Positions 1-64,000 of a stretch of 64,000 nucleotides of DNA are shown in pieces (position 1 is the stretch's first letter; each line of letters starts with the position of its first letter). A program made the position numbers and the translations under genes. Under the pieces are notes generated by a model. The model was not told where the DNA came from. It saw nothing but the letters and a program-made list of their open reading frames with translations, and searched no databases. Source of the stretch: Limonium bicolor. Its lineage: Eukaryota; Streptophyta; Magnoliopsida; Caryophyllales; Plumbaginaceae. The DNA is taken from assembly GCA_023374045.1 (NCBI GenBank), contig CM041776.1, forward strand, positions 135,721,296 through 135,785,295. The letters run 5' to 3'.

Positions 1-172
1 TAACCTTAGTAGATAACTTTCTACCATGGTTATAGTATAACATAAAAGCTGTCACTTATTATGCATAGAAGCTGTCACTTATTGATAGCAATAAGTGACA
101 GCTTCTATGCATAATAAGTGACAGCTTTTATGTTATACTATAACCATGGTAGAAAGTTATCTACTAAGGTTA
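1..172. repeat. 84-bp-arm perfect palindrome
   Basis: Positions 1-84 and 89-172 are reverse complements around a 4-base centre (ATAG). Each arm contains two copies of a unit resembling ATAAGTGACAGCTT followed by TATG, and two more copies follow at about 180-225. The unit resembles the hairpin unit at 2539-2770 (CATAAAGAACGCTTC...), so this is best read as the left subterminal region of the same CACTA element. The window starts at or inside the palindrome, so its true outer end is not visible. Confidence 0.8.
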
Positions 173-559
173 CATTATAACATAAAAGCTGTCACTTATT
201 GTGCATAAAAACTGTCACTTATTGCTATCATTTGTTAAAGTCGCTTAACATGCAAACTCAGGGGGAATCATACTTAGGGGGAATCTCTCAATCTTTTTAA
301 TTGCCAAGGGACCTTCATCTGGTTCTTTTTAAAAGATACGATGCACCCCACATCAACAGTGTGACTAGTATTCCAAATGACTACATGCAATCTACAGACA
401 GTCATGTCCTAGCGTTTAAAGATTTCTCAGACCTATCGATGTTCAAAACTGAAAGAAGATCCAATCGAAACTGGAGATGGAGAAGTGTCTACCTTCTCCA
501 TCTCCATCTCCATCCATAACACATGAAACTCATCAACCGGGAGATGTGGTACCACTTTA

Positions 560-890
560 TCTTCATATAGTCCCCCATGCCACCATATAATTGACTAAAT
601 TTCCTCTTATCCTCCTGATACCACTATTCTAGAAAACCGTTTTCATCATTCAATGTTATGAAGTATGCCGGTAATCCGTTAATCGCCACCGGACTCTACT
701 TCGTGGCAGCCTCACTTAACTATTTAGCCAATTTCTTCAACCTCTCTGTTTCTGAGTTCTCATTCATCCTTTCATCTATATCTGCCTCTGTCTCTTTTGT
801 ACCATGTTTTTCTTCTTCTGTCTCTTTTGTATCAGTAGAAGAATCATCATGATCGTCGGTACTTTCATCTTCAACAGAGGCAGCAACCGT
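560..890 (-). pseudogene. acidic coding remnant inside CACTA1
   Basis: On the minus strand this stretch reads as a Ser/Asp/Glu/Thr-rich segment (e.g. VEDESTDDHDDSS), then a Lys/Glu-rich helix-like part, an in-frame stop and further plausible residues (INGLPAYFITLNDENG). The composition suggests a decayed protein-coding exon, perhaps part of a CACTA accessory protein or a captured host exon. I do not recognise the family. Short plus-strand reading frames over the same bases look like shadows. Confidence 0.25.
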
Positions 891-2538
891 CTACATCGGC
901 CAAATTCGTCTGACTTTTTATCCGATTTTCTCTGTGATGTTTCAGTGCTGTCCAGTTTTGATTGCTCGGTCTACTGAAGCTTCTACAGCATACATACTAG
1001 TCAGAGGTGACTAAAGGAATCGAAAAGGAGAGAAGAAAGGTCGTGAAGGAAAATAAAGTTGGTGGGCCCGTCCGAGTTCAATTTTTTTTATTATAGGTTG
1101 ATGCCGATCGAAGGTCATAGGCGCTAGCCAAAAAATATAAAGGGATACTAAAATAATAACTACAAGAAATTAAGAAGCTGTAAGTAGCGCTAGAGGTCTC
1201 TAATATGGCCAATGGTGGTCATATAGATTTCCACCACATTAGAGGGTAAATTGGAATGCCTAGCTTGACCGGATAACAAATCTGAGAAGAATGTGAAGGA
1301 ACTTATAAGTTTTTGATGTTGGTATTGGTAGAAACGTAGATAAACTTCTGGGTGGATGTTAAGGTAAAAGCAATATGAGGAAGGGGAATACGTCAGGCAA
1401 GCTGCCATAATGCTATGTCTTTGTAACTAATTAATACATCCTATAGTCATCTAATATTTGCACCCTAGGTTATACTATAATATAATATATAGCATTAATT
1501 AATACACCCTATAATCATCTAACCAAATTGATTTCGCCATATATACTATATTTGTATGCATGCCGAAATGCATTATATTACACATTAATTCCCAAGTCCA
1601 TTAATTGTACAACCAGCAAGTAAAAAACAACACATAGTACAACAATATGCGCCCTTGATTAACAACAATCAACACATAGTAAAAACCAGCAAGTCCATTG
1701 GTCTGCATGCAAAATTATTATTCCCAAACACACGCGCGTACACTTTATTTCACGCCTTTAATCCCAAAAAAACAGAGTATATATGTTCCTGATTAATTAA
1801 CAAGCTAGTTTGGTTTGCAAGCACACATAGGTTAACAACAAATGCGCGCCGCAGTATGGTTTGCATGCAAAATTATTCCCAAACAATACACACAATATAT
1901 TTCACGCCTTAATCCCAAACAAACAGACGCCTTAACCCCAAACAAACAGAGCATGTATTTTCCTGATTGAGAAGTTTGGTTTGCAAAAATACCTCATCAG
2001 CCCAATAATAGAGCCGAAAGATCTACCACGCATGTAAGTTGTTCCTTTCGCTAGTTGGGGTTGTAATCCAGAGGCGACGTGCGTGCGACAGGGCATGTAT
2101 GTCCTGTTCGTGCGATTTTGTAAACATTAATTACTAATCGAAAGATTATATCTATGATAAAAAAGGATAGGCATGCATATATATATATATATGTATATAT
2201 CTGTTCGCAGATTGAGTGCAAAATTACCGATAGCGAGAGGCGCCGATATCGATCTACGCATGCATCTGGCCTGCCTTCATCGCCCCAATGCCAGAAGATA
2301 GAAGATCAATCATCGGGAGGGAAGAGAAAGAGGCGCCACGGCGGCAAATATTGTGATGTTTCTAGGTTTCGATTGAGAGGAGATAAAACGGAAAGAGCGA
2401 GGTTTTTTACAGAGGGAGAGCAACGTTTACATGGAGTGAGAGCGAGGTTTACAGAGAGTGGGTGGGTAGGGGAACAGTCGCGATTAGACTGATGAGAAGA
2501 CTGGGCGGGAGGGCGAAAACTGTTTATAATTTAGGTAA

Positions 2539-2770
2539 CATAAAGAACGCTTCACTTAAGAAGCGTTTTTTATGCTACTTACGATCAGCATAAAGAACGC
2601 TTCTTAAGTGAAGCGTTCTTTATGTTATCGCGCCCAAAGACATATAAAACGCTTCTTTTGAGAAGCGTTTTTTATATGTATCTCTTATAGAACGCTTTGT
2701 AAGCAAGCGTTGTTTTTGTCTTTGGGCGCCATAACATAAACAATGCTTTCTAAGCAAAGCGTTTATTAAG
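2539..2770. repeat. subterminal hairpin array of CACTA1
   Basis: At least four imperfect inverted repeats lie in a row: 2540-2573, 2592-2625, 2641-2681 and about 2690-2765. Each pairs AAGAACGCTTC-like with GAAGCGTTCTT-like sequence, usually flanked by CATAAA/TTTATG. In CACTA elements subterminal repeats are bound by the TNPA-type protein; that role here is inferred from position. Confidence 0.75.
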
Positions 2771-2853
2771 ATGTCATGCCTATTATAAAAAAAATGATTT
2801 ACAATATAACCGTTTTTAAATGGGCGTTGTTTAGTCCTTTTTTTCCAACAGTG

Positions 2854-3900
2854 TGGTTCTTAAACTAGTCTACGGCCCAAACCCCTTAAATGGGTAGCAT
2901 CCTGGATTAGTGAACCAAGTAAATCCCGGTGGTGGGACGGTGTAGTCCCCGGGCCGGAGGTCCCGACGACTTAACTTGAGTAAGTAGTAAGTAAAGTAAA
3001 GTATTGTGTGAGTAATGGTCTTGGCTGGTGTAAGTCATTGACCCCGAGTAAAAGAGTAATCTCCACCCGATTAACCCGGGTGGACAAATGGAGCTAACAA
3101 GTATTGTGTATTGAGTATGTATTGTGTATGTATTGTGTATGTGTATTCCGGAAGAAGGTAAGTAAGCATTGGTTGACCTGTATTACCTACCTTGTATCTA
3201 TTGAACTATATGTATGTATCCTTGTGAAGTATTGTAGTAGTATGAATGAAAGCATGTATGTATGTATGTATGTATGTATGTATTTGTAAAATGAATCGCA
3301 TGTATTCGACCAAGTGGTCGGCGTACCCTCGTTAGTACGCGGGGTATGCGGAATTCATATGCAGCGAAAGCTGAGCCCCTAGAGGCAACGTTTTTAGTGT
3401 GCAGGTACCTAAAGCGGAAATGATCACAGTACGAGACCGACAACTAAGTTTGGATAGCTAGGAGTGGGATGTAGATAGTAGAGAATTGTATAAAGCTTGT
3501 AGCCTCGTTGTAGAAGTGTACCAAGGGGTATACCTTGTACTTAGAAAGTAAGTAGCTTTTGAGGAATGGGTAGATGTTATGTATGAAACTGAAATAGGTA
3601 TTGTATTGTATAAGGATCTTCGTAAACTCAGTGTACTACATTGTATTGAACTTATAAAGTATTGTATTGAATGGGAAGTTGTAGTACTTGGTTGTAAGTG
3701 TAGTAAGGATTATATTTGTGCAGCACTCGGATATTCCGGTCCATCAGACCGATGCTGTATGTAGTAGTAGCCTTGTTAGTCACGTGGGTGGCTAACTGCA
3801 TTGTATCACCCACCGTTGTGTAAGTATGTATCCGCTGCGTGAGTATGGATGTATAAGGAGATTGGACGGTAATGACGGTATTAGCGGTATCGGTGTTACA
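2854..3900 (+). repeat. 5' LTR of element A, last 1.05 kb
   Basis: Bases 2854-3237 match 12808-13192 closely and 3238-3900 match 24547-25216. The LTR end ...CGGTGTTACA is followed by the primer-binding site. The upstream part lies beyond CACTA1, outside the window. A GTAT microsatellite lies at 3253-3283 and differs in length between the LTR copies. Confidence 0.85.
3253..3283. repeat. (GTAT)n microsatellite in LTR A
   Basis: About seven uninterrupted ATGT units. The corresponding sites near 14980, 18100 and 24570 have fewer units. Confidence 0.9.
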
Positions 3901-3905
3901 AAAAG

Positions 3906-3917
3906 TGGTATCAGAGC
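3906..3917 (+). other. Primer-binding site of element A
   Basis: TGGTATCAGAGC, complementary to the 3' end of plant initiator Met-tRNA, five bases after the LTR end. AGAGCG (3913-3918) and CACTCT (3925-3930) can pair with one mismatch, a weaker form of the hairpin seen in elements E and F. Confidence 0.85.
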
Positions 3918-5254
3918 GAAGTATCACTCTAATGACTGGAAATACCGAGCTTAGGAAATACCGAGTAGGAATTAGAAGCTTAGGGCTAAGGGCTGAGTGA
4001 TAGCATTAGAGATATGCTAGATAGGAACTCCCGGTGTGTACCGGATACCTACAATATCAGACCCGCCCTCCACAAACCCGTTGTATAACTTGGGAAAGAA
4101 CGCCAGAGAGAAGGAAAGTCCTCTCACACTCGGGAAAACCCGATCTGGCTGTTGTGAAGTCACCAAACAGTAAACAAGAACCGGACATATAGAAGATTCC
4201 AAGAATTGGAAGTCCTAGAGATGGTTTCCGGTTGAACAACAATACCCGCACTTAATAGCGGTCGAAGGAGCACTCCAACCAAAAGGAGGCTACAACTTAC
4301 AACAACATGGGGCAACATGCTTAGCAGTCGCAAAACCTGGCTAGTCAACCAGCAGCAGGAAAAGAAGCACTAAGCGTGCGACAGAGCGGAAAAAAAAAAT
4401 AGTAATCAAACCCGGGACACGAGTCTGCGGTGGGCAGGTATGTCCAGCCAGTAAGTGGGATGTGTAAGAAAAGTAAGCAGAGTATAATATCTAAGTAGTA
4501 CCACCAACGGTATGCTAGCTGACTAAGTACATAGTCGGGAGTGGTTACCTACAAACCTACAACGCCATAAAGGTTACAATACCTGGCCAGTATGCTTACA
4601 CAGCTACAAGAACATCCGCGGGATATAATCCGACGGGACTACAGAGGTAGTGCCCGAACAAGCCAAGGCTCAATAACCACGGTAACCATGTGGAACGAGC
4701 AACAACGAGAAACACATGGCAAATAAATAAGGATCTCCAAGGATTGGAGAAGTACCCCAGATCTATGACAGTCATGTCGAGATCATTGAGAAGTCACTCA
4801 GAAGAGCTGACAGAGCTACCGAATCAGCAAGGAAACAGTACCGTGACTAGTATAGGTTTACCCAAAAAACCACCAGTACCACGCACTTGCCACGGCAAGT
4901 GCAGTAAGAACAGGAACATGTAGAGGAACCTCAACATACCACAAGTACTTAGTAATGTACCGTGACTGCAACGAAGCAACTATAGGATCACATATCCTAA
5001 TAACTGGAAGAATGAACCTTGGAAAGGCCTGATGGCCGACCATTGTACAAAGAACATACCAGATAGCAAGAAGCTGGACTTGGTCAAGACCCAAGACATG
5101 GCTATGCCATGATGAACTTCTTTTAACACCGAACGATAACTTTTAAAACCCAAAGTTTTTCTTTTAAAACCACTACCTTTCTTTTAAACCTTGGATTTTA
5201 AAACCAAACCAATAGAATTACGGTGAGTATCATAAGATGATACAAGAGGAGTTG

Positions 5255-5470
5255 ACAATAGAATACTTCACCTAGGCATGTGACGAACACTATGAGTGTA
5301 CCCAAATATGGGATGTGGGACGACCGCACTCCGAAGGAGCTTGCGGGCCTGACAAATAGTCAGGTAAGTGGTAACGTATCAATATGGTACCCCACGTATG
5401 TATACATGTAGTGTACGAAACACGGGAAGTAGTCAACTCCGTTCTACGGACCATGAGTAAGTTCAAACCA
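5255..5470 (+). repeat. Block shared by interiors of A and B
   Basis: Matches 20926-21150 with scattered substitutions and small indels, including shared phrases such as GGTACCCCA and AAGTAGTCAACTCCGT. Stops occur in all frames in at least one copy, so the conservation probably reflects common ancestry of non-coding element sequence rather than a protein. Confidence 0.7.
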
Positions 5471-7488
5471 GAACCGCTGGACACCTCAGACGATCAAGGA
5501 GAAGGAACCCAGCTAAGAAATAAGTATAAAGAACTCAGAGAATCCATCTGAAGATAAGGAATGAGGACTAGGAAGTGCAAGGAGCACAGACTAGTAGGTA
5601 TAGACATTGGATATGTCTTAATGACATCAAGCAAATACCTGGCAGCTGGGAAGGATACCCAGCCTGAACACAGTAAGGCAAATGCCTAACGTGAACACAA
5701 CAATGCTCAACAAACGGGACGGAGTTCCCAAGAACAATTACCAAAATTACCATAAAGTATAATCCATCATTGAAGAGGATATTAAACCTGGTCTAAAACA
5801 CTAAGAGAAAGTATAAACAGTCTACCCAAGAACGGGAGACATTATAACTCTAAAGGGAGTAGCTCAAGATACGATACCACAAGGCGGTACAGTAGGCATA
5901 TCATATCATAAACATTAGCCGGATGTAACGGCATAACCAACAACACCCAGGAGCAATCCTTGAAGGGTGCTTGAGTTAACAATAGCCGAACAAAGCGTCA
6001 TTATAAGAGCACGAGAGCTAGGATGAACACTTGGTTAGGATACCGAAGGGATTTCACTTAACATGAAATACCCTAAATTACAAAAGGCACTGATTAGCAC
6101 CAGATTGCCTAAAGGGCCTCCTATGAATGGAAGCGTGATGCCACGACTTGCCATGGAGCCCAGTAATACCTCCAACCTATGGGGTATACAAGGAGTGGAA
6201 ACATGTACAAGCAACTTGCAAAGAGCATAGCTTACAGCAATAAGGCTCAGAAGCCATAAACCAACTACATTGTGTAAACTTAAACGGTTGCAAAACCCTC
6301 ACCATTTACTAACAAGACTTGCAAGAAATATTGCTTCATACGACGAATAGATCGACAACTGAATCACCCAATTTAAGCTCAACATAATAAGTGGCTTGGA
6401 GTAATGGCTACCTCAGTGTCACTATCACTAGAGCATCAGTCTAGTATACAGTTGACAAGCTTTTAAATTCCCTTCATGCCTTCTGTAGAAATGGTAACAT
6501 AAAGGCATGAATCGTAATAATGCCAACAATGGCCCAATCCACACCTGGACACTACGAGAAACCCGAGGGAAGGTATCTCTCATTAATCGAAGACCATCAA
6601 TGCGGTAATGATGTGAACCCTTAGGAAAGGCTTCCATCTACAATAACAACAAGGCTTGTGCGTGTAGCTATTGCCAAGAGGCGATTGAACAAGGAAAAGA
6701 GATTTCCAAACCATTACGACTTAAAGGAGTAAGTATACTCCATATACAACCAAACATATGGTGAACCATTGTATAAATGGTGGAAGTACATAAACAGAGA
6801 CCAACCTAGTGAACATTGTCATGAGACTTATGAGTGGAAACTAACCCCTCAACAAGAACCTTCATTTATCAGTGATAGAATACTCCTCAGTTGGAGAACG
6901 GGACCAGAAAACCCTTGAAGTTCTTGGGATGTCCCGGTGATGTACATACAAAGGAAAAACCGCACAGCTAGAGCCTATAACCACTGCTCAGCACTGGGAG
7001 ACAGTAATTGTCAAAAGCAACAAACATGAATGCACATTGCACACCACGAATGACCAACGCTCAAGAGAGCTTGCAACCCGATAAACTACTGCACCCATTG
7101 TCAACCGAGATACTTGGTAAATTGTATTATAAATGACGAAGCAATGTTAGGTAAGCTAACCTACACATGAAACCCAAATTAAAATAAAACATCCCCACAT
7201 TGCGAGGATAGTAATATTACGGTATACTACGACAACCGTCATACACACGAATATAGGAAACCTTCGGTGTATTCACACCATAAGGAAATGGTGCCAACGA
7301 CAATGGCAATGAGTAAAGGTAAGCTACCACAGTAACTGAGACGGTAAAAACGATGTTGTATAATGAGTAAGAATACGGTGCGCAACAAGCGACCGCTCTG
7401 AGGAAGTAGTTAGACAATGACACGGAGTATAAGTATGAGATGGCAGGCAGAAATATTCATTCCTATCACATAAGAGAGTTACTGCCGA

Positions 7489-7560
7489 GCGTTTACGCCT
7501 CTGCACTCAGTATGACTGAGTGTTTTGGTATCGCACTTGTGCAACTAATGATCTAGTGGG
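7489..7560 (+). repeat. Conserved ~70-bp block (copy in A interior)
   Basis: Starts GTTTACGCCTCTGCACTC and continues through GACTGAGTGTTTTGGTAT to a TGCACTTGTGCA-like palindrome. Near-identical copies lie at 21522-21592 (B interior), 36393-36463 and 55762-55834 (both F LTRs). Two small stem-loops are possible: CACTC/GAGTG and the final palindrome; in A the final palindrome is imperfect at its edges. Confidence 0.8.
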
Positions 7561-8409
7561 ATAGCGAGGAATATGGAAAATGTAAATAGTAGTAAACCCT
7601 TCTTTTCACCAACAAACATGGCACAAGCCAGTTAGGCAAGCTTAGCAACAAACCGTGCGGCCTAAAGCCAAAGAAGCACGAAGAGTGTAAAACACACTAA
7701 CAATCACAAGATGTGAATTCCATCGGAATAAAAAGGTGAAACGAGACTTAAGAAAGTCACTAGGACCGACGCATAGAAAATGCAAGGTCATACAAGTAAA
7801 GAACACTTGTACTGAACTAGAAGAACTGGTATAATTCAGAAGCTAGTGACAAAAGAGGAAGTACTACAACTAAGTAGTGACTTAACTTTTCCCGACAATA
7901 AGTGGAAGAACTTAGTGAATAATCGTGGGAGTCCGAATAGTATGTAAAATAGATTGCTAGAGAACTGGTCATAAATCTAAACTCATCGAGTTCAAGCACG
8001 GTAAGAGAATACCACATTGGTTTAATAACCTTATTCCCACAATAGAGGGATAAAAAGGTAATGTGTAGCACATTAAGGATAACAAGAAGGGTGAATAACC
8101 CAAGTTATCAAGGTCGCGCAGCAGAAGCTAGTGGGCCCTAGCTAAGAGGTTAATGTACCTAGTAAGTATAATAGAATAGCTATTAATGCCTTGAAGCCTG
8201 ATAGGCTAGAACCGAATTAATTATGAGTTAAATAAACTCATATAGGAATTCTTGGTGCAATGCCTAAACCATTAGTATGGTTAAGACCCTTTGACTAGCA
8301 TACATTGAGTAACAAACTGTAGAGAAGCTAAAACGCTTCAGATTGCCCAAATTGAGTAAACCATTGTTTAATAATAATAACATATGGTAGATTACGTGGG
8401 CGTAATCCC

Positions 8410-8426
8410 TTTTAAGGGGGTAGAGC
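8410..8426 (+). other. Second polypurine-like tract of element A
   Basis: TTTTAAGGGGGTAGAGC, preceded by GGGCGTAAT. The same arrangement appears in B (22149-22166), E (33150-33168, minus strand) and F (52404-52428). It lies about 1.3 kb upstream of the tract that abuts the 3' LTR. Confidence 0.6.
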
Positions 8427-9675
8427 GAAAACCGCTTAATATAAGTTTCGTGAATAAAACACTTAAACTACAATGTGCATAGCACAAACGAGAATTGATT
8501 TGATGATTGGTACTTATGTTAAATAAAAATACGTATTCATTCACATTGTAATTGTGGTAATTAGGTATGAGAGATGCAAATACCATAACATGAGTCGGTA
8601 TAAAACCGATGTAGAACCTAGAGGAAAGTGAGTTCCCTAGGCGACTGTGTGAGACAATTGAGAATGAGTAGTGGACGGAGCTCCACAAGTATTGTAACCC
8701 CTAAGAAATAGTACAAATAATCGTGAGTAGTTGATGAACGAAGTCCATGAGTAGTGTATTCCTAGGTAAATTATTCGAAGTAAATTGAGAACGATTAGAT
8801 TCCGTAGGTATTGTATTCCTTAGCTAGAATGGTTGAGATGATGGAGAGTTGTAATGGATGAATGTAATGGATGAAAGTAGCAAAGGTTGATGAAATGAGG
8901 TCTTAGGCATTGAATCTCGAAGTAAAGTATTTGGAAAGTAGATTGAGGATGATTGATGGACTGAATTCCATCCTTTGGAGATGTATGAATTTGTAGTTAT
9001 GACTAGGAAGAGTAAAAATATATAAATTGAAATAGTTGAATTATTTGGTTATTTGAAACTGAAGTGGGAAGTCAAACTTGATCCTGATCAGATCGAGGGA
9101 TACTGAACACAAATTGGGGTGGAAAGATAGTTCAACACAGATGCTGATCACATCAGGGTCGAACGATTCTTGAAGCTCCCCTCAAGTGGTCACAAGAATC
9201 ACACATAGGATAGAAGTAATGAATATAAATTGGAATTTGGAGTTGTGTGTTTTAGAAAAATTTCTAATTAGTAGTTGTGGAAGGATTTTCCTTAGACTGG
9301 ATATTGAGGAATTGTTAGAAGCTTATACCGGAGAAGATAGTAGTGTAGCATGTTGTATTATTCCAAGGGCATCGGGACATAGAGGAGTCCTGTGTCTAGA
9401 TGACATGAGTGCCTGCGGGATTGTAATGTGTGTTGCATTGCTTTGGGGATAGCTTTGCACTGTATGTATGTATAAACCTTGTAATGTGGAGCCAGATGGT
9501 TGGATGCAATGCGGATTGGAGTAATTATGGTACATTTGTATGGTATTGAATGTTAAAACCTGGGTAATGGATTTGGGAATTCGTAAGGAGGAAGAATACA
9601 TGACTTTGGCATTAGACATGTAGGAATGAGCAAGTATGGTAATCCTATAACCTTGAGCAACTTTGAGGACAATGT

Positions 9676-9692
9676 TCTTAAGGGGGGTAGGA
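9676..9692 (+). other. Polypurine tract of element A
   Basis: CTTAAGGGGGGTAGGA immediately before the 3' LTR start TGAAATACCC at 9695. This is the expected primer site for plus-strand DNA synthesis. Confidence 0.85.
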
Positions 9693-9694
9693 AT

Positions 9695-12600
9695 TGAAAT
9701 ACCCGAACAAAATATAGGGATTAAATATTCTAATAATATTTAGGGGACCTAATAACGACTAAGTAATATTGGTAAGGAAAAATAAATCCAAAAGAAACGA
9801 AGAAACGCTTAAAAAGCAAAAAATGCTAAATAAGAGTTAAATAACCATAGGAGGTACGGGACCTCGGTTAGAGTATTATGTGGATTATTAAGGCTTAATA
9901 ATGCCTAAATAATATATGGGAACAACTCCCGAAGAAAACAGATCCAAATAAAGTATTAAAACGTTTATAGAGCTTTAGCGCACGTTTTTCAAGAAAACCC
10001 GAAAACGTGACTTTGAGCGGTCAAACGAACCCGTAAAAATTATAGTTCATTAAATAACAATAATTAAGCATTAACGGAAGCTCAAGAACCAATAAATCAA
10101 AGAAACGAGAAAATTCCAGAAAACGGGCCCGGTTAGTGAATAGTACCAAAACCGGGTAAAATAACGAGCGTTTTCTGTAAAAGACAAAAAATGCTCCAGC
10201 TTACATATATATGTGGGGCCGGTTTTATTATGGCAGCAGCCCCTCACACACACAAAGCAAATAAAGAAAGAAAGAAAAAGAAAGAAAAGGAGGAAAAAGT
10301 ACAAAAAGGCAAAAGCACCTCTCTCCTCCCATTTCCCTCCTCTCTCTTCTTCTTTCTTCCCCACCGTCACCTTCCTCCTCCTCTCTGGTTTGCTGGCGAT
10401 TTTCTCCCCATCCATGGCAGCTCACCTTCTCAAGCTTGCCCAAGCTTTATTAAAGCTCTAAATCAAAAACAAATTACATATTTGAACTCCCCTCATCATT
10501 CTCTACCCTTCCCTCTTTTCAAAATCCAAAAATGAGAAAGTTCATCTCCATGGGATTTTCCCATTCAAAGTGGAAAGGGCATCAAATTAAAGCTTGGAGT
10601 CTCCTCTCTCCATTAAGGTAAAAATCTACATGAAAAACTCATGTTCCTTCATCTTTCCTTTGTAACCAATTTTTACCCCCTTTGTAATGCTCTATTTTTC
10701 TCTCTCTTTACGGCATAATTCCAACCTTCCAATGGTGATGAGAACACCTTCTTGAACCAAGGGCTAAAACCCCTCTTAAAAGCTTTAAAAAGGTAAACCC
10801 TAGAATGTGTATTTAAAGCACTTCAATGAATTAGTAGTAATCTAGGGGTTAGTATGTTAATTACACTTATTTTGTGTTCATGGGGTGATGGGAATGGTTT
10901 TTGGCAACTCCATTCCCCACATGATCGATTTTGTACAAGAAAGGGAGAAGAAGGAAAATTGGAAAAGAAAAGAAGAATAAAGAGCCTAAGGTAAGAGCTC
11001 CTTTTTAATGCTAGATTTAATTGCATTAGAGTGATGGGAATGGGAAAACTAATTAAAAGAACCAAAAAATGTTATACTAGTATTGTAATTATGGGAGTTT
11101 GAGTATTTGTGAACTAGTATGTGGATTGTAAGCTTTGGAGCCAAATAATTGTATATGAATATTAATATTGTGGTTTGAGGAGGTATGGATGTATTGAGAT
11201 TGTTTTGATTGCTGGTAGGTCCATTGTATGGGTGTGGCTAGAATAGGAATGAATTTGGTGAGAAAGTATATATGTGGAGAACATAGGATTGTAGGTGAAC
11301 TATGGCAAAATTTTGGTAGGAAATGTGCATTTATGGATGACTTGGTAAGTGGGAAAACCAAGGTATGTATTGGATTGAGTAAGGTATTTAGTAACCATGG
11401 ATTGGTAGTTATAGTATGGGAAAAAAAAGGGATGAAAAATCTGTAGCGAGGGATGTTGAAATGTGTTGGAGAAACAAGGAAGAATTATTGTGTAGGACTT
11501 AGTAAAATGAGTATCGTAATGAGTAAGACTTGGGTTGAGTATAATGCAAATGAGGCAATGAAAGAGCCATAGGATTGGTAGGAAGAAGAAAGGAAAAAAT
11601 CTGTAGCATTTGCGGGAGAACAAAAACTGTAACAATGGAGGAAAATTTGACAGTGGCATGTATTATGTAACAGATTTGCATAGACCTAGAATTGGTTAGT
11701 TTTGATTGCCTAATTAGGGTCAAAACACCCTATATTATATGTAGGAATATTGGGGAAGAGATTGGTAGAAGTTTGGAGTTGAAACATAGTAAAAAACAAA
11801 CTTAATTTACAAACCTGCAACTGGTCCGGGTTTGTAAACCAGTACAGAAACCCAGACCAGCATTAAAACGTAGCGGAATGTATTTCAGAAGGAGTGGTCC
11901 GGGTTTGTAAACCAGGACCTAAACCCGGACCACCCCAAATTCACACCCGAGAGGATTTACAAACGCATGGGCCGGGTTTGTAAACCATGACCTAAACCCG
12001 GACCACATACAAAACATACCCGAGACTGACCAAATGCATTGGTCCGGGTTTGTATCCCCGGACACAAACCCGGACCACCCTGAAATCATTTTAAAGCCAT
12101 TCTAAGGTAGGGGCTTGATGGGTAATGATAGTATAAGGTAATTAAGACCTAATTAATGATGCTTAAAGGTCATTAAGGCCATGAACAAGCCTAGGAAGTA
12201 ATTTTAAGAAAGTAACATAAGTAAATGTATTTAAGTAACAATGAGTTAGTAAGTATAAACTGGGAAACAGTAGGGAAAGTAATGAGTAAGGTCAATTATA
12301 GATAATTAACCACCCAAATCTATGTATATGCTAGGATTCGAATAGTTGAACACGGAAGAGGAGTCGGTGAGTCCAAAGTCAACGGTGAAAGGTATGATTT
12401 CTTCATGCTCTGTATCCTAACCTGGTTACCCCGATTTGTGTGCTTATTTGATCACCTAAATAAGATAAATGCATGAATCGGACTATATTGCACTTACTTG
12501 TGCTTGCTTATATTGTCCTTGATATATATTGTCTTGAACAATCAGTTTGTATAATTCATTAAATGTATGGATGAAAATAAATGTGTATGTACTTCATAGT

Positions 12601-13192
12601 GTACTTGTGTATTGTATCGTACTTGTATGGATGTGTATGTAAGTAAGTATTATTGTGTGGCTTGGATGTGAATGACTTCTACTAATTCCTAACTACCTAA
12701 CTCCTAACTCCTAACGTAAGTATTGAGTAAATTGGAATGAGTAGAAGTCCGATATAGTTTCGGCCACGCGTGAGGATGAGGAGACACAAGAGGTTGGATC
12801 CGATTCTTGGTTCTTAAACTTGTCCACGGCCCAAACCCCTTAAATGGGTAGCATCCTGGATTAGTGAACCAAGTAAATCCCGGTGGTGGGACGGTGTAGT
12901 CCCCGGGCCGGAGGTCCTGACGACTTAACTTGAGTAAGTAGTAAGTAAAGTAAAGTATTGTATGAGTAATGGTCTTGGCTGGTGTAAGTCATTGACCCCG
13001 AGTAAAAGAGTAATCTCCACCCGATTAACCCGGGTGGACAAATGGAGCTAACAAGTATTGTGTATTGAGTATGTATTGTGTATGTATTGTGTATGTGTAT
13101 TCCGGAAGAAGGTAAGTAAGCATTGGTTGACCTGTATTACCTACCTGGTATGTATTGAACTGTATGTATGCATCCTTGTGAAGTATTGTTGT
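9695..13192 (+). repeat. 3' LTR of element A, left portion
   Basis: Begins TGAAATACCCG after the polypurine tract. It holds a purine-rich AAAG/AAGG run (10255-10305) followed by a C/T-rich stretch (10320-10400), probably a transcribed leader, and a hairpin repeat array at 11821-12080. From 12808 it matches the 5' LTR at 2854 onwards. It is broken at 13192 by element B; the last five bases (GTTGT) are the target duplication, differing by one base from GTAGT on the other side. The short frames in 10070-10540 come from the low-complexity leader and are not credible genes. Confidence 0.8.
11821..12080 (+). repeat. Four-copy hairpin repeat in LTR A
   Basis: Four imperfect repeats, each pairing TGGTCCGGGTTTGTA-like sequence with a downstream AAACCCGGACCA-like arm about 10 bases away: near 11821-11859, 11898-11935, 11969-12006 and 12039-12079. 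The spacing is about 65-75 bp. Pairing is largely kept despite substitutions. Confidence 0.8.
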
Positions 13193-14950
13193 TGAAATAC
13201 CCCTACTTAATAAAACATTGATTAAACATATAATCAATTAAATTAAGGCCTAAACATGCCCTAAAAATAAATTAAACACAACAATGTTCAAGAGAAAGCA
13301 AGAATTGCACCCTTTGACCTTTTAGGGTGATTAAATATCCAAACGGACTCCGTTTGACCTGAAATTTTGACCAGAGCCTTATAAGTCATGTGGATTGACT
13401 TATGTTGTGTTTGATATTTAGACCGTATCACCGATGAAGGCGCTTGACGAGCTAGTGGTCTACTGCGCAACCTAGGTCATTGGTGAACGGTATGTAAAGG
13501 GGTCTGATCCGAGATGTCCTGAGGACATCCTCGGGCTCGGATATGTGTGTTGTATAACGAGTGTGATGCATGTATGTATGTGTGTATGGATGTGTGTTAT
13601 GGGATGTTAAATGCTTATCTTTCCGCATTATTTAATTATGCGTGAACGTCCTACGGGACTAATACTACGTCGACTATAGATCGACTTATATAAAACACAT
13701 ATGCGTTTAATGTGCTGTGATTGTGGTTAATTGATGTAACACACTTAATATTATGGTTGTATATGTATACTAACCTAAGAAAAATACTTAGGGATGAGAT
13801 ACGACATCGTCGATCTCTAGAGCTTTGACTCGAACATGAATGCTACCTAGAATGATTCTAGGCATGCGTAAGACCCATAGGGCAGCCAACAAATAAGTGA
13901 TGTTCTCCATATTTAAAACTGTAACGGTTTAACTAACTAAATAAGTCAACAATGGAGTGGGGATAAATGTGGATGGTTTACCTTAATCCAGATAGTCATT
14001 GGCTACTGGTCGCCCGTTGAGATCTCTTGAGTTAACCCGGATCAGGCTTACTCTGGTTTAACCTGATCGAGCCTAGATAGATCGACAGGTATGGTGATAA
14101 CATGGGCGCCTTTAAAAAGGCAAAATATGGACGTTTTTAAAAAGGCAAAGTGTATGAGCACCTTTGTGTGTACGGGAGGACTACTGTCCATTGGTAAGGT
14201 CGATCGGGTTGTCCTAACATGACGCCCAACTGGTAAATAATTTAATAAACATGGTTTGGATGGATGGGGCCTTGAAGGCCAAATAACATTAATTGTGGAA
14301 AATGTTCGCCAAGACGATTATGTACAGTACGGTAATTTTTCGATACGTTCGATTATACAATTGATGTTTGTGTATTGTAATGACTGTTTGGATTGGATGG
14401 ATGGTTATGTATTTAAGCATGTTTGTACAGTATTAATTATATCTGTAAAATGGTAAAGCATGAAACCAATCTAATATCAAGATGGTTAAAAATGACAAGT
14501 GACCAATAGGGTCCAGGCCTGGCATACTCAGCGTCTATCGCTGAGACTACACTCATTGTGCAGGTTGCTGATCTACGTTGAAGCCGAAGTGCGAGAACTG
14601 TGTAGTTAGGATTTACTTTAACTACCGCACATGAAATTTATTTGTATAACGATATCAGTCTGTGGATGTATGACGGTACGGTTGTATTTATTTGGGATTT
14701 GGGTAGACGCTCACTTGACGACGTTATGGAGATGGACTTAGTATGATGTATAGGAGTTATCTCGTTGTCACAGCGGTTTGTGGTGTTGTTTATTTGTTGT
14801 TGGTTTAGTTTGTGCTTCGTTATTCGCATGGGCGAGTAATGGCAGGTGACACCCGAGTGAGAGTTATTGTTGACATTCTTCCGCTGTAAGACATATTTAC
14901 TTTCTGTTAACGTGAGTGATTATTACGTGTTTATCGAGAGGGGTGTTACA
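13193..14950 (+). repeat. LTR of element B, copy 1
   Basis: Complete LTR, 1758 bp, TG...CA. It is followed not by a primer-binding site but by GTAGT and LTR A sequence, so at its right side it behaves like a 3' LTR or solo LTR. Short frames inside recur in all three B LTR copies but have no family signature. Confidence 0.9.
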
Positions 14951-15558
14951 GTAGTAGTATGAATGAAACAATTTATGTATGTATGTATTTGTAAAATTAA
15001 TCGCATGTATTCGACCTAGTGGTCGGCGTACCCTCGCTAGTACGCAGGGTATACGGAACTCATATGCAGCGAAAGCTAAGCCCCTTAGGGCAACGTTTTT
15101 AGTGTGCAGGTACCCGAAGCGGACATGATCACAGTACGAGACCGACAGCTAAGTTTGGATAGCTAGGAGTGGGATGTAGATAGTAGTGAATTGTACAAAG
15201 CTTGTAGCCTCGTTGTAGAAGTGTACCAAGGGGTATACCTTGTACTTAGAAAGTAAGTAGCTTGTGAGGAATGGGTAGATGTTAGACTCTTAATGAGTAT
15301 GTATGAAACTGAAATAGGTATTGTATTGTATAAGGATCTTAGTAAACTCGGTGTACTACATTGTATTGAACTTATTGAGTATCGTATTGAATGGGAAGTT
15401 GTAGTACTTGGTTGTAAGTGTAGTAAGGATTGTATTTGTGTACCACTCGGATATTCCGGTCCATCAGACCGATGCTGTATGTAGTAGTAGCCTTGTTAGT
15501 CACGTGGGTGGCTAACGACATTGTATCACCTGCCGTTGTGTAAGAATGTATCCGCTGC
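14951..15558 (+). repeat. Displaced fragment of LTR A (copy 1)
   Basis: Matches 24547-25155 and 3238-3845 (LTR A after the B target site). It stops abruptly at TATCCGCTGC, where gag coding sequence begins. The same junction recurs at 18679/18680. Confidence 0.85.
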
Positions 15559-16541
15559 CTTAAAGCGTTATATAGTAGAGCACGAGAAGGCCTTCGAAGC
15601 CTTGGAGGTACCTGTCGACAAGAGAGTCGCCATTGCCGCTTTCCACCTGAAGGATGCAGCTAGCACTTGGTGGAGGTTGGTCAAGGACCATCACCTGGCT
15701 ACGCCTGACTTTTCGTGGGCTGCCTTTGTGGAGTTGCTGAGGGGGAAGACTACCCAGCACATCTCAAGCAAAAGAAGCGCCGAGAGTTCGAGACACTTAC
15801 CCAGGGAAGTCTGACCGTGGATGAGTACTACGCTCGGTTCATCTGTCTGCTGGACTTCATCCCCGGAGTCGATTACTTAGAGACCGTGAAGGTCGAGAAG
15901 TTCCGGGGTGGATTGTTGTTTCGTATCCAGATGGCGATGGGTGCTACCCTTTATACTACTATCCAGGTAAAATCATGAATACCATTAATTCTTTACTTAC
16001 TACATTACTGATTAACCTTGTGAGGAGTTACCAATGAGATTCCAGGAGTGTTACGACGCTGCCTCGAGGACGGAGCTAATGCTCCAGACTCGGGAAGAGA
16101 CTCTCGGGACGAAGAAGAGAAAAAACCTTGAGGGAGAGTCTGAGGGTGGAGGAGCGTCTCCAAGCGATGGCAAGAAGGGAAAGAAATTCTTCAAGAAGAA
16201 AGGGCAGCAGGGTCACCAGGGAGCGAAAGGGAAAGAGCCCGTCCCTCGGTTGACCGGCCCAGCTATAGACACTCAGCCTCTGAGATCTGCGCCTCCTAAG
16301 GGTGAGAACACCTTCCTCTTAAATTCAATTGTAACCTTAACCTTTATACCATCAAATTTTAACTTAAACTAAATACCACCATCAGGCACCGGACAGCCCC
16401 AGCGCCATTTCTACTGTAAGCGTTGCGGGAAGGATCATCCTGGGGTCGACTGTAGTGGCCGCAAAGTTGAGTGCTGGTACTGCAAGAAAGAGGGCCACCG
16501 GGAGTTCGAATGTTGGATGAATCCAGAGGGCCGTAACTATA
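15559..16541 (+). pseudogene. gag: gag of element B, copy 1, two introns, both ends truncated
   Basis: Structural protein (capsid/nucleocapsid) that would package element RNA. Exon 1 (15559-15966) has the retroelement Gag core with AASTWWRLV and TQGSLTVDEYYARF; a small indel near 15745 shifts the frame after ELLRGK, and the same break is in copy 2. A GT-AG intron lies at 15967-16045 (79 bp, phase 0, after TTIQ) and another at 16302-16385 (84 bp, phase 1, after PPK). Exon 2 is Lys/Gly-rich. Exon 3 (from 16386) has two zinc knuckles, CKRCGKDHPGVDC (CX2CX3HX4C) and CWYCKKEGHREFEC (CX2CX4HX4C). The 5' start is missing because exon 1 begins at a recombination junction, and the 3' end is cut at the tandem-duplication junction. 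Confidence 0.85.
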
Positions 16542-18071
16542 GACCGTATCACCGATGAAGGCGCTTGACGAGCTAGTGGTCTACTGCGCAACCTAGGTCA
16601 TTGGTGAACGGTATGTAAAGGGGTCTGATCCGAGATGTCCGGAGGACTTCCTCGGGCTCGGATATGTGTGTTGTATAACGAGTGTGATGCATGTATGTAT
16701 GTGTGTATGGATGTGTGTTATGGGATGTTAAATGCTTATCTTTCCGCATTATTTAATTATGCGTGAACGTCCTACGGGACTAATACTACGTCGACTATAG
16801 ATCGACTTATATAAAACACATATGCGTTTAATGTGCTGTGATTGTGGTTAATTGATGTAACACACTTAATATTATGGTTGTATATGTATACTAACCTAAG
16901 AAAAATACTTAGGGATGAGATACGACATCGTCGATCTCTAGAGCTTTGAATCGAACATGAATGCTACCTAGAATGATTCTAGGCATGCGTAAGACCCATA
17001 GGGCAGCCAACAAATAAGTGATGTTCTCCATATTTAAAACTGTAACGGTTTAACTAACTAACTAAGTCAACAGTGGAGTGGGGATAAATGTGGATGGTTT
17101 ACCTTAATCCAGATAGTCATTGGCTACTGGTCGCCCGTTGAGATCTCTTGAGTTAACCCGGATCAGGCTTACTCTGGTTTAACCTGATCGAGCCTAGATA
17201 GATCGACAGGTATGGTGATAACATGGGCGCCTTTAAAAAGGCAAAATATGGACGCTTTTAAAAAGGCAAAGTGTATGAGCACCTTTGTGTGTACGGGAGG
17301 ACTACTGTCCATTGGTAAGGTCGATCGGGTTGTCCTAACATGACGCCCAACTGGTAAATAATTTAATAAACATGGTTTGGATGGATGGGGCCTTGAAGGC
17401 CAAATAACATTAATTGTGGAAAATGTTCGCCAAGACGATTATGTACAGTACGGTAATTATTCGATACGTTCGATTATACAATTGATGTTTGTGTATTGTA
17501 ATGACTGTTTGGATTGGATGGATGGTTATGTATTTAAGCATGTTTGTACAGTATTAATTATATCTGTAAAATGGTAAAGCATGAAACCAATCTAATATCA
17601 AGATGGTTAAAAATGATAAGTGACCAATAGGGTCCAGGCCTGGCATACTCAGCGTCTATCGCTGAGACTACACTCATTGTGCAGGTTGCTGATCTACGTT
17701 GAAGCCGAAGTGCGGGAACTGGGTAGTTAGGATTTACTTTAACTACCGCACATGAAATTTATTTGTATAACGATATCAGTCTGTGGATGTATGACGGTAC
17801 GGTTGTATTTATTTGGGATTTGGGTAGACGCTCACTTGACGACGTTATGGAGATGGACTTAGTATGATGTATAGGAGTTATCTCGTTGTCACAGTGGTTT
17901 GTGGTGTTGTTTATTTGTTGTTGGTTTAGTTTCTGCTTCGTTATTCGCATGGGCGAGTAATGGCAGGTGACACCCGAGTGAGAGTTATTGTTGACATTCT
18001 TCCGCTGTAAGACATATTTACTTTCTGTTAACGTGAGTAATTATTACGTGTTTATCGAGAGGGGTGTTACA
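16542..18071 (+). repeat. Partial LTR of element B (middle copy)
   Basis: 1530 bp matching 13421-14950. The first 228 bases of the LTR are missing because it starts at the duplication junction. Confidence 0.9.
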
Positions 18072-18679
18072 GTAGTAGTATGAATGAAACAATTTATGTA
18101 TGTATGTATTTGTAAAATTAATCGCATGTATTCGACCTAGTGGTCGGCGTAACCTCGCTAGTACGCAGGGTATGCGGAACTCATATGCAGCGAAAGCTGA
18201 GCCCCTTGGGGCAACGTTTTTAGTGTGCAGGTACCCGAAGCGGACATGATCACAGTACGAGACCGACAGCTAAGTTTGGATAGCTAGGAATGGGATGTAG
18301 ATAGTAGTGAATTGTACAAAGGTTGTAGCCTCGTTGTAGAAGTGTACCAAGGGGTATACCTTGTACTTAGAAAGTAAGTAGCTTGTGAGGAATGGGTAGA
18401 TGTTAGACTCTTAATGAGTATGTATGAAACTGAAATAGGTATTGTATTGTATAAGGATCTTAGTAAACTCGGTGTACTACATTGTATTGAACTTATTGAG
18501 TATCGTATTGAATGGGAAGTTGTAGTACTTGGTTGTAAGTGTAGTAAGGATTGTATTTGTGTACCACTCGGATATTCCGGTCCATCAGACCGATGCTGTA
18601 TGTAGTAGTAGCCTTGTTAGTCACGTGGGTGGCCAACGGCATTGTATCACCTGCCGTTGTGTAAGAATGTATCCTCTGC
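18072..18679 (+). repeat. Displaced fragment of LTR A (copy 2)
   Basis: Same as 14951-15558, ending at the same LTR A/gag junction. It arose with the tandem duplication. Confidence 0.85.
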
Positions 18680-19785
18680 CTTAGAGCGTTATATAGTAGA
18701 GCACGAGAAGGCCTTCGAAGCCTTGGAGGTACCTGTCGACAAGAGAGTCGCCATTGCTGCTTTCCACCTGAAGGATGCAGCTAGCACTTGGTGGAGGTTG
18801 GTCAAGGACCATCACCTGGCTACGCCTGACTTTTCGTGGGCTGCCTTTGTGGAGTTGCTGAGGGGGAAGACTACCCGGCGCATCTCAAGCAAAAGAAGCG
18901 CCGAGAGTTCGAGACACTTACCCAGGGAAGTCTGACCGTGGATGAGTACTACGCTCGGTTCATCTGTCTGCTGGACTTCATCCCCGGAGTCGATTACTCA
19001 GAGACCGTGAAGGTTGAGAAGTTCCGGGGTGGATTGTTGTTTCGTATCCAGATGGCGATGGGTGCTACCCTTTATACTACTATCCAGGTAAAATCATGAA
19101 TACCATTAATTCTTTACTTACTACATTACTGATTAACCTTGTGAGGAGTTACCAATGAGATTCCAGGAGTGTTACGACGCTGCCTCGAGGACGGAGCTAA
19201 TGCTCCAGACTCGGGAAGAGACTCTCGGGACGAAGAAGAGAAAGAACCTTGAGGGAGAGTCTGAGGGTGGAGGAGCGTCTCCAAGCGATGGCAAGAAGGG
19301 AAAGAAATTCTTCAAGAAGAAAGGGCAGCAGGGTCACCAGGGAGCGAAAGGGAAAGAGCCCGTCCCTCGGTTGACCGGCCCAGCTATAGACGCTCAGCCT
19401 CTGAGATCTGCGCCTCCTAAGGGTGAGAACACCTTCCTCTTAAATTAAATTGTAACCTTAACCTTTATACCATCAAATTTTAACTTAAACTAAATACCAC
19501 CATCACGCACCGGACAGCCCCAGCGCCATTTCTACTGTAAGCGTTGCGGAAGGATCATCCTGGGGTCGACTGTAGTGGCCGCAAAGTTGAGTGCTGGTAC
19601 TGCAAGAAAGAGGGACACCGGGAGTTCGAATGTTGGATGAATCCAGAGGGCCGTAACTATAGACCACTAAAGAATACTCAGAAGACCTCAGCTGGAGGAT
19701 CTGGAGTACCAAGAGGCGGTCAGGAGGGCCAGACGTCTACTGATGCTGGAGCCCAGAAAGGAAAGGGAGTCGTTAGGGCATGAGT
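18680..19785 (+). pseudogene. gag: gag of element B, copy 2, with 3' end
   Basis: Same organisation as copy 1: exon 1 18680-19087, intron 19088-19166, exon 2 19167-19422, intron 19423-19506, exon 3 19507-19785. It shares the frameshift after ELLRGK, so that break predates duplication. It also lacks one G in the first zinc knuckle (near 19547), which shifts the frame there. This copy retains the C-terminus, a Gly/Gln/Lys-rich tail ending at a TGA at 19783-19785. No protease or polymerase follows. Confidence 0.85.
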
Positions 19786-20925
19786 ACCCCGAACTCCAAG
19801 AGACCGCTAGTGGAAGACTTTGTCTATTTTGATATATACATTTAGTTTGAATTGTGAGAGAAATATGTTGTAAGTACATGGGAGTGTGTCAGTGACCACT
19901 CGCCTTTTTGGTGTATGACTTTTGGGATTAGACAACCTTGAAACCTTGATCGATCATATATATATGAATGGAATTTTAATGCTTATGTTATCATGTAGCC
20001 ATACTCAATGACGAAAGAGTCAATGAGACCGGCAATTGTTGAACCAATATTTCAACCTGCATGGCGCACTTGCTACTGCAAGCGCTATGACAATCAACCC
20101 ACTGAAATTTTCATCTGCTCTGCGCACTTGCCACAGCAAGTGCTGCAACAACCGCTAAATTTTTAACCAGTCAATAAATACCAAAATTTTCATACCAGTT
20201 ATTCATACACACCTTTAAGATTAGAAACCTATGAAACCTTGGGAAGACTTGTTAGTCCGACTACTACAATTGAAGAAATTATAAAGCCACTGTAATAGTG
20301 AACCACACTAGTTTAAATTGTACGAGAATTTTCAAACATGGCTTATTAGTCGAATACCAGAAGCGTATATAACCATTTAATGCTAATCACCAATAGTGAT
20401 GAATGTTTAGCCCTTACAGACAAGTATAACCTTGTGTGAAATAGAATACCCTTTGTAGATGCACCACCGTCAATGAGGATGGTTGGGAAGTGAAGAGCCA
20501 AGTTGCCCAAGCTATTATACAATCTACAATGCATCCAACTAAATGGGTGAAGGGAACAAATATGAACTACAGTTGAGATGTGATAACAATTAAACAGGGA
20601 GGAAAAGAATATGTGTTGTACTCAATGAGATCGAGATAGGAAGCCCAACGTTGCTAAAACTAGCACGAATATTACAAGAACCGATTGCAGCTGTAAAGGC
20701 GAATCAATATTTAATGTTTAACGGATTGACAACCAAGTACTACCTTTAGAAAGGAGTGCAAGAAGAAATATATTACTAAGGACATGAGTTCAGAGCAAAA
20801 ATATTGACTCCAACCACTTTTACTACCCATACCACTAGGACAGTAACACTTACGACAAGACAGCCGACAATGCGAAATAATTAACATCAAACTACAATAA
20901 GGACATCCATCAAAAGGGGAGTTTG

Positions 20926-21150
20926 ACAACAGAATACTTCACAATAGCCGTGTGACCGACACTACCAGTTTACTAAACGAGACATGGGACGACTGCACTC
21001 CGATAGGAGCTTGTGGGCCTGACATACTTATTTATAGGTTAGTCGGGTAAGTAGTAATGTATCAGTACGGTACCCCATGCATGTAGACAAGCAGTGTTAG
21101 GAACACGAGAAGTAGTCAACTCCGTGCTACGGATAGTGATGCAGATTACC
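20926..21150 (+). repeat. Block shared by interiors of B and A
   Basis: Homologous to 5255-5470. It supports a common ancestor of the non-coding interiors of A and B. Confidence 0.7.
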
Positions 21151-21521
21151 TCGAAGATGGACGAGAAGAGCCGCAGTTAAACCAACGGGCTAGAGAAACA
21201 AGGAATCTTCAACACAGAATAGCAGACAGTACACAGTGAAGACAAGGTGATCTTTCGAAGACGACGACGCTGACGACATGAATAGGAAACCCATTGTAAG
21301 GACGGATGATATGTAAAACCCTCATAAGGATCAAGCAAATTCTTGTAATCCAGAGGAACCTACCAGATGATGTGAACATAAACGCGTGACTACGCAATGA
21401 TGAGAGACAAGCTAATATACAAGCAGATGCCTTAAGCAAGGAACAACGTACCTTAAATGTACAACTCACATGATAATTCATTCATCTTGTCTGTTCGACT
21501 CAGTAGATATTAACTGCTGAG

Positions 21522-21592
21522 GGTTTACGCCTCTGCACTCTGTAGGACTGAGTGTTTTGGTATTGCACTTGTGCAGTTATTAATCTAGTGAT
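21522..21592 (+). repeat. Conserved ~70-bp block (copy in B interior)
   Basis: Near-identical to the copies in the F LTRs. Similarity to F extends upstream into GTACAACTCACATGAT (21459 onwards). Confidence 0.8.
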
Positions 21593-22148
21593 AATACGAG
21601 AAGATGAAATGGATATCAACACGAAGTGAGTATCAAGAACTACAACAGTGTGTTACTCAGGAACAAAACCACCAGGAGACACGGATGACAAGCTTTATCT
21701 CCATGGACATGTAGGCTGGTACGTCTTAGTATTACTAAGACAAGTGCAAAGAGCACTAAGTACTAACAATAGACAATATCATATTGCACCTCAAGCTGAA
21801 CATCAGTGAGAGAAGACACACGCATGTACGCTAGTAATCCAAACGAGAGGATACACTGCAATAAAAAGAGGCAAACTGAGCCTATGTTCATGGGTCTGCA
21901 CCTCATACGGAGCGAGTGAGCCCATTAGAACGAATTCGGGAGAGAGGACAAATAGTTGGGTGCCTCACCCTTTATGTATTTTGGAGCCCGGGAGGGGCTA
22001 GATTCATACCCGTCTCTCTGATATGAGGATAATATACTCCAAAGGTGGAAGACACCACATGAGAGTTAGAGAACTCTATGAGAGCCAAGTATCTAGTGCT
22101 CCTGGTTGAGTGGCTGTAGGATACTTGTGGGGTACGGGGGCGTAACCC

Positions 22149-22166
22149 TTTTTGAGGGGGGTAGAG
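22149..22166 (+). other. Second polypurine-like tract of element B
   Basis: TTTTTGAGGGGGGTAGAG, preceded by GGTACGGGGGCGTAACCC, in the same arrangement as in A, E and F. Confidence 0.6.
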
Positions 22167-22770
22167 CCTCTTAGCTATGCACGTGTGTGCACTAAGTTTT
22201 GTTGTTTCATATGCGGGGCATACAGTAGTTTGTTGGTATGTTTGGTGGTATGCGGGGCATACGATGATTGTTGTTTGGTTGTTTATTAGTGTTGTTCGGT
22301 TGTTTGTTGGTTTTGTGTGGTACGTAGGGCGTACGTTATTGATTTGTTGTGTGTGATGTGCACCTTTATGCATGCATCTTATGAAGCACTTGTTTGGAAT
22401 GATGTGTTTACACCCATGTGTGTAGTGCTTTTTATGATGCTTATATATGTATTTATTTATTTTACCTTGTAGATTGATTACATATGGTATCGCCTAGATA
22501 CGAAATGAATTATTAGATATGGAATGTGGAACAATGGTATGTTAAGGGACACCTCGGGGAGGTTGTCAGGGTTGTAGAACTGATAGGAAATATTGATGCT
22601 GATGGATCGCCTACATCCATATGTTTGAACTAACGCCACAGATGATGGCTATGTGCTGTATAAGCACAATACGATATGTGTGAATGATATATCACATAGA
22701 TATACATTATGGGATTATATGGGTAGTTATTAACACACCTATTTGAATAAAGCGACTTCGGGTCAAAGTC

Positions 22771-22787
22771 TTTTTAAGGGGGATAGA
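22771..22787 (+). other. Polypurine tract of element B
   Basis: TTTTTAAGGGGGATAGA directly before the LTR start at 22789. Confidence 0.85.
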
Positions 22788-22788
22788 C

Positions 22789-24546
22789 TGAAATACCCCT
22801 ACTTAATAAAACATTGATTAAACATATAATCAATTAAATTAAGGCCTAAACATGCCTTAAAAATAAATTAAACACAACAATGTTCAAGAGAAAGCAAGAA
22901 TTGCACCCTTTGACCTTTTAGGGTGATTAAATATCCAAACGGACTCCGTTTGACCTGAAATTTTGACCAGAGCCTTATAAGTCATGTGGATTGACTTATG
23001 TTGTGTTTGATATTTAGACCGTATCACCGACGAAGGCGCTTGACGAGCTAGTGGTCTACTATGCAACCTAGGTCATTGGTGAACGGTATGTAAAGGGGTC
23101 TGATCCGAGATGTCCTGAGGACTTCCTCGGGCTCGGATATGTGTGTTGTATAACGAGTGTGATGCATGTATGTATGTGTGTATGGATGTGTGTTATGGGA
23201 TGTTAAATGCTTATCTTTCCGCATTATTTAATTATGCGTGAACGTCCTACGGGACTAGTACTACGTCGACTATAGATCGACTTATATAAAACACATATGC
23301 GTTTAATGTGCTGTGATTGTGGTTAATTGATGTAACACACTTAATATTATGGTTGTATATGTATACTAACCTAAGAAAAATACTTAGGGATGAGATACGA
23401 CATCGTCGATCTCTAGAGCTTTGACTCGAACATGAATGCTACCTAGAATGATTCTTGGCATGCGTAAGACCCATAGGGCAGCCAACAAATAAGTGATGTT
23501 CTCCATATTTAAAACTGTAACGGTTTAATTGACTAACTAAGTCAACAGTGGAGTGGGGATAAATGTGGATGGTTTACCTTAATCTAGATAGTCATTGGCT
23601 ACTGGTCGCGCGTTGAGATCTCTTGAGTTAACCCGGATCGGGCTTACTCTGGTTTAACCTGATCGAGCCTAGATAGATCGACAGGTATGGTGATAACATG
23701 GACGCCTTTAAAAAGGCAAAATATGGACGCTTTTAAAAAGGCAAAGTGTATGAGCACCTTTGTGTGTACGGGAGGACTACTGTCCATTGGTAAGGTCGAT
23801 TGGGTTGTCCTAACATGACGCCCAACTGGTAAATAATTTAAAAAACATGGTTTGGATGGATGGGGCCTTGAAGGCCAAATAACATTAATTGTGGAAAATG
23901 TTCGCCAAGACGATTATGTAGAGTACGGTAATTATTCGATACGTTCGATTATACAATTGATGTTTGTGTATTGTAACGACTGTTTGGATTGGATGGATGG
24001 TTATGTATTTAAGCATGTTTGTACAGTATTAATTATATCTGTAAAATGGTAAAGCATGAAACCAATCTAATATCAAGATGGTTAAAAATGACAAGTGACC
24101 AATAGGGTCCAGGCCCGGCATACTCAGCGTCTATCGCTGAGACTACACTCATTGTGCAGGTTGCTGATCTACGTTGAAGCCGAAGTGCGGGAACTGGGTA
24201 GTTAGGATTTACTTTAACTACCACACATGAAATTTATTTGTATAACGATATTAGTCTGTGGATGTATGACGGTACGGTTGTATTTATTTGGGATTTGGGT
24301 AGACGCTCACTTGACGACGTTATGGAGATGGACTTAGTATGATGTATAGGAGTTATCTCGTTGTCACAACGGTTTGTGGTGTTGTTTATTTGTTGTTGGT
24401 TTACTTTCTGCTTCGTTATTTGCATGGGCGAGTAATGGCAGGTGACACCCGAGTGAGAGTTATTGTTGACATTCTTCTGCTGTAAGACGTATTTACTTTC
24501 TGTTAACGTGAGTGATTATTACGTGTTTATCGAGAGGGGTGTTACA
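22789..24546 (+). repeat. 3' LTR of element B
   Basis: 1758 bp, same length as copy 1 with scattered substitutions. It is preceded by the polypurine tract and followed by GTAGT and the continuation of LTR A. Confidence 0.92.
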
Positions 24547-25216
24547 GTAGTAGTATGAATGAAAGCATGTATGTATGTATGTATTTGTAAAATAAATCGC
24601 ATGTATTCGACCAAGTGGTCGGCGTACCCTCGCTAGTACGCAGGGTATGCGGAAGTCATATGCGGCGAAAGCTGAGCCCCTTGGGGCAACGTTTTTAGTG
24701 TGCAGGTACCCGAAGCGGACATGATCACAGTACGAGACCGACAACTAAATTTGGATAGCAAGGAGTGGGATGTAGATAGTAGTGAATTGTATAAAGCTTG
24801 TAGCCTCGTTGTAGAATTGTACCAAGGGGTATACCTTGTACTTAGAAAGTAAGTAGCTTGTGAGGAATGGGTAGATGTTAGACTCTTAATGAGTATGTAT
24901 GAAACTGAAATAGGTATTGTATTGTATAAGGATCTTAGTAAACTCGGTGTACTACATTGTATTGAACTTATGGAGTATTGTATTGAATGGGAAGTTGTAG
25001 TACTTGGTTGTAAGTGTAGTAAGGATTGTATTTGTGTACCACTCGGATATTCCGGTCCATCAGACCGATGCTGTATGTAGTAGTAGCCTTGTTAGTCACG
25101 TGGGTGGCTAACGGCATTGTATTACCTGCCGTTGTGTAAGAATGTATCCGCTGCGTGAGTATGGATGCATAAGGATATTGGACGGTAATGACGGTATTAG
25201 CGGTAGGGGTGTTACA
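24547..25216 (+). repeat. 3' LTR of element A, right portion
   Basis: Matches 3238-3900 in the 5' LTR and ends GGTGTTACA. Element A ends here; the sequence changes abruptly at 25217 to an inverted LTR fragment. Confidence 0.88.
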
Positions 25217-26235
25217 AATCCTTACTCAACTTTTTGCTCAATTTCTACAAATTTCCATTCTCATTTTCACACTTTGCACACTTGTGCATTCCTACACTTC
25301 TCTTTGCATCTTGCACTTTGTCCTAATTCCATTTTACCATCCCAATTCATTTCCAAGCAAATACACAACCTATACACAAGTCTAACACTCATTTTACTAA
25401 CTCTTGCACACTAGTTCTTCCTAGATTTTCCAATGCATTACTACACTTCTTGCAACAGATTTTACACCCCTTTTATTCTCATACTACAATTACCACTCCA
25501 TGGTTACTAAACATCCTTTCTCATCCCAATACACACCTTGGTTCTCCCATCCACTAAGTCATCCAACAATTGCTTATTTTCTACTAAAATTTTGGCCATA
25601 GTTACCTACAATTCTAACTTATCCACATAGATCCATTATCACCAAAATAATTCCTAAACTAGCCACACCCATACAAGGGTCCTACCAGCAATCAAAAAAA
25701 TATCAATTCATCAATACTTCGTCAAACTGCAATACCAATACACATACACAATTTATTTGGCTTTAAGGCCCTCAATTCAAATGTCAATTCATAAATACTC
25801 TCAAACTTCCATCAACTACAATACTAGTACAATATTTTGGGTTCTTTAATTCATTTACCCATTCTCATTACTCTAATGCATTAAAATTTAGCATTAAGAA
25901 GGAGCTCTAACCTTAAGCTCATAATTCCTTCTTTTCTTTTCCAATTCTCCTCGTTCTCTCTCTCTTGCTCAAAATCGGACAAATGGGGAATGGAGTTGCC
26001 AAACTCCATCCCAACACCCAAATTACACAAAAAGGATATAATTAAACTTCTAATCCATTAGAATAACATTTATCCAATGAAAGGCTTAAATTGCCATAAG
26101 TTAGGGTTTACCTTTTTGGAACCTTTAAGAGGGGTTTTTGCCCTTGGTTCAAGAAGGTGATCCCACCACCATTGGAAGGTTGAATTGATGCTCAAAAGAG
26201 AGAAAACTAGAGCATTACAAATGGGGAAAATCGGC
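25217..26235 (-). repeat. A': inverted fragment of an A-related LTR
   Basis: The reverse complement of 25550-26235 matches LTR A at about 10690-11460, for example around CCTTCTTGAACCAAGGGC and the ACCTACCAGCAATCAAAA phrase. It is therefore a minus-oriented, diverged relative into which A inserted. It is cut off at 26236 by LTR C. Reading frames here are unremarkable. Confidence 0.75.
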
Positions 26236-28597
26236 TGAAATACCCCAAACCTTGATATGTTGTTTAAATATTGAAATATGGTATATTAAGGCTAATAAGT
26301 GCCTTGGAAACATTAGTGAACAATTTAAACCATAGTAAACACAATAAAGTACCGTTAAGACAGTTTGAGCAAAAACATGCTCTAAGCTTGGAATGAACTT
26401 GGTTAGGACCCAAGAGCCTACCAAGACTTTATTAACATGCAATTATGATTTGATAAGGCCAATTAAGTTCTTAAGAAACATTGGTAGACAATTTAAACAA
26501 AAAAAACACAAGAAAACACCATAAAGTCAATTTAAGCAAATACTTGCCCTAGAGTTGGTGTAGCCTTGTATAAGACCTAAAGGTCATTACTAGACCTTAT
26601 TAACATGCTAATGAACATGTTAAATTAATTACTTAAGAAAACCAAGCTTGAAAACAAGTTAAAACACAAAATGTGCTTTAAAGAACCTTAAAGCACATTT
26701 TTGAAAAATTGTCTTGGAAATGAGTTATGAGTGGCTAAATGTCCATCATTAATCTTTAATCAACATGTGTACTACTTAGCATCACATTAGGAATTCCAAA
26801 TCAATGGGAAATCAAAAATTTCACATTTATGTGCACTAATTTGTGAATAGTGCTCAAATAGTGCTAGTTTAAGACATAAGTCAACTTTAATTAGTTAAAT
26901 GGTCAACAAAGACCATAAGTATCTTATATATTGAAGGGGGGGACGGTTTTTAGAGTGTGAGTCATCACACTTGGCCAGAAAATAAAGAAAAAAAGAATAA
27001 AGAATAAAGTAAAAGTTACTATTTACCTTTATAACATAAAATATCTTCCAAACTCACCTCTCTCCTCACCTTTCTTCATTTCCTCTTGTTCCCAACGTGT
27101 TCTTCCTCCATTATCCCAACCAAAACCGTGCTTGCTACAACACCTCTCTTCTCCAACTTCATTTGCTCACCAAATGTTCAATATTGCTCCAAATCAAAAA
27201 CTAAGCACATATTTGTCTTAGTTGAGTCAAGGCCTTCCATCCTCTCTTTTCAAAATTCCAAAAGCTCAAGTTTGATGCCATGGAGAAACTCCATTGATAG
27301 GGTAAAATTCAGTTTGAAGAGCTCCTTTGCTTCTTCTCTCATTCAAGGTAAGAAAAGTGAAAGAAAAACTAAGTTTCCTTCACTTTTGTGCATTACCGAA
27401 AATTGTCTTCTCATGGAGTCTTGTTTTTACTCCTTGAACTAGCTTGTTTTAATCTCCAAAGACTAGTGGAGGTCCTCCTTGATTCATACCCAAGTATATC
27501 CTAAGACTTCAAAGGTAATTATCCATTTTAATACCTTAAAGCACTCTTTTTAACCTAGGAATGATTCCTTAAGTTTTGGTGTATCCCTTAGTACTCATTG
27601 GAGTAATTGTATATTGCTTAGAACATTGAAAAGGGATTTAAGTTGGTTGCTAAAAAACAAGCAAGAAAATACAAGGAGAGGAGTGTGAGGAAAAGCTTGG
27701 AAAAACAAGGTAAATGACTTACCTTAAGGTGGTTTATTGCTTTAAAGGATGGGTTTAGATATGTACAAAGTGTAGCTTAGAGTTTACACTAAGTAAGGGC
27801 TATAAAACCTAGGAGAAAGAACATAATCATATTTGGGAACTTGTGACTAAGGAGCAAATGGTAAATTGAGCTAGTAAAACAATCACAAGGTGAATTACAA
27901 GAATACTTCTATGGCAATGGGAGCCTTGTTGTGTGTATTTGCAGGTTAAAGGAAATTATTATGTGGGAAATTCAGTGTTTAAGATTAATGCAATTTAAGG
28001 GCCTAAGAGCCATGTTATTTAAGGGCCTAAGTGCCAAGCAATTTAAGTTTGTGCACTATATTGTGATGTAGTGTAGTTTGGGTGTAGTTGTGTGTTAAGA
28101 ACATTCATAGTGGATTTGAATGTCTTTGATTGTTTAAGGATGAAAAACAATGTGTTTATGTGTAAGGTTATACTAAAGAAGCTATGGCAAAGTTAAGTTG
28201 ATAAACGAGGAGTTCTAAGTGTTTAAAAGAAGTTTGGTGACCTAGGTTGTACTAGGAATGGTTAAGGTTTAAATTGGTGAAAGAAAGTGAATTAAGATAT
28301 TCATAAGTATTAGAATGACTTAGGCATTGTTCATGGAAATTTAGAGCCTAAAGGAGTGATTTTTGGTATAGCAAAGTAATGGTAAGAGTGTGGTTTAATC
28401 TTGTGCAAAGTTTGGTGAACAATGGAAGTGTAATGCCTTGTGAAGGTTTGATTATGAACTTGTGGGAAAGACTTGAGGAGTGTGTGTAAGGGGGATGAGT
28501 GTGATGCAAAATGATGCTTTAGGAGTGGTTATCTTGTTGTGGAAGAACACTTTGGTTAGTGGAAGTCTTAGGCAAAATTACAAGTTACAAGTGTAAG
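26236..28597 (+). repeat. LTR C, truncated, same family as LTR of element E
   Basis: Begins TGAAATACCCCAAAC and matches the reverse complement of the E LTR inward from 32864, including the repeated phrase TTAAGGGCCTAAG at about 27995-28040 (E: 31330-31370). It stops at 28597 where LTR D begins, so D inserted in it; the rest of C lies outside the window. A frame at 27086-27442 is leader-like Ser/Leu/Lys-rich sequence, not a recognisable protein. Confidence 0.8.
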
Positions 28598-28824
28598 TGA
28601 AATACCGGATTTCTTTTATAAAAACCCTAAATAATATTATTAAACACTAAATTAGTATATGGTATTATTTAAAAATTATTTAGGGGACTTCTTATATTAA
28701 ATTCTAAGTAATAATACAATTTAATTTAATTTATTATATGGTATTATGAATTTAATAACAAGATTTATAAGTCAATAAATCTTGGAAAAATTTCTAGACA
28801 CTCTAATTATATTATAAAGATTTT
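28598..28824 (+). repeat. LTR D, first 227 bp, related to LTR of element F
   Basis: Begins TGAAATACCGG. It shares ATTTATAAGTCAATAAATCTT and TATTATAAAGATTTT with F LTR 1 (33590-33655). It is interrupted by element E; the five bases before E are ATTTT, the expected left target duplication. Confidence 0.75.
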
Positions 28825-31800
28825 TGTAACACCCCTACTACACACTTAGCATTAAATAAAATCGCAGCGGAAAAACAACTAAACAATAACTAATCGATTC
28901 GGTGCTACAACGCCGTCAACCACCCACGTGGTTAACAAGGCAGAATAAATACAAGTGTACCGGTCTGATGATCAGACTCCCGAGCATTAGGTACTAACAA
29001 CCATATATATACATAACCAACATACCGAGTATTTAATACAAACCATCACTGTAAACTGTAAACGACCATCACTGTCATACAACGGTAACAAAATATAACG
29101 CCTCGGGAGCACAGGCGCATCCCGGGCTCAACATCCAAAATAGCCAAAAGTAGTCCTGCAGCCTAGAATCTATAGCCATTCCGCTTCCTCGATCCTCATC
29201 CTGCAGTAAAAATATGGAGCCCCCGAGGGGGTCAGCAACCCTTGGCTGGTATGGTTAACGCGCAGCCCATCGGCTACCGGGATACGCGCAACTAATTGTC
29301 ATGATGACATGGCATTCATTTTAACATATAACATATACATATGGCATAGCAACAATAATGCATAGCACCACATCACATACACAGTGAGTACACTTCCCAC
29401 AACAACAAACCAAGAAGGTTAATCAACATAAGAAGCCTAGAGAATGGTTCACCCTCATGTTAAGCTTGTTACACACACTCATTACCGTTCTGTTAGTCGA
29501 ACGAGTAACTTAAGTCACAGATGGTTCGGATATTGTGACCCGAACACACCACACAAACACATGTTCCCACTAAACCGATCATAAGTCAGAATAGGTAAGC
29601 TTTGGAGGAAGCTAGCGGGAGACCGAACGTCAAATAAAGGAGAACAATCTTAACATCATAAGAGTCGAATCTGATACAGATGTCTACTCTTAAACTTACA
29701 TGCATGACCGGACAACCGGATTCCTCACTCCCCAGTTAGCACTTATTAGAAGTTCAACAGTGGAACTTAACAAACAATTCACAAGCAAGTGGTAAGTCAT
29801 GTTAGACACACACAAGGGAAATGAGTCACGTCATAACATCACAATAGTATAAACAACTGTAAACTCATTACATGACTTAATCTTACAAGGTCATAAACAC
29901 ACAGAAAAATACACAACACACAAGCCGGTGTAAACCGGTAGGCAACAGACTGCAAGAAAACCATACCTTGGTCCTTGCTTCGATTGATTTCCACCGTAGG
30001 TCACCCCTATACATGTTTAAGAATGTCGGTTAATTAACTTACTTACCTTCAAATTCACTAAGTGTTTAACAAGGTTATATGACATGTTTTAATCCCCAAA
30101 CTTATCCTTGATTACCTTCATCATACCCCCTAGGGTTAACTACTTAAGCCACACTTTGTTTGTTTCTTTTTTTTACAAGTTTTGGTCCGACCGAACTTAC
30201 CGACCGACCTTACACAAGGTCGGTCCATTCCAGAACACACATTACCGTCAAAATTTCTGCTCCGACCGACCTTGCAAGTTCGGCCCACAAGTTCGGTCTA
30301 TTCCCGAGAGTTTTTCCCCCTTTGAAAACTCAGGCCCGACCGATCTTGGCAAGTCCGGTCGCAAGATCGGTCGATTCCCGAGACTCTCTTACGTACAAAA
30401 ATTTAGGCATGACCGACCTTGTAAGTTCGGTCCCAAGGTCGGTCTATTCTAGAGACTCAATCCGTACTAAAAATCCATGCCGGACCGACCTTGCAAGTCC
30501 GGTCCCCAAGGTCGGTCCATTCCAGAAACCATTTCTCGCAGGGTAAACTGGGCTCGACCGACCTTGCAGGTCCGGTCCCCAAGGTCGGTCTGCTCCAGAC
30601 CCTTGTTTCTAACTGCCCATTAAACTCCAAACTTCCCCACATATATCCTAGTATGTTCTAACCTTATTTGGGCACTTCAAACACACCTCAAGACCTCCAT
30701 TAAACTCCTTAAATCATTCACTAAATTCCTCCTCAAGCATTACACAATTTCTTATAAAAAAGGTTTACACTTGTAATGTTTTTCACTAAGTTTCTATGTG
30801 GTGTTTCATACCTACAACTTCCACTATTCCCAAATATTTTCTCACCACTACAACATCATCTCCCTAGCATCTTTTCTTCCTAAGCAAACTCCTTGAATAT
30901 CTCTACAAGCTTATAGCTCCTCCATGCAACACATCACTTCTTCTTATTCACCAACATTGCACAAGTCCTAAACACAATCTCACCATGATCTTGAACTATC
31001 CCAAAGCACTCATTTGCATTCTAAATCCTCTAAAACATTGCCTAAGTCCTTTTTACATCTTAGAATACCTTAATGCATGTTTCTTTCACTAGTAGAACAC
31101 TTAACCTTTCAAACACTTCCTTACTTCCCAACTCATTTTAAACACCTAAAACTTCTTATACATTATCTAAATTTCGACATGGGTTCTGCTAGAACATTAC
31201 CAAGCCAAAACACATTGTTTTCACCATTAAACATTCAAGAACACTTAAATCCATCAAAAACATTCATGTACACAAAACTTCACTCATTTAACACTACATC
31301 ACAATATAGTGCATAATTTAAATTGCTTGGCACTTAGGCCCTTAAATAACATGGCTCTTAGGCCCTTAAATTGCACAACCATAAACACTGAATTTCCACA
31401 ATACATTTGCCTTTGACCTGCAAATACACCCAACAATACATATGCCTCTTACTAAGCCCTTGAGAGCATTTTTCTAAGTCATTTACCATTGGCTCCTTAA
31501 TTAGTTTTAATAAGCAAACTAAGCTCATTTCTCCTAAGACATTACACTACATTAGGTTAGCATATTTACCTCTTTTCCTCACAACTACTTTCTTGTTTCC
31601 TTGTTTAAAAATCGGTAAGGATGTTTGATTCCTTGTCAACTTCTAAACAATATACAAATAATGAAATGAGTATACAAGCTTTATACTTCATCTCATTGTA
31701 AACCTTAAATACATAGATTGCCTTAGAACATTTAGATGATTGTTTTACCTTGGATATGAAAGAGAGTTTGGATATGTAGCAAGAGAGGACTCCACCAAGC

Positions 31801-32864
31801 CCTTGGAAGGTTCAAATGAAGCTAGAACAAAGAAATATAAGGGCACCATTAATGGTGATTTTCGGACAACATAAAAAACATGAAGGAAACATTGTTTTTC
31901 TTTGAGTTTCCTTACCTTGAAGCAAAGGAGAACAATAATATGTGAAAAGATGAGCTCAAGCTCCTCCCATGGAGATTCCTCTTGGCACCGAAATGGAGCT
32001 CTTGGAATTTTGAGAAGATAGGAATGAAGAGCTTGGCAAGACAAAGAAAATGGTGGTCTTTGTTTTGGATTTGGCAAAGTGAGCTAGGAGTTACAAGAGG
32101 TTAAAGATGATATATGGTGGTGGTAATTGCAAAACCGTGAATGGAGAGCAAGAAGGAGGTAGAAGAGAGGTTGGTCGTGGGAAATGAAGAGGGAAAGAAG
32201 AGAATGAAGATAAGTAACTAGTTTTTGATATTTAAAGTAAAAGTAAATAGTGATTTGCTTTATTAATTTTACTTACTTGATAACTAACAAGGGGGAGATG
32301 ACTCACCCTTATAAAAACCGGCCCCCATTAAGTAGTAAGGGGTATTTTAGTCTTTGTTGACCAATTGTCACACTTGTATTGACATATGTTATAAACTTGG
32401 TTAATTTGGTTACTATTCACAAAAACAAGGCACATAGTTGTGAAATTTTTGATTTCCCATTAATTTAGACTTCCTAATGTGATACTAAGTAGTACACATG
32501 TTAATTAAAGAGTAATGATGGACATTTAGCCACTCAAAACTCATTTACAAGACATTTTTTTAAAAAAAACGTGCTTTAAGACTCCTTAAAGCACATTTTG
32601 TGTTTTAACTTGTTTTCAAGCTTGGTTTTCTTTGGTAATTGGTTTAATATGTTCATTAATATATAAATGAGGTCTTGGTAAGCTCATTAGGTCTTAACCA
32701 AGCTTATCCCAAGCTTAGAGCACATTTTAGCCCTAATTGACTTTAAGGCATTTATTTGTGTTTTCAATGGTTTATATTGTTTACTAATGTTTCTAAGACT
32801 CTTTTTAGTCTTAATATACCACATTTTAATGTTTAAACCACATACTAGGGTTTGGGGTATTTCA
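28825..32864 (-). repeat. 3' LTR of element E
   Basis: 4040 bp. Its first 1.37 kb in plus coordinates match 62607-64000 closely. It contains the hairpin repeat array at 30185-30598. Near 32270-32330 the minus strand has a GGGGGCCGGTTTTTATAAGG context that could be the core promoter; the corresponding place in LTR C (about 26930) is similar. Frames such as 31745-32077 are within the putative leader and lack protein signatures. Confidence 0.88.
30185..30598. repeat. Hairpin tandem repeats in LTR E
   Basis: Six or so imperfect repeats, about 60-70 bp apart, each with the form GACCGACCTTGCAAGT...AAGGTCGGTC, in which GACCGACCTT pairs with AAGGTCGGTC. Successive copies differ but keep pairing, for example CCGATCTTG with CAAGATCGG. 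The other E LTR starts the same array at 63964. Long frames over this array are products of the repeat. Confidence 0.85.
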
Positions 32865-32865
32865 A

Positions 32866-32883
32866 TCTACCCCCCTTAAAAGA
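32866..32883 (-). other. Polypurine tract of element E
   Basis: On the minus strand TTCTTTTAAGGGGGGTAGAT lies directly before the 3' LTR, preceded by the common plant gypsy context GGGGACAAAG. Confidence 0.85.
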
Positions 32884-33149
32884 ACTTTGTCCCCAAAGTT
32901 CACACTTCCACATATCCTAAATATTAGAAAAGGACACGGGAATTCTCATAAAACAATATCCCATAACAATATTAACAACATACTTACATAACATCGGACA
33001 AGGTCCATACAACAACATCAACATACTTACATAACATCGGACACAAGGTCCAAATAACATAACATCATTCAGACACAACGGTCTGTAACATAACAACATA
33101 ACATAGACGATGTATTTAAATACACGTCGTACACACATAACCGAAACGG

Positions 33150-33168
33150 CTCTACCCCCCCTTAAAAT
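33150..33168 (-). other. Second polypurine-like tract of element E
   Basis: Minus strand: ATTTTAAGGGGGGGTAGAG, preceded by GGTACGGGGCGTACCC. It lies just after the end of pol and about 280 bp upstream of the regular tract. Confidence 0.65.
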
Positions 33169-33201
33169 AGGGGTACGCCCCGTACCCTATACATACAAAT
33201 A

Positions 33202-33412
33202 CTAAGAAGTAAACAATGACGGGTACTTCACCTTCATCTTATCTTCCAGCTCCCAAGTGGCCTCCTCGACGTCCTGGTTAGACCAGAGAACCTTCACCAG
33301 TCTCACAGACTTATGGCGAGTGTCTCGAGTCTTAGTATCCAGAATCCGTACCGGAGTCTCCACTGATCGCATGGTCAGCTCTAAGGTTAGCCTTTCAGGC
33401 TGAAGCACATGA
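33202..33412 (-). pseudogene. pol: C-terminal end of E pol, chromodomain-like segment
   Basis: The frame reads LQPERLTLE, then RILDTKTRDTRHKSVRLVKV and LWSNQDVEEATWE, ending YPSLFTS. This is the typical C-terminal end of Tekay/Del-type polyproteins, where a chromodomain-like module follows integrase and may guide integration to heterochromatin. It is separated from the rest of pol (56692 onwards) by element F. The flanks join in frame if F and one CATGA are removed. The ATG at 33408 is created by the break and is not a start. Confidence 0.85.
33408..33412. other. Left target-site duplication of element F
   Basis: CATGA, repeated at 56692-56696 directly after the right LTR of F. Confidence 0.92.
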
Positions 33413-36392
33413 TGAAATACCCCTAAATTAATTTAAATTAATTTAGGGGATTTCTTTTATTAAAAATTAAATTATTATATGGAATTATGAGTATTGAATT
33501 ATTAATGAATTGTGAAATTTATTTAGGGGTTTCTCCTATTTAACCCTAATTATTATACATTATTATATAGTATTATGAATTTAATAATAAGATTTATAAG
33601 TCAATAAATCTTGGGAAAATTTCTAAACACTCCAAATATATTATAAAGATTTTAGGAAGTGTTGGAACATTGTTTTGAAACATAAAAGTCAATATAAAAT
33701 TCTAGGAACCTTAAAGCTTATTAAGCCTTGTTAGAGTTGACTTTTTGAGAATGGTCAAACCAGGCCATGAAACCTATACCAATAAATAGGTTATGAAAAA
33801 CCATGAAGATCGATAAAAAGAACGTTAAAAACGGATCATCCTAGCCAAAGTTATGATAAATTGAAGTTTAGAGCCAAAATTTTGAAGGATGCTGACGTGT
33901 CCAGGACACGTGTCGCGCCCAGTCAGCACCCAAGACACTTAATCGTTTGATTTTCCCAGCGTTTTGGCATGTCGAGGGTCGATCTTTAGACACCTATATC
34001 TTTTTCCCTACTCCACCATTTGGTATGCCGTTTGTTTCATTCGATTCTCCTATCTTTCCTCTTTCCAACCATTACTCACACACCATCTAACTCCTTCTAC
34101 AATGATCGGAAAGTTGATCCAAAGTTGGCTCCTCGCGATTGCGTAACCCAGAACTGCAGTTTTTCCTGGAATCGGGTAAACTTCGTCACGCCATAACTTC
34201 TTCATTTCTCGTCCAAATTTCGTGTTCTTTAGCTTGTTTTGAAGATCTCAAATCCCTCTATAACTTTCATGTTTATGGCCAAGGCTGATTCGCACTTGTT
34301 TGGGAGATAAATCTGTCTTAAGTTGCCCACTCGATCACGGCGGTAATTCTGCCCAGTTTCATCCCGAACCAACTAGGTAAACTCGGATCTTGTGAGATCT
34401 ATAACTTTCTCCCTAGTTCATCAAAATCAATGATTCTTCCACTAGCATCTAGAGTTACATGTCTAGTTTGGATTGTGATAGGTTCCATGAATCGAAGCTC
34501 TCTCAGTTGGTGCGAGTTGATTCGAGAAGGAGCTTACCTGAACCGCACATGAAATAACGATTTCCAGTTTTCCCGATTTGGTTTCGCCCCGTTAATGCAA
34601 TCCCGGTGAGTTTTTGATCAAATTGCTACGTTGTTGCCATTCTTAACTTCATTCTCGACCAAACCCACGTGGTAATTTATTCGATTATGCATTATATTGA
34701 GAGGAATTGGCGAAATCGAATTCGTAAACCCGAAACTCGACCTAACTTGAACCCAGATTGAATCTTTCGTAATACTGCATGAAATTGGGGAAATCGGTGT
34801 CAATAGATGCGTCTGGGGATTTCGAATTCAATGGAACAAGAACCACTCGATTTGGTTCTGGATTGAGAGAAAACGGTAGATTAGTACTCGGAATCGAGTT
34901 GAGTTCGATGATGAACTCGACAGTCAGGAGCCGTCCGATCTCAGTTAAAAGAAACGGACGGCCACGATTAAAACGTTTCAAAATATAAGTATAAGTTTTT
35001 AAATTATTTCCAGAATAAAGTCCTAACTTGCTAGATTTATTTAATGGCCTTCCCGAATGTATTTTGACTTGAAATTTTAACCATAGATTCCTTATAATGT
35101 CTAGTTTATTTTGATGTAAATTAATATGGGTTTTGAGTTTTTAAACATAAGTTATGATTTTTGCAAGTTACGAGAATTATGGAATTATTTGGGTAATTTA
35201 AAAAGATATTTTTATGCAATAAAAATTTTATAATATGTCTGAAATGTTATAGTTATTATATATAAATTTGGGAATTTTTGGACAAGGGTAAACAGGTTTT
35301 AAAATTTATGTTTATGGAATTTTCATAAGAATAACTTATAATATATGGTTTTTAATGTAACAAAAAAATTAAAGTATGGTTTGTTAATAAGCTTTTTAGG
35401 TTGGGGAAAATAAAGGAAACTAAATTAACATTTTATAACAGTATGTTTATAAATATTTTGGGTATTATCTTTTAGGTGAAGTAAAAGTTGTTTACACATA
35501 AATATACTCATATGAGAAGAATAAAATAGGAACTTATATTAAGTTGAGGTATTAAACTAAACTACATATTATTATTATGGAGGTTAATATGCTTAATTAA
35601 ACTAGGGTAAACGCTTTATTTTATAAACTATATATCAGTTGTGGATATGTCTAAAAGGTATTAAATAATTAAATACGATAAGAATTTCTTAAAGAATGTT
35701 TTGGATAAATTCTAAGGAAAATATAGGTATATATATAAATACATTAGAGGTAAATAAAGGTAGTAACATACCTTATGAGAACGTGTAAGAGGGAAAAGTT
35801 GGGATAAACCTTAATCATACGTGACAATTAAGTATATCAAATGTTACAGTGACATCTAGGTGGACTATTAGGGGAAATACATATCTTAAACCTTGAATAG
35901 GTGATGAAGTAAGATTAGCCAAGCGTAACCAAAGGGTTTAATTAAACTAAACCTATAATCAGGAGTGGGTAAATGGAATAAGTTAAGTATGCATTAAAGA
36001 TTTAATTACGAGATCTAGCCGGATCCTTAGGAGGGTGTAACTGTAAAACAAAACTATAGACTAATAGGAGTGGAGGATGTGTAGCGTTATAGTACCTTAA
36101 CTAATCAATGTTTGGAATACTTTAATTATAGGTGATTAGTGGAAGTAGTTCGCATTTTCAAGTTTGGTTACTGCTTCTACATATACCAGGTACGACTTCT
36201 CGTACTCAGATGCTTTAGGTGACGAATTTTATGGAACGTTTTGAGAAACGCTAAATGAGCATGAATGTATCTTGAAAGGAAATTGTTTGTGTGACTGACT
36301 CAGCCTGTTGTGACTAACTGAGCCTTGGATGTACAACTCACATGATCATTGGTTCCTTTAATCTGGTTATCTCATTAGATATTGACTGTTAA

Positions 36393-36463
36393 GGTTTACG
36401 CCTCTGCACTCTGTAGGACTGAGTGTTTTGGTATTGCACTTGTACAGTTAATAGTCTAGTGGG
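36393..36463 (+). repeat. Conserved ~70-bp block (F LTR 1)
   Basis: GTTTACGCCTCTGCACTC...; same block as in the interiors of A and B. Here the final palindrome reads TGCACTTGTACA. Confidence 0.8.
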
Positions 36464-36554
36464 AATGTGGGAAATGACAATCTTGGTATTGGATATGGAT
36501 TATTTCTATTAAGTGGTGCACTCACTTTTCACCGATGACCGAGAACGGGTCGGT

Positions 36555-36680
36555 GGCAGCGGAGGTCTGCTATACCTCGCCCCTTTGTGGCAACTGACAG
36601 CGGAGGTCTGTTTACCTCGCCCTTTGTGGCAACTGACAGCGGAGGTCTGTTTACCTCGCCCTTTGTGGCAACTGACTGGC
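36555..36680 (+). repeat. 39-bp tandem repeat, three units
   Basis: The unit starts CAGCGGAGGTCTG and ends CTTTGTGGCAACTGA. LTR 2 has four units (55926-56088). The reading frame over it is repeat-derived. Confidence 0.9.
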
Positions 36681-37293
36681 GGTGGGGGCCCATCTCTCCC
36701 AATTGGTTTTATTCCACTCTTGAGTTAAGGTTCTTGGGTCTTTCTAATCCTAATGGGAACTGAATCTAACTTAAGCAATGGATGTTCACTACTTCTGGCG
36801 TGGTTTCTTTTAAGTTGACTCGCTTTACTTCTTGTTTTTATCTCTATCCTTGACTTGATATCTTTGACTTGGTGTTTTGGTGTGCCTTGTTCTTCTGCTT
36901 TTGGTTCTAAGTGTTTGGCTTCATCTTATTGTTTATTTTTAGAGTTATGCTTTTAAACTGTTGTTTTGGAGAGTTGTACCAGTTCCATTCCAGGGAACTG
37001 ACTCCCCCTCCTGGGGTGGGCTGCTTGGTTTCATCTTGCAGGTACGAATTGCTATATAGGTAGCCACGAAGAGTATGAGTGTATGGGATGGGAATTAGGA
37101 ACTTTTGGAGAGCTATTGTATTTTGTTATTATTCTTTTATGTTATGTTTTCTCGAGTTCAGACCGTAGCATTTGTAATGTCATAAGTTGTAATTGGTGAG
37201 GTTTGGTGCCGGTGTTTGGAACCCGATGATCTGTAATCGCCTTAGTATTTTATTTCCGCTGCATTTATGATAAGTAGGGGCGTTACAGAAAGG

Positions 37294-37320
37294 TGGTATC
37301 AGAGCGTAGTTACGCTCTGA
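37294..37320 (+). other. Primer-binding site and hairpin of element F
   Basis: TGGTATCAGAGC (37294-37305) is complementary to initiator Met-tRNA, six bases after the LTR. TCAGAGCGTA (37299-37308) and TACGCTCTGA (37311-37320) form a perfect 10-bp stem with a 2-base centre overlapping the primer site. Confidence 0.88.
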
Positions 37321-37576
37321 GCCCGAGAAAACTAGCCGAGTGAAATACTTAGAATATAGGTGCCCTTAAAACTGGGGAAGCAGGGTAGAATTGGGAAGTG
37401 AGGATTCCAGAAAGGCACGTTACCCTTACCCCATACTTGACCTTATTTACATTACTCATGAACACTCTAACTACATACCGTCCCTGGGTAGTTATGAAAC
37501 ACTTCGCACGTTACTACATAGATATCTTGATTTAACATACAACTTCTGAACAACAAATACCATCCTTAGCAGCTAA

Positions 37577-38788
37577 ATGTCTCAAGGAGGAGGAAGAGGA
37601 GGACGCGGAGGAAGAGGAGGACGAGGAGCGGGACCCCCGGGTGGCTACGGACCCGACGCTGTTACCCCTGAGGTCATAGCTCAAATTGTGACCGCTGCAT
37701 TAGCTCAGCAGCAGGCTCAGATTCCTCAACCACCGCCACCACCACCCACGGTCCGCGAGAGTTTAACTGGTTGAAAGCGGTCAACGATCTTCGTCCCCCA
37801 GTCTACGAAGGCCAGCCAGTACCGAAAGCTCTGGAGAAATACATCGCTGAGATTCAAAGGCTTTTACCTCTCTGCATGTTCCAGCAGATCGCCAAGTGGA
37901 CATAGCGGCCTACTTTCTCCAAGGGCCCGCTCATCGATGGTGGCAGACAGCCAGAGCCGAGCTGACCGCCCAGGCGAACTTTGATTTCCAAGCTTTTCTG
38001 GTGGCCCTGAGAGCTAAGTTCTACCCATCCTACCTACAGAAGAGGATGAGAAGTGAATTTGAGCAGCTGAAGCAAGGGACTTCTTCTGTTGCTGAGTACT
38101 ATGACAAGTTTGTGGAGTTGCTTGCTGTCATTGGAGAGGGAGCTTACGCTCCAAGGTACCTGTGGATAAATTTCATACTGGCTTGACTTCAGGATCATGA
38201 ACATGATCGGTTCCACCAGGGGAAAGACTTTACAGGAACTAGCTGATGATGCAAACGACTGCGAAACCACCATTGCCTATCAGGATTCTGTGCTAGGCAA
38301 GAGGAAGGGTGATGCTGGAGGAGGTAGTGGAGGAAACTCTTCCCAGAACTATGAAAGGAAGGGCAAGTTCTACAAGGGGAAGAATGAAAAGGCCTAGTCC
38401 CTTCACACATTGATGCTGAGCCAATCCGCTCCCAGCCACCTAGTGGAAACCAACTCGTAAGAAGATACTTCTACAGGAAGTGTGAGAGGGACCATCCAGA
38501 AAGGAGTGTGACGGAACTCTGGTGACGTGTCACCATTGTGGCAGGAAGGGGCATAGATCCTTTGAGTGCTTCTTGAACCCGGATTCCAGGAACTACAAGC
38601 CACGCACCGGGTCAGCGACTAAAGCCCCAGCTACTAATACAAATGGAGGAGGAGGTAGAGGTGGCACCGGAGGTGCTAGACCATCTACCCATCGCCCTGC
38701 CCAGAACTACCCTCAGAGGCCAGGCAAAGCACCAGTTCTCAACTGGTGGACCGTGTCGAATCAGCGAGTGATGACCCGAGTTCACCTG
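37577..38788 (+). pseudogene. gag: gag of element F
   Basis: Starts MSQGGGRGGRGGRG, a Gly/Arg-rich N-terminus, then a Gln/Pro-rich stretch. The Gag core follows in shifted frames (DIAAYFLQGPAHRWWQTAR; EFEQLKQGTSSVAEYYDKF; then LQELADDANDCETTI). Two zinc-binding motifs follow: a degenerate first knuckle (first Cys replaced, YRKCERDHPE) and an intact CHHCGRKGHRSFEC. Frameshifts lie near 37770, 37870, 38160-38200, 38395 and 38515. At the place where B and E have intron 1 (TLQ|E) the sequence is continuous, and intron 2 is absent too. A candidate intron 38789-38967 would join it to the AlkB-like domain. Confidence 0.85.
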
Positions 38789-38967
38789 GTGAGGACTACT
38801 TTCCTACTGAAGAAGCTTAGACCTTCGTTTGTTTTCATTTCTTCAAATAATTTTTCCTCAGCATTGTAAAGGGATAAACTATAAATCCCTCTTTCTTTTA
38901 CATCTTGTGCTAAGACCAGTTTGAACCTTGACTTGTTTACTTAATGGCAACTGTTGTTTTCGTTCAG

Positions 38968-39727
38968 CTTTCGATATTTTGCTTTCCTGTATTGCCTATT
39001 TCCACACCCACCATTCCCTTTGAGGCCAAACCACACCCACCAGAAGTGTGAGATATTGAGACCTGGGATGGTCTTATTACGAGAATTTTTGACCCCAGCT
39101 GACCAATATGCATTGATCCTCAAGATCAGAGAATTAGGTGTGAAAGGAGGAAACTTTACACCCCTACCTTCAAGAACGGTGCAACCATGAAGGTGAAGAT
39201 CATGTGCCTAGGTAAGAAGTGGGACCACACCACTAGAAGCTATGAAGAGGTGGAGGTGCCACCAATTCCAGGAGAGTTGCAGACCATCATTGGAGCTGCA
39301 GTTAAAGCAGCCCAGGAATTGGAGGATGAGCCCGTCCCATACCTAACCTCAGACGTGTGCATCATCAACTTCTATGGGAAAGAAGGTAGGCTAGGAATGC
39401 ATCAGGATAGGGACGAGTCTCTAGAGTCCATCACCAGAGGAGTTCCAGTGGTGTCCATATCACTTGGAGACGACGCGGATTCCTATTTGGAGATCAGAAG
39501 AGAATGGATCTTGCTACAAAGATCCTCCTGAAGTCAGGTGATGTGCTGATATTCGGGGGTGCAGCCAGACTTATCTACCATGGGTGAAGAGAATTAAGCC
39601 CCACACAGCCCCCACATCCATCATCAACCAGACCCACATGAAACCTGGTCGTTTAAACCTGACCTTTAGACAGATCTGGCCTTGTAATTTATGCAATTTC
39701 AGCATTGTAATCATTAAATGCTTCTGA
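38968..39727 (+). pseudogene. AlkB-like Fe(II)/2-oxoglutarate dioxygenase domain in element F
   Basis: AlkB-family enzymes oxidatively demethylate nucleic acid bases using Fe(II) and 2-oxoglutarate. Recognisable segments in order: ILRPGMVLLREFLTPADQ, KIMCLGKKWD, VCIINFYGKEGRLGMHQDRD (HxD iron ligands), GVPVVSISLGD, SGDVLIFGGAARLIYHG (distal His), THMKPGRLNLTFRQ (the RxNxTxR motif), stop at 39725-39727. The closest family I recognise is the plant ALKBH1-like group. Single-base frameshifts near 39045, 39165, 39490 and 39585 break the frame, but no key residue is lost. It lies between gag and pol in the same strand and order as in element E. Candidate splice acceptor TTCGTTCAG at 38959-38967. 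Confidence 0.88.
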
Positions 39728-39850
39728 AGACCTTAATAAGAATGGGAATCTTATGAGTTTGTTGCGTCGTTGTAGGGGTCGGGAACTCGGAGATCAGATT
39801 GACTGTGTTGAACCAGGCTCAAGCGAAGAGCAATGGGATGGTCATCACAG

Positions 39851-39923
39851 GTATAACTACTAGCCTGACTCATTACCTTGGAAGAGATGCCTGAGAATCT
39901 TAGAATTTACTCTGTGTTTTCAG
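39851..39923 (+). other. Candidate intron before protease in element F
   Basis: GTATAACTAC...TGTGTTTTCAG, 73 bp, phase 1. Removing it joins VIT to GTFLINEV, matching the continuous ILTGTFPVNGV of element E (about 59790), where no intron exists. The ATG at 39878, which would start the long open frame, lies inside this intron and is therefore unlikely to be a real start. Confidence 0.75.
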
Positions 39924-42234
39924 GCACGTTCTTAATTAATGAGGTGGAAGCCACTGTTCTGTTTGATTCTGGAGCCTCCCATTCATTCATATCCCAGGCA
40001 TTCCATGCTAAGATAGATGCTCCTACAGAAGATATCCATGACTGCTCAGTCTTATTGCCATCCAGAGAGTTAATCAAGTGCAGTAAGCAATGTAGGAACT
40101 TGAACATACACATCAAGGGAGCAGACTTCCTCTTTGATGCCATTGTCTTCCCTGGCATGGGGTTTGATATAATTGTAGGCATGGACACACTACAGCGATA
40201 CAGAGGTAGGCTACACTGTGCAGAGCATCGCCTCCTCTTGAAGTCAGCTACAGGGATCACAGTATCATACCGAATGCAGCCCAAACAGCCGACTGTGAAG
40301 GTTGTATCGGCGTTATCCCTGATGAAGGAGGTGTCCAAGGGAGCGACCGCCTACTACTGTTATGCCCAGGACCTGAGAACAGATCCAAAGTTCAAGAGTG
40401 ACGTACCCGTTGTGTCGGAGTACCCCGACGTTTTTCCGGAGGAGTTACCTGGACTACCACCATTGAGGGAGGTTGAGTTCAACATCGACCTCATACCTGG
40501 TACAGGCCCGATTGCCAAAGCACCATACCGGATGGGCCCTGCGGAGATGGTGGAATTGAAGAAACAACTGCAGGAGTTACTAGACAAGGGTTTCATCCGA
40601 CCCAGCGTCTCACCTTGGGGTGCTCCTGTGCTGTTCGTCAAGAAGAAGGACGGAAGCATGAGATTATGTATTGACTACAGGGAGTTGAATAATGTCACGA
40701 TCAAGAACAAGTACCCACTGCCCAGGATCGATGACTTGTTCGACCAGCTGAGGGGAGCTAAGGTGTTCTCTAAAATTGATCTGCGTTCCGGGTATCATCA
40801 GATAGCTGTAGCTGAGACAGATATAGAGAAGACAGCCTTCCGGACCAGATACGGCCACTATGAGTTCACAGTGATGCCGTTTGGACTGACCAATGCACCG
40901 GCGAGATTTATGGATTTGATGCAGAGAGTCTTCCAAGCCCAGCTAGATAAGTCAGTGGTCGTATTCATAGACGACATTCTGATCTTCTCCAAGAGCAAAG
41001 AGGAACATGAGCAGCATTTGAGGACAGTCCTGCAGACTCTGAGAGAGAGGCAACTCTATGCCAAGTTCAGCAAGTGCGAATTCTGGCTGGACAAGGTATC
41101 ATTTCTTGGTCATGTGATCTCAGCCGAGGGAGTTTCAGTGGACCCAGCTAAAATTGAGGTGGTAAAGAGCTGGCACAGACCTCGCTCAGTGACTGAGATT
41201 CGGAGCTTCCTTGGGTTGGCTGGCTATTATAGACGCTTTGTGAAGGATTTCTCCAGGCTAGCCAAGCCCTTAACCTCTCTGATGAAGAAGGATAGTCCGT
41301 TTGTATGGACAGAGGCATGTGAGGTCTCCTTTCAGGCACTGAAGGATGCTCTGACCACAGCTCCAGTATTGGTGATCCCCGAGGGAAATGAGGGATTCGA
41401 GGTTTACTGTGATGCTTCAGGCAAGGGGATCGGTGGAGTATTGATGCAAAATGGCAGAGTCGTGGCTTACGCTTCTCGACAGCTGAAGAAGCACGAAGAA
41501 AATTATCCCACACATGACCTTGAGCTCCTCGCCATAGTTTTTGCCTTGAAGATCTGGCGACACTACCTGTATGGAGCCACGGTCCGAATTATGACAGATC
41601 ATAAGTTTGAAATACATCTGGACCCAGAAGGAGCTGAACTTGAGACAGCGACGGTGGATCGAGCTACTAGCTGATTATGATATCGACCTCCAGTACACAG
41701 AGGGTAAAGGTAATGTCGTGGCAGACGCTCTGAGCAGAAGAGCATATTCACTTCTTGCTCTCATAGAGACGACCACGATAGCTGAGGAGGTATATGCAGC
41801 TCAGGATAGTGATGTGTATCTACAGGGTATCAGGCATAAGTTAGCAGATGGGTTGACTGATTGTCTGAAGTATGACTACGAGCTAGACAGCGAGGGACAC
41901 CTTCGAGTCAGAGGCAGACTCTGTGTTCCTCAGGATGCGACAGAACTTCAGACCAAGATTCTCTCTGAAGCTCATTCCTCTACATTGTCACAGTACATCC
42001 TAGGAGCCACCAAGAATGTAGCAAGGATTTAAAGAAGCTATTCTGGTGGAGCGGGATGAAGAGGGATGTAGCAGGCTTCGTCTCCGATGTCTCACCTGTA
42101 AGAAGGTGAAGTTCGAGCAATCGGCGACCAGGAGGCCAGATTCAGTCATTACCGGTACCGTGCTGGAGTTTGACGAATTAGTATGGATTTTGTGGTCGGT
42201 CTCCCCTCCAGCTAGAGGTGGATTGAAACACAAT
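39924..42234 (+). pseudogene. pol: pol of element F, part 1: protease, reverse transcriptase, RNase H, integrase start
   Basis: Protease with [12 protein letters not shown] near 39960; a linker; reverse transcriptase from about 40400 with [20 protein letters not shown] and the catalytic FIDD in [14 protein letters not shown] near 40945-40990; RNase H from about 41390 ([14 protein letters not shown], then [20 protein letters not shown]). One open frame runs to 41674, but it leaves the correct frame near 41604, where a 2-base loss disrupts TDHKSLKY; the continuation ([18 protein letters not shown]) is in another frame to 42032. Integrase zinc-binding remnants (SEAHSS, FWWSGMK, CLTCKKVKFEQ) follow to 42150. 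CACTA2 interrupts integrase at 42235. Confidence 0.93.
42232..42234. other. Left target duplication of CACTA2
   Basis: AAT, repeated at 51355-51357. Removing the element and one AAT restores an open integrase frame (KHN|WVIVDRLTK). Confidence 0.85.
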
Positions 42235-42239
42235 ACTAG

Positions 42240-42525
42240 TAGGAAAGGACCTACCGCAGCGGTGTTGGTACCTATGGCAGCGGTTGAAAACCGCTGCGAT
42301 GGGTGCGCTGCGCTAGGTGAACCTCTACCGTAGCGGTGTAGAACCGCTGCGGTAGGTACTCTATCGCAGCGGTTGTTAGTTAGAACCGCTGCGTTAGACC
42401 TTTTTTTTTTTAAAAAAAAAACCACTATCGCAGCGGTTGTTAATAAGAACCGCTGCGATAGACCTTTTTTTTAAAAAAAAACCACCTATCGCAGCGGTTC
42501 TTATAAGAACCGCTGCAATAGGTTA
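42240..42525. repeat. Left subterminal hairpin array of CACTA2
   Basis: Repeated TATCGCAGCGGTT...AACCGCTGCGATA hairpins separated by poly-T/poly-A runs. At least six arms pair locally. This is the probable binding region for the TNPA-type protein. Confidence 0.88.
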
Positions 42526-42825
42526 TTTTTTTTTTGTTTTTTCCATTCCAGCCTACAATTCTACCACATACACACCAAAATCAATCAAACATGTGAAGAT
42601 ATAGCAATAAACAATGCCACCACAGTGGGGCATTAGATCAACCCATTCACCATATAAATGCCACCAAAACTTATCTACGGCAATAATCCACTTACATTTA
42701 CAAATTTCACCAAATTAATCAAATATCAACAAAATCTTTACAGAAACGACAATTGTTTCATGAGAATTTCAAAATCATCCTACTCAATCCTACCAAACCC
42801 TAGATGCAACCTACATTAACGCTCA

Positions 42826-45800
42826 TGAATTCTGCCCATTCTTCGAGCACCTCGTTATATGTCCTTCGTTGTAACCGTCTACCAACTCTTCAAAAGCCTT
42901 GGAATTACACACAAAAAGAAATATGATTAGTTGCTAATAATACTTGAGTTTAAGAATCAATGTTAAAAATTATCTACAAAACCAAAAAATTTCGAGAATG
43001 CTACTTACCAGGTCTAGAGACTTCTCTGGCAAGAGTCTCGTCCCGCTATCAAGTCACTCATAAACCGAATGACATAGTAGCCACATTCCGAACCTCCCGG
43101 CTGCTGTGGACACTGCACATGTATATACGTACATATTCAAATCGATTTAACACATAAATATAATACTGTTCCTATTTAAATCTAATGAACATATTACAAA
43201 ATTTGAATAAGGACTACAAAAATACCTTGACTACATTCCACGGAATCTTCTTAAGTCTCTCTCCTCGGACTTGCGTCATTACAGATACAAAGGCACTAGA
43301 ATTCATACGCACAGAAAAAGTAAAAGTTATCAACTGGATGATTAAGAAATAACTAAAAATTGATAATTAATCAAGTTAAGTAAATCATCACCTCATCAAC
43401 ATGTTATATATAAGTGGCCTCTTGGGACGCAGAGATGCTGAGTCAAGCTGCAGGACTCTTGGGCTTTTATACATAGAACGAGCAAAGACCAGTGTCGGCT
43501 GTTCATAGATTACAATACAGGCAGAACTTAATTCAATCAATTACATAATACAAATATCATAATTTTTAAACTAACTTAACATTAGATAAAATTCTTACCC
43601 TTGATGAAGAGGCAGCATGATGTAAGATTTATCTGTAACTGCACACGCATGTATCACATTCGACAAGTACTGGACCAACGCTTGGGGGTCAGATCCCATA
43701 TTAGCTTCGGAACAGTAGTCAGGGCATAGGAACCCGAAACTACTATTCTCATGTACTTGGACCGCCTTGTCATCAATAAACTGCACACAATATAAAGAAA
43801 CAAATATTATGAATTTAATTTTCAAATATACAGAGTAAAATGTGTACAACATTTGCTAATTACTCACATGCAAGCCGATTTGAGAATCGACGCAGTCAAC
43901 CAATCCTTCGTGAACAACTCCACAAAATCAATAAGATAGATTTCAAAACTCTGAGCGCCTCTGTAGTGAAAAAGATCCGGTCTTGGTTCCATTGTAACCG
44001 AATCTCTTCCTGGCGGCGTCATCAGTAGTGTGGAGTGTAACAGTTTCAGCATGGGGGGTAAGGCATTCAGAACCGCCGGTTGTAGCAAATTCGATCTCAT
44101 CACAACTCTAGTCGCGGATGCCATCGAAGGATTAGCTGGTGGAACAACAACTCTCTTTCCTTTTGCCTTATCAGAATTTGATTGAATGTGTTCCTAATAT
44201 ATTAATTTAATAAGTATATGTTTCTACTCTAGGATATGTTAAAGAATAAGTTTTTTCATGGGGGTACCTGCTGCTCCCCAAGCCTAATCAATCTACAGGG
44301 CCACTGTACTACATTGGATTCAGCTTGACGAAGGGTGGATATGTCTGCACTGGGCACCGGTATCTGACAATCCGCGTAAGCAGGCGCGTAACCTTCAACA
44401 AGCACCCGGCCATGGTACTCTCGGAGCGCTGTATTCCTCACGGTGTCTCCAGCACAAGACTTGAAAAGTTTTCCCCACCCTACTTCGACTTCGTCAACGC
44501 CAATCACTTGGAGCAATGTGCAGTCAATTGGTTGCTAAATTTTCAAAATTAAAGATTTTTGATGCAGATAAACAATTGTATAATTTGTTTTTTTTTGTAT
44601 TTGTAGTTAACATGTTGTTCTAACCTTGAGAGATGAATATGGAAATGGGTGACGGAGTGAACGTGAACACTACTGGGAGGCACTGCTGCGGGCTCTGATG
44701 CTTGTGGCTGATCTGGCGGTCTAGAAACCTCCTGACTCATCCTCTCAGATCGGATCATCTCCATAGCTTGAGCGATCGACTACTGAAACTCACTTCGTAG
44801 TCGCTGCTCGAGCTCCGCATTCTGGCGTAAGTGCTCCTCATATGAAATGCTCCCTCCTGCACCGTGTCTCGACCAGGATTCCGAAGGCTTGGCGTATACC
44901 GACATGACCGCCAAAGCCTACTGCACGACCCGGATGATCCTTCTTCCCGAGAGCGCGGGAAAGTGGATCATCCTGCCTAACGGGCTGCCAAGACCTGGGT
45001 GATCTGGGAGCTTAACTCTTCCTGTTATGGAGTTTAATAAGTCAATAAGGATTCTTCGGTTTATTTAACTGCTATTGTTACTCTATAAATATAATAAACA
45101 TTTTTTAACTAAAAATCACTTACCATTTGGTTGATGACCTCTCTCGTGGCGTCATCATACTCAGCAGGTGCCGCCGGATTTGAAGGTTTCTTCCGTCGAC
45201 TTAAATCCCAAACCTTCATCCTTCGTTCGCTGACATTCGAGCCAGCTGGCAGCAACCCTCTTTCTCCCACTGCGGCACACGCTGAGCAATACTTGTACTC
45301 CCCATGTGGTGGGGGTAACGATTCTTTTTTTTGCATTTTGTTGTTGTTTCTCACGTATAGCCTACATATAAGTATGAAAAGACAAATTATGCAAATAATA
45401 TATGAAAAGACGAATTAACCAAATGAACTGTAAGGACACTTTAAACATTTATCATACAAAAGAACAACTACTACTGTTAAACTCACCTTGAACTCAGGGG
45501 TCAGACGCTTCGCAACAAACTCATTCCACTGCTCTTCAGTAATACCATCGTATTTTTGCCACGGTGGTCTCCGATCATCCACATCTTCACCTTCTGCCTC
45601 CTCTATCTCTGCGGGCTCCTCACAGTAAATGTACTGCCTCGTGAGCAGAGATCTGAAGTCTTTGAATTGTGTGGCAATCCCCTTCATCACATCATCCTTC
45701 AGAGATGGATCTATACAGAATCGGTCCTATATGCACAAAAAAAAATGGATTAGTGTAAAAAAATAACTATATAAATCTAAAAACAAACTATTAAGTGTAA

Positions 45801-46333
45801 CAAATACCTTCAGACGCTCAAATATCTGCTCCTTCAACGCCTGAGGCACTTGCTTCCAATTGTGGTTTATATTGAAATATGTACTCACCAAATGCCTGGC
45901 TAGAGCAGTGTGTAATCATTTTTCCATGTACCGGTGGGCTGATTAAATTCATTGAACTCCAAAGGCTTTGTCGGGGGGCCTCTATTTGCTTTCAGCCCAC
46001 GGGTTGCCCCTCGTTTTTTGGGTTTCTTGAGTGGGGGAGGAGCAACTTGTATCTCCTGTCCTTCCTGTGAAGGACCTGCTGTCTCGGTCTCTGTGGGGTG
46101 GTCTGTACGTCTGCTTTCTTTGATTTCTTTTTACCACCTCGTGTGGTGCGTTTTGCCGGTCTACTATCCCCAGTCAGGAGCAGCTGTCCTATAGGATCAT
46201 CAATAGGATCATCATCCACTGAGGAAAAAAAACACACACACATTAGATCAATATTCATGGAACGATGTATAATTGCAAAAATAAACATAAAACAATTCAT
46301 GGAACGATGTATAATTGCAAAAATAAACAACAA
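42826..46333 (-). pseudogene. CACTA2 accessory gene: TNPA-like, DUF8039 and Ulp1-like protease parts
   Basis: Read right to left. 46333-45992 is Lys/Arg-rich (KKKSKKADVQTT). 45690-45415 has GITEEQWNEFVAKRLTPEFK, typical of the plant transposase_24/TNPA domain. 45354-45109 continues it (YDDATREVINQMV). 44516-44256 resembles DUF8039 (CQIPVPSADISTLRQAESNV, VQWPCRLIRL). 43852-43040 has Ulp1-type C48 protease segments: GFLCPDYCSE, YIMLPLHQG, RVLQLDSASLRPKRP and CPQQPGGSECGYYVIRFM, with the expected catalytic Cys in ECGYY. The last exon is about 42826-42910. Introns with GT-AG-like borders separate the parts; exact exons and the start codon are unresolved. The catalytic His-Trp of the protease is not visible. 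The Ulp1 part may be inactive. Confidence 0.75.
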
Positions 46334-46405
46334 TAATACGAATTATATAATGTACTTTCAACCAATGGTGTTACCTAGACATAGTAACATATCATGATCT
46401 GTTTT

Positions 46406-48913
46406 CTACCCAAACCCCTCATTATGGTCTGATCGAGCGTAGATGGTCTGAACATCATCATTTTGTAAATCATCAGTTGAATCATGCAACCCTGTATGCA
46501 ACGATACAGGTTCATCTATCATCTCATTATCATCATCGTCGTTGTTTTCATCCTCAAACAACACCGGTCTTCTCCCTGGAAGAACAACATGCCATCTACT
46601 AGCTTTTGGGTCTTCAATATAAAAGACCTGGTCACAGTCTTTACCCAACACAAACTGATCTTCCTTATTAGTTGTAACACGTGAAAGATCAACCAAAATA
46701 AGTCCTTTATCATTTTGGAGTCCATGTCGGTTGTCCACCCAATTGCAGCGGAACAATAGAAACGAATCAATGTGATAGTTTAGTTCCCATATGTCCTCTA
46801 TCACACCATAATACCAACTACTACTGCTCATTGGTTGAACCTGGTTACCTAGACCATATTCAGTCACCGATGCTTCAATTTTTACCCCACTGTTCTGATG
46901 TATTGATTTAGCATCTTGGCGTGCAGTGTAGTATGTGCATCCATTAATGTCATACCCTTCAAACGATACAACATCTGTTCCAGAACCAACAGCTAGACAT
47001 CTGATTTCTTCACTGACATCTTCGGGGTTCAATGAAGCTTGCTTAAAACATATTCCTTAAACCATTGGACGAATACTCGATTTTGTTCTTTTTTAAGCCA
47101 GATACGGTTTTGGTAGGTTTTGTCGACTCAACTCAGCAATGTGAATATCGAAGTAGGGTTCAACAACCTCAAGTGTTGTAGTACAAACAAATGTGCCTGA
47201 TTAATAAGATCACGAGAGATACGAACAACCTTTTTGCCAATAACTCCTTTACCCTCAAATCTACCATGGTGACGTGGTTTGGGAATACCAATTGACTCTG
47301 CATCGTTCAAATAACTTGTTACGAATTCTGTGACTTCCTCAGTCACTGTTGCTTCGATGATACTGCTCTTCTGGTCTATATCTGTTTTTCATTCTACCCT
47401 TCAGAATCCCCATAATCGTTCGAAAGATACATGTAACGTAAGTAAACCGGACCACAATATTTGATCTCTCGGACAATATGCACTACTAAATGCACACATA
47501 TAAACATTTTTGCCGCAGTGCTTCAGACGATCTGAACATGTGTCATCCTCACATACCGGACACGCTTTGAATCCTTTCACCGAGTATCCTGACAAGTTCC
47601 ATAGGCAGGAAAGTCGTTAACAGTACAGAACAAACATCGCCTTCAGTGTGAAATTGTTCTTTCGCATGAGCATCATATACCACTGTCCCTTCATTCCACA
47701 ACAACTTCGATCATCGATCAGTGGTGCAAGATATACGTCAATGTTATGACCAGGTTGCTTTGGACCGGAAATTAGGAGTGATAACATAATGTATTTTCGT
47801 TTCATGCACAACCATGACGGTAAATTATAGATCACTAGTAGCACCGGCCAAGTGCTGTGCTGACTACTCAACGTGCCATACGGGTTCATCCCATCGGTAC
47901 ACAATCCAAGTCTCAGATTCCTATCCTCATCCCCAAAATGATGTTGAATTTCTGTTGATATTTCTCCACTGAGGTCCGTCTGCAGGATGTCTTAATTTTT
48001 CATCAATTTTTCTACCTTCCGCGTGCCATCGAAAGTTCTTCGCATCTTTCGGGTTTGGCAAACAACCGTTTGAATCTAGGAATTATCGGCAAGTACCACA
48101 ATAATTTAACTGGACGTTTTTTTTCTGAAAGGAGGAATCCTCATCCTTGTCCTTGTACCGGGACAACAAACATTTAGGACACTTGTCTAGATGTTCGTAT
48201 TCACCCCTATAAAGCACACAGTTATTTGGGCAAGCATGAATCTTTTTATATTCAACCCCCCATTGGACACATCATTTCTTTGCCTCGTAGGTGGATGTAG
48301 GAAGACCATTCTCATAAGGAAGCACTATGTATCATCGCTCTAGAAATGACGTGAAAACACTTGTCACCAACTCCATATTTCCACTTTAGTTGAACAAATA
48401 AGTACAGCAGTCAATTTTGTGTATTTAACGCATGAAGGGTACAAAGGGTGTCTTTGATGCGTCCAACAATCTTTGATACTCTTCCGGCTTATCGACAAAA
48501 GTATCGGCAACATTTTCTAACATTTCATCCATTTGTCATCATGGTGAGTGGTCACACTGTCATCGAATCCTGAATCACTTAACGGTACCGACTCATTGAT
48601 GTTATTGAAGGTATGGGCGGTACTTGCGTAACGTGGATCATGAGCACTTGATGATGTTGAAGCACTAGCTGCAACAGTTTCTCCATGAAAATTCCATCTT
48701 CTGTAATGTGGCATGAATCCACGGGACTTAAGATGAAATCTAATTTCCTCAATGTCTTCATATTTCCTTACGACCCCACAGTCAACACCAAGGACATGAA
48801 ATCTTGTCCGCCTTTGTTATGTCCTTGTGTTGCACTGCCGCTTTGAGAAATTCTTTCAGCTTCTCATCAAAATAGTTATCCCTTCGATAACCGTACATCC
48901 AGTCACGCTCCAT
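46406..48913 (-). pseudogene. CACTA2 transposase, tnp2 type, with internal deletion
   Basis: Start at 48913: MERDWMYGYRRDNYFDEKLK, a transposase-associated N-terminal domain, followed by KADKISCP. The tnp2 family signature follows: CTDGMNPYGTLSSQHSTWPV with YNLPSWLCMKRKYIMLSLLI (47904 leftward), then SGYSVKGFKACPVCEDDTCS (47595-47536). Next expected is the remainder of the catalytic domain and DUF4218, but only a short C-terminal piece is present (FVTSYLNDAESIGIPKPRHH, 47346 leftward), so a large internal segment is deleted near 47350-47400. The C-terminal DUF4216 domain is well kept (SSSWYYGVIEDIWELNY, LFRCNWVD; 47032-46406). Frameshifts occur near 48780, 48520 and 48000. It would cut and paste the element by binding its ends; this copy is defective. 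Confidence 0.88.
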
Positions 48914-49549
48914 TCTATATGTGAAAACAAAACAAATGTTTAGATTGATTTGTCTTTCAGTTTCGTCTGCATTTATATATGGAGCATGTTTCTACTGGAT
49001 GTACGGTTGCAACAAACTCAGCACTACTCTATGGTTACAACCTAACTAACGTAGCCTAAGTACTCTAACTTCACAACGTAACTAATCTAGCCTTATTCTA
49101 ACAGTTCTAACACATTAATTTAACTTCAACAAATCATTGCATTATTAAACAAAAAATAAAGTTTAATTACTTACTTGTTTTAAGGTTGTACAGAGGGGGA
49201 AGCTAGGACACTGCTTTGGTGATGGGCTGGGAAAGTACTGGTACAAATCCAATAGCAGATTCAGAAGACCTGACAAAGAAAAGTAAAGATTGTTATACAC
49301 AAATAACAAATAAAATTAATTAATAAGACTATTACGATTCTAGAAAAATTCGGCATGACCTTTGCGTAATCGTGTTAATCCCATGCTATCATTAAGCATT
49401 CACCAACATCTTATTTACCACGACAAATAAATTCCACAATTGGCAGCAACCATTCGCAACTCATCAATATTAACCACAACCACTTTTCGCAATAATTAAT
49501 TAAACAAACAAAGAGAAAACATAGATGAAGATGTTACCTTTTCACTCTT

Positions 49550-49865
49550 ACTTCACAGCAGAATAAATAAGGAAGAAGAAGTACAGACCACCCCAATTAC
49601 TGCAGACATCAGGGAAGCAAGGAAATAATATTAGGGGGGGCAAGAAATCCATTATTATAAGCATTATCATATTAAGAAAATAAAAAAGAGAAAAAAGATA
49701 GATGATATTATTACCTTTTAGCTCATGCTGCACAACAGAAGCAATGAGGAAGAAAGAGACACAGAGACCACCCCAATTACTGTAGACAGCGGTGAAGCAA
49801 GGTAATAATATTAGGGGGGGCAAGAAATCCATTACTATAAGCATTATCATATTAAGCACGTATAT
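49550..49865. repeat. 180-bp tandem duplication in CACTA2
   Basis: Two diverged copies; ATTAGGGGGGGCAAGAAATC occurs at 49630-49649 and 49810-49829, 180 bases apart, with flanking similarity (ACCACCCCAATTACTG, AAGCATTATCATATTAAG). A minus-strand frame runs through both and shows the repeat but no protein family. Confidence 0.85.
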
Positions 49866-50262
49866 GAGGAAAAAATGTATCATCGTTTTTGTCTCCATTA
49901 TGGTCGTATAAAATACATTATTAATTAATGAGATTAGAGAGTGTGACTGAATTGGTGACTGTAAAAATAGTCACTGCAAATTCCATAAAAATTAATAAGA
50001 TAACTTATAGCTATGAACTTAACTAATAAAAAGTATATTTTTTTAAAAATTAATTAAGATGATTTATTAGTAACTTATAAATTAAACTAATAAAAAATAT
50101 CTTTTAAATAAAGTTCCCTATTTTAACAAACATTGCCAGGAACAAACTATATTTTTTTATCGAGTGTACTTGTTTATTTCATTTTTGTAAAATGTTAGAC
50201 ATGGAGGACGTGAGAAGCTGTGACTCTCCATCAAATAGCTGATTTGGCCTTTTCTACACACA

Positions 50263-50315
50263 GATATATATATATATATATATATAATATATATATATGA
50301 TATATATATATATTA
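50263..50315. repeat. (TA)n microsatellite
   Basis: Interrupted AT-dinucleotide run inside CACTA2. Confidence 0.9.
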
Positions 50316-50865
50316 TATTTTCACATCAAAGAAAAGAATCCAAGCAACTAATTAATTAAAGTAGCTTTGTCACCTACATAAGATAATATCTTAGGATCAA
50401 AACATGTTTGTACTCGGTTGTCTTCAGGCTGATCATTTCAACGCGACTCCTAAATGACCAACTTGATATCATGTTTGATTATGTTTCAGGTCAAGTCCAG
50501 CGGAAGAAATATTGATACATAACTTACTTATCGAACATTAGTAGCTTTTTCCAAAAATAATCTCTAGTAATATATTACTGAAGAAACAAGGATGCATTAT
50601 CACTAGCATCATTGTAATTGTGACGCAATTTCCCGTACCGTTTTTTACAACTTTGGGTTGTATGCAGAGGGCACAAACAACAAAAAATATCAACTCAGGC
50701 ATTTTATCGAACACCTTATATGCACAACTATTTATACTTGTTCAATAATCTATCTATATTCAAATTATGCACACACAACTAAACTAACAATCAATAACTA
50801 TATTACAACAAGTTATTCAATCAACAAGACAATAATTAACATAATTTCGAAGTTAGAAATCGGAT

Positions 50866-51110
50866 TCGAACCTAGGGTTCGCGCAGCAACACGTACGACG
50901 CCTGCGACCTGGACTTGGACGGCGAGGGCAACGGCGACGGCGACGGCGGCGGGGGTGGCGCGCGCGAAGGAGGAGAAGGTGGCGGTGGTGGCGGGAGTCG
51001 CAGGCGTCGTGAGAATCGCCGTCGTCTTCTTTGCTTCGTTCTCGCGATTACAGAGAAGAGAATGAGAGGAGAAGAGAGAAGATGAACTGGAGCGATTTGG
51101 GGGAAATAAA
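50866..51110 (-). promoter_or_regulatory. GC-rich presumed 5' region of CACTA2 genes
   Basis: Strongly GC-rich compared with its surroundings (GGCGACGG-type runs at 50920-51010), adjacent to the right terminus and upstream of both leftward genes. A promoter or first exon is likely from position; no TATA box is obvious. A similar, less GC-rich stretch sits in CACTA1 at 2190-2500. Confidence 0.4.
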
Positions 51111-51116
51111 AGAGCT

Positions 51117-51345
51117 CTATCGCAGCGGTTCCTACTAAGAACCGCTGAGATAGGTCTGCAAAAAAGACCTATCTCAGCGGTTCTTAGTAGGAACCGCTGC
51201 GATAGAGAGTTTTTTTTTTTAAACGACCCTAGCGCAGCGGTTGTTATTAACAACCGCTGCGATAGAGTTGTTTTTTTTAAATGACCCTAGCGCAGCGGTT
51301 GTTTTTACAACCGCTGCGGTAGGGGCGCTGCGATAGACCATTTCT
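51117..51345. repeat. Right subterminal hairpin array of CACTA2
   Basis: Hairpins built from CTATCGCAGCGGTT and its complement, e.g. 51117-51149 and 51163-51206, and again at 51228-51262 and 51287-51320. The motif is the same as at the left end. Confidence 0.88.
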
Positions 51346-51354
51346 GTACTAGTG

Positions 51355-52330
51355 AATTGGGTGATAGTGGATAGGTTAACTAAGACAGCTAAGTTCATAC
51401 CTATCAAGGACACATGGAAGGTGCCCAAACTAGCTGAGGTGTTCACCACAGAGCACATCCGGGACATGGGGTACCGAAGACGATCGTCTCCGATCGTGAT
51501 GCACGTTTCCTTAGTAGATTTTGGCGTCAGGTGCAGGAGGCATTTGGTACTCAGTTGCGACTTAGCATCAGCCTTCCACCCTACAAACAGATTGGCAGAC
51601 CGAGAGGACGATTCAGACACTGGAAGATATTTTGAGAGCGGTCGCCTTATACTATCAGGGGAGTTGGATAGAGCGTCTACACTTTTAGAGTTCCTACAAC
51701 AACTCCTATCACTCGTCTATCGGCATGGCCCCTTTCAGGCTCTGTAGGGCAGGCCGTGCCGGACACCTTATCATGGAGTGACCCTGCTGAGACAGTTTTG
51801 ATTGGTCCAGAGTATATTCAGAGACTACAGGATGACATCAGAGTTATTCAGCAGCACATGAGGGCAGCACAATCTAGGCCAGAAATCTACGGGGATCAGC
51901 GTACCAAAGAGCTTGAGTTTCAGATCATGGATATGGTTTTCCTACGAGTGTCTCCGATGAGAGGTATCTTCAGATTTGGGATGAGAGGAAAGCTAAGCCC
52001 TAAGTATGTTGGTCCGTACAGGATTACGGAGCGCGTGGCCCGCAGCGTATCGACTAGACCTACCAGCGAGTTGGGGAATGGTACATGACGTGTTTTCATG
52101 TATCGCAGCTGAGAAGTATGTACCTGATCCTTCTCACGTGCTACAGCCAGAGAGATTAGAGATTGAACCTACATTGAGATATGAGGAGACCCCCCATTCA
52201 GATCCTGGACACGAAGGTCCGGGCAACGAGAGGCTGATCAGTCAAGCTAGTGAAGGTTCTTTGGGAGCATCATGGGTTGAAGAAGCTACTTGGAGACTGA
52301 GGACTCTATGAGAGTGAAGTACCCACACCT
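51355..52330 (+). pseudogene. pol: pol of element F, part 2: integrase core to C-terminus
   Basis: Continues integrase right after CACTA2 (WVIVDRLTKTAKFIPIKDTW), then frames shift near 51470-51620 where the second catalytic Asp and the conserved TDGQ.ER region are scrambled. The C-terminal parts are recognisable: [49 protein letters not shown] and EEATWRL, matching the end of E pol. It finishes about 52310-52340, just before the second polypurine-like tract. Confidence 0.85.
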
Positions 52331-52403
52331 ATTCCCATGATATTTCCTTGTATTCTTGCCTTTACTGGGTTCTTGTTCATAGCGGTACAGGGCGTACCTT
52401 GCT

Positions 52404-52428
52404 CTTTTCGGGGGGGTGGGGGGGGTAG
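52404..52428 (+). other. Second polypurine-like tract of element F
   Basis: CTTTTCGGGGGGGTGGGGGGGG followed by TAG, preceded by GTACAGGGCGTACC. Arrangement as in A, B and E. Confidence 0.6.
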
Positions 52429-52755
52429 TGCATTCTTCCTGTCTTCACCTCATCCAGATTATGCCCTGTTTGTTTTGTTAGTAGAATTATGGAGAGGTGT
52501 ATCATTTCCTTGATTATACATTGTGTGATTCTGATTTCTGTTTATGAAATCTTGGTTTTGGTCTGACGATGAATAATCTTGCGTGGAATTTGGAAATGGA
52601 AATGAGTGGAAATGGATTGTGGGAGAAATTACAGTTGGTATGGATGGTATGTAATTTTGGTTGGATTATTATTGATGAACAGTCTGGTAATTCTTGACAG
52701 CACACTGATGTGGTGTGAGTAGCTATTAGTTGGTGATAACTTCGGGACGAAGTTT

Positions 52756-52771
52756 CTTTTAAGGGGGATAT
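52756..52771 (+). other. Polypurine tract of element F
   Basis: CTTTTAAGGGGGATAT directly before the 3' LTR, preceded by TTCGGGACGAAG, a common plant Ty3/gypsy context. Confidence 0.88.
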
Positions 52772-55761
52772 ACTGAATACCCCTAAATTAATTTAAATTA
52801 ATTTAGGGGATTTCTTTTATTAAAAATTAAATTATTATATGGAATTATGAGTATTGAATTATTATATGAATTGTGAAATTTATTTAGGGTTTCTCCTATT
52901 TAACCCTATTATTATACATTATTATATAGTATTCTTATGAATTTAATAATAAGATTTATAAGTCAATAAATCTTGGGAAAATTTCTAAACACTCCAATAT
53001 ATATAAGATTTTAGGAAGGTTGGGAATCTTGTTTTGAAACATAAAAGTCAATATAAAATTTCTAGGAACATTAAAGCTTATTAAGCCTTGTTAGAGTTGA
53101 ACTTTTTTTTTTTTTTTGAGAATGGTCAAACCAGGCCATGAAACCTATACCAATAAATAGGTTATGAAAACCATGAAGATCGATAAAAAGAACGTTAAAA
53201 ACGGATCATCCTAGCCAAAGTTATGATAAATTGAAGTTTAGAGCCAAAATTTTGAAGGATGCTGACGTGTCCAGGACACGTGTCGCGCCCAGTCAGCACC
53301 CAAGACACTTATCGTTTGATTTTCCCAGCGGTTTGGGCATGTCGAGGGTCTCGATTAGACACCTATATCTTTTTCCCTACTCCACCATTGGTATGCCGTT
53401 TGTTTCATTCGATTCTCCTATCTTTCCTCTTTCCAACCATTACTCACACCCATCTAACTCCTTCTACAATGATCGGAAAGTTGATCCAAAGTTGGCTCCT
53501 CGCGATTGCGTAACCCAGAACTGCAGTTTTTCCTGGAATCGGGTAAACTTCGTCACGCCATAACTTCTTCATTTCTCGTCCAAATTTCGTGTTCTTTAGC
53601 TTGTTTTGAAGATCTCAAATCCCTCTATTTTAATTCAGTTTATGGCCAAGGCTGATTCGCACTTGTTTGGGAGATAAATCTGTCTAAGTTGCCCACTCGA
53701 TCACGGCTGTAATTCTGCCCAGTTTCATCCCGAACCAACTAGGTAAACTCGGATCTTGTGAGATCTATAACTTTCTCCCTAGTTCATCAAAATCAATGAT
53801 TCTTCCACTAGCATCTAGAGTTACATGTCTAGTTTGGATTGTGATAGGTTCCATGAATCGAAGCTCTCTCAGTTGGTGCGAGTTGATTCGAGAAGGAGCT
53901 TACCTGAACCGCACATGAAATAACGATTTCCAGTTTTCCCGATTTGGTTTCGCCCCGTTAATGCAATCCCGGTGAGTTTTTGATCAAATTGCTACGTTGT
54001 TGCCATTCTTAACTTCATTCTCGACCAAACCCACGTGGTAATTTATTCGATTATGCATTATATTGAGAGGAATTGGCGAAATCGAATTCGTAAACCCGAA
54101 ACTCGACCTAACTTGAACCAGATTGAATCTTCGTAATACTGCATGAAATTTGGGGAAATCGGTGTCAATAGATGCGTCTGGGGATTTCGAATTCAATGGA
54201 ACAAGAACCACTCGATTTGGTTCTGTGGATTGAGAAAACGGAAAGGTAGAGTAGTACTCGGAATCGAGTTGAGTTCGATGATGAACTCGACAGTCAGGAG
54301 CCGTCCGATCTCAGTTAAAAGAAACGGACGGCCACGATTAAAACGTTTCAAAATATAAGTATAAGTTTTTTAAATTATTTCCAGAATAAAGTCCTAACTT
54401 GCTAGATTTATTTAATGGCCTCCCGAATGTATTTTGACTTGAAATTTTAACCATAGATTCCTTATAATGTCTAGTTTATTTGTTTGATGTAAATTAATAT
54501 GGGTTTTGAGTTTTTAAACATAAGTTATGATTTTTGCAAGTTACGAGAATTATGGAATTATTTGGGTAATTTAAAAAGATATTTTATGCAATAAAAATTT
54601 TATAATATGTCTGAAATGTTATAGTTATTATATATTAAATTTGGGAATTTTTGGACAAGGGTAAACAGGTTTAAAATTTATGTTTATGGAATTTTCATAA
54701 GAATAACTTATAATATATGGTTTTTAATGTAACAAAAAAATTAAAGTATGGTTTGTTAATAAGCTTTTTAGGTGGGGAAAATAAAGGAAACTAAATTAAC
54801 ATTTATAACAGTATGTTTAAATATTTTGGGTATTATCTTTAGGTGAAGTAAAAGTTGTTTACACATAAATATACTCATATGAGAAGAATAAAATAGGAAC
54901 TTATATTAAGTTGAGGTATTAAACTAAACTACATATTATTATTATGGAGGGTAATATGCTTAATTAACTAGGGTAAACGCTTTATTTTATAAACTATATA
55001 TCAGTTGTGGATATGTCTAAAAGGTATTAAATATAATTAAATACGATAAGAATTTCTTAAAGAATGTTTTGGATAAATTCTAAGGAAAATATAGGTATAT
55101 ATATAAATACATTAGAGGTAATAAAGGTAGTAACATACCTTATGAGAAACGTGTGTTAAGAGGGAAAGTTGGGATAAACTTAATCATACGTGACAATTAA
55201 GTATATCAAATGTTACAGTGACATCTAGGTGGACTATTAGGGGAAATACATATCTTAAACCTTGAATAGGTGATGAAGTAAGATTAGCCAAGCGTAACCA
55301 AAGGTTTAATTAAACTAAACCTATAATCAGGAGTGGGTAAATGGAATAAGTTAAGTATGCATTAAAGATTTAATTACGAGATCTAGCCGGATCCTTAGGA
55401 GGGTGTAACTGTAAAACAAAACTATAGACTAATAGGAGGGAGGAGGATGTGTAGCGTTATAGTACCTTAACTAATCAATGTTTGGAATACTTTAATTATA
55501 GGTGATTAGTGGAAGTAGTTCGCATTTTCAAGTTTGGTTACTGCTTCTACATATACCAGGTACGACTTCTCGTACTCAGATGCTTTAGGTGACGAATTTT
55601 ATGGAACGTTTTGAGAAACGCTAAATGAGCATGAATGTATCTTGAAAGGAAATTGTTTGTGTGACTGACTCAGCCTGTTGTGACTAACTGAGCCTTGGAT
55701 GTACAACTCACATGATCATTGGTTCCTTTAATCTGGTTATCTCATTAGATATTGACTGTTA

Positions 55762-55834
55762 AGGGTTTACGCCTCTGCACTCTGTAGGACTGAGTGTTTT
55801 GGTATTGCACTTGTACAGTTAATAGTCTAGTGGG
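55762..55834 (+). repeat. Conserved ~70-bp block (F LTR 2)
   Basis: Same as 36393-36463 with one extra G near its start. Confidence 0.8.
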
Positions 55835-55925
55835 AATGTGGGAAATGACAATCTTGGTATTGGATATGGATTATTTCTATTAAGTGGTGCACTCACTTTT
55901 CACCGATGACCGAGAACGGGTCGGT

Positions 55926-56088
55926 GGCAGCGGAGGTCTGCTATACCTCGCCCTTTGTGGCAACTGACAGCGGAGGTCTGTTTACCTCGCCCTTTGTGGC
56001 AACTGACAGCGGAGGTCTGTTTACCTCGCCCTTTGTGGCAACTGACAGCGGAGGTCTGTTTACCTCGCCCTTGTGGCAACTGACTGGC
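55926..56088 (+). repeat. 39-bp tandem repeat, four units
   Basis: Same unit as 36555-36680, one copy more. Confidence 0.9.
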
Positions 56089-56691
56089 GGTGGGGGCCAT
56101 CTCTCCCAATGGTTTTATTCCACTCTTGAGTTAAGGTTCTTGGGTCTTTCTAATCCTAATGGGAACTGAATCTAACTTAAGCAATGGATGTTCACTAACT
56201 TCTGGCGTGGTTTCTTTTAAGTTGACTCGCTTTACTTCTTGTTATTTATCTCTATCCTTGACTTGATATCTTTGACTTGGTGTTTTGGTGTGCCTTGTTC
56301 TTCTGCTTTTGGTTCTAAGTGTTTGGCTTCATCTTATTGTTTATTTTTAAGAGTTATGCTTTTAAAATGTTGTTTGGAGAGTTGTACCAGTTCCATTCCA
56401 GGGAACTGACTCACCCCTCCTGGGGTGGCTGTGGTTTCATCTTGCAGGTACGAATTGCTATACAGTAGCCACGAAGAGTATGAGTGTATGGGATGGGAAT
56501 TAGGAACTTTGGAGAGCTATTGTATTTTGTTATTATTCTTTTATGTTATGTTTTCTCGAGTTCAGACCGTAGCATTTGTAATGTCATAAGTTGTAATTGG
56601 TGAGGTTTGGTGCCGGGTGTTTGGAACCGATGATCTGTAATCGCCTTAGTATTTTATTTCCGCTGCATTTATGATAAGTAGGGGCGTTACA

Positions 56692-59600
56692 CATGAGATG
56701 GATGAGACATATTTTCTTCAACTGGGACACATGAAATACATCATGTACCTTGCCCAGCTCGGCGGGTAAATCAAGTCTGTAAGCTACCGGGCCGATCCAC
56801 TCCGTCACAACATAAGACCCCACATATTTGGGCTCAACTTGCCTTTCTGGCCAAAACGAAATACTCCCTTCATGGGGGATACCCTAAGAAATACCTGATC
56901 GCCCACGGCGAACTCCAGGTCATGTCTGTGCACATTGGCGTACTATTTCTGCCTATCCTGAGCTGCCTTCATGTTAGCCCGGATTTGGCGTACTTCTGCT
57001 TGAACTTGTTCCAAATACTCTGGTCCTATAATGACCGTCTCACTTGACTCATCCCAACATAGTGGCGTGCGGCATGGTCTACCGTACAAAGCCTGGAAGG
57101 GAGACATCTTGATCGAAGCATGGTAACTACTGTTGTAACTAAACTCGATCAGATGTAACTTATCAATCTAGCTGGTCTGAAAATCAAGTGCACATGCACA
57201 TAACATGTCCTCAAGTGTCTGGATGGTGCGCTCACTCTGACCATCTGTCTGTGGGTGGAACGCTGTACTTAGCTTCAGCTCGGTACCAAGCGTTTCCCGT
57301 GTGGATTTCCAATACCTTGAGAGGAATGTGGTATCCCTGTCGGACACAATTGTTTTCGGTACCCCATGATGTCTTACAATCTCTCTGTCGAAGAGCTCTG
57401 CTAGTTTAGCCACTTTCCAGGTGTCCTTCATCGGTATGAATCGAGCCACCTTGGTCAGTCGGTCAAGAACAACCCAAATCATATTCAGACCTCCCTTGTA
57501 GGCGGAAGCCCTACTACGAAGTCCATAGAAATGTCATGGAACTTCCACTCATGCACTGGCATTGGCTGTACCATACCACCAGGCCGTCGGTGCTCAAACT
57601 TGACCTTCTGACAAGTGAGACACCTCAACACATACTCGTTCACATCCTTTTTCATTCCAGTCCACCAAAAATAACGTTTCATATCCTTATACATCTTTGA
57701 AGCTCCGGGGTGAATCGAAGTGTAGAACAGTGGGATTCACTCAGTATGCGCCTCTTCAGCTCAGCGCTACTCCTCGGAATACACAGTCGGCCATTGAGCC
57801 TAATCAGGTCATCATCGTGGAGTCGGAAGTCGTACTTCTGACCCTCGAATGTGCCATCAATAAGCTTCTGCCTGATCTCTAACATATACTGTTCCGTCAT
57901 CTGAGCACTCCGCACCTCTTCAACCAAGCTAGAATGAGAGACTAGCGAATGGAGGAGAGAGTGTGCTCGGCGACTCAGTGCGTCAGCTACCCACATTTGC
58001 CTTACCCTCTTTATACTGTAGATTAATGTCGTAGTCGTTTAGAAACTCAACCCACCTTCTTTGTCTCATGTTCAACTCCTTCTGAGTGAACAAGTACTTT
58101 AAACTTTTGTGGTCAGAATAAATTGTCACACTCACCCCATACAAATAATGTCGCCATATCTTCAATGCGAATACAATGGCGCCTAGTTCTAAATCGTGGG
58201 TAGGGGTAGTTCTCTTCATGCTTCTTCAGCTGTCGGGTGGCGTATGCTACGACCTTCCCGTGTTGCATCAACACACAACCCATACCTCTGCCTGATGCGT
58301 CGCAATAGACCTCAAAACCATCTTGACCGTCTGGTATAGTCAGAACTGGTGCAGATGTCAGAGCATCCTTGAGACTCTGAAAAGAACTCTGGCAGTCATC
58401 TGTCCACTCGAATGGAGCATCCTTCTTCATCAAGGAAGTCATCGGCTTCGAGACACTGGAGAAGTCCTTCACAAACCTCTATAATATCCTGCCAGACCGA
58501 GGAAGCTCCGGATGTCGGTAACTGTCTTCGGCCTAGGCCAGGTGCGCACTGCATCAATCTTTGCCGGATCAACAGCAATCCCGGCCTCAGAAATCACATG
58601 ACCAAGAAAGGATACTTGGTCCAACCAAAATTCACACTTTGAAAACTTAGCATATAACTGATTCTTTCTCAATGTTTGTAACACATTTCTCAGTGGCTTT
58701 CATGCTCACTCTCGATTTCGAGTACACAAGAATATCGTCGATGAAGACTACCACTGACTTGTCCAACTGATCTTAGAACAAGCGGTTCATTAAGTCCATG
58801 AACTTGGCTGGTGCATTGGATAAACCAAACGGCATAACCGTAAATTCATAATGTCCATATCTGGTTCTGAAAGCGGTCTTCTCAATGTCACACTCACGGA
58901 TGGCAATCAGATGGTATCCGGATCGTAAATCTATCTTGGAGAACACTGATGCTCCTCTCAACTGATCAAATAAGTCATCGATGCGTGGTAAAGGATAACG
59001 GTTCTTCACCGTAACTGCATTCAGCTCTCGATAATCAATACACAGGCGGAGACTACGTCCGTTCTTCTTCACGAAGAGGACCGGCGCTGGCCATGGTGGA
59101 ACGCTAGGAGCGGATAAATCCCTTGTCGAGTAGGTCTCTCAGCTGCTCCTTGAGCTCTGTCATCTCGGCTGGAGCCATACGATAGAGCGCCTTCGTAATT
59201 GGTCCGGTGCCCGAAACCAAATCAATCTCAAACTCAACTTCCCGTGCTGGCGGCATGCCCGGCAGTTCCTTAGGAAATACATCAGGAAACTCCGACACTA
59301 CCGGCACATCTGGGCTAAACTCTGGGTCTCTCTCTATGTCCTGGACATAGCAGAGGTATACATCATTCCCTCGTCATAGTTCACGATACATAGCCATGGC
59401 GGTGATGATCTGAGTCGAAGGCTCCCTGGGCCTCTGGCGGTAAGATATTGTAACCCAGACGGACTCCGAAGAAGCAGACGATGCTCGGCACACAGAATTC
59501 TGCCCTTGTACCGCTCCAACCAGTTCATCTCGACAATCACATCAAAACCAAGTCCGTCGAACTCTATCAAGTCGATCGGAAACTCTTCATCTCGAATTCG

Positions 59601-59870
59601 TACAACAGCATCTCGGTGGTAGCGGGTACACCTGATCCGCTCTTTCGACGGGAGAGTGACTAGGAAGTCTGGCATCTCATCACCGTCTAACCCCAGCCAC
59701 TATGCAAAAGATAGCGAAATAAATGTATGTGAGGCTCCGGAGTCGAACAAGATCGAAGCGTCCACGCCATTGACTGGAAAGGTACCGGTGAGGATTGTGC
59801 CGTTCTTGCCGGCTTCTGCCTCATTGCAGACACTTAGTATACCTCCCGTTCCGAGTGCACAGCCTAATTC
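56692..59870 (-). pseudogene. pol: pol of element E: protease, reverse transcriptase, RNase H, integrase
   Basis: Read right to left: protease ([20 protein letters not shown] near 59800-59730; GLGFDVIVEMNWLERYKGR); reverse transcriptase ([31 protein letters not shown], and FIDD at 58734-58745); RNase H ([36 protein letters not shown]); integrase zinc region (FWWTGMKKDV, CLTCQKVKFEH) and core with HDISMDFVVGLP, VSDRDTTFLSRYW and TDGQSERTIQTLEDML, which carry the DDE residues. It ends at 56692 at the F insertion ([20 protein letters not shown]). A stop occurs just before DQLDKSVVV, and several frameshifts split the frame, for example near 59330, 59090, 58480, 58215 and 57485. Confidence 0.92.
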
Positions 59871-60046
59871 ATTGGCAAACTAATAAGTATTTGGTAATAA
59901 CACGGTTGACATTCTTCAAACAACTCCACTTTATTCATTAACACACTCTTCTTACATCATACGTTGGCTTACACTGTTGACAAAACTAACACATACAACA
60001 TCCTTAACATACTCTGGTTTAACACATTACATAATTATACAAGGCT

Positions 60047-60783
60047 TTAAAACTGTCTGAAGGTCAAATTCAAACGTCCGGGTTTCATGTGTGTGGCATT
60101 GATCACTGCCGTTGGTGCGGTATTCAGTTTGATCTTCTGATGCCATGATATAGCATCCTTGACTGCCCACCCATGATTAACACAACTCCTGATTTCAACA
60201 CTAGCTTCTTTGCGAGATCAGCACGTTTCTGCTCGCCATATATAAACACTTCGGTATCACCAATGGACCAAGACACCACGGGTACTCCCTTACTTAGAGA
60301 CTCGGGTGACTCGTCCTTATCTTGGTGTAAGCCTAATCGTCCACCTTCTGGTAGAAGTTCACAATACATAAATCTGCTTTAACACTTGGGATTGAATCCG
60401 TTTCAACTTGCTGAGTAATTCACACGGCGTGGTTAACGACCGCAAGGAACTCCTCTGGTATCATCGGTACAGTTGCTCCATCTTCAGCTCGCACTTCTTG
60501 ATATGTCTTGGTGTAAGGATTCCAGTCCTTACCCATGCACATCATCTTAAATTCATTCTCGATCCGTTCGGGTATTCGGGTGTGTAGAATCCTCCGGGTG
60601 TTGCTCCCAGTTCATTGCATCGTCTGATGATGTGGATTTGCGCTTCCGGTGTCAGGTATCCATTTAAGAGTATCATACCTGGTTGGATGACCTGACATTT
60701 CTCCATAGGAAAGTCGGTGATGTTGATAGTGGTTTCTTCAGGGTTTGGTGCGGGTGGGATTGGATAACAAATATTGAAGGTTC
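60047..60783 (-). pseudogene. AlkB-like Fe(II)/2-oxoglutarate dioxygenase domain in element E
   Basis: Segments in order on the minus strand: YPIPPAPNPEETTINI, CQVIQPGMILLNGYLTPEAQ, NELGATPGGFYTP, CMGKDWNPYTKTYQEV, ADLCIVNFYQK, GRLGLHQDKDES (HxD), GVPVVSWSIGDTEVFIYGEQ, SGVVLIMGGQSRMLYHG (distal His) and THMKPGRLNLTFRQF followed by a stop (60047-60049). It resembles plant ALKBH1-like proteins over the whole domain and is clearly diverged from the copy in F. A stop or one-base shift occurs near 60540, 60430, 60360 and 60130, but all iron-, cosubstrate- and Arg-motif residues remain. Likely role: RNA or DNA base demethylation of element nucleic acid, inferred only. Confidence 0.9.
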
Positions 60784-60927
60784 CTAGATTTCCAATTTAC
60801 CTATTTAGGTGACTTTCACATTATACTTTAATTCTTTACTCACATGGTAGTACACTTGGACTCACTAACACACATGCATGAAATGCGGTATGCAATCACT
60901 TATCTCACTCAACGGTTTAGGCGGTAC
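60784..60927 (-). other. Candidate intron joining gag to AlkB domain in element E
   Basis: The minus strand runs from GTACCGCC at 60927 to ATCTAG at 60784 (144 bp, phase 1). Unspliced, gag ends at a TAA six bases into this stretch. Spliced, the frame passes from STRPG directly to TFNICYPIPP of the AlkB part. Confidence 0.6.
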
Positions 60928-62388
60928 CTGGTCTAGTTGAGGGCCCTGGCGCCTCAGACCGGTCCACCACATTCAGGGCGGCCTTGCTAGGTCCCGACCC
61001 TTTCCCTTTCTGGGAATCAGTGTGCCTCTGATCTGTGGGTGGCTGGTTAGCCGACTTCGGGCCATCGATGGTCGTTGTGGCCTTACCCTTCCACTGCCCC
61101 TTGGGCTTGTTGACTCTGCTGTTGGGGTTCTGGTAACACTCATAGTCATGGTGACCCCACTTCTCGCAGTAGCCACACTGCACATCATTTCCTTTGCAGT
61201 CCTTGCCGGGGTGGTCTCCGTTACACCACTTACAGTAGTAGTGGCGCTCCGGTCCAGAACCCGTGCTAGCTGCTATCACAGTACACAATCAATACTTACT
61301 TCATAACTTAACAACATACACTTCAACTTGACACACAAGGTTAAATAATTACCCTTAGGCGGGTAAGAGCGTAGGGGTTTCACCGCGTATGCATATGTGA
61401 GCTTCAGTGGCTCCTCAGCTGTGGGGTTTGGGTTTGGCCCTTGTCACCCTGGTGCTCACTCTTCTGGGGCTGGGGGTAAGGCTTCTTCTTCTTCTTCCTC
61501 CCCCGTACCCCTGCGGACTCTGGTCCTCGCTCGTGGCCTTGTGCTTGTGCGCATTCTCCTCGTCCCTCAGACGGACGGTAATCTCAACCTTAGCAGCGGC
61601 ATGATAGCACTCCTGGATTTAGGTTGTCAGTCATGCCCCGTAAAACATACTCACAAACTCACATTAATATTCACTTATGGATTACACTTATCACATCACA
61701 CTTCATTCAAATTACCTGCAAGGTAGTATACTCAGCTGGCCCCATCCCATAGCGAAGACGGTGGCTGAGACCGTTGTAGAAACGGTTTACCAGCACCCGG
61801 TTCGAGTACCCCAAGTCCGGTAATAGGTGGATCAGGCCGGTGAAAGCGGTGTAGTAATCATCAACCGACATCTTATCCCCCTGCCTCAGACTATCCAGCT
61901 CTAGGCGCTTGGCCTCTTGCACATGCACAGGATAATACTTGGCTCGCAGCAGAGCCGTATACTCTCTCCAACCAAATGAGGATCCGCCATCCGGTCCTCT
62001 CTCACAAGCTTCCACCAACTTTGTGCCGAACCCTTTAGGTAGTAAGCGGCAAGACGGACCTTGGCTCCAGCAGGCACATCCAAGGACTCGTAGGCGGTCT
62101 CCAACTCGGAGATGTACGCCTCCAGCTTACGTGGGTCGGTCTCCCCATGAAACGACGGGGGTCTCAGATCTGCCAACGCCTTGACCCAGTTGGTCTCCCG
62201 TGGCGGTGGCGGTGGTGGTTGAACTTCGGGCTGTTGCCCTGCTGAATTGCAGCTACTAGTTGTGGGACCATCTGGGCTACGACGGCCGCAACATCGTCGG
62301 CCATGACTTGCGCCGTAGGGTTCTCTCCCTGGTTCCCAGTATCACCTATGCCGCGCCCGCGGCCTCGACCTCGCGGTCTACCTGACAT
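60928..62388 (-). pseudogene. gag: gag of element E, two internal introns
   Basis: ATG at 62388: MSGRPRGRGRGRGIGD, an Arg/Gly-rich N-terminus. The Gag core reads SLDVPAGAKVRLAAYYLKG, SAQSWWKLVRED and MSVDDYYTAFTGLIHLLPDL. Introns: 61613-61715 (103 bp, phase 0, after TTLQ, before ECYHAA) and about 61270-61352 (83 bp, phase 1, after PPK). Exon 3 has two zinc knuckles, CKWCNGDHPGKDC and CGYCEKWGHHDYEC. Frameshifts lie near 62190 and 61950-62000. Both introns match those of element B in place and phase. The C-terminus is hydrophilic, ending at 60928 if spliced to AlkB. Confidence 0.88.
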
Positions 62389-62589
62389 CGGAATTCACAT
62401 GAACATTCATTAGCATTGTGCATGCACACTTATCGGTTCCAACGGTTGTAACGTTTCCCGACAACAAGGTATCTCCACACTTAGTTAGTGGTTATCCTTT
62501 ACGTAACTGCTCACTTAGGTAACTATGGTTAGGTTCCCTAACTCGGTATATTCCTAAGCTCGGTATTCTAGTCATCAGAGCGATAATTT

Positions 62590-62601
62590 GCTCTAATACC
62601 A
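62590..62601 (-). other. Primer-binding site of element E
   Basis: Minus strand TGGTATTAGAGC, one mismatch from the canonical initiator Met-tRNA complement, five bases after the LTR. AGAGC and GCTCT (62590-62594 and 62577-62581) can pair. Confidence 0.85.
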
Positions 62602-62606
62602 CTTTT

Positions 62607-64000
62607 TGTAACACCCCTACTACACACTTAGCATTAAATAAAATCGCAGCGGAAAAAAAAAACAACCAACAATAACTAATCGATTCGGTGCTACAACGCC
62701 GTCAACCACCCACGTGGTTAACAAGGCAGAATAAATACAAGTGTACCGGTCTGATGATCAGACTCCCGAGCATTAGGTACTAACAACCATATATATACAT
62801 AACCAACATACCGAGTATTTAATACAAACCATCACTGTAAACTGTAAACGACCATCACTGTCATACAACGGTACCAAATATAACGCCTCGGGAGCACAGG
62901 CGCATCCCGGGCTCAACATCCAAATAGCCAAAAGTAGTCCTGCAGCCTAGAATCTATAGCCATTCCGCTTCCTCGATCCTCATCTTGCAGTAAAAATATG
63001 GAGCCCCCGAAGGGGTCAGCAACCCTTGGCTGGTATGGTTAACGCGCAGCCCATCGGCTACCGGGATACGCGCAACTAATTGTCATGATGACATGGCATT
63101 CATTTTAACATATAACATATACATATGGCATAGCAACAATATTGCATAGCACCACATCACATACACAGTGGGTACACTTCCCACAACAACAAACCAAGAA
63201 GGTTAATCAACATAAGAAGCCTAGAGAATGGTTCACCCTCATGTTAAGCTTGTTACACACACTCATTACCGTTCTGTTAGTCGAATGAGTAACTTAAGTC
63301 ACAGATGGTTCGGATATTGTGACCCGAACACACCACACAACACATGTTCCCACTAAAACGATCATAATTCAGAAAGGTAAGCTTTGGAGGAAGCTAGCGG
63401 GAGACCGAACGCCAAATAAAGGAGAACAATCTTACCATCATAAGAGTTGAATCTGATACAGATGTCTACTCTTAAACTTACATGCATGACCGGACAACCG
63501 GATTCCTCACCCCAGTTAGCACTTGTTAGAAGTTCAACAGTGGAACTTAACAAACAATTCACAAGCAAGTGGTAAGTCATGTTAGACACACACAAGGGAA
63601 ATGAGTCACGTCATAACATCACAATAGTATAAACAACTGTAAACTCATTACATGACTTAATCTTACAAGGTCATAAACACACAGAAAAATACACAACACA
63701 CAAGCCGGTGTAAACCGGTAGGCAACAGACTGCAAGAAAACCATACCTTGGTCCTTGCTTCGATTGATTTCCACTGTAGGTCACCCCTATACATGTTTAA
63801 GAATGTCGGTTATTAACTTACTTACCTTCAAATTCACTAAGTGTTTAACAAGGTTATATGACATGTTTTAATCCCCAAACTTATCCTTGATTACCTTCAT
63901 CATACCCCCTAGGGTTAACTACTTAAGCCACACTTTGTTTGTTTCTTTTTTTTACAAGTTTTGGTCCGACCGAACTTACCGACCGACCTTACACAAGGTC
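62607..64000 (-). repeat. 5' LTR of element E, incomplete
   Basis: Matches 28825-30220 closely, with differences mostly in homopolymer length. The hairpin array begins at about 63964. The rest lies beyond the window. Confidence 0.92.

Follow-up and report, generated by a model that had tools for sequence, protein, structure and literature searches.

An ALKBH1-like AlkB domain between gag and protease in a Ty3/gypsy lineage of Limonium bicolor

Why would an LTR retrotransposon contain an AlkB-type dioxygenase domain? This question is raised by a 64,000-nt stretch of the Limonium bicolor genome (hereafter the window), in which the initial annotation described such a domain inside a Ty3/gypsy element, F, and suggested that a host gene had been captured. 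The overall reading that we propose, and regard as likely, is that a Ty3/gypsy lineage captured the mRNA of a host ALKBH1 gene and keeps it as a 3′ exon for a working demethylase, with splicing choosing between Gag-AlkB and Gag-Pol. Counting against this proposal, both AlkB copies of the window are frame-broken.

Element F presents the LTRs (approximately 3.9 kb each), primer-binding site, target-site duplication and gag-PR-RT-RH-INT order of a Ty3/gypsy retrotransposon (Table 1). The 5-bp target-site duplication, CATGA, is found at 33408-33412 and 56692-56696. The primer-binding site TGGTATCAGAGC follows the 5′ LTR at about 37294-37305, and we take it to be of the initiator-Met tRNA type. Within gag, a capsid piece (37851-38183) matches PF03732 (E 1.1e-15) and is followed by a zinc-knuckle piece (38486-38866). 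The two LTRs differ by only 10 mismatches over 3828 aligned sites, which corresponds to an insertion age of about 0.1 million years at a substitution rate of 1.3e-8 per site per year, yet they are separated by 66 gap runs. In contrast, a tandem duplication at 13.4-19.7 kb presents 1 gap run and 33 mismatches, and this difference points to uneven consensus quality. Several other features were observed around F. Its pol is interrupted within the integrase region by an insertion that we label CACTA-like from its ends (42228-51347, ends approximate); the minus strand of this insertion carries DUF4216, and its subterminal repeats measure ~60 bases. The intron-like piece of the F protease leader is absent from the second element of the window, G, and from relatives in Cuscuta and Ipomoea. 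Another element, at 13193-25154, has LTR-like repeats and a gag that is part of a 3.1-kb tandem duplication; tblastn found neither an AlkB nor a pol match in it.

Table 1. Position, strand and supporting evidence of the features of elements F and G in the window.
Feature	Position	Strand	Basis
Element F, Ty3/gypsy LTR retrotransposon	33413-56691	+	LTR pair by self-blastn; edges read
F 5′ LTR	33413-37287	+	self-blastn
F gag	37851-38866	+	last exon ends at predicted phase-1 donor near 38789
F AlkB exon: leader (FDIC in sibling copies) and ALKBH1-type 2OG-Fe(II) dioxygenase domain, with frame changes	38968-39724	+	Pfam, 5xeg matches, acceptor score
F pol start: protease, reverse transcriptase, RNase H	39776-41671 (open frame 39869-41671)	+	PF08284, PF00078, PF17919, PF17917
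Predicted GT-AG intron, 72-73 bases, in F protease leader	39851-39923	+	protein contiguous there in G, P0149, P0226
F integrase and chromodomain-like end, past nested CACTA-like insertion	51337-52345	+	tblastn to G; PF00665 weak, E 0.026
F 3′ LTR	52774-56691	+	self-blastn
G LTR copy	28821-30221	-	partner 62603-64000 runs past window end
G integrase chromodomain-like C-terminus, far side of F	33205-33408	-	PF00385, E 3.1e-5
G pol: protease, RT, RNase H, H2C2, integrase; cut by F insertion	56692-59863	-	Pfam, tblastn
G AlkB exon: leader FNIC, HQDKDE, YHG, NLTFRQ, then stop; frame changes and one in-frame stop	60783-60047	-	Pfam, 5xeg
G gag zinc-knuckle exon	60937-61288	-	ends at predicted phase-1 donor near 60927
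G gag capsid piece	61904-62341	-	tblastn to F gag

The Pfam scan matched PF13532 (2OG-FeII_Oxy_2) in element F at 39103-39528 (E 1.6e-16) and again, in another frame, at 39468-39584 (E 2.3e-8). The scan gave a weak match for the C-terminal piece of the domain (39542-39724, E 0.051) and none for the N-terminal piece (38945-39187); these two pieces match rice ALKBH1 (PDB 5xeg) with E-values of 8.4e-6 and 2.6e-4, respectively. The structure 5XEG is named as that of rice ALKBH1 in a figure legend (PMC8118384). It is the top solved relative of all four AlkB pieces of F, which jointly span its residues 7-230 of 231. Reading the sequence directly, we located the HQD motif at 39400-39408, the distal His of YHG at 39579-39581 and RxNxTxR at 39650-39670. 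The E-values, together with the further places found in the genome, exclude chance as the source of the AlkB match. The earlier description of a full-length AlkB domain with these three signatures is thus well founded, although it did not stress that the window's own copy is broken: the domain is complete but spread across several reading frames, so that F itself gives no protein from a single ORF. The start given in the initial annotation, 38968, coincides with the predicted splice acceptor of the AlkB exon.

Comparisons with other proteins place this domain near ALKBH1. At E up to 1, every solved relative of the F and G pieces was either rice ALKBH1 or a chain bearing the name AlkB or ALKBH1; by this measure, the two domains are nearer to ALKBH1/AlkB than to ALKBH5-type proteins. 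Residues H159, D161, H219, R243, N245, T247 and R249 are invariant across 31 aligned rows (seven element copies and 24 database AlkBs). When a 142-aa piece of F was searched against the protein database, all organism-named matches among the best 120 of 446 were bacterial AlkBs; a longer protein query from the same region returned no match (226 candidates). We discarded the reading that this database holds no plants, since plant pol proteins were found there; the seed-word rule of the search probably hides plant ALKBH1. Scans of viral contigs found no relative.

F has inserted into a second, diverged element of the window, G, which lies on the minus strand: G pol stops at the edge of F and resumes with a chromodomain-like end at 33408-33205. 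The PF00385 match of this end scores 24.2 bits, below the cut-off of 25.1, and the corresponding region of F matches that of G by tblastn. G also carries an AlkB domain, located as in F between gag and protease. PF13532 was detected in two of its four pieces, clearly in one (60127-60378, E 2.4e-19) and weakly in another (60545-60796, E 0.12), whereas the Pfam scan of the other two was negative. All three pieces that were run against 5xeg matched it (E 1.7e-22, 8.7e-11 and 0.004), and the remaining piece could be aligned with F and rice. The LTR pair of G, which lies partly off the window, presents 14 mismatches over 1393 sites, in line with G being older than the element that sits in it. In G, only ~300 bases separate the H2C2 piece (57736) from the point where the RNase H match stops (58053), leaving little space for a second RNase H.

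We then considered how widespread the domain is. The assembly of the window (2.92 Gb) was searched with three AlkB queries: the F piece, the rice domain and the G piece. Each query gave 150 scored matches out of 150, and these fall at hundreds of positions beyond the window, on all eight large contigs. Approximately 120 of the 150 rows for the rice-domain query have no internal stop (counted by eye), but the scored rows are the best candidates and are biased towards intact copies. First-look candidate counts, 24,931 to 49,098 per query, are loose and do not measure copy number. Of the first 55 loci that we examined, 40 have a CCHC zinc knuckle upstream, 46 have a protease motif downstream and 34 have the two together. 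This agrees with the gag-AlkB-protease order, on one strand, that the initial annotation had described for F, and shows that the domain is not confined to a single element copy. Neither of the two findings that the annotation had named as speaking against it, a gene fragment confined to one copy or the lack of an AlkB profile match, was thus observed.

It is very improbable, to the point of near exclusion, that the domain is an assembly artefact or a host gene collapsed into repeats. An excess of short indels, seen in the LTR pair of F and in G-like copies (a median of 13 gap runs per pair), does suggest consensus errors. However, the matches occupy all eight large contigs, the element order is retained in the 34 loci with both flanks, and the intron-split host gene (locus L084) is a separate place. 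We also considered whether the frame changes of F are themselves assembly noise. This is at best partly right: two of them recur in other F-like copies (e.g., L003 and L006), which implies that copies with a broken AlkB have spread too. Perhaps intact copies help such broken copies in trans.

Some copies of the domain are open. HQD and NxTxR lie within a single long ORF in 19 of the 55 loci, with the N-terminal strand out of frame in 10 of these 19, and 15 out of 61 loci have an AlkB frame that stays open all the way from LRPGM to the stop. All five intact AlkB ORFs that were scanned cover PF13532 positions 1-194 or 2-194 of 194 (E 1.6e-43 or better), and an AlphaFold2 model of one intact ORF has a mean pLDDT of 84.3 and a pTM of 0.84. 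Loci were also picked by a G-like protease alone, a sample that covers G-like copies: the AlkB leader and HQD were present in 16/16 and NLTFR in 12/16, but AlkB was uninterrupted in just six of the 16.

Selection across copies was assessed at the codon level. The amino-acid identity of F and G is 55.9% for AlkB (202 residues), as compared to 47% for the protease part, 39% for gag and 82% for RT. By codon position, AlkB identity is 0.66, 0.76 and 0.34, synonymous sites being saturated. Under a null model without selection (random substitutions on F, 1000 runs), amino-acid identity averaged 31.6% and never exceeded 40.1%. The pN/pS of AlkB between F and G is 0.31, close to the value of 0.34 for protease-RT-RNase H. 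This codon pattern indicates that AlkB is old in the lineage and under purifying selection, unless F and G each captured a conserved host gene. Within a third subfamily, L031 and L033 compared with L034, L035 and L039 yielded dN of 0.044-0.067 and dS of 0.47-0.70 (dN/dS 0.088-0.105); these loci were top protein-score matches, so that conservation is partly built in, whereas the F-G comparison is independent of that choice. Closer pairs are looser, above all those with L040 (dN/dS up to 0.92 at dS 0.044). L059 and L060 differ by 14 synonymous and 0 replacement changes, a comparison biased by the choice of rows with near-equal protein scores. The AlkB of this element family is under purifying selection.

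These patterns bear on the possibility that AlkB is a functionless fragment of a host gene carried along inside the element. The broken frames of F and G, and the fact that copies with a broken AlkB have been amplified as well, are what such a passenger would lead us to expect. On the other hand, the strong codon constraint seen in the F-G comparison and inside the third subfamily, the catalytic motifs retained in the aligned copies and the open ORFs of part of the copies all argue for a domain that is maintained, and we consider a functionless passenger highly improbable.

The origin of the domain can be traced through the host gene. At L084, we found a multi-exon host ALKBH1 gene with the leader FDICPP, whose reading is interrupted twice within the domain, once after EQV (before VKII) and once after HQ (before DRDE), in the manner of introns. 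Neither interruption occurs in the element copies, which start one or two codons ahead of F(D/N)IC(Y/F)P, with the same start in all three subfamilies. An intron-split host domain and unsplit element copies starting at FDIC indicate that a processed host ALKBH1 mRNA was captured. Another place in the assembly, G000:C3:133828654-133828818, has the same score as the host gene and may be a duplicate of it. The element AlkBs share the whole catalytic domain, HxD...H and RxNxTxR, with OsALKBH1 (5xeg) and are 52-58% identical to it (15 loci); F and G lack a 9-residue loop of the rice protein. In our tree, the host ALKBH1 pairs with that of rice (98/98), separate from the 11 element AlkBs, which indicates that no sampled subfamily was copied recently from today's host gene. 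The best match to 5xeg, and the FDIC leader and domain shared with L084, support the suggestion that the domain most resembles plant ALKBH1 and derives from a captured host gene.

Related elements might have captured ALKBH1 several times at the same place. When distant bacterial outgroups were included, the F-like branch fell outside the host and the other elements, such that rice and host ALKBH1 lie between F-like and other copies (89/88; rice alone 92/87), as several captures would produce. A single element clade was nevertheless not rejected (p-AU 0.118 and 0.123), and host and elements split at 100/99 without the distant bacteria. Moreover, the insertion point and the FDIC start are identical in the three subfamilies, and F and G are sisters in a quick RT tree with database hits (111 columns, SH-aLRT 91). 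Our reading is a single capture of ALKBH1, and we view repeated captures as unlikely.

The location of the AlkB exon suggests how it might be expressed. In the AlkB-less relatives P0166 (Spinacia) and P0226 (Ipomoea), the zinc knuckle directly joins the protease leader, and it is this junction that the AlkB exon occupies in F, G and the third subfamily. No AlkB motif was found in the best 120 of 8000 scored pol relatives, all of them under 1053 aa, 19 of which have a protease motif with more than 150 aa upstream. The GC content of the window copies is 0.32-0.40 in the AlkB flanks and 0.46-0.48 in AlkB; in one sibling per subfamily, the values are 0.32-0.37 and 0.42-0.48 (one side only for the G-like sibling). 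Splice sites were scored against the general consensus. A phase-1 G|GT was identified at the gag end of the one copy checked in each subfamily (CCTG|GTGAGG, CCAG|GTACC and ACGG|GTAAGC). Among 11 loci with the gag end located, our script detected this donor in seven and missed it in four. In 69 of 72 loci, the AlkB leader follows an in-phase AG, which occupies either of two positions (background 13.6%; missing in three), but these loci are related and represent three independent cases. One copy of each of the three subfamilies combines a phase-1 gag donor with an in-phase AlkB acceptor. The pol-side acceptor is of phase 1 by inspection, although the script found none in the G-like copy. From the phase-1 donor and the two acceptors, we infer two alternative 3′ exons, one yielding Gag-AlkB with its own stop and the other Gag-Pol.

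A comparison of sibling copies provides additional evidence of splicing. The gag of the sibling L058 contains two GT-AG pieces (68 and 69 bases) that are missing, with exact boundaries, from F, and L057 lacks the first of them and has kept the second. We therefore dropped the view that F gag never had introns. The exact loss in F indicates that the RNA of this family is spliced, and partly spliced RNA appears to be the source of new copies. Because F lost its gag introns but retained AlkB, an AlkB-bearing and otherwise spliced RNA must have been reverse transcribed, and AlkB is not spliced out every time.

The same signals could mean that regulation came first, the AlkB exon and its stop acting as a splicing switch that sets the ratio of Gag to Gag-Pol while the enzyme is secondary. 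The exon's own stop, the phase-1 signals and the AT-rich flanks in three subfamilies would all suit such a switch. It would, however, need neither HxD, the distal His and RxNxTxR nor selection on the protein across the whole domain, and we consider this alternative improbable.

We therefore return to a captured gene kept for its enzyme, a model whose splice junctions are read from sequence. A chromodomain-bearing Ty3/gypsy lineage would have acquired, at the junction of gag and protease, the processed mRNA of a host ALKBH1 gene. The captured gene would remain a separate 3′ exon encoding a working ALKBH1-type 2OG/Fe(II) nucleic-acid demethylase. The phase-1 donor at the gag end would join either the AlkB exon or the pol exon, and unspliced RNA would yield Gag alone. 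Gag-AlkB could then enter the particle, where it would meet RNA, RNA-DNA hybrids and single-stranded cDNA. There, the packed AlkB may strip methyl or alkyl marks off the element RNA or single-stranded cDNA, thereby evading host marking or damage. AlkB is probably kept to protect or unmask the element's own RNA or DNA.

An AlkB domain in a plant LTR element has a precedent. The Gypsy_Pa_2799 family of Phalaenopsis is a Ty3/gypsy family with an AlkB domain (2-ODD, PF13532) derived from a cellular gene, whose protein demethylates m6A RNA in vitro and has been proposed to target element or cellular RNA; the domain was seen in no other plant of a 121-genome screen (PMC9289625). This was the one primary report among the matches listed in our full-text literature search for AlkB in LTR elements, which covered few subscription papers and preprints. 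The initial annotation, which knew of no AlkB as a standard Ty3/gypsy component, needs amending in that such a case was already published; the lineage of the element and the class and position of its AlkB are different here. Both systems are Ty3/gypsy elements with a PF13532 AlkB of cellular origin. Gypsy_Pa_2799, however, is a Tat/Ogre element with a dual RNase H, one gag-pol ORF and an ALKBH5/9B-type AlkB in a separate ORF2. The Limonium elements do not share this class and placement of AlkB: they present a chromodomain-like end (just under the Pfam cut-off) and an AlkB of ALKBH1 type, as an exon between gag and protease. The primer-binding sites differ as well, being presumably of tRNA-Met type in Limonium and of tRNA-Arg type in Gypsy_Pa_2799.

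We hold a more specific scenario only tentatively, at somewhat less than an even chance: AlkB, as an ALKBH1-type demethylase of adenine in DNA and RNA, would be a long-standing alternative 3′ exon of a chromodomain Ty3/gypsy lineage, with one donor at the gag end choosing between Gag-Pol and Gag-AlkB and the packed eraser cleaning RNA or cDNA during reverse transcription, and it would represent a second independent AlkB capture by plant LTR elements, of a class unlike that of orchids. Two Ty3/gypsy lineages with two AlkB classes would imply that plant retrotransposons have repeatedly needed to erase methyl marks. A genome carrying such copies by the hundreds, if not more, would also make the methylation marking of retroelement nucleic acids by plants directly testable. 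Plant retroelement RNA is reported to be restrained by m6A and, in the case of ONSEN in Arabidopsis, to be released by ALKBH9B (PMC12786077). The ALKBH1 class hints at cDNA or RNA-DNA hybrids as targets besides RNA, since 6mA in single-stranded DNA and at R-loops is a substrate of the rice enzyme (PMC10469495).

Other mobile elements offer partial parallels. Alphaflexiviridae, Betaflexiviridae and Closteroviridae are likewise RNA-based elements with their own AlkB, although these AlkBs, cited in the orchid report, are domains of RNA virus proteins (PMC9289625). Fungal DNA transposons with TET/JBP genes similarly encode a dioxygenase directed against nucleic-acid methylation, but they are DNA transposons and involve methylcytosine and another enzyme family (PMC12730594). 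In Ogre and EVD, introns also tune gag and pol expression, and the accounts of these introns in the two sources mention no alternative exon that would encode an enzyme between gag and pol (PMC6317226, PMC8892269). The predicted choice between Gag-AlkB and Gag-Pol would, if true, represent an unusual mode of expression, and the precise loss of gag introns constitutes natural evidence of splicing in this family.
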